Shown piece by piece: positions 1 to 64,000 of a stretch of DNA of 64,000 nt. Made by a program: the position numbers and the translations under genes. The DNA lies in contig NC_022997.1 in the NCBI RefSeq assembly GCF_000503895.1, positions 372,001-436,000 on the forward strand, given 5' to 3'. The stretch is from Hyphomicrobium nitrativorans NL23 (GTDB lineage Bacteria > Pseudomonadota > Alphaproteobacteria > Rhizobiales > Hyphomicrobiaceae). The notes under the pieces are model-generated. The model saw nothing but the letters and a program-made list of their open reading frames with translations, searched no databases and had not been told where the DNA came from. Position 1 is the first letter of the stretch. Each line of letters begins with the position of its first letter.

Positions 1-1
1 G

Positions 2-499
2 CCGCGACGCCATCGTCACGGAGAAGGACGCCAGGGAGACGGACGGGGCGATGAGCGCCAAGGCCATCGTGAAGGCCGGCCGCATCGCGGACGCCGAGGC
101 CCGCAGCGCAGGGACGGTCACCCGCACGCCGCGCAGGCTGCGACGCCGGCCTCGGCGAACGGCGCACCCGCCGCCACGAACGGAGAGGCCGTATCGGACA
201 CGCCGCGCGGGCCTCGCGAGCGCGGCCGGGATCGGCCACCTCAACGGGGAGCGGGAGATCAAAACGACCGCGGGCGGTCACGCGGACCGCGTTCGCGCGA
301 TGGTGCACGCGATGGTGTTTCGGGCGGCGACCGTCGGCGCGACGAGCGGCGGCGGCACGAAGACCGCCAAAGCGGCCCGGCCATCCGCTCCGCGAGCCCG
401 CCCAAGAAAGGCGGCGTCGATCCCGATTCTCCGTTCGCTTCTCTCGGCGCGCTGCGTGACGAACTCGCCAAGCAGGCGCGGGAGAAAAATTCGTCATGA
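2..499 (+). CDS. C-terminal tail of a truncated upstream gene, probably a helicase
   Basis: The frame is open from the left edge of the window to a TGA at 497-499, so only the 3' end of the gene is present. The visible 165 residues have almost no hydrophobic core. They are rich in Arg, Gly and Asp (repeated RGD/RDR-like stretches), then end in a short predicted helix (LGALRDELAKQAREKNSS). Such basic disordered tails are usual on RNA helicases. A helicase upstream of an S4-domain gene is a common arrangement in alphaproteobacteria, so a helicase is inferred rather than shown. The stop overlaps the ATG of the next gene (ATGA), which suggests translational coupling. Confidence 0.55.
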   Translation, partial: PRRHRHGEGRQGDGRGDERQGHREGRPHRGRRGPQRRDGHPHAAQAATPASANGAPAATNGEAVSDTPRGPRERGRDRPPQRGAGDQNDRGRSRGPRSRDGARDGVSGGDRRRDERRRHEDRQSGPAIRSASPPKKGGVDPDSPFASLGALRDELAKQAREKNSS

Positions 500-933
500 C
501 GCGGCCGGCCGATGCCGGGCCAGCCACCGAAACCGCTCAACGCCTCGACAAGTGGCTATGGTTCGCGCGGGTCGCGAAATCGCGGACGCTCGCGGCGACG
601 GCCGTGACGGACGGCAAGATCAAGGTCAACCGCATTCGGGCCGAGAAGCCGAGCCAGGCGATAAAGATCGGAGACGTCATCACGTCTCGTATCAACAGAA
701 CCGTGCGGGTTCTGCGTGTCGCCGGGATCGGGCATCGGCGTGGCCCCGCGAGCGAGGCGCAGGCGCTTTACGAGGATCTGACCCCGCCGCCTCAACCGAC
801 CGCTGGCGAGGCGATTGGGGGCGGCCCGGAGCCCGTCGCATGGGGCGCGCGGACGGCTGGCGCAGGACGGCCGACAAAACGCGACCGGCGGCTGATCGCG
901 AGCTTCAAGGACCGCGGTTCGGAAGGGAGGTAA
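496..933 (+). CDS. S4-domain RNA-binding protein (Hsp15-like)
   Basis: This is a 145-residue protein with an S4 RNA-binding fold at about residues 14-75. The opening RLDKWLWFARVAKSRT is the characteristic S4 start, followed by the VTDGKIKVN turn and the IKIGDVIT strand. E. coli Hsp15, a member of this family, binds stalled 50S subunits carrying nascent chains; the same role here is inferred. The C-terminal 50 residues are Pro/Gly/Arg-rich and probably disordered. The ATG overlaps the stop of the upstream gene by ATGA, so both are likely in one transcript. Confidence 0.85.
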   Translation: MTRPADAGPATETAQRLDKWLWFARVAKSRTLAATAVTDGKIKVNRIRAEKPSQAIKIGDVITSRINRTVRVLRVAGIGHRRGPASEAQALYEDLTPPPQPTAGEAIGGGPEPVAWGARTAGAGRPTKRDRRLIASFKDRGSEGR

Positions 934-1012
934 AATGCCCGGCAGTGCCGTGAGACGCTGTGGTGCCTTGCTATGGTGAGCCGCATTTGGCACACCCCTT
1001 GGCAAGCGCGCG

Positions 1013-1063
1013 ACCTGGAGCGTCTTCCGATCCGAGGGAAACGGATCGGAAGACGCTCTAGGT
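1013..1063. repeat. 22-bp-stem palindrome, intergenic
   Basis: The arms 1013-1034 and 1042-1063 pair over 22 positions with one G-T mismatch, closing a 7-nt loop. The inner 17 bp are perfect. No T-run follows on either strand, so it is not a canonical terminator. Its arm start (AGCGTCTTCCG) resembles that of the palindrome at 9952-9998, which suggests a repeat family. Confidence 0.8.
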
Positions 1064-1071
1064 CTTTGATG

Positions 1072-1121
1072 AGACCGATGATTCACGCTTCAGGCTGATA
1101 GGGCCTGACGCGATCATGGTC
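1072..1121. repeat. 51-bp palindromic repeat family, copy 1
   Basis: This is an imperfect inverted repeat with outer arms AGACCGATGAT and ATCATGGTC and an inner stem CGCTTCAGGC / GCCTGACGCG around TGATAGG. Three other copies lie at 14722-14772, 34072-34122 and 34131-34181. It sits directly upstream of the ferredoxin gene and could affect its leader. Confidence 0.85.
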
Positions 1122-1147
1122 CTTGAAACGACCCGGATAACGGCCCC

Positions 1148-1486
1148 ATGACCTACGTCGTCAACGAGAAGTGCATCAAGTGCAAGTACACCGACTGTGT
1201 CGAGGTGTGCCCCGTCGACTGTTTCTACGAGGGGGAGAATATGTTGGTGATCCACCCCGACGAGTGCATCGATTGCGGCGTGTGCGAGCCGGAATGCCCC
1301 GCTGACGCGATTAAACCCGACACGGAACCGGGCATCGAGCGGTGGCTGGAGGTCAACCGCGAGTTTGCAGACAAATGGCCCAATCTTACTGCAAAGAAGG
1401 CCGCATACGCGGATGCCGACAAGTATAGAGACGAAGAAGATAAGTTCGATAAATATTTTTCTTCCGAGCCCGGTTCGGGGGACTAA
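1148..1486 (+). CDS. fdxA: Seven-iron ferredoxin FdxA
   Basis: A 112-residue soluble electron carrier. Cys9, 12, 17, 21 and 25 and then Cys40, 43, 46 and 50 match the spacing of Azotobacter ferredoxin I shifted by one residue. By analogy Cys9/17/50 would hold a [3Fe-4S] cluster and Cys21/40/43/46 a [4Fe-4S] cluster. The acidic C-terminal 50 residues and the overall length are normal for the FdxA family. The redox partner cannot be deduced from the neighbours. The gene lies between the S4 gene and carD, with two palindromic repeats upstream. Confidence 0.93.
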
Positions 1487-1968
1487 CGATCATCTGCTCC
1501 GATGCGCGCGCAACTTGACGCTCTCCGCTGCTGCCTCGAATTGGAGACTTAATCAATTTCTTTAAGGCCTCGAACACCGATATTCCGGGCTGCGCTTCAA
1601 TTTTCATGAAATTTGTGTTACAAGTATATTATCGGAAGAATGAGAACTGAACAGGAACGAATGCGGCATCAACGCAGCACCTTACCGCCGACAGATCAAG
1701 TCCGGGTGGGGTGCTTTTGGCGTGCTCGCTAATACGTGCCTGATTACTGTGACTTATCGTCCGAAACTTAGATAGCCGGGTAGCGATTTCGGATCGGCAA
1801 CCCGACATATGGAGAAATCCTGGGGCGACGGCACGGTAACAGGCCGACGTACCGGGGTTGTGCTTGTGTAAGGCTGCACGCCCTGCGGGTTGTTTCCTAA
1901 CCCGTGCAGCGTCGCCCTGCCGCCCCTGCGGCCGGGAAATGTGACAAGAGAGAGTGAGACAGAAGCCT
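1487..1968 (+). promoter_or_regulatory. Long leader/intergenic region upstream of carD
   Basis: These 482 bases hold no convincing gene. Bases 1590-1640 are AT-rich and include a possible promoter (TTCATG, 16-nt gap, TATATT, near 1604-1631). A bulged hairpin lies at 1873-1910, with outer stem GCTGCAC/GTGCAGC and inner stem GGGTT/AACCC, shortly before the carD start. This could be a structured 5' leader or a small RNA; I cannot tell which. Confidence 0.4.
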
Positions 1969-2994
1969 ATGGCTCAGAAGACTAAAGTGCACGCGAAGGC
2001 TCGGACGTCGAAGCCCGCTGCGTCGAAGACTCCTGCCCGGCCGTCCGCCGCTGCCAAGAGCGGCACGAAAAAGGCTTCGGCCGCGCCCTCCAGTCACACC
2101 AAGAAACCCGCCGCCGCCAAGGTAACTACCGCCAAGTCCGCTCCGAAGAAGGCTGCCGCTCCGGCCAAGAAGCCTGTCGCCGCCAAAAAGGCCGCGCCGA
2201 AAGCCGTGGCCTCTGCGCCTCAAAAAGCGGCCGCTCAGAAGACGGTCGCGAAGGCTCCGGCCGCCGCAGCATCCGTGCAGCCGGCCCGCGCCGCTGCTGC
2301 GCTTGCGAAGACGACAGGCAGCCAGAAGCTGACGGCGCCGGTGCAACCCGCCGCTGCCGCTACGCCCGCGTCGCCCAAGGCCATCGCAGAGAAAGCTGCC
2401 GCTGCGCGCCAGATCATGAGCGCCCAGAATGCGCAGAAGAAATCTGTCAGCCAGCGCCACGGCTTCAAGACCAACGAATTCATTGTCTACCCCGCACACG
2501 GTGTCGGCCGAATCACCGGAATCGAGGAGCAGGAAATCGCGGGCATGTCGCTTGAGCTGTTCGTCATCACCTTCGACAAGGAGAAGCTGACGCTGCGCGT
2601 GCCGACCGGCAAGCTTGAGAGCGTGGGCATGCGAAAGCTTGCAGAGGACGGCGTCGTCAAGAAGGCGATGGAGACGCTCAAAGGCCGCGCGCGCGTGAAG
2701 CGCACGATGTGGAGCCGCCGGGCTCAGGAGTATGTCGCGAAGATCAACTCCGGCGATCTGATCTCGATTGCCGAGGTCGTGCGCGATCTTTACCGCTCCG
2801 AAGCCCAGCCCGAGCAGTCCTACTCCGAGCGGCAGCTTTATGAGGATGCCCTCGACCGGATGGCGCGCGAAATTGCGGCCGTCGAAAAGCTCGACGACCG
2901 CGGTGCCGTGCAGCGCATCACCGAAGTGCTCTCGAAGAGCGCCCGCGGACGCCGCCTCGCGGAGGGTGCGGACGACGAGGTCAAGGCCGCGTAA
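1969..2994 (+). CDS. carD: CarD-family RNA polymerase-binding regulator with histone-H1-like N-terminal tail
   Basis: A 341-residue protein. Residues from about 165 onward (FKTNEFIVYPAHGVGRITGI) form the CarD/CdnL RNA-polymerase-interacting domain, followed by the helical DNA-contacting half (WSRRAQEYVAKI, DLYRSEAQ). CarD proteins bind the RNA polymerase beta subunit and stabilise open complexes. The first 160 residues are almost entirely Lys, Ala, Pro, Ser and Thr, with AAAKK/PKKAA-type repeats like histone H1. That is much longer than in typical alphaproteobacterial CarD proteins and probably binds DNA non-specifically (inferred). ATG at 1969 is preferred over an in-frame GTG at 1954. A strong terminator follows at 3022-3054. 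Confidence 0.9.
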   Translation: MAQKTKVHAKARTSKPAASKTPARPSAAAKSGTKKASAAPSSHTKKPAAAKVTTAKSAPKKAAAPAKKPVAAKKAAPKAVASAPQKAAAQKTVAKAPAAAASVQPARAAAALAKTTGSQKLTAPVQPAAAATPASPKAIAEKAAAARQIMSAQNAQKKSVSQRHGFKTNEFIVYPAHGVGRITGIEEQEIAGMSLELFVITFDKEKLTLRVPTGKLESVGMRKLAEDGVVKKAMETLKGRARVKRTMWSRRAQEYVAKINSGDLISIAEVVRDLYRSEAQPEQSYSERQLYEDALDRMAREIAAVEKLDDRGAVQRITEVLSKSARGRRLAEGADDEVKAA

Positions 2995-3006
2995 GCGCTC
3001 TGCCGT

Positions 3007-4104
3007 TCAGGAAAATTGAAGCGCCCCGCTGAGGATTCGGCGGGGCGTTTTTTTCGAGAGCAACAACACAGCCGCGTTCACCGCCATATCCCTCCCCCAT
3101 CTCGCCGGAGGCGGGTCTCCGACTCGACGTGGGGAGGTTAGGAGGGGGGTACCCAGACCGTCTGCTGTTGGGCTTCCCCCCGCCTCTAATCCTTCCCCAC
3201 GTCCATGCGGAGCATGGCTCCGCCATGACGGGGGAGGGGACCAGGCATCTGCCGCGTCGGCGGCCGGGGGCGCGTCGAGAACTTCGATCTCCTCGAACCC
3301 GCCCACCTCAATCGCCGGTCCGTTCCGCCGCTCGATCCAGCCGCGCGCGCGGATCGTCCGACCCTCGATGGCGGAGATGCGCTCCGCTCCGCCCTCCGCG
3401 CGATCCACGACGCGCGTTGCGAGGCTGACGGTAAAGTCCTCGCGCCAATCGCGACCGAAGTTGAGATAGGTGTACCGACGCGTGCGCGTGACGCTCGCCA
3501 CGCGGCCCTCGACGACGACGAACCGGCCGACGAGACGCAAGAGGGCGTCTTCGTCCGAAGCCGCGAAGACGCGGAACGTACCGCCGCTCCAAAGACCGCG
3601 ACGGGCACGGCGGGCTTCGTCTTCGGCTTTTATGAGTTCAGAGACGCAGCCCGCGTTTCCGGGAAGCGTGTAGGCGCGGGCGTACCCTTCAGCGACGAGG
3701 TGGCGCTGGACCCACGTCTCGTTGCCGCCGGTCTTCACGTAGAGTTGGGCCAGGATGCGTCCATAGCGGTCGCGGCGGCGGCCTTCATAGCGCAGCGTGA
3801 CCGTCCGATTGAGCACGAGGGCTTCGACGGCGCGCGTGCTCTCCTTGGCGGGTGGCCAGGTTTGCGTATCGACGGTGAGGGCGTTCGGGCGCGGCGCCAT
3901 GGCGCCGATCAGGCGCACCTGCCGGCCGTCGTCGAGTTCGACCGTTTCGCCGTCGATCACGCGCACCACTTCATGCGTCGTGCCGAGATCCGGGGCGCAG
4001 CTTTCGGAGGCCGCGGCCGAAACCTGGACCGCAAGGCAAGCGACGGCCACAAGCCCGCTCACCGCCGCGTTCCGCCGTTGCCAAGCCATGATCTGCTTTT
4101 CCAT
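3007..4104 (-). CDS. Secreted staphylococcal-nuclease-like (SNase) protein
   Basis: The start at 4104 gives 365 residues: a basic, hydrophobic signal peptide (about residues 1-31, cleavage near VSAAASES), then a thermonuclease domain beginning at VRVIDGETVELDDGRQVRLIG, with a second block RDRYGRILAQLYV. A beta-rich domain follows, of the kind often found behind SNase in Rhizobiales. The last 75-80 residues are encoded by a palindromic repeat (3090-3238) and by the antisense of the carD terminator, so they look acquired rather than ancestral. Upstream in-frame starts at 4122 and 4158 are possible, but the one at 4104 has GAGAGCGGGA before it. Nuclease activity is inferred from the fold. Confidence 0.8.
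   Translation of the reverse strand: MEKQIMAWQRRNAAVSGLVAVACLAVQVSAAASESCAPDLGTTHEVVRVIDGETVELDDGRQVRLIGAMAPRPNALTVDTQTWPPAKESTRAVEALVLNRTVTLRYEGRRRDRYGRILAQLYVKTGGNETWVQRHLVAEGYARAYTLPGNAGCVSELIKAEDEARRARRGLWSGGTFRVFAASDEDALLRLVGRFVVVEGRVASVTRTRRYTYLNFGRDWREDFTVSLATRVVDRAEGGAERISAIEGRTIRARGWIERRNGPAIEVGGFEEIEVLDAPPAADAADAWSPPPSWRSHAPHGRGEGLEAGGSPTADGLGTPLLTSPRRVGDPPPARWGRDMAVNAAVLLLSKKTPRRILSGALQFS
3022..3054 (+). terminator. Rho-independent terminator of carD
   Basis: A GC-rich stem (CGCCCCGC ... GCGGGGCG) with a short loop is followed by seven T residues, 27 bp after the carD stop. Confidence 0.9.
3090..3238. repeat. 149-bp palindromic repeat inside the 3' end of the SNase gene
   Basis: The element is bounded by CCCTCCCCC (3090-3098) and GGGGGAGGG (3230-3238). 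Within it are long inverted arms: GACGTGGGGAGGTTAGGAGG from 3126, and the matching CCCCCC...CCCCACGTC ending at 3203. A small hairpin GCGGAGCATGGCTCCGC lies at 3208-3224. It is read in frame by the SNase gene. Confidence 0.7.
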
Positions 4105-4165
4105 TCCCGCTCTCGACACCATGTCATGGCGCTCCCGGCGGCTCCAGCAAGTCTTCACCGTGGGC

Positions 4166-4180
4166 GATTCACGTGAAATC
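4166..4180 (-). other. Isolated parS-like site
   Basis: Read on the minus strand this is GATTTCACGTGAATC, close to the sites clustered at 46.1-47.0 kb, with a perfect 10-bp core TTCACGTGAA. It lies between the SNase and RTX-like genes, about 34 kb from the proposed origin. ParB binding is untested. Confidence 0.4.
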
Positions 4181-4188
4181 GGCCGAGG

Positions 4189-5919
4189 CTAACCGCCGCC
4201 CAGAAGGCCGATCGGGTCCCACAGAGACAGGCCGATCATCCCGCACTCCGCGACGTCTGCCATGTCATCCGGCTCCAACGTGCCCCAAACGCGGCTCGTG
4301 GCTTCCGGCGAGATCGCAATCGAATCGCTCACCTCGACAGCGTTTGCCGGTTCGGTCGGCGGCGGCGACGTCATCGTGAAGTGTTGGCCGTCCGCAACCC
4401 AGGCAATGCCTCGCGCGCTGTCGAGACCCAGATCTCCCGCCTGATGGCCTCGGACACGGATCTCGGCGCCGGTCTCATTGTCGATCTCCGACTCAACGCG
4501 AACGACAAGATCCCGGGGGCTGGCGGCATCGTAGGCAGCGCTCACGCGCGCCGGCGTCCATGCGACCACGATGCGGTCGTGGGGCAGAGCGTCGTCGATC
4601 ACGAGCGATGCCGACGGATGGGCAATAACGTAACGGTCGACGCCCGCTCCGCTCCGGGCCGCGATCTCGCCCGCGCCGACGATCACGGTATTTTCGCCGC
4701 CGCCGGGCGACACGAACATGCGCTCCGCCGCCCTCAGATCGAAGACGTCGTCGCCCATACCGCCTTCGACGCCCCGCAGTCCTTTCGCAAGCACGAAGCG
4801 GTCTCCGTGCGGTGAGCCGACGATCCATTCCGCGCCATGAACATTGAGACCGTGCGCCTCTGCGCCGTTCCACGGCACGCGCGCCGTGAACTGAAGTGTG
4901 CGCTCCCCTGCGGGTACGATTTCGAAGCCGGCGTCGGCCGCAGCCAGATCGATCACATCGCCTTTCCCAGACGGGTGCTCGCCTCCGAAATCGATCCTGA
5001 CGGGGGGAGATGAGAGCCCAACGCCCGGCCCGATCGAGAGCCGGTCGCTCCGTACGTCCCAGACGATGTGCTCGATGGAGAAGAGACGGTCCTCTCCGCC
5101 AGCGTAGCTCGCGATAAAGTCCGGCGCGACATGAGCCGGGCCCGGACGCGGCGCTTCGAGCCGGACCTTCCCGGCACCGGAATAGTCGATGGTGTCGACA
5201 CCGTCGTCCTCATAGGCAAGGCCCGGCTCGCCGCCATGCACGATGTCGAAGCCCTCGGACCAGTGGATGACGTCGTCTCCGCGCCCGCCGAAAAGTTTGT
5301 CGACCACGCCCTGCTCGTTGCGTCCAAAGAGCCGGTCGTCGCCAGCGCCCGCCAGCACGGCATTGAAGCTTTTGCCGGTGGCGAGCGTCTCGTCGGCCGA
5401 GGTGCCAAGCAGCGTTTTCTTGCCGGGCGAAAACCGCAGACCCGCCGGCATGGCGTCGCCGATGTCCAAACCCGCGTGATAGAGCAACGACGACACGAGC
5501 GACGACGAGTTGAGCGTGGGAAGCGGCGATCCCGGCAGCGCGAGTGCGATGTAGGGGAATTTCTGTGCCTCGATCTCGGCTGCGTAGGAGACCAGCGTCG
5601 CCCACAGCTCGACGGCACCGCTGCCCTCCGCGATTTCGCGCGGGCCGCGGCTCTCCGGCGTTCCGATCCGCGCCGTCAGCGCGTCACCCACGAGGCCACC
5701 GTTGGCATCGGACAACGTGGTGCCGCCGTGCCAGCCGTCCACCGCAAGGCGGACATCGCGCCCATTGGCGTCCCGAATCCCTTCGATCACGAACCAGTCT
5801 TCCTGAGGCGCGCGGGCGGCCTCGAAATCACTGCGAAAGACCAATTGAAGATGATCGAACCCGAACCGGCCGAGGCTCAGAGTTTCGACAGGCACACGCT
5901 CTACGCGGACAGATGGCAT
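4189..5919 (-). CDS. RTX-like (haemolysin-type calcium-binding) protein of unknown activity
   Basis: About 576 residues. The C-terminal two thirds contain degenerate glycine/aspartate repeats (LAGAGDDRLFGR, LFGGRGDDVIHW, GGMGDDVFDLR) typical of calcium-binding beta-rolls in proteins exported by type I secretion. There is no N-terminal signal peptide, as expected for that route. The N-terminal 200 residues have a conserved-looking segment (LNSSSLVSSLLYHAGLD) that I cannot assign to an enzyme family. No ABC exporter is nearby. The start at 5919 has GGAG eight bases upstream; ATG at 5955 and TTG at 5988 are alternatives. Confidence 0.7.
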   Translation of the reverse strand: MPSVRVERVPVETLSLGRFGFDHLQLVFRSDFEAARAPQEDWFVIEGIRDANGRDVRLAVDGWHGGTTLSDANGGLVGDALTARIGTPESRGPREIAEGSGAVELWATLVSYAAEIEAQKFPYIALALPGSPLPTLNSSSLVSSLLYHAGLDIGDAMPAGLRFSPGKKTLLGTSADETLATGKSFNAVLAGAGDDRLFGRNEQGVVDKLFGGRGDDVIHWSEGFDIVHGGEPGLAYEDDGVDTIDYSGAGKVRLEAPRPGPAHVAPDFIASYAGGEDRLFSIEHIVWDVRSDRLSIGPGVGLSSPPVRIDFGGEHPSGKGDVIDLAAADAGFEIVPAGERTLQFTARVPWNGAEAHGLNVHGAEWIVGSPHGDRFVLAKGLRGVEGGMGDDVFDLRAAERMFVSPGGGENTVIVGAGEIAARSGAGVDRYVIAHPSASLVIDDALPHDRIVVAWTPARVSAAYDAASPRDLVVRVESEIDNETGAEIRVRGHQAGDLGLDSARGIAWVADGQHFTMTSPPPTEPANAVEVSDSIAISPEATSRVWGTLEPDDMADVAECGMIGLSLWDPIGLLGGG

Positions 5920-6111
5920 CGGCCGCTCCACGACGGGTGAATCGATCAACGACATCAAAATACAATTTAAGGTTGAATATTTGATCAATACCCCGCGAGA
6001 TGCGAGTCTCGGTTTCGTTTGCGGCGCCTCTTCCGCCCCTCTCCGATCCGGTTAATACTGAGGAAAAACCGGGCATAAAGCCCATAATCAACCGGGAAGG
6101 GGAGACACGAC

Positions 6112-6555
6112 ATGGAGGGGACTTCTTTCAAAAACCTGCTGATCGGCTTCGTTGCAGGGGCCATCGCGCTGGTCACCGTGCACGAGTTGATCGCCCTTTG
6201 CCTGGCAGACGCCGGGCACATCTCGCGTACACCTTGGTCGCTTGAGACCTCGGGACTGACGGGCCTTCCGCAGATCGTCACAGATGTCGTCTGGGGCGGC
6301 GTTTGGGGCATGGTGTTCGCCGCGATCCTCGGCGACGTGCCGCAAGGGTCCATGACGGTGAGGGGCGCCGTTCTCGGCATCGTCGGACCGGCGCTCATCG
6401 GCGTGCTCGTGCTCGTTCCGCTCGTCAGGGGCGAGACGTTGTTTCTCAACGCCGATCCCGATCTGATCTGGCCTGTGCTGGTGCTGGGCGCCGGGTTCGG
6501 CGCCGCAACGGCTTGGCTCTATGGCTTGTTCACTGCTGGCGGCCGGTTGCCGTAG
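6112..6555 (+). CDS. Small integral membrane protein, uncharacterised
   Basis: A 147-residue protein with about four hydrophobic segments (residues about 8-28, 54-74, 84-104 and 118-140) and very few charges, so an inner-membrane protein. I do not recognise the family. A good ribosome binding site (GGGGAGA) lies eight bases before the ATG. The gene is divergent from the RTX-like gene, and the AT-rich stretch 5956-5995 is the likely promoter area between them. No function can be inferred. Confidence 0.7.
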   Translation: MEGTSFKNLLIGFVAGAIALVTVHELIALCLADAGHISRTPWSLETSGLTGLPQIVTDVVWGGVWGMVFAAILGDVPQGSMTVRGAVLGIVGPALIGVLVLVPLVRGETLFLNADPDLIWPVLVLGAGFGAATAWLYGLFTAGGRLP

Positions 6556-6628
6556 CGCCGCCGAGGCAGGCAGACGCAACGACGCAAACGCTCCGGAGCG
6601 GACTTGTTCGATGTCCCGCTCCGGAGAT

Positions 6629-7555
6629 TTAGGCTTCGGCTCCTTGCTCATCCTCACCGTTGAGGCCGGCTAGATGGTCTGCGCCGGACTTGGTGATTTT
6701 GGGGTCCAGTGCGCCGACGACATCCTTGTCTTTGCCGGGATAGTCCAGCGCGGTGAGGATGACGCGCATCGCTTCGAGCCGAGCCCGGCGCTGGTCGTTG
6801 GCGGCGATGACGGTCCACGGACTCACGGCGGTGTGCGTGAAGCGCAGCATCTCGCGCTCGGCGTGGGTGTAGGCATCGTACTTGCCGATGGCCGCGCGAT
6901 CGACCTCCGTGATTTTCCACTGCTTGAACGGTTCGTGACGGCGCTCGTGAAATCGCTTGAGCTGCATCTCGCGGCCGACCGTCAGATAGATCTTGAAGAA
7001 GCGGATGCCGTCGCGCACCAGCAGCTCCTCGAACGCGGGTGCGTCGCGCAGAAAATTCGCGGTTTGCTCAGGCGTGCAGAAGCCCATCACGGGTTCGACG
7101 CCGGCGCGATTGTACCAGGATCGGTCGAACAGCAGGATGTCCCCTCGCGTCGGCAAGTGGGCGATGTAGCGCTGGAAATACCATTGCCCGCGTTCGGACT
7201 CCGTCGGTTTCGACAACGCTACGGAGCGCGCGTGGCGCGGGTTCAAGCGCGCCAAAATGCGAGAGATGCAGCCGCCCTTGCCTGACGTGTCGCGGCCCTC
7301 GAACAGCACGACGATGCGCTCGCCCGCTTCGGCCACGTGCGTCTGCAGCTTGAGCAGCTCAAGCTGCAGCTTGATGAGCTCGTCCTCGTAGACCTTGCGT
7401 TTCAGCCGCTCGTCGTAGGGATAGCCGCCGGACGCGAGCGCGACCGCATCGAGTTCGGGTGGAAACTCCGGATTGTCGAGATCGAATTTCTTGAGAGCCC
7501 GAAGACGGGCCTCCGCGGCTTTTGCATCCGCTTTGTCGTCCTTCGCCTTGCTCAT
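6629..7555 (-). CDS. ppk2: Polyphosphate kinase 2
   Basis: A 308-residue PPK2-family enzyme that transfers phosphate between polyphosphate and nucleotides, in most members favouring NTP or NDP formation from polyphosphate. Walker A is FEGRDTSGKGG, Walker B is LLFDRSWYNR, and the lid region contains RRHEPFKQWKITEVD. The N-terminal 40 residues are charged and probably disordered. The start at 7555 has GGGGA at a proper distance, better than the in-frame codon at 7597. The gene is divergent from phoR, whose product senses phosphate, so phosphate-linked control is possible but not shown. Confidence 0.92.
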   Translation of the reverse strand: MSKAKDDKADAKAAEARLRALKKFDLDNPEFPPELDAVALASGGYPYDERLKRKVYEDELIKLQLELLKLQTHVAEAGERIVVLFEGRDTSGKGGCISRILARLNPRHARSVALSKPTESERGQWYFQRYIAHLPTRGDILLFDRSWYNRAGVEPVMGFCTPEQTANFLRDAPAFEELLVRDGIRFFKIYLTVGREMQLKRFHERRHEPFKQWKITEVDRAAIGKYDAYTHAEREMLRFTHTAVSPWTVIAANDQRRARLEAMRVILTALDYPGKDKDVVGALDPKITKSGADHLAGLNGEDEQGAEA

Positions 7556-7699
7556 CGCATTCCCCGGTTGGGCTCTCGCCCCACGATAAACTGTCACACA
7601 AGTGTTGTTTATCGGGAGGCCTGACTGCCAGACGCATAGAGAGGGGCCCGATTTGAATGCCGTGTCAACGATGGGTGGCCAAACGGGCGGTGCATCGTG

Positions 7700-9109
7700 A
7701 TGCTTGAGGCGCCGCCCAGGATCTGGGCATTATCCTCGCCCATGACAGATCCCCGGCCGCTGACCCGATACCTGTCAGCATTGAACCATTGGCTTGCGCC
7801 AGTCCTCTCACGGCTCGGCGCTTACGGGCCCCGCGCACGGCGCAGGTCTCGCCCTCTGACCGTGGCCGCGCTGTTGTTCGCAGCGCTAACCCTTATCGGC
7901 GGTCTGTCGTGGCTGGCATCACTCGCGGGGTTCCTCGTCATGTCCGCCATCGTCATGGCGCAGGAACCGGACGACACGAACGAGGAAGACCCGTTCGCGA
8001 TCCCGGAACCGGCCAACCTTCGCCTCGGCCCGCACCTTTCGGAGCGCGGTGCCACGGGCTGGCGGCCGCTGCTCGATGCGATTCCCGATGCGGTCGTCGC
8101 GCTCGATCAGAACTTCACGGTCATGCACTTCAACGGGCGCTTCATCGACATTTTCCCGCGCGTGCGCGTGGGTCAGCCGTTCAGTCACGTCACACGCGAC
8201 CCGGCCCTGAACGAGGCCGTCGATAAAGCGGCTCAGCCCTCGCTGCGCGAGCCCATCGTCGTCAACTTCTACGAAAGAGTGCCCGTCGAGCGTCGCCTCT
8301 CCGCCACGGTTTCGCGCCTTGGCGGCCGAGAAGCTCAACGGGGGCTGCCGCTGCTCATCATCTCGTTCCGGGATCTCACCGAGCAGGACAAGCTTGCGCA
8401 GATGCGTGCGGACTTCATCGCCAACGCCAGCCATGAGCTGCGGACGCCGCTGGCTTCGCTGCGGGGGTTTGTCGAAACGCTGCAGGGTCCGGCCCGCGAC
8501 GACGTGCAAGCGCGGGATCGGTTTCTCAGCATCATGGCGAGCCAGGCGAACCGCATGACGCGGCTCATCGACGACCTGCTTTCGCTCAGCCGGGTCGAAA
8601 TGAAAGTGCATCTGCCGCCTAAGGGGATCGTCGATCTCAACGATGTCGCTTCCTATGTGGCGCAGGCGCTCGATCCGCTCGCGGAGGCGTCCAAGATCAA
8701 AATCGTGGTGACGAAGGGCGAAACCCCGATCCGCATCCGCGGCGACCGCGACGAGATCGTGCAGGTCATCCAGAACCTCGTGCACAACGCCATCAAGTAT
8801 GGCCGCGAGGGCGGGCGCGTCGAAGTGGCCGTGTCGCGCGTGATGGACGGCGTGCCGCCGGTGTCGCGCGGGCTGGTGGCGGTCGCGGACGAGGGGCAAG
8901 GCATTCCGCCCGAACATCTGCCGCGCCTCACCGAACGGTTCTACCGCGCGAACGCCGCGGCCAGCCGCGAAAAGGGCGGTACGGGGCTCGGGCTTGCGAT
9001 CGTGAAGCACATCGTCATCCGGCACCGCGGCGAACTCAGGATCACGAGCGAAGTGGGAAAAGGCTCTACGTTCTCGGTGCTGTTCGACGAATTGGGAACG
9101 CGGGGTTAG
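7700..9109 (+). CDS. phoR: Phosphate-regulon-type sensor histidine kinase PhoR
   Basis: A 469-residue membrane kinase: one or two transmembrane segments at about residues 52-88, a PAS domain (DAIPDAVVALDQNFTVMHFNG), an H-box with phospho-acceptor His245 (ASHELRTPLASLRG), an N-box (NLVHNAIKYG), G1 (ADEGQGIPPE), the F-box and G2 (GGTGLGLAIVKH). The order and the PAS placement are typical of PhoR, which phosphorylates PhoB under phosphate limitation. The usual partners phoB, phoU and pstSCAB are not in this window. GTG at 7697 and ATG at 7742 are alternative starts. Confidence 0.85.
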   Translation: MLEAPPRIWALSSPMTDPRPLTRYLSALNHWLAPVLSRLGAYGPRARRRSRPLTVAALLFAALTLIGGLSWLASLAGFLVMSAIVMAQEPDDTNEEDPFAIPEPANLRLGPHLSERGATGWRPLLDAIPDAVVALDQNFTVMHFNGRFIDIFPRVRVGQPFSHVTRDPALNEAVDKAAQPSLREPIVVNFYERVPVERRLSATVSRLGGREAQRGLPLLIISFRDLTEQDKLAQMRADFIANASHELRTPLASLRGFVETLQGPARDDVQARDRFLSIMASQANRMTRLIDDLLSLSRVEMKVHLPPKGIVDLNDVASYVAQALDPLAEASKIKIVVTKGETPIRIRGDRDEIVQVIQNLVHNAIKYGREGGRVEVAVSRVMDGVPPVSRGLVAVADEGQGIPPEHLPRLTERFYRANAAASREKGGTGLGLAIVKHIVIRHRGELRITSEVGKGSTFSVLFDELGTRG

Positions 9110-9122
9110 GCCGTCCCGCTCG

Positions 9123-9257
9123 TGTCATCCCGGAAAGGCGGAGCCTTATCCGGGACCCAGCGTAGGACCCGTCGAAGACGCAATATTTTGCGGTAGAAGC
9201 TTTTCCTGGGTCCCGGCGCTGCGTTCCGGCATTCGCCGTCACTTGGCCGGGATGACA
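9123..9257. repeat. 135-bp inverted-repeat element (TGTCATCCCGG...CCGGGATGACA)
   Basis: The ends TGTCATCCCGG (9123-9133) and CCGGGATGACA (9247-9257) are exact inverted copies. Internal CCGGGACCCAG and CTGGGTCCCGG are also inverted. It fills the gap between convergent phoR and the next gene. A half copy is at 21380-21419. Confidence 0.8.
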
Positions 9258-9282
9258 GGAGCGAGGTGGAAAGCTCGCGGGA

Positions 9283-9900
9283 TCAGTCGGTTCGGTATTT
9301 CTTGAGCTCGCGCACGAGTTCGGTGAGCCGCTCGGCGACTTCAGCCCCCGTATCGACGGACGCCTTCAACGTTGCGCGATTCTGGATCAGCTTGTTGAGC
9401 TGGTCCTGGCATTCGCCGAAGCCGAAAAAGATCGCCTCGGGCGCGTCCACAGTCCCATCCTCGACCGCGCACATCACCTCGAAAGCGTTTTGCGCGGCAA
9501 GCACAAGCATGGACGCGACATCGTTCATGACCTGCTGATAGAGGCGGGCGGCATCGCCGCTCACGCGCGGCCCGTGCACGCCGAACTTGAGCGGGGAGGA
9601 GCCTTGCGCGCCTTCGCCGGCGAAGAGCGCCGGATTGCGCTGGAAGCGCCGGAAGATTTCGCAAAGGTGGAGGCAGCACGTTTCGAGTTCGCGGAGCGCC
9701 GTTGCGGCTTTGCGTTTCGGCCGGATGCGGTCCGGTGCACGCTCTGTTGCCGCCCAGTTGATCGTCGCAATCGAAGAGATGGCGCCCAGGGCTGCGATGG
9801 CCGGCAGGACGGCCGCAAACGGATCGGGCGCGATCCGCGTGTCGGCATCGTGAGAGCCGCCCTGATTACGCTTGGACGTCAAAGCGCGTTGTCCTCCCAT
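9283..9900 (-). CDS. Uncharacterised protein with one N-terminal hydrophobic segment
   Basis: A 205-residue protein. Residues about 28-50 (AAVLPAIAALGAISSIATINWA) are hydrophobic and could anchor it in the membrane. The rest is helical and soluble-looking, with several cysteines near residue 75 (CCLHLC) and a C-terminal amphipathic helix (VAERLTELVRELKKY). I do not recognise the family. The long helical C-terminal half is somewhat phasin-like, but that is only an impression. Both flanks carry palindromic repeats. Confidence 0.6.
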   Translation of the reverse strand: MGGQRALTSKRNQGGSHDADTRIAPDPFAAVLPAIAALGAISSIATINWAATERAPDRIRPKRKAATALRELETCCLHLCEIFRRFQRNPALFAGEGAQGSSPLKFGVHGPRVSGDAARLYQQVMNDVASMLVLAAQNAFEVMCAVEDGTVDAPEAIFFGFGECQDQLNKLIQNRATLKASVDTGAEVAERLTELVRELKKYRTD

Positions 9901-9951
9901 CGGCCGATTTTGCGCGGTCGAGCCCTGCTCCTACACCCGCGCGAAGGGCCA

Positions 9952-9998
9952 CGCCAGCGTCTTTCCGCGTTTCGTGGAACCGTGGAAAGACGCTGGCG
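9952..9998. repeat. Palindrome related to 1013-1063
   Basis: A perfect 15-bp stem (CGCCAGCGTCTTTCC / GGAAAGACGCTGGCG), extended by two or three further pairs, between the DoxX gene and the 9283-9900 gene. The arm AGCGTCTT(T)CCG matches the palindrome at 1013-1063. No T-run follows on the minus strand, so it is probably a repeat rather than the doxX terminator. Confidence 0.7.
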
Positions 9999-10020
9999 AT
10001 AAGAACGAACGCGACGAGAC

Positions 10021-10479
10021 TCAGAAGGTTTTTCCCAGACGCGCGTCAACCGAGTGAGAATTGGCGCCGCGGATTACTAAGTAAAACAGGATCGCAGCCC
10101 ACAGGATCGACTTCTCGGACCCGCCGTATCCTTCGCTTTGGACAATCCAGTGGAAGTAGACGGTGACGAGCAGCACGAACAGGCCCGCGAAAGCAGCCGG
10201 CCGCGTCAGGAGCCCAATCGCGATCAGGATGCCGCCAAAGAATTCCGTCATGGCGAGAAGCACGGCCCATAGCTCCGGCGGACCGGGGAAAATGCCGAGG
10301 CTTTCGACAAGCCCGGTACGGCTGATGGGATCGAGGATCTTCGGAAACCCGTGCGTCACCAGCGCCAGGCCAGCCACAACACGCAGCAGCGTTTCAGCGA
10401 ACTCGCTCAAGTTGCCATAGAGGGGCCCAAGGCCCGGGACGATCAGACGGTTGTAAGGGCGGACGGGATCGTTCGACAT
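10021..10479 (-). CDS. DoxX-family membrane protein
   Basis: A 152-residue protein with four predicted transmembrane helices and the DoxX signature (LLRVVAGLALVTHGFPKI near residue 30; FGGILIAIGLLTRPAAFAGL near residue 90). DoxX proteins are inner-membrane proteins of mostly unclear role; some act in thiosulfate:quinone oxidation, others in redox stress. Nothing nearby supports a sulfur role. A strong ribosome site (GGGGAG) precedes the ATG. The gene sits directly downstream of sdhA, where sdhB would usually lie. Confidence 0.88.
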   Translation of the reverse strand: MSNDPVRPYNRLIVPGLGPLYGNLSEFAETLLRVVAGLALVTHGFPKILDPISRTGLVESLGIFPGPPELWAVLLAMTEFFGGILIAIGLLTRPAAFAGLFVLLVTVYFHWIVQSEGYGGSEKSILWAAILFYLVIRGANSHSVDARLGKTF

Positions 10480-10631
10480 GCTGGCTCCCCAAAAAAGGAT
10501 AGGCTCAAGACGATCTCAGATTATATTTCTGACTACGTCAGTCAAGAATATGCGTGCGCACGTTCGACCGGCCCTAAACTGACACGATCCGCTCGGCGTG
10601 TCCCAGAACGATGTCGTTCCGCGCGTCTGGC

Positions 10632-12464
10632 CTAATACACGCGCGCCTTCGGTTCGATGTAGGCGATCTCGTTGGTGAGCGTGTGGGTATGAACGGGGCG
10701 GACGTCGAGGGATACTGTCTTCGTTCCGTAGTCCGCGAAGGCAAGCGTGTGCTTCATCCATTCGGCGTCGTTGCGGTCCGGATAATCTTCGCGCGCGTGC
10801 GCGCCGCGGCTTTCCTTGCGGTTTTCCGCGCCGACCACCGTCACCGCCGCCTGCGCAATGAGATTGTCGTATTCGAGCGTTTCGATCAGGTCCGAATTCC
10901 AGATCAGCGAGCGGTCGGAGACGCCGATGCCGTCCGACGCGTTCCAGATCTCGGCGATCTTCTCGACGCCCTCCTTCAGCACCGGCCCGTCGCGGAACAC
11001 GGCGCAGTTCGCCTGCATCACCTTCTGCATCTTGAGGCGTAGCGAGGCCGTCGGCTCCGGACCCTTTGCGTAGCGATAGCGGTCGAGGCGGGCGAGCGCC
11101 TTCTCCGTTGCGGCTTGCGGAATGTCGGGCTGAGACGCGCCCTTTTCGATCTGCTCGGCGCAACGGATTGCGGCCGCGCGGCCGAACACGACAAGGTCGA
11201 TCAGCGAGTTCGATCCGAGGCGGTTGGCACCGTGCACGGAGACGCACGCCGCTTCGCCAATAGCCATCAGCCCCGGCACGACGTGATTGGGATCGCCGTC
11301 CTTCAGGGTCAGCACTTCGCCGTGATAGTTCGTCGGGATGCCGCCCATGTTGTAATGCACGGTCGGCAGCACCGGGATCGGTTGCCGCCGCAGGTCCACC
11401 CCCGCGAACACTTTCGCGCTTTCGGTGATACCGGGCAGGCGTTCGTGCAGGATCTTGGGATCCAGGTGATCGAGGTGGAGATAGATGTGGTCGCCCTCAG
11501 GGCCCACACCGCGGCCTTCGCGGATCTCGACCGTCATGGAGCGCGAGACGACATCGCGCGAAGCGAGGTCTTTCGCATGCGGAGCATAGCGCTCCATGAA
11601 GCGCTCGCCCTGGCTGTTCGTGAGATAGCCGCCTTCGCCGCGCGCGCCTTCGGTGATGAGAACACCCGCGCCGTAGATTCCGGTGGGATGGAACTGCACG
11701 AACTCCATGTCCTGCAGAGGCAGGCCCGCGCGCAGCACCATGGCGTTGCCGTCGCCCGTGCACGTGTGCGCCGACGTGCATGAGAAGTAGGTGCGGCCAT
11801 AACCGCCGGTCGCGAGGATCGTGCGCTTGGCGCGGAAGCGATGCAGCGTGCCGTCCTCCATGGAGAGCGCGAGCACGCCGCGGCATGCGCCGTCGTCGTC
11901 CATCAGCAGATCGAGGGCGAAGTACTCGATGAAGAACTCGGCGGAATGGCGCAACGACTGGCCGTAAAGCGTGTGCAACATCGCATGGCCGGTGCGGTCG
12001 GCCGCGGCGCACGTGCGCTGCGCGGGCGGGCCGGAACCGAACTCCGTCGTCATGCCGCCGAACGGGCGCTGGTAGATCTTGCCGTCCTCGGTGCGCGAGA
12101 ACGGCACGCCGTAGTGCTCAAGCTCGTAGACCGCATCGGGCGCGTGGCGGCACAGATATTCGATCGCGTCCTGGTCGCCGAGCCAGTCGGAGCCCTTGAC
12201 GGTGTCGTACATGTGCCAGCGCCAGTTGTCGGGGCCCATGTTTCCGAGCGAGGCGGCAACGCCACCCTGCGCGGCCACCGTGTGCGAGCGTGTCGGAAAG
12301 ACCTTGGTGATGCATGCGGTCTTGAGGCCTGCTTCCGCCGCGCCGAGCGTTGCGCGCAGACCCGCGCCGCCTGCGCCGACGACAATCACGTCATAGGTGT
12401 GGTCCTGAATAGGATAGGCGCGGCCATTCAGAGCGGGCGCTGTGGCGTTTGTGTTTTCGGCCAT
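10632..12464 (-). CDS. sdhA: Succinate dehydrogenase flavoprotein subunit
   Basis: A 610-residue catalytic subunit of complex II, oxidising succinate to fumarate on the cytoplasmic face of the membrane. The FAD dinucleotide fold is [11 protein letters not shown] (residues about 26-36), the covalent FAD attachment site is His61 in [10 protein letters not shown], and the active-site loop [21 protein letters not shown] is intact. The start at 12464 is set by GAGGTCACG upstream and by family length. It is the last gene of a sdhC-sdhD-sdhA run. The iron-sulfur subunit gene sdhB, normally next, is absent; a DoxX gene follows instead. Confidence 0.97.
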
Positions 12465-12471
12465 CGTGACC

Positions 12472-12846
12472 TCAGCCTCCGAAGGCGATCTTGAGAATGG
12501 AGAACACGCCGGCCGCGCCGACGGCGACCGCGAAGAACGTATTGGCGACGACGAGCGCAATCTTCGCGCCTTCGCCGTGGACATAGTCCTCGATGACGAT
12601 CTGCATGCCGAGGCGCATATGGATGGCGGCAGACACCACGAAAAGCAGCAGCGGCAGCGCGACAAGCGGCTTAGCCAGCGTCGCTTTCACGGTTGCGTAA
12701 TCGGCACCGACGAGGGAGAGCGCGAGGCAGACGGCGAACGCGGCGAGCAGCGCGTTGGCGGCGCCCGTGACGCGCTGAGTCCAGAAGTGATCCGTGCCCT
12801 CCTTCGCCGAGCCGAGGTAGCGCACGTTCTTGAGCGGCGTTCGCAT
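12472..12846 (-). CDS. sdhD: Succinate dehydrogenase membrane anchor subunit
   Basis: A 124-residue hydrophobic protein with three transmembrane helices, forming the quinone- and haem-binding anchor with SdhC. The segment [19 protein letters not shown] is the typical SdhD signature, with the haem-ligand histidine. The ATG lies two bases after the sdhC stop, so translation is probably coupled. The alternative GTG two codons earlier is less likely. Confidence 0.93.
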
Positions 12847-12848
12847 GG

Positions 12849-13274
12849 TCACGGCGCGGCACCTCCCGCAAAGAAGAGGGCGTATCCCCAAACCAGCACC
12901 GTGCCCGTCGCCGAAAACGCGAGCGTCGCCCACGACAGAAGATCGATGGTCTTGAGATCGAAGCCGCGGCCCGTATCCCAAAGAAAATGGCGCAGGCCGC
13001 CAGCGAGATGATGAAGAAGCGCCCACGTGTAACCGAGCAGCACGAGCTGACCGAACCACGTGGAGAGCAGACCCGTCACGTAATCGTACGCCTCTGCGCC
13101 CGTCGCCACGGCCATAAGAACGCAAGCGACGATCACGGTGCCGAAATATAGGGCCGACCCGGTGATGCGATGGACGATCGACATCACCATGTTGATCTCA
13201 GGTCGATAGACCTGAAGATGCGGCGAAAGCGGGCGTTCCGCTTTCGCGCCTCTCTCGGCTTTGGCTTCAGCCAT
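12849..13274 (-). CDS. sdhC: Succinate dehydrogenase cytochrome b556 subunit
   Basis: A 141-residue three-helix anchor subunit. The conserved N-terminal block RPLSPHLQVYRPEINMVMSIVHRITG and the haem-ligand region HHLAGGLRHFLWD are both present. With SdhD it binds haem b and reduces quinone. It is the first gene of the sdhCDA unit. The 218 bases upstream (13275-13493) hold no gene and should contain the promoter. Confidence 0.95.
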   Translation of the reverse strand: MAEAKAERGAKAERPLSPHLQVYRPEINMVMSIVHRITGSALYFGTVIVACVLMAVATGAEAYDYVTGLLSTWFGQLVLLGYTWALLHHLAGGLRHFLWDTGRGFDLKTIDLLSWATLAFSATGTVLVWGYALFFAGGAAP

Positions 13275-13493
13275 CAGTTCCTCGTCCCCCGCAAGACATT
13301 GGCGCGGCCCTTGCGGGCCTTACAATCGGTCTGCCGCTCATCGCAGACGGCCGCACGCGGCCATGCCGCGTCCACGGCAACAAACAATTCCGTAAGTCCT
13401 CCTGGCCTTTTAGCGCGCCGACCCTACGCGACGCAATTCGCCAAAGGGCTCGAAAACCGCGTCAGAGCGCATCATGGCGTGCAAGGCCGCGAC

Positions 13494-14510
13494 CTATAGC
13501 GAATTAACGATGGCCCGGCCCAAGCCTTGTCCGCTTTCGTACGCGTGCTCTGCAAGCCGTCCGAGACACCAGTCTCCGGCGGTTCCCACCTTGTAGTGCG
13601 TCGAATAGATGAACGTATCGCCGAGAGACTGTTCCACCAATCCATGACGCCAGAGGTGCGCAAGCATTTGCTGAGGTGCGACCGCGGGCAGGCCAAGCTG
13701 GCGCGTCACCTCGCCCCAAAGCTCCTCCGCGACGGCTTCCGGGTCGGCATCCTCGGTTTCACGGCTCCAAGCGGGCGACGCGTGGATCACGATCATTTCG
13801 CCTTGCGGCTTGCGGCCCGGCTTCGAGCTGTTGCGCGCAATCCAGCGCAGCACTTCCGACATGTCGGAGTAAACATCCTGCTCGGGCAGCGTTTGCCGGT
13901 CGAGGCGCACCATGACGGACCACGTCGGCTGCATCCTGACGCGCGAGAGCGCTTCGACCATGCCTTCGATCCGGCCAAGCAGAAGCCGCGCGGCAGGCGC
14001 CGGGATGGCGACAGCAACGGCTGCGAAGGGGCCGACGTTCGTCTGGTCGTCGAACCAGATCGTCCAGCCCTTGTCGGTCTGAGACAGCGTGTGCACTTTG
14101 CGGCTGGTGTGGACGCGCACGCTCTCGGCCAGCGGACGTACGATGGAGCTCATGCCGGGCGTTCCGACATACCACGTGTGAAGCTGAATGCCCTTCGTCT
14201 CGCCCGAGGACACCTTGGGGTCCCAGCGCGCCGCATAACCCGACGAGACCAGCTCGTTGATATAGTTTCGAAATACGTCCGAACGCGCGGTGAGGTACTG
14301 CGCGCCGGAATCGAACGGGACCATGCCGACGCGCGCTGTCGCAACGCGACCGCCGATGCCCCGTTCCTGCTCGAAGACATCGACGAAGCAGCCGGCACGC
14401 CGCAGGTAGGATGCGCACGAAAGACCCGCCAGGCCCGCTCCAATGACAGCCACTTTATGCGTCAAAAATTGCTCGACGAGTTGCCTCGCCCCCTCCGAGG
14501 ACGGCTGCAC
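13494..14510 (-). CDS. FAD-dependent amine-oxidase/renalase-like oxidoreductase
   Basis: A 338-residue protein with an N-terminal FAD-binding fold (VAVIGAGLAGLSCASYLRRAG), the second FAD motif ERGIGGRVATAR, and a C-terminal LGRLAEHAYESGQGLGRAI that closes over the flavin. This is the pattern of the COG3380 NAD/FAD-dependent oxidoreductases related to renalase and amine oxidases. The substrate is unknown. The first codon in frame is GTG at 14510; the FAD fold begins only at about residue 19, and a TTG giving MTHKVAVIGAG is an alternative start. The flanking genes (sdhC, meaC) do not suggest a pathway. Confidence 0.8.
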   Translation of the reverse strand: MQPSSEGARQLVEQFLTHKVAVIGAGLAGLSCASYLRRAGCFVDVFEQERGIGGRVATARVGMVPFDSGAQYLTARSDVFRNYINELVSSGYAARWDPKVSSGETKGIQLHTWYVGTPGMSSIVRPLAESVRVHTSRKVHTLSQTDKGWTIWFDDQTNVGPFAAVAVAIPAPAARLLLGRIEGMVEALSRVRMQPTWSVMVRLDRQTLPEQDVYSDMSEVLRWIARNSSKPGRKPQGEMIVIHASPAWSRETEDADPEAVAEELWGEVTRQLGLPAVAPQQMLAHLWRHGLVEQSLGDTFIYSTHYKVGTAGDWCLGRLAEHAYESGQGLGRAIVNSL

Positions 14511-14721
14511 GCCATCCGCCAGTGCCCACGTTCCACACCTGAAATTTTGTCGATGACGCCGGAACGACGGACAGGGCCCCCACCCTGCCGCATGTCACCT
14601 CCTGCAGGACGTGATTCGACTTTCGTCGCCAACTATACACAACGCGCGCGAGCCGTCGAGAATCGCGCCTCACCGAGCGCGCCACGCTCAAACGATCCGC
14701 GTTACGGGATGATCTTCGATA

Positions 14722-14772
14722 AGACCGATGATTCACGTTTCAGGCCGATAGGGCCTGAAACGATCATGGTCT
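14722..14772. repeat. 51-bp palindromic repeat family, copy 2
   Basis: Same outer arms as copy 1 (AGACCGATGAT / ATCATGGTCT). The inner stem is CGTTTCAGGC / GCCTGAAACG, a compensated change from copies 1 and 3. Its right edge runs into the minus-strand TAG stop of the mesaconyl-CoA hydratase gene. Confidence 0.85.
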
Positions 14773-15823
14773 AGCGCGGCAGCACGAGCCAGACGTCGAG
14801 GTCGAGGATCACGCCGTCCGCGTAGCCGCCGTCGTCCTTCTTGAACGGGAACGTGCTCGCGTCCTGGTTCTTGACGGCGACGAGGCGGGTGCGGAGTGCG
14901 CCGACATCGGTGCGTCCCGGCAGCTCTGCCTTTTCGAGGACTTCCGACCATGCGTAGACGGTATCGCCTGCAAACAGCGGCGCGACGTGGCGGCCGCCGT
15001 TGATGGCGGCGATGTGGAACGCGTTGTTGAGCCCGTTGAACGAGAGCGCGCGTGCGAGCGAGATCGTCACGCCGCCGTAGACGATGCGCTTGCCGAAACG
15101 GCCCTTCGATTCCGTGTGCTGGTTGAAGTGCACCTTGGCGGTGTTCTGATAGAGGCGCGTCGCCATCTGATGCTCGGCTTCTTCGAGCGTCATGCCGTCG
15201 ACGTGGTCGATCTTCTCGCCCACCTCATAGTCGCCCCAGCGATAGGGCGCGCCCGCCTGGGCGTAATCGTATGCGGAAATATCGAGCGCGGGCACGGCGG
15301 CGCCGATGTCTTTCGGATCCACGCGGTCGGCAAGCTGCGGCACGACGGCTTCAGGGGCCGGAGACGCCTTGTCGCGCTTCCGCACCATGACCCAGCGCGT
15401 GTATTCGAGCACGACTTCGCCGCGCTGATTGCGGCCCGTGGAGCGGACGTAGACGGTGCCCGTTTCCTTGTTGGAGTTTTCCTTGAGGCCGATGACCTCG
15501 GAGACCGTCGAAAGCGTGTCTCCGGGATAGGCGGGCTTCAGGAAGCGGCCGCCCGCGTAGCCGAGATTGGCGATGGCGTTCAGCGAAACGTCGGGGACGG
15601 TCTTGCCGAACACGACGTGGAACAGCAGCAGATCGTCGACCGGAGAGCGCGGGTAGCCGAGGCGCCTTGCGAATTCGTCCGACGACTGCACGGCGAAGCG
15701 GGGGCCGTAAAGGCTCGTGTAGAGGGCCACATCGCCTTCCGTCAGGGTGCGCGGCGTCGCGTGGTTCAGGATCTGCCCGACGCTGTAGTCCTCGAAGAAG
15801 TTGCCGGGGTTCGTCTTGCTCAT
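14771..15823 (-). CDS. meaC: Mesaconyl-CoA hydratase (MaoC family)
   Basis: A 350-residue double hot-dog protein. The N-terminal sequence (NPGNFFEDYSVGQILNHATP, then LYGPRFAVQSS) matches what I recall of the MeaC/Mch group. In the ethylmalonyl-CoA pathway this enzyme hydrates mesaconyl-CoA to beta-methylmalyl-CoA, which a malyl-CoA lyase then splits to glyoxylate and propionyl-CoA. A malyl-CoA-lyase-like gene lies 0.9 kb away on the same strand. Its length fits the family (about 340-350). The TAG stop is formed at the edge of a palindromic repeat. Confidence 0.87.
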   Translation of the reverse strand: MSKTNPGNFFEDYSVGQILNHATPRTLTEGDVALYTSLYGPRFAVQSSDEFARRLGYPRSPVDDLLLFHVVFGKTVPDVSLNAIANLGYAGGRFLKPAYPGDTLSTVSEVIGLKENSNKETGTVYVRSTGRNQRGEVVLEYTRWVMVRKRDKASPAPEAVVPQLADRVDPKDIGAAVPALDISAYDYAQAGAPYRWGDYEVGEKIDHVDGMTLEEAEHQMATRLYQNTAKVHFNQHTESKGRFGKRIVYGGVTISLARALSFNGLNNAFHIAAINGGRHVAPLFAGDTVYAWSEVLEKAELPGRTDVGALRTRLVAVKNQDASTFPFKKDDGGYADGVILDLDVWLVLPR

Positions 15824-15944
15824 CGGTCCGTCTCGCCTCGAAATCTTGTTCGCGCCGTCCTATGCCACTTTTGGCCTCGCGAGGCGAGTGCGCGATTCCG
15901 CCCGCAACGCGGCAACCGAGGTTGCTGGCCTCCCTCGAAAAAGG

Positions 15945-16658
15945 TCAGAGGGCCCGGTCGGATGGGGAAGCGCCGCCGCTGTCGCTGACGGCCACATTAT
16001 TCTGGAGGACGACGACCTTGGAGCCCACCGGCACGCGGCGGTAGAGATCGACGATGTCCTGATTGAACAGCCTGATGCATCCGCTCGAAATGGCCTTTCC
16101 GATGGACCGGGGCTCGGAGGTGCCGTGAATGCGGAACAGCGTATCCCGCCCGTCGCGGTGAAGGTAAAGCGCTCTCGCTCCGAGCGGATTGGTCAGGCCC
16201 GGCTGCATGCCACCCGCCCATTGGGCGTTGACCTCGGGATTGCGCCGGATCATGTCCTGCGTCGGGGTCCAGCGCGGCCATTCGGCTTTTCTGGCGACAA
16301 TCGCGGACCCTTCGAGTTCGAGCCCAGCCTGCCCGACGCCGATGCCGTAGCGCATTGCCATACCGCCGTCCTGCACGAGATAGAGGAAGCGGTTGGTCGT
16401 ATCGACGACGATCGTGCCGGGATGCTCCGCAGTTTCGTAGCGGACTTGCGTGCGCAAGTATTTGGGATCGACGTTGGCGATCCTGGTCGCCGGAATCGGA
16501 AACCGTTCCTCCGGCAGCGGGCCGTACATGGCCGTATAGGCATCCATGTCGAGAGGCATGGGCATGTCGAGGGTGGCGCAGCCTGACGAGGCCACAGCTA
16601 CCACGAGCAGCCCGAGCCTGCGCATGGCGAGGCCCATTCCAATCACGTTACGCTGCAT
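15945..16658 (-). CDS. L,D-transpeptidase (YkuD/ErfK family), exported
   Basis: A 237-residue protein with an N-terminal export signal (residues about 12-27, ending ASSGC, a possible but non-ideal lipobox). The YkuD domain contains VVDTTNRFLYLVQDG and the catalytic block HGTSEPRSIGKAISSGCIRLFNQD, with His and Cys in place. Such enzymes make 3-3 peptidoglycan cross-links or attach proteins to the wall in the periplasm. ATG at 16658 has AGGGTGG upstream, better than the GTG at 16664. It sits between the two ethylmalonyl-CoA genes with no obvious functional link. Confidence 0.9.
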   Translation of the reverse strand: MQRNVIGMGLAMRRLGLLVVAVASSGCATLDMPMPLDMDAYTAMYGPLPEERFPIPATRIANVDPKYLRTQVRYETAEHPGTIVVDTTNRFLYLVQDGGMAMRYGIGVGQAGLELEGSAIVARKAEWPRWTPTQDMIRRNPEVNAQWAGGMQPGLTNPLGARALYLHRDGRDTLFRIHGTSEPRSIGKAISSGCIRLFNQDIVDLYRRVPVGSKVVVLQNNVAVSDSGGASPSDRAL

Positions 16659-16752
16659 AGCCACCCTGTATTTTATTGATATTTCTGTAAGTTACGGCGA
16701 CAGGCCCCAGATTGGATCACGGCGGGAATTGCCCCTTTCGAGGGCGTTCCGC

Positions 16753-17643
16753 CTAGAACCACTCCTCGATCTCTTTGACCGAGTTGGCGATGGCAACCGT
16801 GCGCTGTGCCTGCACGAGATGGAGGCGCTCGACCATCTTGCCATCCACCGTGATGACGCCCTTGACCCTGTTTTCGGGCTCTTCGAAGGCGCGGATGATC
16901 GTCCTCGACCAATTTACCTCCTCTTCGGAGGGGGAGAAAATTTCGTTGCAGGGCGCGATCTGCGACGGGTGGATCAGCGTTTTGCCATCCATGCCAAGGG
17001 TGCGGCCGTGCTCGCATTCCTTGCGGAAGCCCGCTTCGTCGCGGAAGTCGTTGTAGACGCCATCGATGATATCGAGGCCGTAGCCACGGGCTGCTACAAC
17101 CGTCATGGCGAGCCAGGGCACGACGGCGAACCGATCATGCAATGCGCGGGCCCGGCTTTCCTTCAACAGGTCGTTTGTGCCCATGACAAGGCAAACGAGC
17201 CGGTTCTCGGGGTCCGCGCCGACGGCCGCGATATCGGCCGCATGCAGAATGGACTGCGGCGTCTCCATCATCGCCCATAGCTTGGTCTTTTCGGGCGCGT
17301 TGACCGACTTCAGGATCTTTGCGGCGCTGATGATGTCGCCCGGGTGCTGAACCTTGGGGATCAGGATTGCATCCGGAGCGGCCGCGGCGGCGGCCATGAT
17401 ATCGGCGGTGCCCCAGGCCGTTTCGAGCGCGTTGGGACGGATCACAACCTCGCGGCGTCCGTATCCGCCCTCTCTCACCGCCTCGACGACCTTGGCGCGC
17501 GCTTCGATCTTGGCGTCGGGCGCGACCGAGTCCTCAAGATCCAGAATCAACGCATCGGCTGCGAGCGTGCGCGACTTCTCCAGCGCGCGCTCGTTGGCGC
17601 CGGGCATGTAGAGGACACTGCGTCGAGGACGAATGAGAGCCAT
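16753..17643 (-). CDS. mcl2: HpcH/HpaI-family CoA ester lyase, probably malyl-CoA lyase or (3S)-malyl-CoA thioesterase
   Basis: A 296-residue CitE-like TIM-barrel protein. RPRRSVLYMPGANERALEKSR, the magnesium-binding LDLEDSVAPDAK, and the IPKVQHPGDI block are hallmarks. The opening resembles Mcl2-type (3S)-malyl-CoA thioesterases more than Mcl1 lyases. Either activity belongs to the ethylmalonyl-CoA pathway, matching the nearby mesaconyl-CoA hydratase. Which reaction it catalyses cannot be decided from sequence by eye. The start at 17643 is set by family N-termini; only a weak GGA lies upstream. Confidence 0.78.
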   Translation of the reverse strand: MALIRPRRSVLYMPGANERALEKSRTLAADALILDLEDSVAPDAKIEARAKVVEAVREGGYGRREVVIRPNALETAWGTADIMAAAAAAPDAILIPKVQHPGDIISAAKILKSVNAPEKTKLWAMMETPQSILHAADIAAVGADPENRLVCLVMGTNDLLKESRARALHDRFAVVPWLAMTVVAARGYGLDIIDGVYNDFRDEAGFRKECEHGRTLGMDGKTLIHPSQIAPCNEIFSPSEEEVNWSRTIIRAFEEPENRVKGVITVDGKMVERLHLVQAQRTVAIANSVKEIEEWF

Positions 17644-17799
17644 GGCCGATCCAAATATGCGTTCGAGATCAATGCTGCAATGCAACATTAGTCCATCGAC
17701 GAAAGGTGGCCAATGCGGCAGCCCGCCCCTCGCGGATTTTTCGTGTGCCGCCGCCTCGCGGCCGTCTATCGTCAGGCGCGCACGCTTCGGGGACGGCTC

Positions 17800-18645
17800 A
17801 TGGCCACTGTCATCGCAGTTTCGTCGCTGGTCGCGCGCGGCAGCGTCGGTCTTCGGGCCGTCAGGGCCGCGCTCACGCGCCTCGGCCACGAAACGATCGA
17901 ACTGCCGACGGTGCTGTTGTCGAGCCACCTCGGCTACGGCCGCGTGGCCGGCACACCCACCGCCCCCGAGACGCTACTCGCCATGATCGAGGCGCTGGAC
18001 GCGAACGGATGGCTCGGCGCGGCCGATGCCGTCCTCACCGGCTATCTGCCGAGCCGGGAGCACGTGGACGTGGCAGCCTCGCTCGTGCTCCGCGCACGGC
18101 GGCAGAAACCGGATGTGCCGCTTTTCTGCGATCCCGTGCTCGGGGACATGCCGGGCGGGCTCTACGTTCCGGAGGGTGTGGCCCGTGCCGTGGGCGAGCA
18201 CCTGGTTCCGCTCGCCACGTATCTCAAGCCGAACGCATTCGAACTCGATTTTCTATCCGGCCGCGTTGTGGCCAATCCTTCCGACGCAGCCGCCGCGGCG
18301 CGGACGCTCGGGCGGACTGCGGTGCTGGCGAGTTCAATCCCTGCGGCCGAGGGCATGCTCGCGAATGTGCTGGTGACGAAGGATCGGGCGGCTGTGGCAG
18401 CGGTGGAGCACTGCCCGTACGCGCCTCACGGAACCGGCGATCTTCTGACGGCGCTGTTTGCCGGGCACGTGCTCGGAAGCAGCCCATCGGCCGCTCTTTC
18501 GGACGCGGCCGGGCGGGCGGTGGCAGGCGTTGCACGCGCCATCGCGGCGAGCCGGGGCGGGGACGAGCTTTCGCTCGCGGACCCCACGCCCTGGCATACG
18601 GAAGCGCCGCTTCCCTTTACGTCTTTTGCGGGAAGCGGCCCGTGA
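17800..18645 (+). CDS. pdxY: Pyridoxal kinase
   Basis: A 281-residue ribokinase-fold enzyme that phosphorylates pyridoxal to pyridoxal 5'-phosphate. The early SSLVARGSVGLRA, the mid-protein FCDPVLGDMPGGLYVP and KPNAFELDFLSG, and the C-terminal HGTGDLLTALFAGHVL (anion hole and catalytic Asp) are characteristic of PdxY/PdxK. The ATG has GGGGA seven bases upstream. The last 29 bases overlap the end of the convergent SulP gene. Confidence 0.87.
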   Translation: MATVIAVSSLVARGSVGLRAVRAALTRLGHETIELPTVLLSSHLGYGRVAGTPTAPETLLAMIEALDANGWLGAADAVLTGYLPSREHVDVAASLVLRARRQKPDVPLFCDPVLGDMPGGLYVPEGVARAVGEHLVPLATYLKPNAFELDFLSGRVVANPSDAAAAARTLGRTAVLASSIPAAEGMLANVLVTKDRAAVAAVEHCPYAPHGTGDLLTALFAGHVLGSSPSAALSDAAGRAVAGVARAIAASRGGDELSLADPTPWHTEAPLPFTSFAGSGP

Positions 18646-20203
18646 TCAGCGGATTGTTGCGGGCGGTGCGGAATGCTTCCGCCGTCCGGTTCTTGTACTT
18701 CTCGGTCAACCCTTCCCACTGAATGTCCAGCGATCCGCCGCTGATCTTGTGCTGGCGGTCCCAGCTCGACAGCAGGTCGATGCACGCGTGGTCGATGTAA
18801 TCGAGATCCTCGATGTGCACGTGGACCTTCGCGTCGGGCTTCAGCTCTTCCAAAGCGCGGGCCAGCATCGGGAGACGGATCAATGTCGCCGTGCCCGAGA
18901 GATGCAGGTCGACGCGGTTCTCCTCCGGGTTCTCTTCCTTGCGGATCACGAGGTGCGAGAAGGCGTAGAGCAGCTTGGCGAGCGAGAGCACGAGGCCAAG
19001 CACGACGCCCTTCAGGAGATCGGTCAGCACGATCGTCACGACGGTGACGACGAAGATGATCACCTCGCCCTTGCCGAACTTCATGAGCGCGGGCACGATC
19101 TTGGGATAGGCCAGCTTGTAGCCCGTGAACACGAGCACAGCGGCCAGCGTGGAGACCGGCACGTAGCGCAGCGTGAAGGGAATGAGGCTCGCAAAAACCA
19201 AAAGCCAGACGCCGTGCAGGATGGCCGAGTTGCGCGTCAACGCGCCGGCTTCCACGTTGGCGCCCGAGCGCACGATCACACCCGTCATCGGCAGCACGCC
19301 AAGCGCGCCGCAAAGCGTATTGCCGACGCCCTGGGCCGACAGCTCCTTGTCGTACTTGGTACGCGGGCCCGAGTGCATCTGGTCCACGGCGGTGGCGCAG
19401 AGAAGGGTTTCCGCGCTCGCGATGAAGGCAATCGAGACGACACCGACCATGATGGCGGGCTCAAGCACACGCATCATCCGCTCTGGCGTCGGGAAGATGG
19501 TCTCGGACCAGATGTTGTCCGGCACCGAGACGTAGGCGATATCGAGGCCCAGCGCGACGGCGGTCGTCATGCCGACGAGCACGCCAACCAGCGGCGCGGG
19601 GATCACGCGCAGCGATTTTGGCGCATAGCTGCCCCAGCCGAAGATCACGGCGATGGTGAGAAAGCCGATGAGGCCAGCGGCAAAGTGCGGGCCGCCCGAT
19701 GTGAGGGCCGTCATGAGCGCGCCGGGGATGCCGATCAGATTCTCGATGCCGGTGCCGATCGGCTTCATATCCAGCATCACGTGGAACTGCGAGACAAGGA
19801 TCAGGACGCCGATGCCGACCAGCATACCGTGGATCACCGCGGGCGAGACGGCGCGGAACCACTGACCCAGCTTGAACAGACCGGCCGCCAACTGAAGCAG
19901 GCCCGCGAAAAGAACGATGACGCCGAGCATCTCGACGCCGTGTTCCTGCACGAGTTGAAGGACGACAACCGTAAGGCCCGCAGCGGGGCCCGAAACCTGA
20001 AGCGGGGAGCCGGCCAAGAAGCCGACGACGATGCCGCCGATGATGCCGGTGATGATCCCCGCCGTGGGCGGCAGGCCGGATGCGATGGCGATGCCCATAC
20101 AGAGCGGAAGGGCCACCAGAAAAACGACGATCGAGGCGAGGAAATCCTTACCGATGGTCGCCGAGAAAGACGTGGACGCGGACCCCGATGGCGATGAAGT
20201 CAT
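18617..20203 (-). CDS. SulP-family anion transporter with C-terminal STAS domain, probably bicarbonate
   Basis: A 528-residue inner-membrane protein: about 10-12 transmembrane helices (residues 15-400), with the SulP signature LPLCMGIAIASGLPPTAGIITGIIGG near the N-terminus and a cytoplasmic STAS domain at about 430-510 (LHLSGTATLIRLPML, DLDYIDHACIDLL). SulP proteins move sulfate, bicarbonate, chloride or dicarboxylates. The divergent neighbour, 265 bp away, is a beta-carbonic anhydrase, a pairing seen in bacterial SulP bicarbonate transporters, so bicarbonate is the likeliest substrate (inferred). Confidence 0.88.
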   Translation of the reverse strand: MTSSPSGSASTSFSATIGKDFLASIVVFLVALPLCMGIAIASGLPPTAGIITGIIGGIVVGFLAGSPLQVSGPAAGLTVVVLQLVQEHGVEMLGVIVLFAGLLQLAAGLFKLGQWFRAVSPAVIHGMLVGIGVLILVSQFHVMLDMKPIGTGIENLIGIPGALMTALTSGGPHFAAGLIGFLTIAVIFGWGSYAPKSLRVIPAPLVGVLVGMTTAVALGLDIAYVSVPDNIWSETIFPTPERMMRVLEPAIMVGVVSIAFIASAETLLCATAVDQMHSGPRTKYDKELSAQGVGNTLCGALGVLPMTGVIVRSGANVEAGALTRNSAILHGVWLLVFASLIPFTLRYVPVSTLAAVLVFTGYKLAYPKIVPALMKFGKGEVIIFVVTVVTIVLTDLLKGVVLGLVLSLAKLLYAFSHLVIRKEENPEENRVDLHLSGTATLIRLPMLARALEELKPDAKVHVHIEDLDYIDHACIDLLSSWDRQHKISGGSLDIQWEGLTEKYKNRTAEAFRTARNNPLITGRFPQKT

Positions 20204-20468
20204 GACAAATCACGCCTAGCCTTTGGTGAGCGGCCGGCGCGCCCCTTTGAAATGCCGTTGTTTTCTACGGCTGTGCCCCGATGCGGGCGGACGATAGCGG
20301 GTCGCCTTCCGCGCCGCAACCGATGCGGCATGGCGGAACTCCGGGTTTACCATGCCTTTTGGAACCCGCGGCCGATGTGCCCGATTGCATCCGGCACCAC
20401 TCCTTGGCATGGGTGGATGGACGATCCGCGATGATCGCGAGGCCCACCCCAAGTTTGGAACCCGCTGC

Positions 20469-21107
20469 ATGTCGAGCTTCCCCGAACAACTCACGGACCG
20501 CTTTCGCCGCTTCAAGCACCGCCATTTCGTCCCCAACGCCGACCAGTACGAAGAGCTTGCCACGTACGGCCAGAGCCCTCAGGTCATGGTCATCTCCTGC
20601 TGCGACAGCCGGGTCGATCCCGAGACGGTCTTCAGCGCGATGCCGGGCGAACTGTTCGTGGCCCGGAACGTCGCCAACCTCGTCCCGCCGTTCGAAAAGG
20701 GCGGCCTGTTCCACGGCGTCAGCGCGGCCATCGAATTCGCCGTGCTCAATCTGCGCGTGAAGCACATCGTCATCATGGGGCATTCGGGATGCGGCGGCGT
20801 GAAAGCCGCCCTCGACCAGAGCGCCGCGATCCAGACGGAGGCGCAGTTCATCTCGCGCTGGATGTCGATGCTGGACGATGCGCGCCTCAAGGTGCTTTCC
20901 GCCCATCAGATGGCCCCCAAGGCCGAGCAGCTCTCGGCACTGGAGCGGGAGGGCATCAAGACCTCCATCAACAATCTGCGCACGTTCCCGTTCGTGAAGG
21001 AGGTTGAAGACAAGGGCCGGCTGTCGCTGCACGGCGCCTACTTCGACATCAAGTCCGGCGATCTGCGGGTGTTGAACCACTCTCGGGGGGAGTTTTTCTC
21101 GTTGTAG
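20469..21107 (+). CDS. Beta-class carbonic anhydrase
   Basis: A 212-residue zinc enzyme interconverting CO2 and bicarbonate. The zinc/active-site residues are visible as Cys44-x-Asp46-x-Arg48 in SCCDSRVDPE and His105-x2-Cys108 in MGHSGCGG. The length matches the family. ATG at 20469 gives a standard N-terminus (MSSFPEQLTDRF); an upstream in-frame ATG at 20352 would add about 39 atypical residues. It is divergent from the SulP gene and likely shares a regulatory region with it. A tandem palindromic repeat begins four bases after the stop. Confidence 0.93.
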   Translation: MSSFPEQLTDRFRRFKHRHFVPNADQYEELATYGQSPQVMVISCCDSRVDPETVFSAMPGELFVARNVANLVPPFEKGGLFHGVSAAIEFAVLNLRVKHIVIMGHSGCGGVKAALDQSAAIQTEAQFISRWMSMLDDARLKVLSAHQMAPKAEQLSALEREGIKTSINNLRTFPFVKEVEDKGRLSLHGAYFDIKSGDLRVLNHSRGEFFSL

Positions 21108-21110
21108 TTT

Positions 21111-21358
21111 CGTACGCAAGTGGCGCGAAGCTTCGGATAACGGGCCGGGTGCGGGTGGATGGCCGCGGCATTTGCCGCGGGTCGCTTTGCTCCCAAGCGC
21201 TGATGCGCTGCTGTTGGGTTCGTACACAAGTGGCGAGAGGCTTCGGATAAGGGGCCGGGTGCTTCGTGGAGGGCCGGCGCATTTGCGCCGGGGGCGCGGT
21301 CGCGCCCCGAGCGCTGAAGCGCTGTTTTGCGTTTCGGACGCAAGTGGCGGGACGCTTG
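21111..21358. repeat. Tandem 112-bp structured repeats, locus A (2 full units plus a partial)
   Basis: Unit 1 is 21111-21220 and unit 2 is 21221-21334; a truncated third unit begins at 21335. Each starts with CGTACxCAAGTGGCG and GCTTCGGATAA. Each contains nested hairpins whose stems co-vary (GCCGCGGC-ATTT-GCCGCGG in unit 1, GCCGGCGC-ATTT-GCGCCGG in unit 2). Homologous units are at 54012-54235, with a partial one at 30541-30600. Confidence 0.85.
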
Positions 21359-21379
21359 AGGGCGCTCCGCGCATCCTCT

Positions 21380-21419
21380 TGTCATCCCGGCCGAGCGCAG
21401 CGAGAGCCGGGACCCAGGG
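21380..21419. repeat. Half copy of the GTCATCCCGG element
   Basis: The sequence TGTCATCCCGG followed 20 bases later by CCGGGACCCAGG matches the left half of the 9123-9257 element. It lies between the 112-bp repeats and the end of ccmG. Confidence 0.65.
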
Positions 21420-21436
21420 CCACTTGCTCGAAACGG

Positions 21437-22042
21437 CTACTGCGTCGCGGCGGTCTCGCGGGCGGCGGCGATGGCGGGGAGAAGCTGGCGTTCGAGGCTT
21501 TCCTTCGAGATCGGCCCGACGTGCTTATGGACGATCTCGCCGCGGCCGTTGATCACGAACGTCTCGGGCATCCCATACACACCCCATTCGATGGCGGCGC
21601 GGCCGGTGCGATCCGTGCCGACGGCCGTATAGGGATTGCCATAGCGGCCCAGGAACCGACGGCCGTTCGTCGGCTGATCCTTGTGGTTGACGCCGTAAAT
21701 ATCGACGCCCGTCCGCTGCCGGAGCTCGATCAAAAGCGGGTGCTCCTCGACGCAGGGCACGCACCAGGACGCCCAGAAGTTCACGACCGAAACCTTGCCC
21801 CGGCCAAGATCGGCGGCGCCGAAACCGGGGACGGGCTTGCCGTTTTCGACCAGGTCCTCCAGCGGCGGGAATTCCGTCGCGGGGACGGGCTTGCCGATCA
21901 GTGCGGAGGGCAGCTTGCTCGGGTCGCCCGCCGTCAGCGCAAACGCAAAGAGTGCCGCGATGATCGCGAAGATGATGAGAGGCGCCATGGACCAGCCGCG
22001 CCGCTTGCGCGCGGGCCGTGGTGCGCCTGTGCCGGCCGTCAT
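21437..22042 (-). CDS. ccmG: Cytochrome c biogenesis thioredoxin-like protein CcmG/DsbE
   Basis: A 201-residue periplasmic thioredoxin-fold protein anchored by one N-terminal helix (residues about 19-38). The redox motif is WASWCVPCVEEHP, and the DsbE-type GVNHKD and GMPETFVINGRG follow. It keeps apocytochrome c haem-binding cysteines reduced. It is last in the ccmA-B-C-D-G cluster; its ATG overlaps the ccmD stop (ATGA). Confidence 0.93.
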   Translation of the reverse strand: MTAGTGAPRPARKRRGWSMAPLIIFAIIAALFAFALTAGDPSKLPSALIGKPVPATEFPPLEDLVENGKPVPGFGAADLGRGKVSVVNFWASWCVPCVEEHPLLIELRQRTGVDIYGVNHKDQPTNGRRFLGRYGNPYTAVGTDRTGRAAIEWGVYGMPETFVINGRGEIVHKHVGPISKESLERQLLPAIAAARETAATQ

Positions 22043-22221
22043 CGCGTTCCCTCCTGAGCGCCGCCACCCGAACGGCGTCTTCCGCCGCGCCGGTCCGCAT
22101 CTGCAAGCGCGCGCGCCTGACGCCGGCCGTCAATCCAGATCCAGCAGATCAAAAGCATCAGGATCAGAACGAAGGCGCCGTAGGACGCCCATATGAAAGC
22201 TGCGTGCGGTCCGAGATCCAT
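22039..22221 (-). CDS. ccmD: Haem exporter protein D
   Basis: A 60-residue protein with a single transmembrane helix (residues about 8-30, HAAFIWASYGAFVLILMLLICWIWIDGRRQ-type) and a basic cytoplasmic tail, typical of CcmD. CcmD helps release haem-loaded CcmE from the CcmABC complex. Position between ccmC and ccmG, four-base spacing from ccmC and overlap with ccmG support the call more than the sequence itself. Confidence 0.85.
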   Translation of the reverse strand: MDLGPHAAFIWASYGAFVLILMLLICWIWIDGRRQARALADADRRGGRRRSGGGAQEGTR

Positions 22222-22225
22222 GGTT

Positions 22226-22987
22226 CTACTCCGCGCCCGCCGACATGAGGCGATCGCCACGCTCGACTTCCGCAACACGCATCGCCTTCACGCGGCGGCG
22301 CATGATTTCGTTCTGCATCGCCTTCAAGTGCAGGGCGATGAACAGCAGCAGGAAGCCCGCGGCCGAGATCAGAAGCGGCGTGCGCATCGAGGCATCGACG
22401 GTGGAGGTGAAGCCGGTGGACGGCTGATGCAGCGTGTTCCACCAGTCGACCGAGAACTTGATGATCGGCAGAACGGAGACACCGACGAGCGCGAGCACGG
22501 CGGTGAGCTTGCTCGCGAGCGCTTCGTCTTCCAACGACGAACGGAGCGCGATGAGGCCGAGATAGAGGAAGAACAGCATCAGCACCGAGGTGAGGCGCGC
22601 ATCCCAGACCCAGTAGGTACCCCACATGGGCTTGCCCCAGAGAGAACCGGTGATCAGAGCCGCGAGCGTGAACGCCGCGCCGATGGGAGCGGCGGCCTTG
22701 GCCGAGACGTCCGCCAGCGGATGGCGGAACACCAAGAGGCCGAAGCTCGACATGGCGATGATCGCGTAGCCCCCGAGCGCGAGCCACGCCGAGGGGACGT
22801 GGATGTACATGATCTTGACCGTCTCGCCCTGCTGGTAGTCCGGCGGGGCGACGAAGAAGACCAGATACATCGCATAGGCGATGAGGAGGACCGAGGCGGC
22901 CGCCAGCCACGGCAGGATGGCGCGTGAGAACGCCATGAAGCGGGTTGGATTTGCCAAGCGTTGGGTCAAAGTTTGCATGGGGCTCAT
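22226..22987 (-). CDS. ccmC: Haem exporter/delivery protein CcmC
   Basis: A 253-residue membrane protein with six transmembrane helices and the tryptophan-rich haem-handling loop GTYWVWDARLTS; a periplasmic histidine sits in IMYIHVPSAW. CcmC attaches haem to CcmE in the cytochrome c maturation system I. It lies 53 bp downstream of ccmB on the same strand. Confidence 0.95.
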   Translation of the reverse strand: MSPMQTLTQRLANPTRFMAFSRAILPWLAAASVLLIAYAMYLVFFVAPPDYQQGETVKIMYIHVPSAWLALGGYAIIAMSSFGLLVFRHPLADVSAKAAAPIGAAFTLAALITGSLWGKPMWGTYWVWDARLTSVLMLFFLYLGLIALRSSLEDEALASKLTAVLALVGVSVLPIIKFSVDWWNTLHQPSTGFTSTVDASMRTPLLISAAGFLLLFIALHLKAMQNEIMRRRVKAMRVAEVERGDRLMSAGAE

Positions 22988-23040
22988 CTAAGGCTTTGCG
23001 CAAGGGACTGCAATTCGGAGATCGCCTATCTGTACGAGAG

Positions 23041-23709
23041 TTAAGACACCTGGAGACGAAGGGCGGCGGCGGCGGCCACCGGCGCCAGCGCGATCGAGGC
23101 CACAGATACGGCCATCAGCACCAGCAACGACGCCGAGAACCCGTCCTGGCCGACGCTCGCGAAGCCTATGGTGGAGATGCCGAAAATCAGGGTCGGCACG
23201 TACAGCGGCAGCACCAGAAGCGCGAGGAGCAGGCCGCCGCGGCGGGCCTTGAGCGTCAAGGCCGCGCCGATGCTGCCGAGGAAGCTCACGGCCGGGGTGC
23301 CGGCCAGCATGGTGGCGACGAGCACCGGCGTCAGCGACAGCTCCAAGTTCAGCATCAGCCCCAGCACGGGGGCCATGAGGGCGAGCGGGATGCCGGTCGA
23401 TATCCAGTGGGCGAGTGCCTTGGCCGCGACGGCAAGTTCGAGCGGAAGCGGCGCGGTGGCCATCACTTCGAGCGAGCCGTCCTCGTGGTCGGCCTCGAAC
23501 ATGCGCGGCAACGAGAGCAGCGCGGCAAGCAGGAGCGCGATCCACAACACGCCCGGCGCGATGCGGGACAGAAGTTTCAAGTCCGGGCCGAGGCCGAGCG
23601 GCAGCATGGCGACGACGACGAGATAGAAGCCGAGCGCCGTGCCGAGTGCCGCGCCTTCGCGGACCGCGAGCATCAGGTCGCGACGAAGGAGCGCGAGGAA
23701 GCCGCTCAT
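23041..23709 (-). CDS. ccmB: Haem exporter membrane protein CcmB
   Basis: A 222-residue protein with six transmembrane segments and the CcmB hallmarks FLALLRRDLMLAVREG at the N-terminus and LPRMFEADHEDGSLE in the first loop. It forms an ABC complex with CcmA that drives release of holo-CcmE. The ATG overlaps the ccmA stop (ATGA), so the start at 23709 is well fixed. Confidence 0.94.
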   Translation of the reverse strand: MSGFLALLRRDLMLAVREGAALGTALGFYLVVVAMLPLGLGPDLKLLSRIAPGVLWIALLLAALLSLPRMFEADHEDGSLEVMATAPLPLELAVAAKALAHWISTGIPLALMAPVLGLMLNLELSLTPVLVATMLAGTPAVSFLGSIGAALTLKARRGGLLLALLVLPLYVPTLIFGISTIGFASVGQDGFSASLLVLMAVSVASIALAPVAAAAALRLQVS

Positions 23710-24425
23710 AGTGCCGCTCCTTGCGCGGATCCTTCGACCGTTGGCGCTGTCGGCCCCAGCCGGAGATAGCTCGGCTGTTCGAGCCCCAGCGGCAGGTGCG
23801 TCGCAGCGATCACGAGACCGTCGTTTGCCAAGTGTCTTTGAATGAGTCCGGCCAGCAGCGTCGTCGATGCGGCATCGAGCGACACGGTCGGTTCGTCGAG
23901 CAGCCAGATCGGCCGCTCCGCCACGAGAAGGCGGGCGAGACCGAGCCGGCGCTTCTGTCCGGCCGAAAGCAGACCGGCCGGATAGTCGGCCAGTCCGAGA
24001 AGGCCAAACGCGTCGAGCGCATCGTCCACACGCTCGGCCATCGCGCGCGTCGTTTCTCCGCCGAGATACTCCGCCCAAAACGCGAGGTTCTGCTCTGCCG
24101 TAAGGTTGGCTTTCACGCCCGTCAAATGACCGACGTAGTGACACAGCTCGGCAATATCCCGATCCCCGACGTCGCCTTTGAGTGCAATTTTTCCGCTGAC
24201 CGGCGCGATAAAACCGGCGACGGTGCGGATCAGCGTCGTTTTGCCAGCGCCGTTCGGGCCCGTCAGCAGCAGCGCTTCGCCTGCATTTGCCGTAAACGTA
24301 AGGTTCGCGATCACCGTGCGGGTGCCGCGCTCGACCGTCAAATTGTCAGCATGGAGTTGCAAGCGATCGTCCCGCTTCAGCGTGGAACACGCCGTTTTGT
24401 GAAAGGAAGGCGCGTGAGTTTGCAA
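23706..24425 (-). CDS. ccmA: Haem exporter ATP-binding protein CcmA
   Basis: A 239-residue ABC ATPase: Walker A GPNGAGKTTL, signature LLSAGQKRRLGLARL, Walker B WLLDEPTVSLD and the H-loop THLPL are all intact. It powers the CcmABCD complex. It is first in the ccm cluster and divergent from acnA. The first 20 residues precede the ABC core, so an internal start is possible. Confidence 0.93.
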   Translation of the reverse strand: MQTHAPSFHKTACSTLKRDDRLQLHADNLTVERGTRTVIANLTFTANAGEALLLTGPNGAGKTTLIRTVAGFIAPVSGKIALKGDVGDRDIAELCHYVGHLTGVKANLTAEQNLAFWAEYLGGETTRAMAERVDDALDAFGLLGLADYPAGLLSAGQKRRLGLARLLVAERPIWLLDEPTVSLDAASTTLLAGLIQRHLANDGLVIAATHLPLGLEQPSYLRLGPTAPTVEGSAQGAAL

Positions 24426-24618
24426 AATTCACAAGCAGAGCTGTGCTAATTTGCGACTTTCGTCGCCTATATAATTGGCTTGCTTCGCGTATCGCTACTG
24501 CAAAAAATAAGGGCGAACCGCCCGCCCGGGCACAGACGACCTTCGGAAGACTGTCGGTGCCGATGTTCTTGCCCCGCATCCGACCGACAAACCACCTTTG
24601 CTCTAAGGAGAAGAAAAC

Positions 24619-27348
24619 GTGAGCGCACCCACGACCGTCACCTCTGCGCCGGCCTCCCTCGACAGCTTCAACTGCAAGAGGACGCTCACCGTCGACGGTC
24701 GGGAGTATGTCTATTACTCGCTGCCCGAAGCCGAGAAGAACGGTCTTCCCGGAATTTCGAAGCTGCCATACGCGATGAAGGTGCTGCTCGAAAACCTGCT
24801 GCGCCACGAGGACGGCCGCTCGGTCACCAAGGCCGACATCGAGGGCGCCGCCGAATGGCTCGACAACAGGGGCCGGGCGGAGCGCGAGATCGGCTTTCGT
24901 CCCGCGCGCGTTTTGATGCAGGACTTCACCGGCGTGCCGGCGGTCGTCGATCTCGCCGCGATGCGCGACGGCATGCTGAAGCTCGGCGGCGACGCGAAGA
25001 AGATCAACCCGTTGGTGCCGGTCGATCTCGTCATCGACCACTCGGTGATCGTCGACGACTTCGGCAATCCGCAGGCGTTCGCCAACAACGTCGAACTCGA
25101 ATACGAGCGCAACGGCGAGCGCTACGTGTTCCTGAAGTGGGGGCAGGATGCGTTCGCGAACTTCCGCGTGGTGCCGCCGGGCACCGGCATCTGCCACCAG
25201 GTGAACCTCGAATATCTTGCGCAGACGGTGTGGACGGCGACGAACGGCAACGGCGAAACGCTCGCCTACCCCGATACGCTCGTCGGCACCGACAGCCACA
25301 CCACGATGGTCAACGGACTGGCCGTGCTCGGCTGGGGCGTCGGCGGTATCGAAGCAGAGGCCGCGATGCTCGGCCAACCGCAGTCGATGCTGATCCCGGA
25401 AGTGATCGGCTTCGAGCTCACAGGCGCGCTCAAAGAGGGCGTGACCGCAACCGACCTCGTGCTCACCGTCACGCAGATGCTGCGCAAGAAGGGCGTCGTC
25501 GGAAAGTTCGTCGAATTCTACGGCGCGGGTCTCAACACACTTACGCTCGCCGACCGCGCGACCATCGCCAACATGGCGCCCGAGTACGGTGCAACGTGCG
25601 GCTTCTTCCCCGTCGATACGGAAACGCTCAACTACCTCGTCGTCTCGGGGCGTGACGCGCAGCGCGTGGCGCTGGTCGAAGCCTATTCCAAGGCGCAAGG
25701 CCTTTTCCGCACGGCCGACGCCGCCGATCCCGTGTTCACCGACACGCTCTCGCTCGATCTTTCGACGGTCGGGCCGTCGCTCGCCGGACCCAAGCGTCCC
25801 GAAGGGCGCATCGCGCTTTCCGACGTCAAGGACGGGTTCGGCACCGCGCTTGCGGGCGAATACAAGAAGACCGGCGATACCGAGCAGCGGTTTGCCGTCG
25901 CGGGACGCGACTTCGATCTCGGCCACGGCGATGTCGTGATCGCGGCCATCACGAGCTGCACCAACACGTCGAACCCGTCGGTGCTGATCGCCGCCGGTCT
26001 GCTTGCGCGCAACGCGGCGGAGAAGGGACTCACGTCGAAGCCTTGGGTGAAGACGTCGCTTGCGCCCGGAAGCCAGGTCGTTGCCGCCTATCTCGATAAG
26101 GCGGGCCTTCAGCCCTATCTCGACAAGGTCGGGTTCAACCTCGTCGGCTTCGGCTGCACCACCTGCATCGGAAACTCCGGCCCGCTCGCGCCAGAGATCT
26201 CGAAGACGATCAACGACAACGGTCTCGTTGCCGCCGCCGTGCTCTCCGGCAACCGCAACTTCGAAGGGCGCGTGAGCCCCGACGTGCAGGCCAACTATCT
26301 CGCTTCACCGCCGCTCGTCGTCGCGTATGCGCTCGCCGGAACGGTAACGCGCGATCTTTCGACCGAACCGCTTGGGCTCGGCTCGGACGGAAGCCCCGTC
26401 TACCTCAAGGACATCTGGCCTTCGAACCAGGAGGTGCAGAAGTTCATCGCCGAAAACATCTCGCGCGATCTCTTCAAGTCGAAGTACGCCGACGTTTTCC
26501 GCGGCGACGAGCACTGGGCCACCATCAAGACCAGCACCGGTCTCACCTATAGCTGGGACGCCAAGTCGACCTACGTGCAGAACCCGCCCTACTTCGACGG
26601 CATCACGAAAACGCCGCGTCCGATCACGGACATCGAAGGCGCGCGGGTGCTCGCGCTGTTCGGCGACAAGATCACGACCGACCACATCTCGCCCGCGGGC
26701 TCCATCAAGGCGGCCTCTCCGGCCGGAAAGTATCTGCTCGACGAGGGCGTGGAACCGCGCGACTTCAACCAGTACGGCACGCGCCGCGGCAACCACGAGG
26801 TGATGATGCGCGGCACGTTCGCCAATATCCGCATCAAGAACCATATGGTGACGGACGAGGCGGGCAACGTCGTCGAAGGCGGCTACACGATCCATCATCC
26901 GTCGGGCGAGCGGCTTGCGATCTACGATGCCGCGCAGCGCTACGCGGAGGAGAAGGTTCCACTCGTCGTGTTCGCCGGTGTGGAGTACGGCAACGGCTCC
27001 TCGCGCGATTGGGCCGCCAAGGGCACCAACCTGCTCGGCGTCAAAGCCGTGATCGCGCAGTCGTTCGAGCGCATCCACCGTTCGAATCTCGTCGGCATGG
27101 GCGTCATCCCGTTCGTGTTCGAAGCGGGCACAAGCTGGCAGTCGCTTGGGCTCGACGGCAGCGAGACCGTGACGCTCAAGGGCGTGGCCGGGCTCAAGCC
27201 GCGCCAGATCGTGGACGCCATCATCACCAAAACCGACGGCAGCCAGTCCAAGGTGCCGCTCATCTGCCGTATCGATACGCTCGACGAGATCGAATACTTC
27301 AAGAACGGCGGCATCCTCTCGTACGTCCTGCGCAATCTGGCGGCCTAG
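24619..27348 (+). CDS. acnA: Aconitate hydratase A
   Basis: A 909-residue [4Fe-4S] enzyme of the TCA cycle that converts citrate to isocitrate. The cluster cysteines are in [10 protein letters not shown] and [12 protein letters not shown], and the swivelling C-terminal domain contains [14 protein letters not shown]. Length matches the AcnA/IRP group. The start is GTG at 24619 with AAGGAG eight bases upstream. The gap from ccmA contains a TATAAT at 24470-24475, a possible promoter element. Confidence 0.97.
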
Positions 27349-27394
27349 GGAGACGGGCGGGCTGGACCCACGATCTCAGAGACCCTATCAATCA

Positions 27395-27416
27395 GGAGGG
27401 CCCGCTCGGGCCCTCC
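27395..27416 (+). terminator. Hairpin after acnA
   Basis: A perfect 10-bp GC-rich stem (GGAGGGCCCG / CGGGCCCTCC) with a 2-nt loop, 47 bp after the acnA stop. There is no T-run, so it may stabilise the transcript end or act with Rho. Confidence 0.5.
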
Positions 27417-27466
27417 GTGACGGCCGGGGCTTGGCCCGGGTCCGCCAGTTTCTGCAGGGCGCCTCC

Positions 27467-28249
27467 GTGTCGAAGACTGTCCGTCTGCTGCGTCGCCTCG
27501 TCATTCCCGCCGCCGGGCTCGTTCTGCTCGCGACGGGGCTCGTCTCCGCGCAGCAACCCGTACCGACACACGCGCTCGGCGCCGGGCCGCCGCGGGCGGT
27601 GATCGAGCTTTTCACCAGCCAGGGGTGTGCGGACTGCCCGGCCGCCGATGCCTTGCTTAAGACGTTCGTCGACCGCGACGACATGGTCGCGCTCACGCTC
27701 CCCGTCGATTACTGGGATTATCTCGGCTGGAAGGATACGCTCGCGGGTCCGCGCAACGCCGAGCGGCAGCGCGCGTATGTGGAGCGGTTCGGCACCGGCA
27801 CGGTGTTTACGCCGCAAGCTGTCGTCAACGGCACCATGGAGGTGCTCGGCTCCGACGCCAACGAGATCGACCGTGCCATCCGCGCCACCGAGACGGCGCT
27901 CTCGTCGAGCCGCATCCCCGTTCTCTTCTGGCACTTCGGCAACACGATCATCATCGAGACCGGGGGCGCTGCCCCTGAGGCCGAGCCGCGCGAAGCGACG
28001 ATCTGGCTCGCCGTCGTTCAAAGAAAAGTCGATGTGCCGATCAAGGGCGGCGAAAACGCCGGGAAGACGCTCACCTACTACAACGTGGTCCGCGAGCTTA
28101 CGCCGGTGGGCGTGTGGAACGGCCGGCCGGCCACGATCCGGCTCGCGCGCGCGGCGATCATGCGTCCCGAAACGGAAGACCTGATCGTGCTGATCCAGGA
28201 AGCCGAGACCGGGCCCATCCTCGGCGCGGCTCGCTTGATGGGGAACTGA
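27467..28249 (+). CDS. DUF1223 thioredoxin-like secreted protein
   Basis: About 260 residues from a GTG start preceded by AGGG; a TTG at 27431 is the alternative. It has a signal peptide (cleavage near VSAQQP), then a thioredoxin-like fold with a CxxC pair in ELFTSQGCADCPAAD and the family sequence LPVDYWDYLGWKD. DUF1223 proteins are common in Rhizobiales, and their function is not established. Location in the periplasm and a redox role are inferred from the signal peptide and the CxxC. Confidence 0.85.
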   Translation: MSKTVRLLRRLVIPAAGLVLLATGLVSAQQPVPTHALGAGPPRAVIELFTSQGCADCPAADALLKTFVDRDDMVALTLPVDYWDYLGWKDTLAGPRNAERQRAYVERFGTGTVFTPQAVVNGTMEVLGSDANEIDRAIRATETALSSSRIPVLFWHFGNTIIIETGGAAPEAEPREATIWLAVVQRKVDVPIKGGENAGKTLTYYNVVRELTPVGVWNGRPATIRLARAAIMRPETEDLIVLIQEAETGPILGAARLMGN

Positions 28250-28266
28250 GACGGCGCGCGTACCGC

Positions 28267-29247
28267 TCAATCGGCCATCGTCAGCACGACCTTGCCCACG
28301 GCTTCGCGCCGGTCGATCACGCCGATGGCCTCGCGAACTTCTGCGAGCGGATAGAGCCCGTGAATGCGGGGTTCGAGTTTCCCGGCCGCAACCCAATCCA
28401 GAACCTGGACCATGTTGGCGCGGTGGGCCGCCGGATTGCGCCGCACGGCTTCGCTCCAGAACACGCCGATGGCCGCCGCGCCTTTCAGCATCAGGAGATT
28501 GAGCGGCAGTTTCGGGATTTCACCGGCCGCAAAGCCGACCACAAGGAAGCGGCCTTCCCAAGCGAGTGCGCGCACCGCGGGTTCCGCATAGCGGTCGCCG
28601 ACGCAGTCGTAGACCACGTCCACGCCGCGTCCGCCGGTGAGATCCTTCAGCGCCTGCTTGAGATCGGCTGTGTCGTAATTCACGACCTCATCGGCACCCA
28701 GCGCTTTGCAGAGCGCGAGCTTGTCGTCGGACGAGGCGCATGCGATCACGCGCGCGCCCATCAGCTTGGCGATCTCTATTGCCGCCTGGCCCGCACCGCC
28801 CGACGCTCCCAGCACGGCCACGGTCTCTCCAGGCTTCACGTTGCCGCGATCCTTGAGGCCGTGGATCGCGGTTCCGAACGTGATGCTGACGCCCGAGGCC
28901 ACCGCGTCCGAGACACCTGCCGGAACAGGGATCAGGCTCTCGGTGGGGACGACCACCTTCTCGCGCGCGCCGCCGTATCCGACGGCGGCCGCGACACGGT
29001 CGCCCAGCGCGAAGCCCGTAACGCCCGCGCCCAGACGTTCCACAACACCGGCGATTTCGCCGCCCGGAGAGAAGGGAAGCTCCGGCTTCGTCTGGTATTT
29101 TCCGCGCGTAATCAACGTGTCGAAAAAGTTGAGCGCGGCTGCCCGCACGCGCACCACCACCTCGCCGGCGCCCGCTTCGGGCTCCGCAATCTCCTCCACG
29201 GCCACGGCCTCCGGGCCGTCGAGGGTCTTGCAAAGGGCCGCCTTCAT
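28267..29247 (-). CDS. NADPH:quinone oxidoreductase-like protein (medium-chain reductase, zinc-free)
   Basis: A 326-residue medium-chain dehydrogenase/reductase. The GroES-like N-terminus (VRAAALNFFDTLITRGKYQ, then LPFSPGGEIAGVV) and the NADPH-binding AVLGASGGAGQAAIEIAKLMGA are clear. The zinc-ligand cysteines of alcohol dehydrogenases are absent, which fits the quinone oxidoreductase branch. The substrate is unknown. It is convergent with the DUF1223 gene and divergent from the SPOUT methyltransferase. Confidence 0.87.
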   Translation of the reverse strand: MKAALCKTLDGPEAVAVEEIAEPEAGAGEVVVRVRAAALNFFDTLITRGKYQTKPELPFSPGGEIAGVVERLGAGVTGFALGDRVAAAVGYGGAREKVVVPTESLIPVPAGVSDAVASGVSITFGTAIHGLKDRGNVKPGETVAVLGASGGAGQAAIEIAKLMGARVIACASSDDKLALCKALGADEVVNYDTADLKQALKDLTGGRGVDVVYDCVGDRYAEPAVRALAWEGRFLVVGFAAGEIPKLPLNLLMLKGAAAIGVFWSEAVRRNPAAHRANMVQVLDWVAAGKLEPRIHGLYPLAEVREAIGVIDRREAVGKVVLTMAD

Positions 29248-29318
29248 GTGTGACCTCCGGGGACACGAATTCCGACGAGCCCTCCTAGCGGGAGACGCTA
29301 CGCAAAGCGAGCCCCTTC

Positions 29319-29900
29319 ATGACCTCCACCAATTGGCCCCCCAAGGCGCGCGGCTATTTCGCCATCGGCGCCGAGCGTTCCTCAAAGGCGCTCAATCTCG
29401 GCAACCTGATGCGGTCGGCTCATGCCTTCGGCGCGGGCTTCACCTTCACCATCGGCGCGCAGTATCAGGCGCTGGAAGCACGCGCCGACACGTCCAAGGG
29501 ACATTGGCATCTGCCCCACTACAACTGGGACACCCCCGCCGATCTGATCCTGCCGAAGGGGTGCCGTCTGGTCGGTGTCGAGCTGATCGACGAGGCCGTG
29601 GATCTGCCGAGCTTCCGCCATCCTCTTCAGGCCGCCTACGTTCTGGGCCCGGAGCGTGGCTCGCTTTCCGACGCGCTGCTCGAACGCTGCGACTTCACCG
29701 TCAAGATCCCGACCAGCTTCTGTGTCAACGTCGCGATGGCGGGCGCAATCGTGATGTACGATCGCGTCAAGAGCCTCGCGCCGTTTGCGGCGCGGCCCAT
29801 CTCGGAAGGGGTCCTCTCGGTGACGCCGGTTCCGCCCGTCCGGATCAACACCGGAGGGGGCGGACGGGTGGATGACAGAGCGGTCTCGCTCCCCGTATAA
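29319..29900 (+). CDS. SPOUT-family (TrmH-like) RNA methyltransferase
   Basis: A 193-residue protein with the three SPOUT motifs: motif 1 NLGNLMRSAHAFGAG, motif 2 AAYVLGPERGSLSD and motif 3 IPTSFCVNVAMAGAIVMYDR. These build the trefoil knot that binds S-adenosylmethionine. The target is likely a ribose 2'-O in tRNA or rRNA, but cannot be fixed from sequence. The C-terminal 30 residues are outside the core. Confidence 0.87.
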   Translation: MTSTNWPPKARGYFAIGAERSSKALNLGNLMRSAHAFGAGFTFTIGAQYQALEARADTSKGHWHLPHYNWDTPADLILPKGCRLVGVELIDEAVDLPSFRHPLQAAYVLGPERGSLSDALLERCDFTVKIPTSFCVNVAMAGAIVMYDRVKSLAPFAARPISEGVLSVTPVPPVRINTGGGGRVDDRAVSLPV

Positions 29901-29941
29901 GAAGCCGATTTTGCCAGTTTGAGAGAATCGTTGATTATCGC

Positions 29942-30466
29942 ATGATGGCACTTCGTTCGATCCCGACCCTGATCTGTTCCGCCGTGGCCCTTCTCTGGGC
30001 GACGCCTCTCTCCGCCCAAAGCGCAGACGGCGCCGTCGAGAAAGGGCGCTATGGGCAATGGATTGTCCATCAAAGCGCGGGAGACGATCCCAAGATCTGC
30101 TTTGCGGCGTCCCAGCCGCAGACAAAGGAGCCGGCTGGGGCGAACCGCTCCGCCATCGTGTTCTATGTCTCCGCATGGCCCAAGGACGGGATCAAGTCCG
30201 AAGTGTCCATCAAGCTCGGCTATCCCATCCGGCCGGACAGTCCGGTCGCTGTCGAGGTGGGAACCGACGAGTTTCAGCTTTTCGCCAAGGACGACCGCGC
30301 CTATGTCGCGGACGCAACCGACGAGTTGAAGCTCATCGAGGCCCTTAAAAAGGGCAACGCGGTTGTGGTGAAGGCCACGTCCGCCCGCGGAACGCAGACG
30401 ACCGACACCTACTCGCTGCAGGGTATTTCGAGGGCGCTACAGGAAATGGCGAGCGCCTGTCCGTAA
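29942..30466 (+). CDS. Invasion-associated locus B (IalB)-like secreted protein
   Basis: A 174-residue protein with a clear signal peptide (cleavage after SAQS). The mature part has the IalB pattern: a short early strand (GQWIVHQS...KICFAAS), a mid segment (VSIKLGYPI), then a C-terminal helix with a terminal cysteine (MASACP). The family is common in alphaproteobacteria; the name comes from Bartonella and does not imply virulence here. A likely periplasmic protein of unknown role. Confidence 0.8.
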   Translation: MMALRSIPTLICSAVALLWATPLSAQSADGAVEKGRYGQWIVHQSAGDDPKICFAASQPQTKEPAGANRSAIVFYVSAWPKDGIKSEVSIKLGYPIRPDSPVAVEVGTDEFQLFAKDDRAYVADATDELKLIEALKKGNAVVVKATSARGTQTTDTYSLQGISRALQEMASACP

Positions 30467-30487
30467 TTTTCGCTCACGGGCCTGTTC

Positions 30488-30600
30488 GTCCGGTGCGTCC
30501 AGGCGGAGCTTGGCTTCGCCAGGACGCACCGGACTGGCCCTCCGCGGGGGCGGCGCATTGGCGCCGGGTCGCCTTGCTCCCGAGCCCTATGGGCTGGATG
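30488..30600. repeat. Palindrome plus partial 112-bp repeat unit (locus C)
   Basis: A perfect 13-bp stem (GTCCGGTGCGTCC at 30488-30500, GGACGCACCGGAC at 30522-30534) encloses a smaller stem GGCGGAGC/GCTTCGCC. It is followed at about 30541-30600 by sequence matching the right half of the 112-bp repeats (GGCGGCGCATTGGCGCCGGG, then TCGCCTTGCTCCCGAG). Confidence 0.7.
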
Positions 30601-30646
30601 TCGCGCGTTAAGACGTTTCGCAATAGGTGGAGCGGCAGCTCGTCTC

Positions 30647-31297
30647 TTACGGGCGGGTGCGCTCGGGGTTGCGGAGCTGCACGTAAAGCGCGCCTTCGCC
30701 TCCGTGAGGAATGGCCGCTGCCGTATAGCTCACCACGATGGCACGGAGCTCGGGCTCTGCAAGCCACATCGGCACGTTCTTGCGCAGCACGCCACGTTCC
30801 ACGGTGCCGAAGCCGTAGTCCGCGTCCTCGCGTTCGCGGCGCGAGATGCCCTTCCCCGTGATCACCAGCACCCAGCGCAGCCCGCGCCGGAAGGCAGAGA
30901 ACAGAAAGCCCCTGAGTGCGGCGTGTGCCTCGTGCTGGCGCATCCCGTGCAGGTCGATGCGTGCTTCGATTTCGAAGCGTCCCTGACGCAGCTTCCGCGC
31001 GGCCTTGCGGTCGAAGACATTGAGGGCGGGCGTCGCCGATAGCGGCTTCGGGACGGCGGTGCTCGTCGGCGGAGGAGGGGGCGGAGCTTTGAGCGCGGAT
31101 TTTTTGCCGGGCTTGCCCTTGCCGTCGGCTTTGAGTTCGAATGGGGGAACGCCTTCGAGATCGTCCGCACCCACAATGTACCGGGTCTTTTTGCCAGGAA
31201 TGGGCTTCAACGACGCGGCCATGTAGTCCCAAAGGGCTTCGTCTTCCTTCGAGAGATGACGGCGGCGGGGCGGCTGATGTGGCGGTTTCTTTCCCAT
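30647..31297 (-). CDS. Smr-domain protein
   Basis: A 216-residue protein. The N-terminal 95 residues are basic and proline-rich (a PPPPPP run); the C-terminal half is an Smr domain (EARIDLHGMRQHEAHAAL, LVITGKG), the fold shared with the MutS2 C-terminus and linked to nicking or RNA cleavage at collided ribosomes. Rhizobiales often encode it beside mltA and the Tim44-like gene, as here. The nucleic-acid activity is inferred. Confidence 0.88.
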   Translation of the reverse strand: MGKKPPHQPPRRRHLSKEDEALWDYMAASLKPIPGKKTRYIVGADDLEGVPPFELKADGKGKPGKKSALKAPPPPPPTSTAVPKPLSATPALNVFDRKAARKLRQGRFEIEARIDLHGMRQHEAHAALRGFLFSAFRRGLRWVLVITGKGISRREREDADYGFGTVERGVLRKNVPMWLAEPELRAIVVSYTAAAIPHGGEGALYVQLRNPERTRP

Positions 31298-31302
31298 TCC
31301 GC

Positions 31303-32424
31303 TTACGCCGCGTCGCGCGGGAGCAGGACGAAGAACCGTCCGGGGTGCTTTGTGGAGCCCGCCAACCGCCCCGCGTCTTCACCCGAACCGAAATAGATAT
31401 CGCCCCGCTCCGGCCCGCGGATCGCGGAGCCCACGTCCTGCGCGATCATTAGCTGTTCGAAGCTACGTTCTCCCCACGGTTTCAGTGTGGGGGCCGCGAC
31501 GTAAATCGGCGTTCCGAGCGCGTGATAGCCGGTATCGACCGCAAGGCTACGGCCATCCGACAATCCGGTTCCCAACGCGCCGAGAGGGGCGTCCGCATCG
31601 CCGTCAAGCTCGCGGAAGAATACGAATGACTTGTTCTGTTGCATCACCCGGCGCGCGCTCTCCGGATGCGCCGTCAGCCACACCTTGAGGGCATCGAGCG
31701 ACATCTCTTCGGCCGCCATCGCGCCGGTATCGATGAGGTATCGCCCGATCGACGTGTAGGGATGGCCGTTCTTGCCGTCGTAGGTGATGCGGATGCTCTC
31801 GCCGTCAGCGAAGCGGATGCGTCCCGAACCCTGGACGTGCAGAAAAAACGCATCGACGGGATCTTCCAGCCAGACAAGTTCGAGGCCCTCGCCGGCCAGC
31901 GCACCCGCTTCGATCTCGGCGCGCGTGGCATAGGGCTCCACGCCGGAGGCTGTCTTGCGCGCGTGGGTGGGAGCATCCGCCAGTGCGCCACGTTCCGCTT
32001 CACCCACGAGGTTCACGAGATCGGGCGGGCGGCGATAGATGGGAACGCGAAAGGCGCCGCTCGCTTCGCGGGACGCATCGAGCACGGGTTCGTAATAGCC
32101 GGTGAGAAGCCCCGCCGTGCTTTTGTGCTCCACGCGATGCGGCACGAACATCTGCTCGAAGAAGGCGCGCGCTGCGTCGCGGGTCGTGATGGCGTCTGCT
32201 TTGGACAGGGCAAGCTCGGCCGCCGCAACGAGTGCCGCATTTGCCGCTTTCGTTTTGCCGGATGCCCGCTCTCCGGCTTCTCGCAACGCGGGCGCCGATC
32301 TTGCGAACGCTTGAAACGCCGCGAGGTGATCGTCATCGCCCCAGCCCGGAAGCTCCGCAAACGGAACGGGCGAGAAGGCCGCCGCGAGGCTCACCGGCTC
32401 AGACGTTGGGGCTCCAAGGGGCAT
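31303..32424 (-). CDS. mltA: Membrane-bound lytic murein transglycosylase A
   Basis: A 373-residue MltA-family enzyme that cleaves peptidoglycan glycan strands, leaving 1,6-anhydro ends. Recognisable blocks are LLTGYYEPVLDASRE, VQGSGRIRFADG and the C-terminal 3D domain with DTGYHALGTPIYV and IAQDVGSAIRGPERGDIYFG, which carries the catalytic Asp region. Only ten codons separate the start from an upstream in-frame stop, so no signal peptide can be recovered; the export route is unclear. It is five bases from the Smr gene, probably one operon with Tim44-like. Confidence 0.9.
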   Translation of the reverse strand: MPLGAPTSEPVSLAAAFSPVPFAELPGWGDDDHLAAFQAFARSAPALREAGERASGKTKAANAALVAAAELALSKADAITTRDAARAFFEQMFVPHRVEHKSTAGLLTGYYEPVLDASREASGAFRVPIYRRPPDLVNLVGEAERGALADAPTHARKTASGVEPYATRAEIEAGALAGEGLELVWLEDPVDAFFLHVQGSGRIRFADGESIRITYDGKNGHPYTSIGRYLIDTGAMAAEEMSLDALKVWLTAHPESARRVMQQNKSFVFFRELDGDADAPLGALGTGLSDGRSLAVDTGYHALGTPIYVAAPTLKPWGERSFEQLMIAQDVGSAIRGPERGDIYFGSGEDAGRLAGSTKHPGRFFVLLPRDAA

Positions 32425-32451
32425 CGGGCGGGGTGCGGCGGGGCGGCAGGA

Positions 32452-33192
32452 TCAGTTTGGCGACTGCGTGCCGACCAGCTTCCAGTTGAGATTCCGACGT
32501 GCTTCCTTGCTGGAAATGTCACGCGAGAACGTCCAGATGTCGGTCACGTCCTTCACGCGGGACTCGTCCCCATCCACGATTTCGCCGGACTTGTCACGCG
32601 TGGCGCTGATGAGCTGGCTCACGAAGCGCACGGTGATGCTGGCGATGCCTTTGGAGCTGACTTCGGCTTCGAGGATGTCCGCCTTGTTGATGCCGACGAA
32701 GCTCTGGTCGATGACGAGGTTCTGCTGCTCGCGCTCGGAAATCGCGCGGCTGAAGCTGTCCAGCACATCAGCGCTCAGGAGATCGCGGAGCATGCGCCGA
32801 TTGCCCTCGGCAAACGCCGTCACGATCATTTCGTAAGCCTGCTTGGCGCCGCGGATAAAGGTCTCGGGCTCAAACGTGCTGTCGAGGCGCAGAATATCCA
32901 TCAGGCGTGTGGCGAGCTGTGTGTCCGCACCGGCAAACGCCTTAATGCGCTCCTCGACCTCGGCCACCGAGACGGTCGCTTCGGCCGGCTCGGCCTGACG
33001 GCCGCGCTGGGGCAACGCAACCACCTTATCGGACTGCGCACCGGCAACCTGCTTGTTCATCGCCTCGCGCTTGCGCTCGATGCGGGACTCGTCCTCTTCC
33101 GTCCGCCGGCCGAGGAGGCTCCTCAGCTTGATGATCGCGACAACGGCGACGACGAGAGACAGAAGCGTCAGAAGATTGATTTCGCCATCCAT
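32452..33192 (-). CDS. Tim44/TimA-like membrane-anchored protein
   Basis: A 246-residue protein with one N-terminal transmembrane helix (LLTLLSLVVAVVAIIKLRSLLG), a charged linker, and a C-terminal Tim44/MBA1-like domain (about residues 95-240) containing TFIRGAKQAYEMIVTAFAEGNRR and DIWTFSRDISS. In mitochondria Tim44 tethers Hsp70 to the translocon; the bacterial relatives are inner-membrane proteins whose role is not settled. It heads the Tim44-mltA-Smr unit and is divergent from secB. Confidence 0.87.
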   Translation of the reverse strand: MDGEINLLTLLSLVVAVVAIIKLRSLLGRRTEEDESRIERKREAMNKQVAGAQSDKVVALPQRGRQAEPAEATVSVAEVEERIKAFAGADTQLATRLMDILRLDSTFEPETFIRGAKQAYEMIVTAFAEGNRRMLRDLLSADVLDSFSRAISEREQQNLVIDQSFVGINKADILEAEVSSKGIASITVRFVSQLISATRDKSGEIVDGDESRVKDVTDIWTFSRDISSKEARRNLNWKLVGTQSPN

Positions 33193-33544
33193 GTCTTGGC
33201 AGCTTTCCCGGCAACGCCCTGAATTTGGGCTTCTGCCCTGATGTAAGATCGCTCGTGAGGTCCGTCCAGGCGCAGATCCCCATTGCGGTGAGAGGGACCG
33301 CACTTCAGAGGCACGCCGATCATGCCCTGCAACTTAGGCTACAACGCGGTGGTTGCCAAACGTTCTTAGGGCCGCAACTGGCCAAGATGCCATCATAAAA
33401 TGGGATATTGGCCGATTGCGGCTGCACCCCCGCCGTGATAGCAGCTTGCCCACCGGACCGGGGTTTTGCCAATAAATCCATGCGCCGGCCCCTGGGAGGG
33501 TCGCCAAGAGCGGCCGCGACAAGAAAAACGAGAGTTCGCTGATC
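33193..33544. promoter_or_regulatory. Divergent intergenic region between Tim44-like and secB
   Basis: These 352 bases contain no convincing gene. They must hold promoters for both directions; an AT-richer stretch near 33385-33410 (ATCATAAAATGGGATATTGG) is the best candidate for the secB promoter. fxsA, which often sits here in related genomes, is not present. Confidence 0.4.
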
Positions 33545-34051
33545 ATGGCAGAAGAAAAGAAGCCGACACCGCAAGCCGCAGCCGGCACCGATTCCAACGA
33601 GGTGGCCGTCGAGGCGCAGATCGTCGGACAGTTCATCAAGGATCTCTCGTTCGAGAACCCGAGCCTCGGCAAGCTTCTCGAAGGACCGGCCGAACCGCCG
33701 AGCATCAAGCTCGAAATCAACGTTGCCGCCAAGAAGCTCAAGCAGGACGACTTCTTCGAGAGCGTGATCGACTTCAAGGCCGTCGCCTCCAACAAGGACG
33801 GCACGATCTACGATCTCGAAGTGCTTTACGCGGGTCTGTTCCGCATCAAGAACATGCCTGAAGCTGCGCTTGAGCCGTTCCTGCTGGTCAACTGCCCGAC
33901 CTTGACGTTCCCGTTCCTGCGCCGGCTCGTGGCCGACATCACGCGCGAAGGCGGCTTCCCGCCGCTGCTGCTCGATCCGATCGACTTCGGACAGCTTTTC
34001 ATGCGCCGGAAGCAGGACATGGCGGCAGCCGCCAACTCCAAGCCCAACTGA
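33545..34051 (+). CDS. secB: Protein-export chaperone SecB
   Basis: A 168-residue cytosolic chaperone that keeps presecretory proteins unfolded and passes them to SecA. Family blocks are IVGQFIKDLSFENPS, VLYAGLFRIKNMPE, LVNCPTLTFPFLRRLVADITREGGFPPLLLDPIDF and the terminal FMRRKQ. Length and sequence fit alphaproteobacterial SecB. It converges on dnaQ, with two palindromic repeats between them. Confidence 0.96.
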   Translation: MAEEKKPTPQAAAGTDSNEVAVEAQIVGQFIKDLSFENPSLGKLLEGPAEPPSIKLEINVAAKKLKQDDFFESVIDFKAVASNKDGTIYDLEVLYAGLFRIKNMPEAALEPFLLVNCPTLTFPFLRRLVADITREGGFPPLLLDPIDFGQLFMRRKQDMAAAANSKPN

Positions 34052-34071
34052 TCGGGCTAGTCACTTTAGCC

Positions 34072-34122
34072 AGACCGATGATTCACGCTTCAGGCTGGCA
34101 GGGTCTGAAGCGATCATGGTCT
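34072..34122. repeat. 51-bp palindromic repeat family, copy 3
   Basis: Outer arms as in the other copies; inner stem CGCTTCAGGC / GTCTGAAGCG. The right edge reads GGTCTTTTT, so on the plus strand this copy could serve as a terminator for secB. Confidence 0.85.
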
Positions 34123-34130
34123 TTTTAGCG

Positions 34131-34181
34131 AGACCGATGATTCACGCTTCGGACTGATAGGGTCCGAAGCGATCATGGTCT
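34131..34181. repeat. 51-bp palindromic repeat family, copy 4
   Basis: Inner stem CGCTTCGGAC / GTCCGAAGCG, with paired changes relative to copy 2. The right edge GGTCTAG supplies the minus-strand TAG stop of dnaQ. Copies 3 and 4 are tandem, eight bases apart. Confidence 0.85.
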
Positions 34182-34905
34182 AGGCAGCGTCATCCGTTTT
34201 CTCGGAAGCGAGATAACGCTTCCACAGCGCGTTCTCTCCGAGCGTTTCGACAAACGCTCGATGGACCTCGATCTCGGCGGCGGAGAGCCGCGGGGCGAGG
34301 GGTGCCGGGCGTGCGGCTGGTTTCGCCGGGCCGCCGGTGCGGCCATCGCGCGCCGCCGACCCGCGGTTCGAGCCGAGCCCAAGCGTTGCCTGCCGTTCGC
34401 CCAAAAGCTCGACGTACACCTCTGCCAGCAGCAGCGAGTCCATCAGCGCGCCGTGCTTGATGCGCTTCGAGTTGTCGATGCCGTAGCGTTTGCAAAGTGC
34501 GTCGAGGCTGTTCGGTCCTGCGGGATGCTTGCGCCGCGCGAGCTGGAGCGTATCGACGACGCGGCTCATGGCGAGCGGACCGAGCTTCAGCCGCTCCAGC
34601 TCCGCATTGAGGAATCCGACGTCGAACGTGGCGTTGTGAATGACGAGCGTGTCGCCCGCGATGAAGTCGAGGAAATCGCCCGCGACGTCGGCGAACACGG
34701 GCTTGTCGAGCAGGAATTGCGTGGAGAGCCCGTGAACGGCTTCGGCTTCCGCAGGCACCGTGCGCTCAGGGTTGATGAACTGGTGAAACTCGCGGCCTGT
34801 CGGGTTGCGGTTTACGATTTCGATGCAACCGATTTCGACCAGCCGATCGCCCTTGCGGGGATCGAGGCCGGTGGTTTCCGTGTCGAGGACGATTTCGCGG
34901 AGCAT
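34180..34905 (-). CDS. dnaQ: DNA polymerase III epsilon subunit (proofreading exonuclease)
   Basis: A 241-residue 3'-5' exonuclease. Exo I is [10 protein letters not shown] (Asp8, Glu10), Exo II is the [14 protein letters not shown] block, and Exo III is [14 protein letters not shown], all catalytic residues being present. The C-terminal 60 residues form a Pro/Arg-rich linker and a final helix, as expected for binding the alpha subunit. It follows coaE on the same strand, 17 bp apart. The TAG stop is created by a palindromic repeat. Confidence 0.95.
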
Positions 34906-34922
34906 GGCGGTCCGGTGTGCAT

Positions 34923-35543
34923 TCAGAGGTCTTGCCAGTGCCGTGCGTAGGCTTCGGCCGGCTTCGATTTCAGCGAATCGAGGATAGCATCGACCTGGGC
35001 TTCACTGTCGGCAAGCGTGCCACCCGTATCCACAACGAAGTCGGCGCGCTGGCGCTTTTCCTCATCCGGCGTTTGCCGTGCGAGCAATCCGTCGAGCTTC
35101 TCCGGCGTCATGCCGGGCCGCGCGAGAACGCGGGCGCGCTGAACATCCGCAGGCGCCGAGACGACAACCACGGCATCCACCTGCTTGTCGCGCCCCGTTT
35201 CGAACAATAGCGGGACTTCGAGCACGGCCGTGGCGGCATGCGATTCGTGCGCAGTATGAAGAAAACGCCTTTCGGACGCGCGCACCAGCGGATGCACGAT
35301 CGCCTCAAGCTTGCGGAAACGGGTTTCGTCGTTGTTCAACGCGGCGGCGAGGCGCACGCGGTCGACGCGGCCGTCCTCCGTCGTTCCGGGGAACGCGGCT
35401 TCAACGGCAGCAGTCACCTCACCCGTGTAAAGACGGTGCACTTCCGCGTCCGCGTCGAACACGGGGATGCCGCGGCGGCGAAACATGTCCGCAATCGTCG
35501 ATTTCCCCATGCCGATGGATCCGGTGAGGCCAACGACGATCAT
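34923..35543 (-). CDS. coaE: Dephospho-CoA kinase
   Basis: A 206-residue P-loop kinase for the last step of coenzyme A synthesis. The P-loop is [12 protein letters not shown] (residues 5-16), followed by [13 protein letters not shown] and the lid region [11 protein letters not shown]. The ATG overlaps the aroE stop (ATGA). Part of the tightly packed ppsR-maf-aroE-coaE-dnaQ run. Confidence 0.95.
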
Positions 35544-36385
35544 CGCGCGCCCTCGATGTCGGCTGCGATCTTGTCGTAAAGTTCGTCCGTCACCTCGGGC
35601 CGTACGCCGAACCATTTCTCAAAGCCAGGCACCGCCTGGTGCAACAACATGCCGAGCCCATCGACGGTGTGCAGCCCGTGGCGGCGCGCATCGCGGATGA
35701 GCGCCGTTTCGAGCGGCACATAAACGATGTCGGACACGATGCAGTCGGGATGAAAGTCCGTGAAATCCATGTCGAGCGATCCTTCGCCCTTGAGGCCGAC
35801 CGCTGTCGTGTTGACCAGAACCGCGCTTTCCGTTGCGGCGCGCGAGCGCTGCTCCCACGGAAAGACTTTGACGCGCGGGCCGAAGTCGGCGGCGAGCGTT
35901 GCGGCGCGTTCGGCCGAACGATTGAACAGACGGATCTCCCCAACATCCGCTTCGAGGAAGCCGTGCACGATGGCGCGCGCCGCACCACCCGCGCCCAGGA
36001 TCGAGACCGGCGCGTCACGGCGGTTCCAATCCTCGGCCTGGAGCGCGAGATAGGTCATATAGCCGTAGGTGTCGGTGTTGGCCGCGCAAAGGCGCGCTCC
36101 TTCGAGCCACAGCGTGTTCGCCGCGCCGACCGCAACTGCCGATGCATCCCGTTCGTCCGCGATCCGGAATGCCGCTTCCTTGTGCGGGATGGTCACATTG
36201 CAGCCGGAAAACCCTGCGTTTGCGAGACCGCGCAAGAACGTCTCGACATCTTCGGGCCGCACCGCTTCCTTCGTATAGGTGCCGTCGATGCGATAACGGT
36301 CGAGCCAATAGCCATGGATCGCGGGTGAGCGCGAATGCTCGATCGGCCAGCCGATGACACACGCTTGTTTTCCGGCTCGCTTCAT
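35540..36385 (-). CDS. aroE: Shikimate dehydrogenase
   Basis: A 281-residue NADPH-dependent enzyme reducing 3-dehydroshikimate in aromatic amino acid synthesis. The substrate site is PIEHSRSPAIHGYWL, the NVTIPHKEAAF lysine is present, and the Rossmann motif is SILGAGGAARAIVHGF. The ATG overlaps the maf stop and the gene's own stop overlaps coaE, so the four genes are translationally linked. Confidence 0.95.
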   Translation of the reverse strand: MKRAGKQACVIGWPIEHSRSPAIHGYWLDRYRIDGTYTKEAVRPEDVETFLRGLANAGFSGCNVTIPHKEAAFRIADERDASAVAVGAANTLWLEGARLCAANTDTYGYMTYLALQAEDWNRRDAPVSILGAGGAARAIVHGFLEADVGEIRLFNRSAERAATLAADFGPRVKVFPWEQRSRAATESAVLVNTTAVGLKGEGSLDMDFTDFHPDCIVSDIVYVPLETALIRDARRHGLHTVDGLGMLLHQAVPGFEKWFGVRPEVTDELYDKIAADIEGAR

Positions 36386-36996
36386 GCTTCGAGCACTCCT
36401 CGCCGCAAGAGTTCCGCCACCAGCGGCAGCAGCGGCATTCCGAGGATCGTCGCGTGATCGCCCTCGACAGCCGCAAAAAGTTGAACCGCAGGGCCTTCGA
36501 TCTGATAGGCGCCGACCGACGTCAGGACGACATCGCCCACGCGCGCGAGATATCCGTCGAGCGCATTATTGGAGAACGCACGCATCGTGAGGTGCGCGAC
36601 AGCGACGTCGTGCCAAACGGTTTCACCGTTCACGCCCAGCGCCACGGCGGAATGCAGCGTATGCGTTTTTCCGCGCAACGCCACGAGCGAAGCGCGTGCG
36701 TCGTCCATGTCTCGCGGCTTCTCGAACAGGCGGCCTTCGAACGAGAGCACCTGATCCGCGCCGATCACGAGCGCATGCTTATGCTGCGCACTTACAGCTT
36801 TCGCCTTTTCCTCGGCGAGCGCGAGAGCGATGCGCGCGTGCGGAAGGCCTGGAGTGTCGGCAAGCAGCCCGTCGCGGATCGCCGCCTCGTCCACATCCGC
36901 GGGCGTGACGGTCACGGCAATGCCGGCGGCTTCCAGCATTGCGCGGCGTGTCGCGCTGCCGGACGCCAACACGAGGTGTGGCGCGTTACGCCTCAT
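36382..36996 (-). CDS. maf: Maf-family nucleotide pyrophosphatase
   Basis: A 204-residue house-cleaning nucleoside triphosphate pyrophosphatase. The N-terminal LVLASGSATRRAMLEAAGI is the Maf substrate loop, and GADQVLSFEGRLFEKPRD the conserved second block. Subclass (dTTP/UTP versus 7-methyl-GTP) is not clear to me. Its start overlaps the ppsR end by 11 bases. Confidence 0.92.
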   Translation of the reverse strand: MRRNAPHLVLASGSATRRAMLEAAGIAVTVTPADVDEAAIRDGLLADTPGLPHARIALALAEEKAKAVSAQHKHALVIGADQVLSFEGRLFEKPRDMDDARASLVALRGKTHTLHSAVALGVNGETVWHDVAVAHLTMRAFSNNALDGYLARVGDVVLTSVGAYQIEGPAVQLFAAVEGDHATILGMPLLPLVAELLRRGVLEA

Positions 36997-37867
36997 GGCC
37001 GGATTCCGCTGCGGTTTCCTTATCCTCCGCCGCGGCCCGCTCTTCCGCCTCTTTATCCTGCATCAGGCGAATGATGGTGGCTGCCGTCTCTTCGACCGAA
37101 CGGCGCGTCACGTCGATTACCGGCCAGCCATGCTTCGCGCAGAGCTTGCGCGTGATCGCGATCTCGGCCGCAATCCGGCTGCGGTCGACATAGTCGTCGA
37201 GGTCCCGGTCGCCGATGAGGAGCGCGCGGTTGCGCCTCACCTCCGCTATGCGGTCCGGGCTTGCGATCAGGCAGGCCACGAACGCGGTATGATCTCCAGC
37301 CAGCTCTTCCGGAAACGGCAGGCCCGGCACGATCGGCACGTTGGCCGTCTTGTACCCGCGCTGCGCGAGATAAATGCTCGTCGGCGTTTTCGATGTGCGC
37401 GAGATGCCGAGCAGGATGATGTCGGCTTCGTTCAGGTTGTCCGGCAGGCGGCCGTCGTCGTGCGCCATCGAGAAGTTCAAGGCGTCGATGCGGCGGAAGT
37501 AGTCGGCATCGAGCACGTGCTGGCCGGCAACGGTCGGCGTCTGCGGCGCGCCGAGGTACGATTCGAACACCTGCATGATCGGTTGCAGCACCGCGTAACA
37601 GGGAACCTTCAGCTCCTTGCAGCGCTGCTCGATCTCCGAAATCAGGTCCGTGTTGACGATCGTATAGAGCACGATGCCCGGTGCCTGCTCGATCTCCTGA
37701 AGTACGCGCTTCAACTGGCGCGCGTTGCGAACGAGCGGATGCATATGCTCGATGGGCCGCATCTGCGAATACTGAACGGCCGCCGCCTTGGCGATCGTGG
37801 TCAGCGTCTCGCCGGTCGAATCCGAGACGAGATGGAGGTGGAAGTAGCTCGGCCGGCTGTTGGTCAT
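36986..37867 (-). CDS. ppsR: Pyruvate, phosphate dikinase regulatory protein (kinase/pyrophosphorylase, DUF299)
   Basis: A 293-residue bifunctional regulator that phosphorylates and dephosphorylates pyruvate phosphate dikinase or PEP synthase. The N-terminal YFHLHLVSDSTGETLTTIAKA and the P-loop-like ILLGISRTSKTPTSIYLAQRGYK are diagnostic. In Caulobacter and Rhizobiales this gene faces hemE across the chromosomal origin, as here. The chosen ATG lacks a good ribosome site; an upstream extension to 38038 would run into the proposed origin and lacks family similarity. Confidence 0.92.
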   Translation of the reverse strand: MTNSRPSYFHLHLVSDSTGETLTTIAKAAAVQYSQMRPIEHMHPLVRNARQLKRVLQEIEQAPGIVLYTIVNTDLISEIEQRCKELKVPCYAVLQPIMQVFESYLGAPQTPTVAGQHVLDADYFRRIDALNFSMAHDDGRLPDNLNEADIILLGISRTSKTPTSIYLAQRGYKTANVPIVPGLPFPEELAGDHTAFVACLIASPDRIAEVRRNRALLIGDRDLDDYVDRSRIAAEIAITRKLCAKHGWPVIDVTRRSVEETAATIIRLMQDKEAEERAAAEDKETAAESGHEA

Positions 37868-38279
37868 CTGTGAATAAAGAGCCGATTTATCCCGGGGTGG
37901 GGTCGAGTTGCAGGGGGCCGTTGGTAAAAGGGCCCGGTTGTCCACCGAGATACTCTCATTATGGCCGAGATGAACCAATTTTCTTATGCGATGGGCATCC
38001 CTGTTGATTGGGCAGCTCTCGACAGGCCCACGGCGCATATCAACACGATATCCCCGGACCTGCGCGATCGCGGCGCGGGCGTAAGTGGTTGACTCCGATG
38101 GCTGCCAACGGGACTAGTGGCGCGCACTGGCACGGAGACGCAAGACGTTGTGTCGAACGTTACCCAGAGCGGAACGGGCGTGGGAGAACGTGGGGAAACG
38201 GCAGCAATCCCCACACTCCGCAGGCCTAATAAGAACAACAATAACTCAAAAAGATTCTTATCTGATTGAAGGGAAAGAA
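37868..38279. other. oriC: Putative chromosomal replication origin (oriC) between ppsR and hemE
   Basis: A 412-bp gene-free gap from which the flanking blocks diverge. DnaA-box-like 9-mers with 6-7 matches to TTATCCACA occur at 37938-37946 (TTGTCCACC), 38160-38168 (TTACCCAGA), 38189-38197 (reverse TTCCCCACG) and 38207-38215 (ATCCCCACA), with TTATCC at 37887. Bases 38227-38279 are strongly AT-rich for this genome and could be the unwinding element. Caulobacter oriC lies next to hemE in the same context. No perfect DnaA box was seen. Confidence 0.65.
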
Positions 38280-39344
38280 ATGGCTCTCGGTGGAGAAGGC
38301 GGGCTCAAGACAGCGGAACGGAAGTTCCTGGCACCGTTTCGTGGCGAGGCGCTCAAGGTGCCGCCGATCTGGCTGATGCGCCAGGCGGGGCGCTATCTGC
38401 CGGAGTATCGGGCGACGCGGACCGAGGCGGGGGGGTTCCTGAACCTCTGCTACACGCCGGCGCTGGCCGCCGAGGTGACGCTGCAGCCGATCCGCCGTTA
38501 TGGTTTCGATGCCGCCATTCTGTTCTCGGACATCCTGGTGGTGCCGGATGCGCTGGGCCAGGAGGTCCGGTTCGAGGAAGGCGAGGGGCCGAGGCTCGAT
38601 CCGATCCGTTCCGCGACCGATCTTTCGCGGCTCGACGTGGGTGCGACGGGCACCAAGTTCGCGCTCGTCGCGGAGACGGTTCAGCGGCTGCGGCAGGATT
38701 TGCCGGCGGAGACGGCGCTGATCGGGTTCTGCGGGGCGCCATGGACGGTCGCGACCTATATGGTTCAGGGGCGCGGGTCGCCCGACCAGGCAGAGGCCCG
38801 GCTCTGGGCGTATCGCGATCCGGAAGGGTTCGCGGATCTCATCGACACGCTGGTCGAGACGTCCGTCGAATATCTCGATTTGCAGGTCAAAGCCGGTGCG
38901 GATTGTCTCCAGATTTTCGATACCTGGGCTGGATCGCTGCCGGACGACGAGTTCGACCGCTGGGTTGTGGCGCCCACGCGTCAGATCCGGGAAGCCATCA
39001 AGGACCGGCATCCGGACATTCCCGTCATTGGTTTTCCGCGCGGGGCAGGCGCGGCCGTCGTCTGGTACGTGGCCGAGACAGGGGTGGACGGTGTGAGTTT
39101 CGACACGGCTGCGCCGCCGTTTCTCATGAGCGAGACGTTCGAGGAGGACGACGTGGTGGTCCAGGGCAATCTGGATCCCTTGCTCCTGGTGGCGGGCGGC
39201 GCGCGGCTGGACGCGCGTGTGGACGAAATTTTGGACCTGATGCAGGGCAAGAGATTCATCTTCAACCTGGGCCATGGAATCGTGCCACAAACACCGCCGG
39301 AGCATGTGGCGCAGCTCGTCGAGCGGGTGCGATCTCGGAGATAA
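38280..39344 (+). CDS. hemE: Uroporphyrinogen decarboxylase
   Basis: A 354-residue enzyme converting uroporphyrinogen III to coproporphyrinogen III in haem synthesis. The signature [16 protein letters not shown] (residues about 30-45), the catalytic Asp region [16 protein letters not shown] and [13 protein letters not shown] are intact. The ATG at 38280 has AAGGGA at the right spacing, and the frame upstream lies in the proposed origin. It is followed 29 bp later by hemJ, giving a small haem operon. Confidence 0.96.
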
Positions 39345-39373
39345 CTTCCAATGAATCAATGGGTTGATTGCAG

Positions 39374-39904
39374 ATGACCCGTGCCAGCGACGAGCATGCC
39401 TCTCCGGGAAAGCGAGCAGCGGTCGCTGTTGCGATCACGGCGGTGTTGTGCCTTGTCGCCGTGCTCTTGCTCGGGCCGGATGCTTACCTCTGGCTCAAGG
39501 CCGTGCACGTGATGGCCGTTATTTCCTGGATGGCGGGGATGCTCTATCTGCCGCGGCTTTTTGTCTATCATTCCGAGGCCGTTCCCGGCTCGGAACTGTC
39601 CGAAACGCTGAAGGTGATGGAGCGGCGACTGCTCCGGATCATCGTCAATCCCGCGATGATCGCGGCGTGGGTGCTTGGACTCTGGCTTGGCTGGCAGGGC
39701 GGCCTCTTCGGCACCGGGTGGTTTCACGCCAAGCTGGCTCTGGTCCTCACGCTTTCTGGGGTACATGGGTACTACTCGGCCGCCGTGCGCCGTTTCGCCG
39801 AGGATCGCAACACGGCCTCGACGCGCCATTGGCGGATTTGGAACGAGGTGCCGGCAGCCCTCATGGCCGGGATCGTCATTCTGGTGGTCGTGAAACCGTT
39901 TTGA
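39374..39904 (+). CDS. hemJ: HemJ-type protoporphyrinogen IX oxidase (membrane protein)
   Basis: A 176-residue membrane protein with four transmembrane helices. The HemJ pattern is visible: a conserved His/Trp block KAVHVMAVISWMAGMLYLPRLFVYH, then ERRLLRIIVNPAMI and the KLALVLTLSGVHGYY helix. HemJ catalyses a late oxidation step of haem synthesis, consistent with hemE just upstream. An in-frame TTG at 39368 is an alternative start. Confidence 0.92.
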   Translation: MTRASDEHASPGKRAAVAVAITAVLCLVAVLLLGPDAYLWLKAVHVMAVISWMAGMLYLPRLFVYHSEAVPGSELSETLKVMERRLLRIIVNPAMIAAWVLGLWLGWQGGLFGTGWFHAKLALVLTLSGVHGYYSAAVRRFAEDRNTASTRHWRIWNEVPAALMAGIVILVVVKPF

Positions 39905-40134
39905 CGCGCACGCGTTCTCTTCGAGACGCTTTCGCTCGCCGTTTTCGTTTGCTATATAAGGGGCTCCAGATTGAATCGGCTCCTGGTCTCTCCGGCCAGT
40001 GAGTGGTGCCATAGCCCATCCGTGCTGGCACCAGACAACGCGGCTTCACCGGCCGCGGATCTTCCAATTCCCCACCTCAGGCCCGGCACCCACTTGTCCC
40101 GCCCTTCTTGCCGTGGCCGCTATGGAGCGGTTGC

Positions 40135-41400
<1,266 letters not shown>

Positions 41401-41420
41401 AACGGATAATTCGAATAGAA

Positions 41421-41460
41421 AAAGCGCGCCGGACCAAATCGGGTCGGCGCGCTTTTTTTT
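41421..41460. terminator. Terminator between convergent rho and sterol-desaturase-like gene
   Basis: A stem AAAGCGCGCCG-GACC / GGGT-CGGCGCGCTTT with a 5-nt loop, followed by T8 on the plus strand and preceded by an A-run, so it can act on both transcripts. Confidence 0.88.
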
Positions 41461-41469
41461 AGCTTCGGC

Positions 41470-42438
41470 TCACTCTGCCGCGTCGTGGAGGGCGCGGGCT
41501 TGAGCGGCGGCCGTTTGCGGCGGTTTCTGGGTCTCGGCTTTCGTCTTCAAGCCGGACTGCACACCCTCACCGGGTTTGTAATGGAGCGGGAACGCGAGCT
41601 GGTCCATGTACCGCTTCGGGAAGTCCGGAACTTCGTCGACGCCCATGTCGCGCGCCGTGATGGGGCGCGGGGGCTCGGGATGGAAGGTGCCGAGCATGCG
41701 ATCCCAGATTGTGAAGAACAGGCCGAAGTTGCAGTCGCCTTCCTTGCCCCAGTTCACGTGATGCAAGTGATGGATCTGCCCGATGGCGAGGTGGTTGCGC
41801 AGCGGCCCAAGCGCGTAAGCTACGTTCGAGTGTTGCACGACGAGCTGCACCGTGATGACAAACCCGAGCAGCGCGGCAACCTCAACCGGCATGCCTGCAA
41901 GCGCCAACGGCGCGGTGCCGAGCACCAAATCGATGATCTGGTGCAGCGGGTGGCGGACCAGTCCGTTAAATCCATAGAGCCGCGCCACGCCGTGGTGCAC
42001 CGCATGCAGCCGCCATAGAAATGAAAAACGGTGGCTTAGATAGTGGAGATAGGTGAGCGCGAAATCGGCCAGCACGACTGCCAGAATGAGCTGCGCCAAG
42101 ATCGGCCAGTCCGTCGGCCAGATCCCCGCGTTGAGGCTTCCCGACGTCAGCCAGGCCACAAGCGGAATCGTGAGGATGCCGTTGAGGTTCTGCGCCTCGT
42201 AGACGATGGCATGAAAGATGTTCGTCTTTTCGTCACCGTGCGAGTGGTTCCATTCCTCATACCAGGGAAGGATCCGCTCCGCCGCGAACGCCGTTGCCAG
42301 GAGGATGCCGATGAGGAGTGCGAGCCAAGCATAGGAATGACCATAAGCGACGACGTAGTACGCCGCGCCGTTGAGGCCGAGCACCATGAACGGGAAATAT
42401 CCATACCGGACAAGAGTGCGAAGTGGTCCAGAATTCAT
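41470..42438 (-). CDS. Fatty acid hydroxylase/sterol desaturase superfamily protein
   Basis: A 322-residue di-iron membrane protein with four or more transmembrane helices. The histidine boxes are HYLSHR, HAVHH and HHLHHVNW. Substrates in this superfamily include sterols, carotenoids, fatty acids and hopanoid-type lipids; the substrate here is unknown. The C-terminal 30 residues are Ala/Lys/Gln-rich and disordered. It interrupts the otherwise plus-strand block right of the origin, together with the next gene. Confidence 0.87.
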   Translation of the reverse strand: MNSGPLRTLVRYGYFPFMVLGLNGAAYYVVAYGHSYAWLALLIGILLATAFAAERILPWYEEWNHSHGDEKTNIFHAIVYEAQNLNGILTIPLVAWLTSGSLNAGIWPTDWPILAQLILAVVLADFALTYLHYLSHRFSFLWRLHAVHHGVARLYGFNGLVRHPLHQIIDLVLGTAPLALAGMPVEVAALLGFVITVQLVVQHSNVAYALGPLRNHLAIGQIHHLHHVNWGKEGDCNFGLFFTIWDRMLGTFHPEPPRPITARDMGVDEVPDFPKRYMDQLAFPLHYKPGEGVQSGLKTKAETQKPPQTAAAQARALHDAAE

Positions 42439-42570
42439 GAGGGCCTCGTCTCAGACTTTCTCGACAACTCAATAGGATACGTGGACGAGCGCTGCTCGCA
42501 CGAAGTCTAACCGTGGTAAACACGGTTTTCACATGATTTTTCCTTACATCGTCGGTAAGAAACCTTGACC

Positions 42571-44601
<2,031 letters not shown>

Positions 44602-44684
44602 GATCTTATCCTTCCGATCCTCGATGGCGGGTTTCAACGATAACCCGCAAAGCCCATGCAAGTGTTCCGGATACCCCCCTCGCG

Positions 44685-46031
44685 ATGACCTCACAACCCG
44701 AGCCCACCATTTTCGCTCTCGCGAGCGCTCCCGGCCGCGCAGGCGTCGCGGTCGTGCGCATCTCGGGGACGGGCGCCGGGCGCGTGCTGGACTTCATGGC
44801 GGCGCCGCGCCCTGAGCCACGGCGCGCCGTCGGCCGTGCGATCCGTCATCCGGAGGGCGGGACGGTTCTCGACCGCGGCGTGGTGCTGTGGTTCCCGTCA
44901 CCCAAGAGCTTCACCGGCGAGGACGTGGTGGAGCTTCATCTGCATGGCGGGCGCGCGGTGGTGCAGGCCGTTCTCGCAGCGCTCACCGTCCTGCCGGGCC
45001 TGCGGCTTGCCGAGCCGGGCGAATTCGCGCGTCGCGCGTTCGAAGCCGGGAAGCTCGACCTTGCCGAAGTGGAAGGCCTCGCGGATCTCATCGATGCCGA
45101 GACCGAGGGGCAGCGGCGCCAGGCACTGGCGCAGGCTACGGGCGCTCTCTCGGGGCTCTACGAGGGCTGGCGGGCGAGCGTGATCGATGCGCTTGCCTAC
45201 GTTGAAGCCGGGCTCGATTTCTCGGATGAAGCCGACATCGGCGAGAAGACCTTCGCGGAAGCGCGATCCATCATCGGGGTGCTGGTCCCTGCGGTGAACC
45301 ATCACCTCGACGACGGTCATCGCGGAGAGATCCTGCGCGAGGGGTTTCGGGTTGCGCTCACCGGGCCGCCGAATGCCGGCAAGTCGAGCCTGCTCAATGC
45401 GCTTGCCCGGCGGGATGCCGCCATCGTCTCGGCGGAGGCGGGCACGACGCGGGATGTCATCGAGGTGCGGCTCGATCTCAAGGGCCTTCCGGTGATCGTA
45501 TCCGACACGGCAGGTTTCCGGGAGGCCGCAGGCGACATCGAACGCGAAGGCATGCGGCGCAGCCTGGCTGTGGCCCAGGCGGCGGATCTCGTGCTGTGGC
45601 TCACCGACGCGACGGGCCCGCGCACGACGATGCCGGCGGAACTCGCCGCCGTCGCCGACCGGACGCTGCTCGTTCTCAACAAGGTCGATCTGCTCTCTGG
45701 CGGATCGGCGCCTGTGCTTCCGGACGACATGGTGCCGCTTTCGGTGAAGAGCGGCGAGGGCGTTGCCGATCTTGTCGAGCGCCTTCAGGTGATCGCCTCC
45801 GAGCGCATCGGTCACCCTGGGGAGACGGTGCTGACGCAGGTCCGTCACCGCAGGCTGGTGGAGCTTGCGCGCGACAGTCTCGTCGCGTTTCTCCAAGGGG
45901 CATCAGATGATGTGGAGCTTCGCGCCGAGGATCTTCGCCGCGCGGCGGATGCGCTGGGCCGGATCACGGGGCGCGTGGATGTGGAGGACGTGCTCGACCA
46001 GATCTTCGGCCGCTTCTGCATCGGGAAGTGA
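44685..46031 (+). CDS. mnmE: tRNA uridine-5-carboxymethylaminomethyl modification GTPase
   Basis: A 448-residue GTPase acting with MnmG to modify wobble U34 of tRNAs. The N-terminal tetrahydrofolate-binding domain starts [21 protein letters not shown], the inserted G domain has [21 protein letters not shown] and NKVD, and the C-terminus ends FCIGK with the conserved cysteine. mnmG lies 1.6 kb downstream, separated by parS-like sites and two uncharacterised genes. Confidence 0.96.
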
Positions 46032-46064
46032 AGACGGCTGACGTGGCACTTCATGTTTCAGGTG

Positions 46065-46164
46065 CGTTTCACGTGAATCCTTTTGTGCCGGTTTCCGTGC
46101 ATCAGATGTTTCACGTGAATCCGTTTTTTGCGATCTTTCAGCGCGAAACGTTTCACGTGAATCC
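46065..46164. other. parS: Cluster of three parS-like sites, 42-bp spacing
   Basis: CGTTTCACGTGAATCC at 46065-46080, TGTTTCACGTGAATCC at 46107-46122 and CGTTTCACGTGAATCC at 46149-46164. Start-to-start spacing is exactly 42 bp each time, about four helical turns. A degenerate copy (TGTTTCAGGTGCG) begins at 46054. The consensus bacterial parS is TGTTTCACGTGAAACA. The sites fill the gap downstream of mnmE, and parA/parB are 4-6 kb away. Confidence 0.8.
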
Positions 46165-46260
46165 ATTTTCGATCACGTCGTCCGGCGCATCGTTACCGAA
46201 ATCTTAAGAAACGCGCGCCAGGATGATCGACATCGCCGCCGCTTGCGCTGGGTTTCGCCC

Positions 46261-46857
46261 GTGACCTCTGTTTCCTCCACACAGTCGAGCGCCGTGCAGA
46301 TCTTGCAGCAGGCGATGAGACCGCTGTCTTCGAGCGAAACGTCTCCCGCCGCGTCGGGTGCATCTCTCGTTGCGGCCGCAAACGGCGTGGAGCTGGCGAG
46401 CGGCGAAGACGGTGCCGGACCGGCGAGCCGTGCAAACGCCAAAGTTTCCGAAGCTCTTTTCAAGCCGAACGAGCCGAGCGCTATCGAGATGAAGCTTCAT
46501 CTCATGAAGCGTCTCGGAGACGAATTCGGCATCAAGCTCGAAGATCACGAAAACCATGCGTCTTTCGGGCGGGCCATCCAGGCCGAGATCACCAAAATCA
46601 AAATGAAGCCGGAAGGCGTATTGATCCTTTCGGCCATCGAAAAGAAGCTCGGTTTCGACAAGCTCGGCTTCTCGCTCGACACGTTCGTCAACGCCATCAT
46701 CGATCCCAAGGGAACGGACGGGCAGAAGGTGGATGCCGCGTTGAAAGATCACCTCGGAATCGACGACGAGGGCAAAGACAAGGCTGAGGCTGCGCGCGCT
46801 GCGCTCGACAAGCTGCGCTTCGACGAAGCTGGCCTTTATGGCTTTGTGGATACCTGA
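46261..46857 (+). CDS. Uncharacterised protein flanked by parS-like clusters
   Basis: A 198-residue protein from a GTG start; a TTG at 46243 is the alternative. Residues 1-70 are Ser/Ala/Gly-rich and probably disordered. Residues from about 75 on are helical and charged (EMKLHLMKRLGDEFGIKLED, LSAIEKKLGFDKLGFSLDTF). No signal peptide, membrane helix or enzyme motif is visible, and I do not recognise the family. Three parS-like sites lie upstream and two downstream, so it sits inside the probable segregation centre; a role there is only a hypothesis. Confidence 0.65.
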   Translation: MTSVSSTQSSAVQILQQAMRPLSSSETSPAASGASLVAAANGVELASGEDGAGPASRANAKVSEALFKPNEPSAIEMKLHLMKRLGDEFGIKLEDHENHASFGRAIQAEITKIKMKPEGVLILSAIEKKLGFDKLGFSLDTFVNAIIDPKGTDGQKVDAALKDHLGIDDEGKDKAEAARAALDKLRFDEAGLYGFVDT

Positions 46858-46894
46858 GCGCTGCAGCGCGTGAGCCGTTTCGGCCCGCAGCGCA

Positions 46895-46959
46895 TGTTTC
46901 ACGTGAATCCTTTTTTGCCTCCGTGCTTCCGCGCGGCGTTTCATGTTTCACGTGAATCA
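46895..46959. other. parS: Pair of parS-like sites
   Basis: TGTTTCACGTGAATCC at 46895-46910 and TGTTTCACGTGAATCA at 46944-46959, 49 bp apart, in the gap between the uncharacterised gene and a lipoprotein gene. They match the 46065-46164 sites at nearly every position, including the asymmetric AATC right arm. Confidence 0.78.
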
Positions 46960-46970
46960 CTTGGGGCCAG

Positions 46971-47405
46971 TCAATAGCTGACGAGGCTTGTGGACATCCC
47001 GGCGCTGGTGCCGAGGGTGCTTGGTGTCGTGGGGGCAAGAGGAAGGGCCGCTGTGCTTGCCGAGTTGCCCGGATTGCAGCGGTTTCCGGCAAGGGATGCG
47101 AGATAGGCATTCCGTTGCGAGAACGCCTGCGATTCCTTGCCGGCTGCGTTCTGGAAATCGAGGGCAAGCCAAGCGGGCCAGATCACGAAGCCAGCCGCAC
47201 CGGCCACGACGTTCTGGCCGAGCTTCAGACTTTCTTCGGTGGCGAGGGTCGATATTCGCGCGCTGTTGCGGTGGGTTTCGGCTTGGATTGCTTCGCAGTT
47301 CAGAGCCTGGTCCGACGCCAGGACGAGGGGCGGCAAGTGCGGCGCGCGCCCGGCGCACGCTCCGAGCATGAGTGCGAGACCAACGCCACCAGCCAATCTC
47401 AGCAT
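46971..47405 (-). CDS. Small putative lipoprotein
   Basis: A 144-residue protein with a lipoprotein signal peptide: basic start, hydrophobic core and the lipobox LMLGACAG, giving lipidation at about Cys17. The mature part has two more cysteines (one near residue 37, one near 110), a hydrophobic segment (VVAGAAGFVIWPAWLALDF) and a Ser/Thr/Pro-rich end. Function unknown. It is the only minus-strand gene between mnmE and coaA. Confidence 0.72.
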   Translation of the reverse strand: MLRLAGGVGLALMLGACAGRAPHLPPLVLASDQALNCEAIQAETHRNSARISTLATEESLKLGQNVVAGAAGFVIWPAWLALDFQNAAGKESQAFSQRNAYLASLAGNRCNPGNSASTAALPLAPTTPSTLGTSAGMSTSLVSY

Positions 47406-47634
47406 TCCGCATCTCCCGACTGAGCACGCGGGAATGCTCGCGAGGAATTGGGGTGTCCGTATGCGTTACATCTGCGTTTCCACACGTTTTCTCGATGCCA
47501 GTGCCAGTTTCTACGCCGCCTCAAGTGAGTTCCGGTGAGTTCAAGTCCGTCTCAGTCCGTGCTCATCCGCGCTTTGACCCCCGGAAAGGCCTCCTGTATC
47601 TCTCGCGCTGAATAGAGCAGCGAGCCAACAGCGG

Positions 47635-49509
47635 ATGAGCGCAAAGATCTTCGATGTGATCGTGGTGGGCGGCGGACATGCAGGTGTCGAAGCTGCTGCC
47701 GCGGCTGCGCGCATGGGCGCCAAAACTGCGCTGATTACGCATCGCTTCGACACGATTGGCGCCATGTCGTGCAATCCGGCCATCGGCGGGCTCGGCAAGG
47801 GCCATCTCGTGCGCGAGATCGATGCGCTGGACGGCCTCATGGGCCGCGTGGCGGATGCCGCCGGCATTCAGTTTCGGCTGCTCAACCGCTCGAAGGGTCC
47901 GGCCGTGCAAGGGCCGCGCGCGCAGGCGGATCGCGCGCTCTACAAGGCCGCGATGCAAGAGGCTATTTGCGAGACTGCGGGCCTCACGGTTCTGGAAGGT
48001 GCGGTCGAAGACCTGATCGTGGTCGACGACGAGGTGCAGGGCGTGACCACGCAGGCCGGTGACGAAATCCGGGCCGGAGCCGTCGTCTTGACGACTGGAA
48101 CATTTCTCAATGGTCTCATCCACTTAGGAAATTCTGTTATTCCCGCGGGTCGGGTCGGTGAAGCGCCTGCTTTGAAGCTCTCCGAGCGGCTGTACGGCCT
48201 CGGTCTTCGCATGGGGCGGCTCAAGACGGGGACGCCCGCACGGCTCGCGCGCAGCTCCATCGATTGGGATGCGCTGGAACAGCAAGAGGCCGACGCCGAG
48301 CCGGTGCCGTTTTCCTTCCTGACCGAGAAAATCACCAATCCTCAGGTGACGTGCGCGATTACGGCGACGACGGAGAAGACGCACGCGATCATTCGCGCCA
48401 ATCTCGAACGCTCGCCGATGTATTCGGGCCAGATCGCCTCGCGCGGGCCGCGCTATTGCCCGTCCATTGAGGACAAGGTGGTGCGCTTTGCGGACCGCAG
48501 CGCGCACCAGGTCTTTCTGGAGCCGGAAGGTCTCGACAGCGACACTGTCTATCCGAACGGCGTCTCGACCTCGTTACCAGCCGATGTGCAAGAGGCTTTT
48601 CTCAAGACTTTACCTGGGCTTGAGCGCGTTCAGATCACACAGCATGGCTACGCCATCGAGTACGATTACGTGGATCCGCGCGAGCTTTTGCCCACGCTTG
48701 AGACGAAGCGGCTTCGGCGGCTTTTCCTCGCCGGGCAGATCAACGGCACCACGGGATACGAGGAAGCCGGCGCGCAGGGCCTCGCCGCGGGCCTCAATGC
48801 GGCGCTAAAGGCTGCTGGCGGGGGCAAAACCTTCGTGGTTTCGCGGGCGGACGCCTATCTTGGCGTCATGATCGACGATCTCGTCACGCGGGGGGTCACG
48901 GAACCCTATCGGATGTTTACGTCGCGGGCCGAATTTCGCTTGAGATTGCGGGCAGATAACGCCGATCAGCGCATGACGCAAAAAGGCGTCGATTTGGGGT
49001 GTGTGGACACGGTTCGTTCTTTTTCATTTCGTAATAAAAACAATGAATTAGAGCGTATAGCTAAGATGTTTTCTAATTTTTCTGTTTCTCCGCGTGAAGC
49101 GGAACGAAACGGAATCGAACTTAACAGGGACGGGCGGCGTCGAACTGCGTTCGAACTTCTCTCTTATCCCGATATGACTTTGCGGCGTCTGGCTCAGATT
49201 TGGCCTGAGCTTTCCGGGATCGATCCCACGATTGCGGCTCAGGTCGAGGTCGATGCCCGCTATGCGGCGTACGTGGAGCGTCAGGATGCCGATGTCGCAG
49301 CGCTTCGGAAGGACGAGGCCATTTCGATCCCGGCGGCGTTCGATTATGCGGCTTTGCCGAACCTTCGGGCCGAACTCCGCGAAAAGCTGATCGCGCAGCG
49401 GCCGGCGACGCTGGCCCAGGCCGGGCGGATCGAAGGCATGACGCCGGCCGCGCTGATGCAGCTTCTGGCGGCTGTGAAGAAGCATTCCACGCGGAAATTG
49501 GCCTCATGA
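47635..49509 (+). CDS. mnmG: tRNA uridine-5-carboxymethylaminomethyl modification enzyme MnmG (GidA)
   Basis: A 624-residue FAD protein partnering MnmE. The FAD fold is [21 protein letters not shown], followed by [22 protein letters not shown] and the [11 protein letters not shown] and [16 protein letters not shown] blocks. Length is standard. Bases about 49014-49094 (residues about 460-487) are unusually AT-rich and use codons rare in the neighbours (TTA, ATA, AAT), yet keep the frame. The 229-bp leader 47406-47634 shows no further gene. Confidence 0.96.
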
Positions 49510-50171
49510 GTGAGGACCGGCCGCGAATCCGTTCTGCTGAGGCGTTTCGCGAGGTCTTCGGGGTTTCACGTGAAACGGCCGATCGGCTGAAAGTGTATGA
49601 GGCGCTGCTCAGGACGTGGCAGCGGACGATAAATCTCGTTTCGCCCATGACCTTGGACGACGCCTGGCACCGGCATTTCGCGGATTCCGCCCAGCTTTTG
49701 AATTTTTCTCCGCCGGATGCGAAAAACTGGCTGGATTTCGGGTCCGGGGCCGGATTTCCGGGGCTCGTCCTGGCCATCTTGCTGGCAGAGCGGGCTCCCG
49801 AAGCCCACATGACCCTCGTCGAAAGCGATTCTCGGAAGGCCGCTTTTCTTCGCGAGGTGGCCCGCAAAACTGGCGCGGCTGTGGAGATTCGGGTCGAACG
49901 GATCGAAAATACCGCGACTCAGGCTAACTCTCGGATAAGAGATGCAATCACGGCGCGTGCGTTGGCGCCTCTTCCGAAGCTTCTGGGGCTCGTTCTGCCG
50001 TTTTTTTCTCCCCAGACCGTGGCTGTGTTCCCAAAAGGCCGCGAAGCGGAGGTAGAGGTCGGCGAGGCGAAACGGCGATTCGATTTCGATAGCCAACTCG
50101 TCCCAAGTCTGACGGACGCTGAGGCGCGTATTGTGATCGTCCGAAATTTGGCTGTTAAGACGGAGGGTTAG
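49506..50171 (+). CDS. rsmG: 16S rRNA (guanine-N7) methyltransferase RsmG (GidB)
   Basis: A 221-residue SAM-dependent methyltransferase for G527 of 16S rRNA. The SAM site is [20 protein letters not shown], preceded by TINLVSPMT and followed by [16 protein letters not shown]. The ATG overlaps the mnmG stop (ATGA). The codons for VSRET near residue 20 spell a perfect 14-bp parS-like palindrome. parA follows five bases later. Confidence 0.96.
49563..49576. other. parS: Perfect parS-like palindrome inside rsmG
   Basis: GTTTCACGTGAAAC is a 14-bp perfect palindrome identical to the core of the consensus parS site. It lies 0.6 kb upstream of parA and within the coding sequence for Val-Ser-Arg-Glu-Thr. 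Confidence 0.82.
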
Positions 50172-50175
50172 CCCC

Positions 50176-51000
50176 GTGACAGGCCTAGGTTCGAAACTCA
50201 GAGTGCTTGCGATTGCCAACCAGAAGGGTGGCGTCGGCAAGACGACGACTGCGATTAATCTCGGCACGGCGTTGGCCGCGATTGGCGAGCGTGTGATTGT
50301 TATCGACCTCGACCCGCAGGGCAACGCCTCGACGGGGCTCGGAGTGCCGCCCGAAATGCGGGCCCGGACGTCTTATGACGCGGTGCGCGGCTCGGTCAGC
50401 CTGCTCGAAGCGGCGGCTCCGACGGCTATCCCTGGCCTTTTCGTCGTGCCGGCGAACTCCGATTTGGTCGGGCTCGAAGCCGATTTGTCGGGCGATCCGA
50501 GCCGGGCTTACAAGCTTCGGGACGCGGTTGCGGCGCTGGTTGCGCAATCTCAGTCTCGCCCGGCCGATGAGGCCTTTAAATACGTGCTGATCGACTGCCC
50601 GCCGTCTCTCAATATCCTGACGCTCAACGCGCTGGCCGCAGCAGATGCCGTGCTGGTGCCGGTTCAGTGCGAGTTTTTCGCTCTGGAAGGCATTTCGCAG
50701 CTTAAGGACACGATCGACCAGATCCGCGCTTCGCTCAACCCGAGCCTCGAAATCCAGGGCGTGGTGCTCACCATGCACGATGCGCGGACCACGCTGTCGC
50801 GCGAGGTCGCGGACGAGGTGCGGGCGTTTTTCGGGCCCAAGGTTTACCAGTCCGTCATTCCGCGGAACACGCGCGTCGCGGAGGCGCCGTCGCACGGCAA
50901 ACCGATCCTGCTTTACGATTACGATTGTGCGGGCAGCCAGGCGTACATCCGCCTGGCGACCGAAATCATCGAACGCGAACGTCAGACCAAAGCTGCGTAA
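50176..51000 (+). CDS. parA: Chromosome partitioning ATPase ParA
   Basis: A 274-residue deviant-Walker ATPase that moves ParB-parS complexes. The motif is ANQKGGVGKTTTAINLG, then VIDLDPQGNASTGLG and the Walker B region YVLIDCPPSLNILTLNA. The start is GTG, five bases after rsmG. The chromosomal ParA length and the absence of an N-terminal HTH indicate the housekeeping type rather than a plasmid ParA. Confidence 0.96.
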   Translation: MTGLGSKLRVLAIANQKGGVGKTTTAINLGTALAAIGERVIVIDLDPQGNASTGLGVPPEMRARTSYDAVRGSVSLLEAAAPTAIPGLFVVPANSDLVGLEADLSGDPSRAYKLRDAVAALVAQSQSRPADEAFKYVLIDCPPSLNILTLNALAAADAVLVPVQCEFFALEGISQLKDTIDQIRASLNPSLEIQGVVLTMHDARTTLSREVADEVRAFFGPKVYQSVIPRNTRVAEAPSHGKPILLYDYDCAGSQAYIRLATEIIERERQTKAA

Positions 51001-51022
51001 CCATCTCTGAACGAATAGAAAA

Positions 51023-51931
51023 ATGGGTATGTTCATGAACGCATCGCTGCCCAAGAACCGGCTTGGCCGTGGTCTCGCTTCTTTGATCGGGGACATCCCG
51101 CAGGGTCAGCCTCAGCCGCGCATTCCCGCCGAGGGCGAGCAGCGGTCCTTGCAGGTGGCGCAGCTTCGCGGCGGGCGCTTCAACCCGCGCAAGGAGTTCG
51201 CGGAGCCGGAGCTTTCGGAGCTGGCCGAATCCATCCGCACCAAGGGGCTTGTGCAACCCATCGTCGTGCGCCCGCATCCGGAAGACGCGCAGGCTTACGA
51301 GATCGTGGCTGGCGAACGGCGCTGGCGGGCGGCGCAGAAAGCCGGCTTGCACACGGTGCCGGTCATCGTCCGCGACCTTTCGGATCGCGAGGTGCTCGAA
51401 CTCGCGATCATCGAGAACGTGCAGCGTGCCGACCTCAACGCCATCGAAGAAGCGGGCGGATACAAGGAGCTGATCGAGCGCTTCGACTACAGCCAGGAGC
51501 AGGTTTCCGAGATCATCGGAAAGAGTCGAAGTCACGTCGCCAACACTCTGAGATTGCTGAAGCTTCCGGATTCGATCCAAGCCTATGTTCTGGACGGGCG
51601 ACTGACCGCCGGGCACGCGCGTGCGCTTGTCGGCCGGGCAGACGCCGAGGCGCTCGCGAAGCACATTGTGGAGCAGAACCTCAACGTGCGGGAGGCGGAG
51701 GCGCTGGCGCAGGCCGGGCCGATCGGCCAGCCCGGGTCTACGGGTGCGCGCACGGCGCGCGAAAAGGACGCCGACACGAAGGCGTTCGAGAAGGAGCTTG
51801 CGGATACGCTGGGGCTCAAAGTCGAGGTGAAGCGGGGGTCCGGCGAGAGCGGGAACCTCGTGATCAAGTACGGGAACTTCGACCAGCTCGATTATATCCG
51901 TTTGCGTCTGGTCGGGACGTCCGGCGGCTGA
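51023..51931 (+). CDS. parB: Chromosome partitioning protein ParB
   Basis: A 302-residue CTP-dependent clamp that loads at parS. The N-terminus has the ParA-stimulating motif NRLGRGLASLIGD, the CTP-binding domain has VAGERRWRAAQKAG, the HTH is VSEIIGKSRSHVANTLRLLKLP, and a C-terminal dimerisation domain ends the protein. A second in-frame ATG at 51035 is an alternative start. It is 22 bp after parA; its expected sites are those listed at 43.7-49.6 kb. Confidence 0.96.
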   Translation: MGMFMNASLPKNRLGRGLASLIGDIPQGQPQPRIPAEGEQRSLQVAQLRGGRFNPRKEFAEPELSELAESIRTKGLVQPIVVRPHPEDAQAYEIVAGERRWRAAQKAGLHTVPVIVRDLSDREVLELAIIENVQRADLNAIEEAGGYKELIERFDYSQEQVSEIIGKSRSHVANTLRLLKLPDSIQAYVLDGRLTAGHARALVGRADAEALAKHIVEQNLNVREAEALAQAGPIGQPGSTGARTAREKDADTKAFEKELADTLGLKVEVKRGSGESGNLVIKYGNFDQLDYIRLRLVGTSGG

Positions 51932-52096
51932 TCGGTGCGCCCGTTAAGGGCTTAACAGCGCGAGTGCTGGACACTGGCCGCCTTGGCGCTTATGGCACGA
52001 GTGTCTTTCTACCGGCCGCGGGGTGTTGTCCGCTCGCGGCGGACGTCCTTATCGGGGGCGTAAGGCACGTGCCATACGATCTCGAAAGTCGGTCTA

Positions 52097-52429
52097 ATGA
52101 CTAGCGACGTTCTCTTTCGCTTGGCGGAGACGATCCGGGCCAGGCGCGCGGAAGCTTCCGATCGCTCCTACACGCGCCAGCTTCTCGACGGCGGGCCTGA
52201 GCGCTGTGCCAAGAAGCTCGGCGAGGAAGCCGTCGAAACCGTGATCGCGGGCGTGCACCAAAGCGACGATGCCCTGCGTGCGGAAGCGGCCGATCTCCTT
52301 TATCATCTCCTGGTTCTGCTCGAAGTGCGGGGCATTGCGCTCGACGACGTGTTCGCCGTACTCGAAGGCCGCACGGCACAGTCGGGACTCGCGGAAAAAG
52401 CATCTCGCGATGCAAAGGGAGAAGCCTAG
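52097..52429 (+). CDS. hisE: Phosphoribosyl-ATP pyrophosphatase
   Basis: A 110-residue all-helical MazG-like enzyme for the second step of histidine synthesis. The metal-binding block [16 protein letters not shown], then [14 protein letters not shown], is diagnostic. In many alphaproteobacteria hisE ends a hisBHAFE run next to coaA; here only hisE and coaA remain together, and the gene upstream is parB 165 bp away. Confidence 0.93.
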
Positions 52430-52445
52430 GCTTCCGGTGTGCCCC

Positions 52446-53459
52446 ATGACCAAGATGGCCGAAGCGCCGAAGGCGGCCCGGAACCCGTTCTGTACCGAGT
52501 TGATCGGGGCACAGGCACCGGAGCTTCAGTTCTCGCCGTATCGCGTTTTTACGCGTGAGCAGTGGGCCCGGCTGCGCGCCGACACGCCGATGACGCTCGA
52601 AGCCGACGAGCTCGAAGAGCTGTCGGGCCTCCTGGACGAGCTTTCCGTCGAAGAGGTCGAGACGATCTACCTTCCTCTTTCGAGGTTGCTCAATCTCTAC
52701 GTGGCGGCTGCGCAGAAGCTGCATTCGGTGACCTCGACGTTTCTCGGGCGCACCGATTGCCGCGTGCCCTTCATTATCGGTGTGGCCGGGTCGGTTGCAG
52801 TCGGCAAGAGTACGACGGCGCGCGTCTTGAAGGCGTTGCTTGCGCGCTGGCCGGATCATCCCAAGGTCGATCTCGTCACGACGGACGGCTTCCTGCTTCC
52901 AAACAGGGAGCTTGACGCGCGCGGGCTGATGGATCGCAAGGGCTTTCCGGAGAGCTTCGATACCGCGCGGCTGATCAACTTCCTGGCGGATGTCAAAAGC
53001 GGGAAGGGCGAGCTTGAAGCGCCGGTCTATTCACACTTTCACTACGACATCATGGCGGGGCAGAGGACGCTGATCCAGCGGCCTGACATTCTCATCGTGG
53101 AAGGCCTCAATGTGCTGCAGCCGGCGACGTTCGAGCGCGGCAGTGTGTCGGAGCCATTCGTTTCGGACTTCATCGACTTTTCGATTTTCATCGACGCAGA
53201 TCCAGAGCTTATCCAGACGTGGTACGTGGAGCGCTTCATGCGGCTCCGGAGCACCGCGTTCCGCGACCCGGCGGCATTCTTCCATCGCTACGTGACGTTG
53301 ACGCATGACAACGCAGTGGCGCGCGCCCTCGACATCTGGCGCAACATCAACCTCAAGAATCTGGTCGAGAATATTCTTCCGACGCGGCCCCGCGCGCGGC
53401 TCATCCTGCGCAAGGGCGAGGACCACAGAGTGAGCACGGTGGCGCTGCGCAAGGTGTGA
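52446..53459 (+). CDS. coaA: Pantothenate kinase type I
   Basis: A 337-residue P-loop kinase for the first, regulated step of CoA synthesis. The P-loop is [16 protein letters not shown], followed by [17 protein letters not shown] and the pantothenate-site block [10 protein letters not shown]. The start at 52446 lies 16 bp after hisE. An internal ATG at 52455 is equally plausible. Together with coaE at 34.9 kb, two CoA genes flank the origin. Confidence 0.95.
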
Positions 53460-53681
53460 GGGGCGTGCGCGAATCGGTCGGCCGACTGAGTGTGCAGTGC
53501 GGCATAGTCGCCTTCCCTGGAGGAGGCGTGTCGGCAAATTCTGCAAAATGCGAAAATTTATTGCTTTTGAGGGGGCGACTTGGCAATTCCCGACCTAAAT
53601 CGGGAATTATTCCCTCTAGACATGCTGCGGCGCGGCAACGAGATATGGAAGTATTCCATGCTGCTTCATAAGGAGGAAAAC

Positions 53682-53942
53682 ATGAAGCGTACGTTCGCTA
53701 TCGCCGCTGCTGTGATGATGGCTTTCGGTTCGTCCGTTGCGATGGCTGACGACGAGCCGTCGGCGGATGAGATCGAGAAGATCAAGGCGGCTGTTGCCGA
53801 GTGGGGCTGCGAGGGCGGCACCTACGAGAAGGAATCCGAGGGTACGGGCGTGTTCGAGGCCGAGGACGTGAAGTGCAAGGCCGGTCAGTACGACTTCCGC
53901 CTGACGAAGGACTTCAAGGTCTTCGCGATCATCGCGGACTAA
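53682..53942 (+). CDS. Small secreted PepSY-like protein
   Basis: An 86-residue protein with a clean signal peptide (MKRTFAIAAAVMMAFGSSVAMA) and a mature part of about 64 residues. The mature part resembles a single PepSY-type domain in pattern (DEIEKIKAAVAEWGCEGGTYE, then DFRLTKDFKVFAI) and has two cysteines that could pair. Function unknown. It has a very strong ribosome site (AAGGAGGAAAAC) and its own terminator, so it is probably well expressed. Confidence 0.75.
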   Translation: MKRTFAIAAAVMMAFGSSVAMADDEPSADEIEKIKAAVAEWGCEGGTYEKESEGTGVFEAEDVKCKAGQYDFRLTKDFKVFAIIAD

Positions 53943-53972
53943 GCTTCGTCTCTTACGGCGAACAAAGAAAGA

Positions 53973-54009
53973 AGCGGCCCTCTTTGGCGGGAGGGCCGCT
54001 TTTTTTGTT
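53973..54009 (+). terminator. Rho-independent terminator
   Basis: A perfect 10-bp stem (AGCGGCCCTC / GAGGGCCGCT) with an 8-nt loop and a T7 run, 30 bp after the small secreted protein gene. Confidence 0.93.
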
Positions 54010-54011
54010 TA

Positions 54012-54235
54012 CGTATGCAAGTTGCGAGAAGCTTCGGACAAGAGGCCGGGCGCGAGTGGACGGCCGCGGCAGTTGCCGCGGGGGCGCGGTCGCGCCCCGA
54101 GCGCCGACGCGCTGTTTTCGTGCCGTACGCAAGCTGAGGGAAGCATCGGATAAGCAGCGTGCCGGTATGTGGAGGGCCGCGGCACTTGCCGCGGGTCGCC
54201 TTGCTCCCGGGCGCTGCCGCGCCGGTTTTTTGAGC
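54012..54235. repeat. Tandem 112-bp structured repeats, locus B (2 units)
   Basis: Unit 1 is 54012-54123 and unit 2 is 54124-54235, beginning CGTATGCAAG and CGTACGCAAG. Both hold the GCCGCGGC...GCCGCGG hairpin. Unit 1 then has GGGCGCGGTCGCGCCC as in A2, while unit 2 has GGGTCGCCTTGCTCCC as in A1, so two subtypes alternate. Confidence 0.85.
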
Positions 54236-54257
54236 CTGTGCTCCCCACAAGCGGGAG

Positions 54258-55373
54258 TTAGGCGACCAGCGTTTCGAGCTTCTTGACGATGGCGGCGCCC
54301 ATCTCGCTGGTGCCGACCTCCGTCATGCCGGGCTGCATGATGTCGCCCGTGCGCAGGCCGTCGGCGAGGACGCCGGCGATGGCGTTGTCGATGAGATCGG
54401 CTTGTTCGCTCATTCCGCACGAGTAGCGCAGCGCCATGCCGAAGCTTGCGATCGTTGCGATGGGATTGGCGAGACCTTTGCCCGCGATGTCGGGGGCGGA
54501 CCCGTGTACGGGCTCGTAGAGCGCCATGCGCTTGCCGGTCTTTTCGTCGGCGGCGCCAAGGGACGCCGACGGCAACATGCCGAGCGAGCCCGTGGCCATT
54601 GCTGCTTCGTCGGAGAGCACGTCACCGAACAGATTGTCGGTGACGATAACGTCGAACTGTTTCGGATTGCGCACGAGCTGCATGGCGCAGTTGTCGGCGA
54701 GGATGTGGTGAAGCTCGACGTCGGGCGCGTAGGTCTTGTGCGTCTCGGTGACGACCTCCTTCCAGAGCACGCCGGTTTTCATGACGTTGTGCTTCTCGGC
54801 GGAATGGACCTTGTTGCCGCGCTTGCGGGCAAGATCGAACGCGACCTTGGCGATGCGGGCGATCTCGCGTGTGGTGTAGAGCTGCGTGTCGACGGCGCGC
54901 TTGCCTCCGTCTTCCAGCGTCACGATCTCCTTCGGTTCTCCGAAGTAGACGCCGCCGGTCAGCTCGCGCACGATCATGATGTCGAGGCCTTCGACCAGCT
55001 CGCGCTTCAGCGACGAGGCGTCGGCGAGCGCAGGGTAGCAGATGGCCGGGCGAAGGTTGGCGAAAAGGTCCAGATCCTTGCGCAGGCGAAGCAGGCCGGC
55101 TTCGGGGCGCTGGGCATAGGGCGCGTCCGCCCACTTCGGGCCGCCGACGGCGCCGAAGATGACCGCGTCCGCCGCCTTGGCCGTAGCGACGCAGGCATCT
55201 GTCACCGCAACCCCGTGCGCGTCGTAGGCCGCGCCGCCCACAAGATCGCTTTCCGTTTCGAACGAATGGCCGCCGCCCTGAGCGTTGAAGAAGGCGATGA
55301 TGCGTTCGACCTCGGTCATCGTTTCGAGGCCGATGCCGTCGCCGGGAAGCAGGAGCAGCTTGTGCGTGGTCAT
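54258..55373 (-). CDS. leuB: 3-isopropylmalate dehydrogenase
   Basis: A 371-residue NAD-dependent enzyme of leucine synthesis. The N-terminal [16 protein letters not shown], the substrate-binding arginines in [29 protein letters not shown], and the metal-site [16 protein letters not shown] are all present, with [14 protein letters not shown] for NAD. The leuCD genes are not nearby. The start at 55373 fits family length. Confidence 0.96.
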
Positions 55374-55476
55374 GTCGGGATGTCCGTTCGAGGAAGGAAA
55401 ATTCCGGGAGGTGGTAGCGCGCTGCGGGGCGGGCGGCAAGCGCGGGGCGCGGGCGGAGAGGGAGGCCGCGCCGTGG

Positions 55477-56070
55477 CTAGGCGATGAAGGGGAGCTGCAC
55501 GAGCAGGAAAAAGCCGTTCACCGTCATGGCCAAGCCTGCGGCCCCGACCAGCGTGCTCAGGACGATCAGCATCGTGCCGCTCGATATGATGGCGACGCCG
55601 GCGAGGACAATCGCGATTTGTAGGAGCGCCTCGCCCCAATCGAAGTAGGGATCGCGGCTGGCTGCGATGTCACGGGCGTCTTCGAGCGCTTTGCCGCGGT
55701 GGAAGAGTTCGTCGAGGCCTTCGTTGCTTTCGGGGTCTGAGGTGAGCTGCTTGTCCAGTGCCTGATAGGCTGCGATTTTGGTTTCTATCGCCGCGCGCAG
55801 CGGTTGCGTCACGGTGTCGGAGGCGAGCTGCAGCTCCAGCTCGTCCACCTGCAGGCGCAGGACATGACGGCGCATGTTCTTGGCCTGGAAGAAACCCCAG
55901 ACGTTGGTCGCTTCGATGTTGCTGTGGTTCGCTTCCTTGGCGGCGTTGGCGCCGCCCATCGCACAGATCGCAAGCGCGACGGCGAGCGCGCCGATGTAGA
56001 CGCCGATCCAGCGGTCGCGCGATCGCGCGCTGCCGTTGCCGGCGTCTTTCAGGCTGTCTTCAGATGCCAT
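55477..56070 (-). CDS. DUF4337-type membrane protein
   Basis: A 197-residue protein with an N-terminal transmembrane helix (residues about 22-44), a helical middle with [15 protein letters not shown], a pattern I associate with DUF4337, and two helices near the C-terminus ([39 protein letters not shown]). The function is not known. Its start overlaps the end of gpmA by 11 bases, so the two are probably co-transcribed. Confidence 0.77.
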
Positions 56071-56704
56071 CGTCCCGGCCCTCCGAGCGGACGAGTTCGC
56101 GGTACTCCGCGACGTTGCCCAGCTCGTCGAGACGGTAGACTTGCGGTGCCGCTGTCGCCAGTTCGCGGTCCAGGATTTCTTGGCTGGAGAGCTGTTCGAG
56201 GGACATGATGAGTGCGCGCAGCGAATTGCCGTGCGCGGCGACGAGAACGTTCTTCCCGGCTGCGACGTGAGGCCAAATGTGCTCGCGGTAGTAGGGAACG
56301 ACGCGCTCGGCCGTGTCCTTCAGGCTTTCGCCGCCTGGGGGCGGCGTGTCGAAGCTGCGGCGCCATTCGAGCACCTGCTCTTCGCCCCAGCGATCGCGGG
56401 CCTGGTCCTTGTTGAGGCCGGACAGCTCGCCGTAGTCGCGTTCGTTGATCGCTGCGTCCTCGACGATCGGGGGCAGCTCGCCGCCGATCTCGCCCAGTAT
56501 GATATCGAGCGTGTGCTGCGCGCGCTTCAGCTTGCTGGTGAAGGCAATGTCGAACCGCAGACCTTCTGCCTTCAGAACGCGACCGGCCCAAACGGCTTCG
56601 ATCAGGCCTTTGTCCGTCAAGTCGGGGTTTCGGATCCCGGTGAAAATATTCTTCCTGTTCCACTCGCTCTCGCCATGGCGCACGAGCACGAGCGTGTTGG
56701 TCAT
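56060..56704 (-). CDS. gpmA: 2,3-bisphosphoglycerate-dependent phosphoglycerate mutase
   Basis: A 214-residue glycolytic enzyme. The phosphohistidine motif is [15 protein letters not shown] (RHG), and [29 protein letters not shown] and the second catalytic histidine in [12 protein letters not shown] follow. Slightly shorter than enterobacterial GpmA, as usual for alphaproteobacteria. It lies directly downstream of dapB on the same strand. Confidence 0.95.
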
Positions 56705-56746
56705 GGTGTCTGCCCGTCTGGTTCTTTCAAGCGTCGACATCGCTGC

Positions 56747-57552
56747 TTAAAGTCCTAATACATCGCTCATATCGAAAAGGCCCGGACCTTTGTCCCGGCC
56801 CCAGACGGCAGCCTTGACAGCGCCGCGCGCGAAAATGCTCCGGTCGCCTGCACGATGCGTGATCTCGATCCGCTCGCCATCGCCCGCAAAAATGACCGTG
56901 TGGTCTCCGATTACGCTGCCCCCCCGCAACGTGGCAAACCCGATATCGCCACGCTGGCGCGGTCCGGTGTGTCCGTCCCTCGTTCTCACGCTTGCGGAGG
57001 TGAGCTCGATCCCGCGCCCTTGGGCTGCCGCCTGACCTAGCATCAAAGCCGTGCCGGATGGAGCATCGACTTTCTGGCGGTGGTGCATCTCCACAATCTC
57101 GATATCGAAGTCCGCATCGAGAGCTTCGGCGATGCGCCGCGTGACGGCCGTCAGGAGGTTGATACCGAGGCTCATGTTGCCCGCCTTGATGACCGTAGCA
57201 TGGCGGGATGCGGCTTCGATCGCGGCTTCGTCGTTTTCGCCGAGACCTGTGGTGCCGATGACATGGACGACGCCGGCCTTCGACGCGAGGGCGGCGATCT
57301 CGACGGTGGCTTGAGGCGTTGTGAAGTCGATGACCGCGTCGCTCGCGGCGACGATGGCGGCGGGATCGGACGTTACGACGATGCCGGAGGGGGGAGGCCC
57401 GCCAGGGTGGCGATGTCCGTGCCGAGATGCGGCGAGCCCGCGGGCTCTGTCGCGCCGCTCAGGGTCACGCCGTTGGTTTCGGCAATGATACGGACAAGCT
57501 CGCGCCCCATACGGCCCGCGGCTCCCGTCACGGCGATTTTTATGTCGCTCAT
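56747..57552 (-). pseudogene. dapB: dihydrodipicolinate reductase gene dapB with a single-base frameshift
   Basis: The N-terminal part ([18 protein letters not shown] to [10 protein letters not shown]) is in one frame and the rest ([29 protein letters not shown] through NMSLGINLL and [16 protein letters not shown] to the end) is in another. The break is at the G6 run 57389-57394 (C6 in the mRNA); a seventh base would restore 268 continuous residues, the normal DapB length. The enzyme is needed for lysine and peptidoglycan synthesis, so a sequencing error is likeliest. The mRNA reads C-CCC-CCT here, on which -1 slippage would also restore the frame. Confidence 0.9.
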
Positions 57553-57938
57553 CACGCCCTGGTCTTCAGGTTGGCCGCGCTTCGCCGGGAAGCACGGCGG
57601 GGTCAGTTGCGGGCCGATATAGCAACCGCAGGCAGTGAACGGAAGTGCGGCCCTTCCGCCGAACGGGGCTTCTCAACCGAGAACACGGTCGAGGCGATCG
57701 AGGAGGAGGCCAAAGGACGATCCGGCGACGCCCTATCATGGCATGCCGGAGGCGCTGCGTGCGGGCTGCTTCATGCCGGAGGTTAAGACATATCGGCGGG
57801 ATGGCGAACTGCGGACCGGCCGCGCAAGCGCTGGGCGTATAAACTCCGTCTTGCCAAAGCGTTGCGGGCGATTGCGCCCGCGCTGGGCAGCGCCCTCGTT
57901 GTCGGGCGGTTCGGTCCTGTGAGCGTGCCGTTGGCGCT
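57553..57938. other. Intergenic region between dapB and the acetyltransferase gene
   Basis: 386 bases with no intact gene. Two overlapping plus-strand frames have protein-like stretches (GCFMPEVKTYRRDGELRT, and in another frame KRWAYKLRLAKALRAIAPAL), which could be a short decayed gene, but there is no convincing start or ribosome site. The dapB promoter should also lie here. Confidence 0.35.
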
Positions 57939-58451
57939 TCAGGTCGGCCAGGCGAAAGCGATTTTTTCGAGCTTTTCGCCGCTCATCGTTTCGAAGGCCT
58001 GCTTCACGGGGCGGCCGCCGCGGCGCCAGTAAAAATCCGTGGCGCGTGTGTTCTCAGCCAGCGCCCAGACGATGAGCCCCTTGAGACGGCGCTGGTCCAG
58101 CCCGTGGCGGCAAGCTTCGAACAGGTGCTCGCCGAGCCCGAGGCCCTGATAAACGGGTGCAATGTAGAGTTCGTAGATCTCGCCTTGATAGGGACCGCGC
58201 GTGCGCGAAAAGCCGAGCGTCGCGTAACCGGCGATGGCGCCGGCCTTCTCGATTACGATGAGATTGTCACCGCTCTTGATGACGTTCGACCACCAATCGG
58301 CGCCGCGCCGGCGGATCATGTTTTCCAGATGGGTGTGGGGGATGACACCGCGATACGCCTGCGTCCAGGATTCGCGAAAAGCTTCGGCGACGGGCTGAGC
58401 GTCGGCGAGCTTCCCCTTACGAACCTTGATGTCGGAACGCGACCCTAACAT
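57939..58451 (-). CDS. GNAT-family N-acetyltransferase
   Basis: A 170-residue acetyl-CoA-dependent transferase. The fold is seen in VIEKAGAIAGYATLGFS, the motif A region YELYIAPVYQGLGLGEHLFEACRHGL (with the Q/R-x-x-G-x-G/A acetyl-CoA loop as QGLGLG) and the C-terminal ATDFYWRRGGRPV. The substrate cannot be told from sequence. The first ten residues are basic. Confidence 0.87.
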   Translation of the reverse strand: MLGSRSDIKVRKGKLADAQPVAEAFRESWTQAYRGVIPHTHLENMIRRRGADWWSNVIKSGDNLIVIEKAGAIAGYATLGFSRTRGPYQGEIYELYIAPVYQGLGLGEHLFEACRHGLDQRRLKGLIVWALAENTRATDFYWRRGGRPVKQAFETMSGEKLEKIAFAWPT

Positions 58452-58519
58452 GGAAGGATTATAGCGTGGATTTTGCTGTGTGTAACGTGCGCGGCGGCGA
58501 CGCTCGCAAAAAAATTGGC

Positions 58520-58558
58520 AATCAAAACAAAACGCCCGGCGATGGGGATCGCCGGGCG
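58520..58558 (-). terminator. Terminator of the phasin gene
   Basis: A stem CGCCCGGCGAT / ATCGCCGGGCG with a short loop (58533-58558), followed on the minus strand by TTTTGTTTTGATT. Confidence 0.88.
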
Positions 58559-58586
58559 CCGAGTGCGTGAAAACGGAGCGTTTGGA

Positions 58587-59039
58587 TTAGCCCGCCTTCT
58601 TGACCTGCTCGAAGGATTTCGTCGCGGCCGAGTTGAAGGTCTCGAACGTCTGCTGGGCAAGCTTGGTCGACAGCTCGAAGAGCTCCTTCGACTGGGCGCC
58701 AGCGACCGTGAACTGCTTCTGGACGAACGCCGTCTGCAGCTGGATCAGCTCGGGAAACGTCTTGGCGCGGGCAATGGCCTCGGCGGCGTCGAACACGGCT
58801 TCGGCGTTTGCCTCCGTGTTCTTCAGGACCTTCTCGCCGATCGACTTGGCGCTGGCGAAGGCCGCGACGGTCGCTTCCTCAAACACCTTGGCGTTGTCCT
58901 TGGCGACACTGTTCAGCTTGCCGTAGGTCTCGCGAGCCTTCGACACGCTGTCCTCGGCGATGGCCTGAACCTGCTCGGGGATGCGGGCATCCTTGGCGGC
59001 GGAAAAGAACTCTTGGGTCTGGCGGGTAAAGTCGTTCAT
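58587..59039 (-). CDS. Phasin
   Basis: A 150-residue, fully helical protein of the phasin 2 type (FTRQTQEFFSAAKDARIPEQVQAIAEDSV, NTEANAEAVFDAAEAIARAKTFPEL, LSTKLAQQTFETFNSAATKSF). Phasins coat polyhydroxyalkanoate granules. No cysteines or catalytic motif. It has a strong ribosome site (AGGAG) and its own terminator. PHA synthase genes are not in the window, so granule association is inferred from the family. Confidence 0.9.
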   Translation of the reverse strand: MNDFTRQTQEFFSAAKDARIPEQVQAIAEDSVSKARETYGKLNSVAKDNAKVFEEATVAAFASAKSIGEKVLKNTEANAEAVFDAAEAIARAKTFPELIQLQTAFVQKQFTVAGAQSKELFELSTKLAQQTFETFNSAATKSFEQVKKAG

Positions 59040-59301
59040 GGGGGTGCTCCTATCGGAAGAGATCGGCTGGTTATTCCAACGCGGGGCCTCCCGCTTGCGA
59101 CGGCTTGCGGTGCCCGATGTCTCGATAGGGACAGTAGCAGAATATTTTTGCAGCGCAACATGGAATATGCTGCTCTGCGTCAGTGGGCGATTTTCCCAGT
59201 GTTGGCGGGGTTAATCGGAGATTGTCCGCCGACTGGCGAATGTCGGCATTCGTGATCACATTTCGCAGATGCGAGAAAAGCCAAGCAAGCCATATCTTTA
59301 T

Positions 59302-60646
59302 CTAAAGCGCTGGGAACCGCTCCCGGTATCCCAAGGCCGAGCGATCGAAGAGAATGTCGCGGGGCGTCAGGGGGCGAGCGAGCGCCAAGCCCTCCAAAGA
59401 CCGGCAGCGCGACAAAGCGACATACGCCTGACCGTGGGCGAAGGTTCCGCGCCCGAGATCGATGTAGACGTTGTCGAGGGTCAGGCCCTGGGCCTTGTGA
59501 ATGGTGAGCGCCCAGGCGAGGCGGACCGGGTACTGCTTGAAGGTGCCGGCGACCGTGCCGACGATCTTCTCCTGCTCCTTGTCGTAGGCGTAGCGGCGCT
59601 GCTCCCAGCTCACCGGCTCAAGCTCGTGCTCGCGGCCGGCAACCTCGATCATCACCTTCTTGTCTTCCAGGCGCGAGATGCGCGCGATCGTGCCGTTGAC
59701 CCAGCGGCGCTCGGGATCGTTGCGCAGAAGGATGACCTTGGCGCCCGGTTTCAAGGTGAGGGCGCTGTCCGTCGGGTGCGAGGCGTTCGTGAAATCTCCG
59801 GTGATGCCCGCCTCATACGTGTGGGCGTGGCCGGGCAGGGCGTCGAGGTAGGCGGCGTTGATGCGGTGAGCCGCGGCGTTGGTGGGCGTCAGGATGACAA
59901 ATTTCTCGCCCTCTCCGAGCGTGCGGATCGGAGCCACGCGCTCGTTGAGCTGGATGAGATCGTCCTCCTCGACCTCGCCGTCGCGGATCCGGTTCAGCAC
60001 CGAGATCAGCGCTTCGTCGCTTTGGCGGAATACCTGCGTGAGTTCGAGGCGGGCTGTGCCCGCGCCTTCGCCGAGGGCGGGCACGGAAAAGAAGAACGGA
60101 CCGCCGAACTCGGATTCGAGATGGGCTGCGACCTCGGCTTCCTGAACCACCGGCGGGAGCTGATGCAAGTCTCCGAACAGTACGAGGCGGACGCCGCCGA
60201 ACGGTTCGCGTGGGCGGCCGCGGTTGATGCGGAGCGACTGGTCGAGGGCCCACATCAGGTCCGAGCGTACCATCGAGACTTCGTCGATGACGAGAAAGTC
60301 GAGCTTGCGCATGACCTGGCCATTGCGGCTGCGGCGGATGTCGTCCGAGCGCAAAAAGCCGCGGGGGGAGGCCAAAGAACGAATGGATGGTCTGGCCGCC
60401 AACGTTGACGGCCGCGAGCCCCGTGGGGGCGACGACGACGATCTCGGCATCGAGCGTGCCTTGCAGGGCGCGCAGCAGCGTCGATTTGCCGGTTCCGGCG
60501 CGGCCGGTCACGAACAAGTGGCCTTCGCGTGCGTCGGCGAGGAAATCGAGCGCGGCGCGGTATTCGTCGGTCGGCGTGATGCCGTCGGGCCATTGAGGCT
60601 CGTTCGCGCGTTCGTTGGCGAGCGGGGTGGTGGGCGGTGTCGGCAA
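59302..60646 (-). pseudogene. Pif1/RecD-like helicase (AAA family ATPase) with a single-base frameshift
   Basis: Starts at a TTG with GGAAGG upstream. The N-terminal frame has Walker [19 protein letters not shown] and [25 protein letters not shown]. The second frame continues [29 protein letters not shown] (Walker B), [13 protein letters not shown], and ends with WALTIHKAQGLTLDNVYIDLG and YVALSRCRSLEGL. The break lies at the A5 run 60353-60357: with four A the junction reads [17 protein letters not shown], which I recall as the family pattern. Repaired, it is about 448 residues. Likely a sequencing error or a recent mutation. Confidence 0.87.
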
Positions 60647-60894
60647 GTCGAGCCTTCCAATCTTAGCCAGCGCCTCTCGACCTAGAATGCTGCGGCTACG
60701 CCTGTCAAAGACATGGCGCTTCCGCCGGGGGCATGGCCTGCTGTTTGGCCGGGAGGGATGGTGCGCTTCCCCGCCAAGCTTACTTTGGCCAAAGGTCGAG
60801 ATGTTCGAAAGAACCTTGAAAGACGGGGCTTCGGCGCGTAAGTCAACGCCGCCGGTCGGAAAATTCCGATTGGACGGAAAAGGACCTGAAAATC

Positions 60895-61923
60895 ATGGGA
60901 TATAAAGTCGCTGTCGTGGGTGCGACCGGCAATGTCGGCCGCGAAATGATGAACGTGCTCGTCGAGCGCAGCTTCCCCGCTGACGAAGTCTTCGCCGTTG
61001 CTTCGCGCCGTTCGCTCGGCGCCGAGGTTTCGTACGGAGACGCGACTCTCAAATGCCAGGACCTCGAACAGTTCGATTTCTCGAAAGTGGATATTTGCCT
61101 GATGTCCGCCGGCTCATCCGTGTCGAAGGTCTGGAGCCCGAAGATCGGGGCCATGGGTGCGGTCGTGATCGATAACTCGTCGTGCTGGCGCTATGACCAG
61201 GACGTGCCGCTCATCGTGCCGGAAGTCAACGCGGATGCCGTTCAGGGCTTCACGAAGAAGAACATCATCGCCAACCCCAACTGCTCGACGGCCCAGTTGG
61301 TCGTCGCGCTGAAGCCGCTGCACGATGCCGCGAAGATCAAGCGCGTCGTCGTCTCGACCTATCAGTCCGTTTCGGGCGCGGGCAAGGATGCGATGGACGA
61401 GCTGTGGTCTCAGACCAAGGGCAAGTACGTGCCCGGGCAGGACGTCGAGCCGAACAAGTTTCCGAAGCAGATCGCCTTCAACTGCATTCCTCATATCGAC
61501 GTTTTCATGGAAGACGGTTTCACGAAAGAGGAATGGAAGATGGTCGCCGAGACGAAGAAGATGCTCGACCCGTCCATCAAGCTGACGGCGACGTGCGTGC
61601 GCGTGCCGGTGTTCGTCGGTCACTCGGAGTCGGTCAACATCGAGTTCGAGCGGCCGATCACGGCGGACGAAGCGCGCGATATCCTGCGTGACGCACCGGG
61701 CGTGCAGGTGGTCGATAAGCGCGAGCCGGGCGGCTACGTCACGCCTGTCGAGGCGGCCGGCGAGTTCGACACGTTCGTGTCGCGCATTCGCGAGGATGCA
61801 ACCGTCGAGAACGGTCTTGCGATGTGGATCGTGTCGGACAACCTGCTCAAAGGCGCGGCACTCAACACCGTGCAGATCGCGGAAACGCTGATCGGCCGTA
61901 ACCTGCTCAAGGCCGCGGCGTAG
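60895..61923 (+). CDS. asd: Aspartate-semialdehyde dehydrogenase
   Basis: A 342-residue NADPH enzyme reducing aspartyl phosphate, the branch point to lysine, threonine and methionine. NADP site VAVVGATGNVGREMM, active-site cysteine in IIANPNCSTAQLVV, and substrate-binding SVSGAGKDAMDEL are intact. It lies 3.3 kb from dapB, a later enzyme of the same pathway. A terminator follows. Confidence 0.97.
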   Translation: MGYKVAVVGATGNVGREMMNVLVERSFPADEVFAVASRRSLGAEVSYGDATLKCQDLEQFDFSKVDICLMSAGSSVSKVWSPKIGAMGAVVIDNSSCWRYDQDVPLIVPEVNADAVQGFTKKNIIANPNCSTAQLVVALKPLHDAAKIKRVVVSTYQSVSGAGKDAMDELWSQTKGKYVPGQDVEPNKFPKQIAFNCIPHIDVFMEDGFTKEEWKMVAETKKMLDPSIKLTATCVRVPVFVGHSESVNIEFERPITADEARDILRDAPGVQVVDKREPGGYVTPVEAAGEFDTFVSRIREDATVENGLAMWIVSDNLLKGAALNTVQIAETLIGRNLLKAAA

Positions 61924-61952
61924 GAAACGCGCGTTCTTCGATCGGAGAAAGC

Positions 61953-61982
61953 AAGGGGCCCTCGTAAGGGGGCCCTTTTTTA
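61953..61982. terminator. Terminator after asd
   Basis: A stem AAGGGGCCC / GGGGCCCTT (one internal mismatch) with a short loop and a T6 run; it reaches the end of the convergent marR-type gene. Confidence 0.87.
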
Positions 61983-62444
61983 TTCCGGTGTATCGGGCTT
62001 CGACTGCAGCGCATCGACGATGGCGATGAGATCGTCGACGAAACGTTCGCGGTGCGTGTCTGCGAGCGCTGCGAGGATCGCTTCGTCCACGCGCTTTACA
62101 TAGGGCGCCGCGGCCTTCAGCCTGTTCCATCCGAGCTCGGTCAACGTCACAGCGTAGGCGCGCGCATCTTCGCGTGTGCGCCGGCGTTGAATGAGGCCCC
62201 GCTTCAAAAGCCGTTGCGTGATGTCTGCCACCGTGGAGCGGTCGATGCCCGTTCTCTCGACAAGGTGGGTTTGGCTCAAGCCCTCGAACTTGGCGATCGT
62301 CGACAGCACCGCGAACTGCCTTGGCGTCAAACCGTCCTCCTGCAGAACTGCAAGGAAGAGATCCGTCGCGCATTGGTCTGCACGGTGAAGAAGGTGGAGA
62401 GGCGATCGCTCGAGACTGCCGAATTCGTCTTTCGTGTCGCGCAT
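61980..62444 (-). CDS. MarR-family transcriptional regulator
   Basis: A 154-residue winged-helix repressor. The recognition region is LSQTHLVERTGIDRSTVADITQRLLKRGLI, followed by the wing RRRTREDARAYAVTLTELG. The ligand and targets are unknown; nothing divergent to it suggests an operon it controls. In-frame ATGs at 62510 and 62540 are alternatives; 62444 gives the normal family length but has no clear ribosome site. Confidence 0.87.
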   Translation of the reverse strand: MRDTKDEFGSLERSPLHLLHRADQCATDLFLAVLQEDGLTPRQFAVLSTIAKFEGLSQTHLVERTGIDRSTVADITQRLLKRGLIQRRRTREDARAYAVTLTELGWNRLKAAAPYVKRVDEAILAALADTHRERFVDDLIAIVDALQSKPDTPE

Positions 62445-62661
62445 TGTCGTGATGTGTACTTTTTTGGGTCCAATCCCTGTGTGGAACTTTTGCTCAAAGA
62501 GCGGTTTCATGGCGTGTCCGCACGCCCATGGAGCACACACTTAACAATTCAGATCAGCGCGTCTAGACAAAATGGTTCATACAAACAGGAGTCGTGCATT
62601 TATGACACGACAAGGTATCAAAAGCATGCTGACCGTCAGTATTGACCATATCGATGGTGCG

Positions 62662-63258
62662 TCAGTTGTTCGGCTCGGGGTCCGACGCATAACGCTTTAA
62701 CAGTCCGACTTGTGCGATGGCGAACGCCATTGTTATCGGCATGATACCAAATAGTTTGAAAGACACCCAAGCGTCGGTCGACAAGAGGCGCCATGTCACT
62801 TCATTGAGTATTGCGAGAAAGACAAAGAAGCACGCCCAACGGAACGTCAGCTTGCGCCAGCCTTCGGCCGTGAGAGCGAATACGTCGCCGAAAAGATATT
62901 TGAGCAGGGCGTGCCCGAACAGCAAACCGCCGAACAGGATGCTGGCGAAGATGCCGTTGACGATGGTCGGCTTCAGCTTGATGAAAAGCTCGTCCTGAAG
63001 ATAAAGCGTAAGACTGCCGAACAGGATAACGAAAACGCCCGAGACGAGGGGCATCACCGGGATCTTTCCGAACAGGATGCGCGACGCCGTGAGCGACACG
63101 AGCGTTGCCACGACGAAGCATCCCGTGCCCCAGAAGATGTCGGCGCGCGCGTTGACGATGAAGAACACGACGAGCGGGCCCAGTTCGAGCAGGAACTTCA
63201 GAAGCGGGGGTTCTGCGTTGTGAGGTCCGGCGGCGCTCTTGGTGTCGAGTTGGCTCAT
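62662..63258 (-). CDS. YciB/IspZ-type intracellular septation membrane protein, paralogue 1
   Basis: A 198-residue protein with five or six transmembrane helices. The family blocks are LKFLLELGPLVVFFIVNARADIFW, SGVFVILFGSLTLYLQDELFIKLKPTIVNGIFASILFGG and LAILNEVTWRLLSTDAWVSFKLFGIMPITMAF. YciB proteins are linked to septation and cell-envelope integrity. It lies 73 bp after a second, diverged copy on the same strand. Confidence 0.9.
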   Translation of the reverse strand: MSQLDTKSAAGPHNAEPPLLKFLLELGPLVVFFIVNARADIFWGTGCFVVATLVSLTASRILFGKIPVMPLVSGVFVILFGSLTLYLQDELFIKLKPTIVNGIFASILFGGLLFGHALLKYLFGDVFALTAEGWRKLTFRWACFFVFLAILNEVTWRLLSTDAWVSFKLFGIMPITMAFAIAQVGLLKRYASDPEPNN

Positions 63259-63331
63259 TGTCGGTGTTCCGTTCGCTCTGATCGCCGGGCTCAGCTGTAC
63301 GTTTCGGGACTTGGGTCTTTTGTGGCGCGTG

Positions 63332-63937
63332 TCACAAGTGATGCTTGCTCATCCATTTGGTGAGAAGCCATGCGTAGATGCCGCTCATCGGAAGCACGAA
63401 GAACAGCTTGAACGCGATCCAGACATCGACGCCGTTCATGGCGAAACCGAGAACGTGGTAGATCTGGTCGTCTTTGAAGCCGATGCGGACGACTTCGTTC
63501 AAAAGTGCCGTGAGGACGAAGAACCAGGCGAAGCTGCGCGTGAACGTGTCCCAGCCTGCCTTGGTATAATGAAAGGTCTTCTCGAAGACGTACTGGAAGA
63601 AGTTGCGATCCAGCCAGAGGCCGAGGAAGAGGAAGCCCGCGAACATCGCGTTGAAGATCGTGACCTTGATCTGCACCCACATCGGGTCGCCGGTGATCAG
63701 CGTCAAGGCGCCGAAGACGATGGTGACCGATGACGCGATGAGCGGGAAGATGGGCGGGCGGCGGAACATGTAGATCATCGCGACAATCGCGACGAGGGTC
63801 GAAACGATCAGCGCCCACGTGCCAGCCGCGATCCCGTAGAGCGCGTTGACGACGAACATCAAGACGAGCGGTCCGAACTCGCTGAGGATGTTGACCGTCT
63901 GCTCGGCGTTGAACGGATAGAGGCGGCGGCGGCTCAT
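63332..63937 (-). CDS. YciB/IspZ-type intracellular septation membrane protein, paralogue 2
   Basis: A 201-residue relative of the downstream gene with the same helix order: NILSEFGPLVLMFVVNALYGIAAG, SSVTIVFGALTLITGDPMWVQIKVTIFNAMFAG and TALLNEVVRIGFKDDQIYHVLG...VWIAFKLFFVLPMSGIY. By eye the two copies keep only the family motifs, so the duplication is old. The upstream region runs off the window. Confidence 0.88.
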   Translation of the reverse strand: MSRRRLYPFNAEQTVNILSEFGPLVLMFVVNALYGIAAGTWALIVSTLVAIVAMIYMFRRPPIFPLIASSVTIVFGALTLITGDPMWVQIKVTIFNAMFAGFLFLGLWLDRNFFQYVFEKTFHYTKAGWDTFTRSFAWFFVLTALLNEVVRIGFKDDQIYHVLGFAMNGVDVWIAFKLFFVLPMSGIYAWLLTKWMSKHHL

Positions 63938-64000
63938 ACGTCTGGTAACCTTTGTTTGTCGCTGCGGATGGGCTCGGGGACTTGCTGCCCCGCGCTTACG

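Follow-up and report, generated by a model that had tools for sequence, protein, structure and literature searches.

Where does replication begin on the chromosome of Hyphomicrobium nitrativorans NL23? The genome is a single contig of 3,653,837 bases, of which we analysed in detail a window of 64,000 nucleotides (bases 372,001–436,000; coordinates below are those of the window unless given for the chromosome). The question is raised by a non-coding gap in this window, flanked by ppsR and hemE, which the first-pass annotation had proposed as the chromosomal origin. The proposal holds, in that the GC-skew switch, the polarity of an octamer and the position of a dif-like site agree on this locus, and we put the probability that the gap is the single bidirectional oriC of the chromosome at about 95%. 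The position of the replichore switch, the boxes and AT-rich DNA within the gap and its conservation are direct observations; the events at the origin that they suggest are worded conditionally below.

The ppsR–hemE gap: content and conservation

The gap measures 412 bp and separates two divergent blocks of genes, as first described; in all of the proteins tested (10/10) the expected Pfam domain was found (Table 1). On the minus strand these are Kinase-PPPase (ppsR), Maf, shikimate dehydrogenase, CoaE and a DnaQ-like exonuclease domain (RNase_T); on the plus strand they are URO-D (HemE), UPF0093 (HemJ), Rho, a ParA-type ATPase and ParB. The claim that parAB and parS-like sites follow to the right of the gap is likewise borne out, with six matches at up to three mismatches from TGTTTCACGTGAAACA at 46,065–49,577 against 0.07 expected. 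Five of these six (46,065–46,959, all on the plus strand) have an asymmetric core, GTTTCACGTGAATC, in common, and the palindromic parS core is seen at the sixth, 49,562, only. An Rfam search of 37,000–39,000 returned no RNA at E up to 1.

Table 1. Features of the origin region and the dif-like site of the H. nitrativorans NL23 chromosome (window coordinates, except where marked)
Feature	Position	Strand	Basis or remark
Very probable chromosomal origin, the non-coding gap from which ppsR and hemE diverge	37868..38279	.	GC-skew switch, octamer polarity switch, gene order and gap length among relatives
ppsR, Kinase-PPPase (DUF299/COG1806), left boundary gene	36986..37867	-	Pfam
hemE, uroporphyrinogen decarboxylase, right boundary gene	38280..39344	+	Pfam
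maf, aroE, coaE, dnaQ-like genes, leftward block	34180..36996	-	Pfam
hemJ (UPF0093) and rho, rightward block	39368..41400	+	Pfam
parA and parB	50176..51931	+	Pfam
Six parS-like sites (46065, 46107, 46149, 46895, 46944, 49562)	46065..49577	+	≤3 mismatches from TGTTTCACGTGAAACA
DnaA box TTATTCACA, 8/9, perfect TTWTNCACA	37869..37877	-	Scan; matching TGTG-A pattern in 7/8 same-genus gaps
DnaA-like box TTGTCCACC	37938..37946	+	Scan; TT[AG]TCCAC in 8/8 same-genus gaps, own included
DnaA-like site ATATCAACA	38,037		≤2 mismatches from TTATCCACA
DnaA-like site TTACCCAGA	38,160		≤2 mismatches from TTATCCACA
Conserved block GTTGACTC with GANTC (CcrM-type) site at 38,091	38088..38095	+	8/8 same-genus, 9/29 family gaps; putative role
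Conserved block CTAGTGGCGC	38114..38123	+	CTAGTGGC in 8/8 same-genus, 11/29 family gaps
AT-rich element, probable DNA-unwinding element, with CCTAATAA..AATAAC and GANTC site GATTC (38,253)	38225..38269	.	GC content; putative unwinding
dif-like palindrome CATAATATACATTATG	chromosome 2297146-2297161		Pattern search; near GC-skew maximum

Between 37,860 and 38,285 four sites lie within two mismatches of TTATCCACA, against 0.49 expected from a background rate estimated in a 20-sample subset of the 80 genome samples described below (Poisson P 0.0016), and a perfect TTWTNCACA is seen once in the gap against 0.005 expected. With up to one mismatch allowed, TTWTNCACA shows no enrichment there (1 seen, 0.15 expected, P 0.14); neither TTATCCACA nor TGATCCACA occurs in the gap in exact form, and the TNDTCCACA form is absent from it. 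The annotation had counted four DnaA-box-like 9-mers, all matching at 6–7 of 9 positions, and had thereby overlooked the best one, the 8/9 match TTATTCACA at 37,869. Its further suggestion that weak boxes reflect an initiator with a variant motif finds no support. The end of the DnaA ORF of this genome carries what we take to be the canonical DnaA signature; with the binding region looking canonical on that pattern, a variant DnaA was rejected, and, given the perfect TTWTNCACA box, no special initiator seems to be needed.

The AT-rich stretch noted before hemE is equally real: GC content is 28% over 38,228–38,277, a value so low that it is reached in just 0.34% of the 50-bp windows of a 1.6-Mb sample. 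Two GANTC sites of the gap fall within conserved blocks, and a role for CcrM at them may be supposed. The tetranucleotide TTAA does not occur in 37,860–38,285 and hence the CtrA site TTAA-N7-TTAA is absent; with 0 in this gap and 0/29 in the gaps of the family, an origin of the CtrA-gated Cori subtype was rejected.

By HemE, the closest named relatives are Hyphomicrobium and other Hyphomicrobiaceae assemblies. The comparison covers the loci of 30 of the 58 genomes that have a hemE match, and 29 of these 30 family loci (own included; L017 is the exception) have ppsR on the minus and hemE on the plus strand in divergent arrangement. Of 80 named alphaproteobacterial loci, 51 share this arrangement; Bradyrhizobium and its relatives are among those without it, as are loci truncated at contig ends. 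Among the gaps of the genus, TT[AG]TCCAC, GTTGACTC and CTAGTGGC recur in 8/8, and the ppsR-edge box and GA[CT]TCTTA in 7/8; family-wide these blocks drop to 7–12 of 29 gaps. The lowest-GC 40-mer, on the other hand, lies at the hemE end in 29/29 family gaps. TNDTCCACA occurs 26 times in the gaps of the family, spread over 21 of 36 loci (against 1.35 in shuffles), and 54 times in those of other groups, spread over 29 of 43 loci (against 2.25), i.e., in about 20-fold excess in both sets. One relative (G006), whose genome contamination is given as 5%, has a second hemE match (C169:792–1808, 54% identity), possibly on a foreign contig.

The replichore switch and competing positions

GC skew was measured in 80 samples of 20 kb, i.e., 1.6 of the 3.65 Mb, and switches between the 368-kb and the 414-kb samples. 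It is positive in 39 of the 40 samples that lie between 414 kb and 2.23 Mb on the right arm; on the other arm it is negative in 29 of 39, clearly so near the terminus and near zero elsewhere. Within the window a change point fits best at 37,350, and positions from 36,250 to 48,750 lie within 3 log-likelihood units of it. A switch elsewhere on the chromosome had been set in advance as a possible refutation of the origin; the sampled switch is at the gap. Owing to the weak skew of the left arm, the cumulative curve has a flat minimum (−758 at 184 kb, −868 at 368 kb). This one-sided skew would not by itself exclude the region of dnaA, a gene 216 kb from the gap that is not at the skew switch. Hence, an independent compass was sought in octamer polarity. 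As an observation in its own right, the sample at 690,001–710,000 of the chromosome (L047) has 46.8% GC against mostly 60–66% elsewhere, and is probably an acquired island.

GCGCTGGG ranks first in polarity among the 7,720 octamer pairs that occur at least 60 times: outside the origin and terminus zones, the samples hold 157 copies on leading strands and 0 on lagging strands, the runner-up being at 53/13. With slightly different zones and an odds-independent expectation, there are 0 lagging copies against about 62 expected and 160 leading copies against 110. No single-base variant comes near this polarity in number, GCGCTAGG (11/1) being rare; in the same samples, GGGNAGGG (137 leading, 53 lagging) and the Caulobacter chi sequence GCGGTGGT (60 leading, 23 lagging) were rejected as polarised motifs. 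Genome-wide there are 229 forward and 176 reverse copies of GCGCTGGG. Those in the window (14,222–59,307) comprise six on the minus strand (14,222–30,871), one plus at 33,004, one minus at 36,635 and seven plus from 38,550, whereby the orientation reverses within 30,879–38,549. As either the plus copy at 33,004 or the minus copy at 36,635 must be an exception, the octamer alone permits any switch point in this bracket.

A dif-like palindrome at 2,297,146 of the chromosome is nearly opposite the gap, 1.887 Mb to its right and 1.767 Mb to its left. The search pattern was modelled on known dif arms, and since the reversed control pattern also gave one match, the uniqueness of the site is by itself weak evidence. 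Taken together, these results fix the origin, and via the dif-like site the likely terminus, for a Hyphomicrobiaceae chromosome whose flat cumulative GC-skew minimum is potentially misleading.

The left replichore (2.3–3.65 Mb and 0–0.41 Mb) is almost without GC skew against the strongly skewed right one. The same contrast is seen, arm by arm, in GC3 skew, for which ORFs were called naively: its replication component is +0.14 (origin side) and +0.12 (terminus side) on the right arm versus +0.010 and −0.027 on the left. In a congener (G007) the arm bearing hemE, there on the minus strand, is negative in 24/24 samples, and 16 samples of its other arm (C3 above 1.39 Mb) lie between −0.027 and +0.018; a further family member (G014) has nearly zero skew on both arms. 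The origin-side genes of the left arm of NL23 show low variance and no correlation between neighbours (r 0.055), which argues that this arm is no fresh mosaic of inversions, and a recent mosaic was rejected as the cause. Both the GC3 components and this uniformity could be accommodated if, in the course of evolution, forks had crossed part of the left arm from either side, owing to extra or dispersed initiation besides the origin at the gap. We consider this unlikely: the left-arm copies of GCGCTGGG are polarised 0/73, which fits one fork direction, and repeated older inversions within the arm offer an alternative that could have averaged its skew away. Indeed, matches between NL23 and the congener, though block-clustered and not independent, number 19 in the same orientation and 14 inverted on the left arm against 34 and 10 on the right.

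Initiation close by but elsewhere in the 30.9–38.5 kb bracket, or at multiple points there, is very improbable. Octamer polarity alone cannot separate positions within it, and in relatives the orientations are mixed near the gap; yet the gap has the AT-rich element, the enrichment in DnaA boxes and the family-wide conservation, and it lies where the origins of other alphaproteobacteria have been mapped. Origins beside dnaA are common in other bacteria, and this, along with the nearly flat cumulative curve from 184 to 368 kb, might speak for an origin at dnaA (194 kb on the chromosome) and for the gap as a mere divergent promoter region of ppsR and hemE, but such a reading is barely credible and was rejected: the skew becomes positive only past about 388–414 kb, and the samples between dnaA and the switch in the window hold 13 minus and 0 plus copies of GCGCTGGG, with no forward copy before 405,004 (33,004 in the window) among the matches listed, so that no switch of octamer polarity lies at dnaA.

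The octamer as a possible strand-coded element

The polarity of GCGCTGGG extends to relatives, with exceptions. It ranks first in the congener G007 (63/4, i.e., 4 lagging of 67) and also, with 23/0, on the left arm of G014, and in both its orientation likewise changes at ppsR–hemE. In G001, 50 minus and 0 plus copies were found on C1 among the matches listed, which supports the rule weakly, such listings giving one strand only for single-contig genomes; none of the listed matches came from G046. It is looser in G019, also of the family (e.g., 39 plus and 8 minus on contig C9 among the 47 matches listed), and in the flanks, at a 4-kb scale, of other Hyphomicrobiaceae the ppsR side has 13 plus and 5 minus copies, against the rule, these orthologous sites not being independent. 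A genome from another family (G053) has 361 forward and 436 reverse copies in all with no strict polarity visible, its first 100 forward places being spread evenly over 1.24 of 4.5 Mb. Thus, G053, the looser G019 and the ppsR side near the origin speak against the polarity as a general rule. For the three family members with detailed sampling, the octamer points to origin and terminus more sharply than GC skew does.

Like KOPS, AIMS and Chi motifs, GCGCTGGG is favoured on the leading strand, and because the genome encodes an FtsK gamma domain and AddB, either classical reader (of KOPS or of Chi) may act on it. As an 8-mer preferring leading strands (157/0) it resembles AIMS, which, in the definition given in PMC5993296, increase in abundance and strand bias toward the terminus. 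Such a rise is not what we see: on the right arm the 20 origin-side samples hold 39 sites and the 20 terminus-side ones hold 48, and the orientation is mixed near the dif-like site. There, in a partly sampled switch zone that includes this putative site (2.258–2.365 Mb), 5 of 12 sampled sites are misoriented. Polarity thus seems to be lost where KOPS, the orientation of which switches at dif, should be best ordered, a pattern that would fit fork direction better than KOPS. A text search of the literature for GCGCTGGG gave no chromosome-architecture paper among the matches listed, which does not prove the motif unpublished.

We tentatively suggest, as a possibility well short of an even chance, that GCGCTGGG is a sequence-specific element bound to point with the fork and purged when reversed, except within a few kb at the origin and about 70 kb at the dif-like site. 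Neither classical KOPS nor Chi would be needed for this; reversal may harm the passage of the fork, e.g., by a polar fork barrier. If true, a strict strand code would be centred on the origin, surviving on a replichore without GC skew and reporting fork direction where skew cannot. It raises the question of which protein reads GCGCTGGG, and why the reverse orientation is not tolerated.

A proposed course of initiation and known origins

Briefly, we envisage the following course of events at the gap. DnaA would bind the ppsR-edge box, the TTGTCCACC-type box and the weaker sites, and would then open the AT-rich element beside hemE, with subsequent loading of the helicase. The forks would exit via the ppsR and hemE sides and would converge in a region some 100 kb wide that surrounds the dif-like site, 1.89 Mb to the right and 1.77 Mb to the left. 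ParB at the parS-like cluster, about 8–11 kb to the right of the gap, would segregate the new origins.

The alphaproteobacterial oriC of the hemE/DUF299 type is recognised by its place between hemE and the DUF299/COG1806 (Kinase-PPPase) gene, by a locally AT-rich intergenic region of >300 bp, by DnaA boxes beyond chance and by a switch in replichore strand bias. The gap has that very placement; it spans 412 bp, with 50 bp at 28% GC, its DnaA boxes exceed chance, though they are weaker than in many relatives, and the strand bias of the replichores switches at it.

Among the known origins, the chromosomal one of Sinorhizobium meliloti, which Sibley et al. are said to have placed in 2006 beside hemE, has the same order, the likeness being one of description and not of one-to-one sequence. 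According to PMC4433202, the S. meliloti origin is devoid of CtrA motifs. Hyphomonas neptunium is likewise a budding alphaproteobacterium, and PMC6650430 reports for it a marker-frequency maximum close to hemE with parAB about 7 kb from that gene, and no clear origin prediction from GC skew and DnaA boxes. It belongs to a different family by name and, again, is likened by description, not by sequence. GC skew was likewise insufficient in several alphaproteobacteria according to PMC1914354, which locates the origins of Caulobacter and Rickettsia prowazekii in the interval from hemE to COG1806, a placement that upholds the earlier statement that the Caulobacter origin has the same context. As described in PMC1914354 and PMC8959179, Cori of Caulobacter crescentus has the same two flanking genes, a similar size, strong and weak DnaA boxes, an AT-rich part and parS on one side; it differs in its five CtrA sites (TTAA-N7-TTAA), the gap of the window being without any TTAA. 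Across the sampled gaps of the family, the origin thus keeps the Caulobacter position while CtrA sites are lacking. With origins adjacent to hemE in Caulobacter, R. prowazekii and H. neptunium, and CtrA motifs lacking in the account of S. meliloti, the gap is an ordinary case: an origin in the Caulobacter position that belongs to an already known kind.
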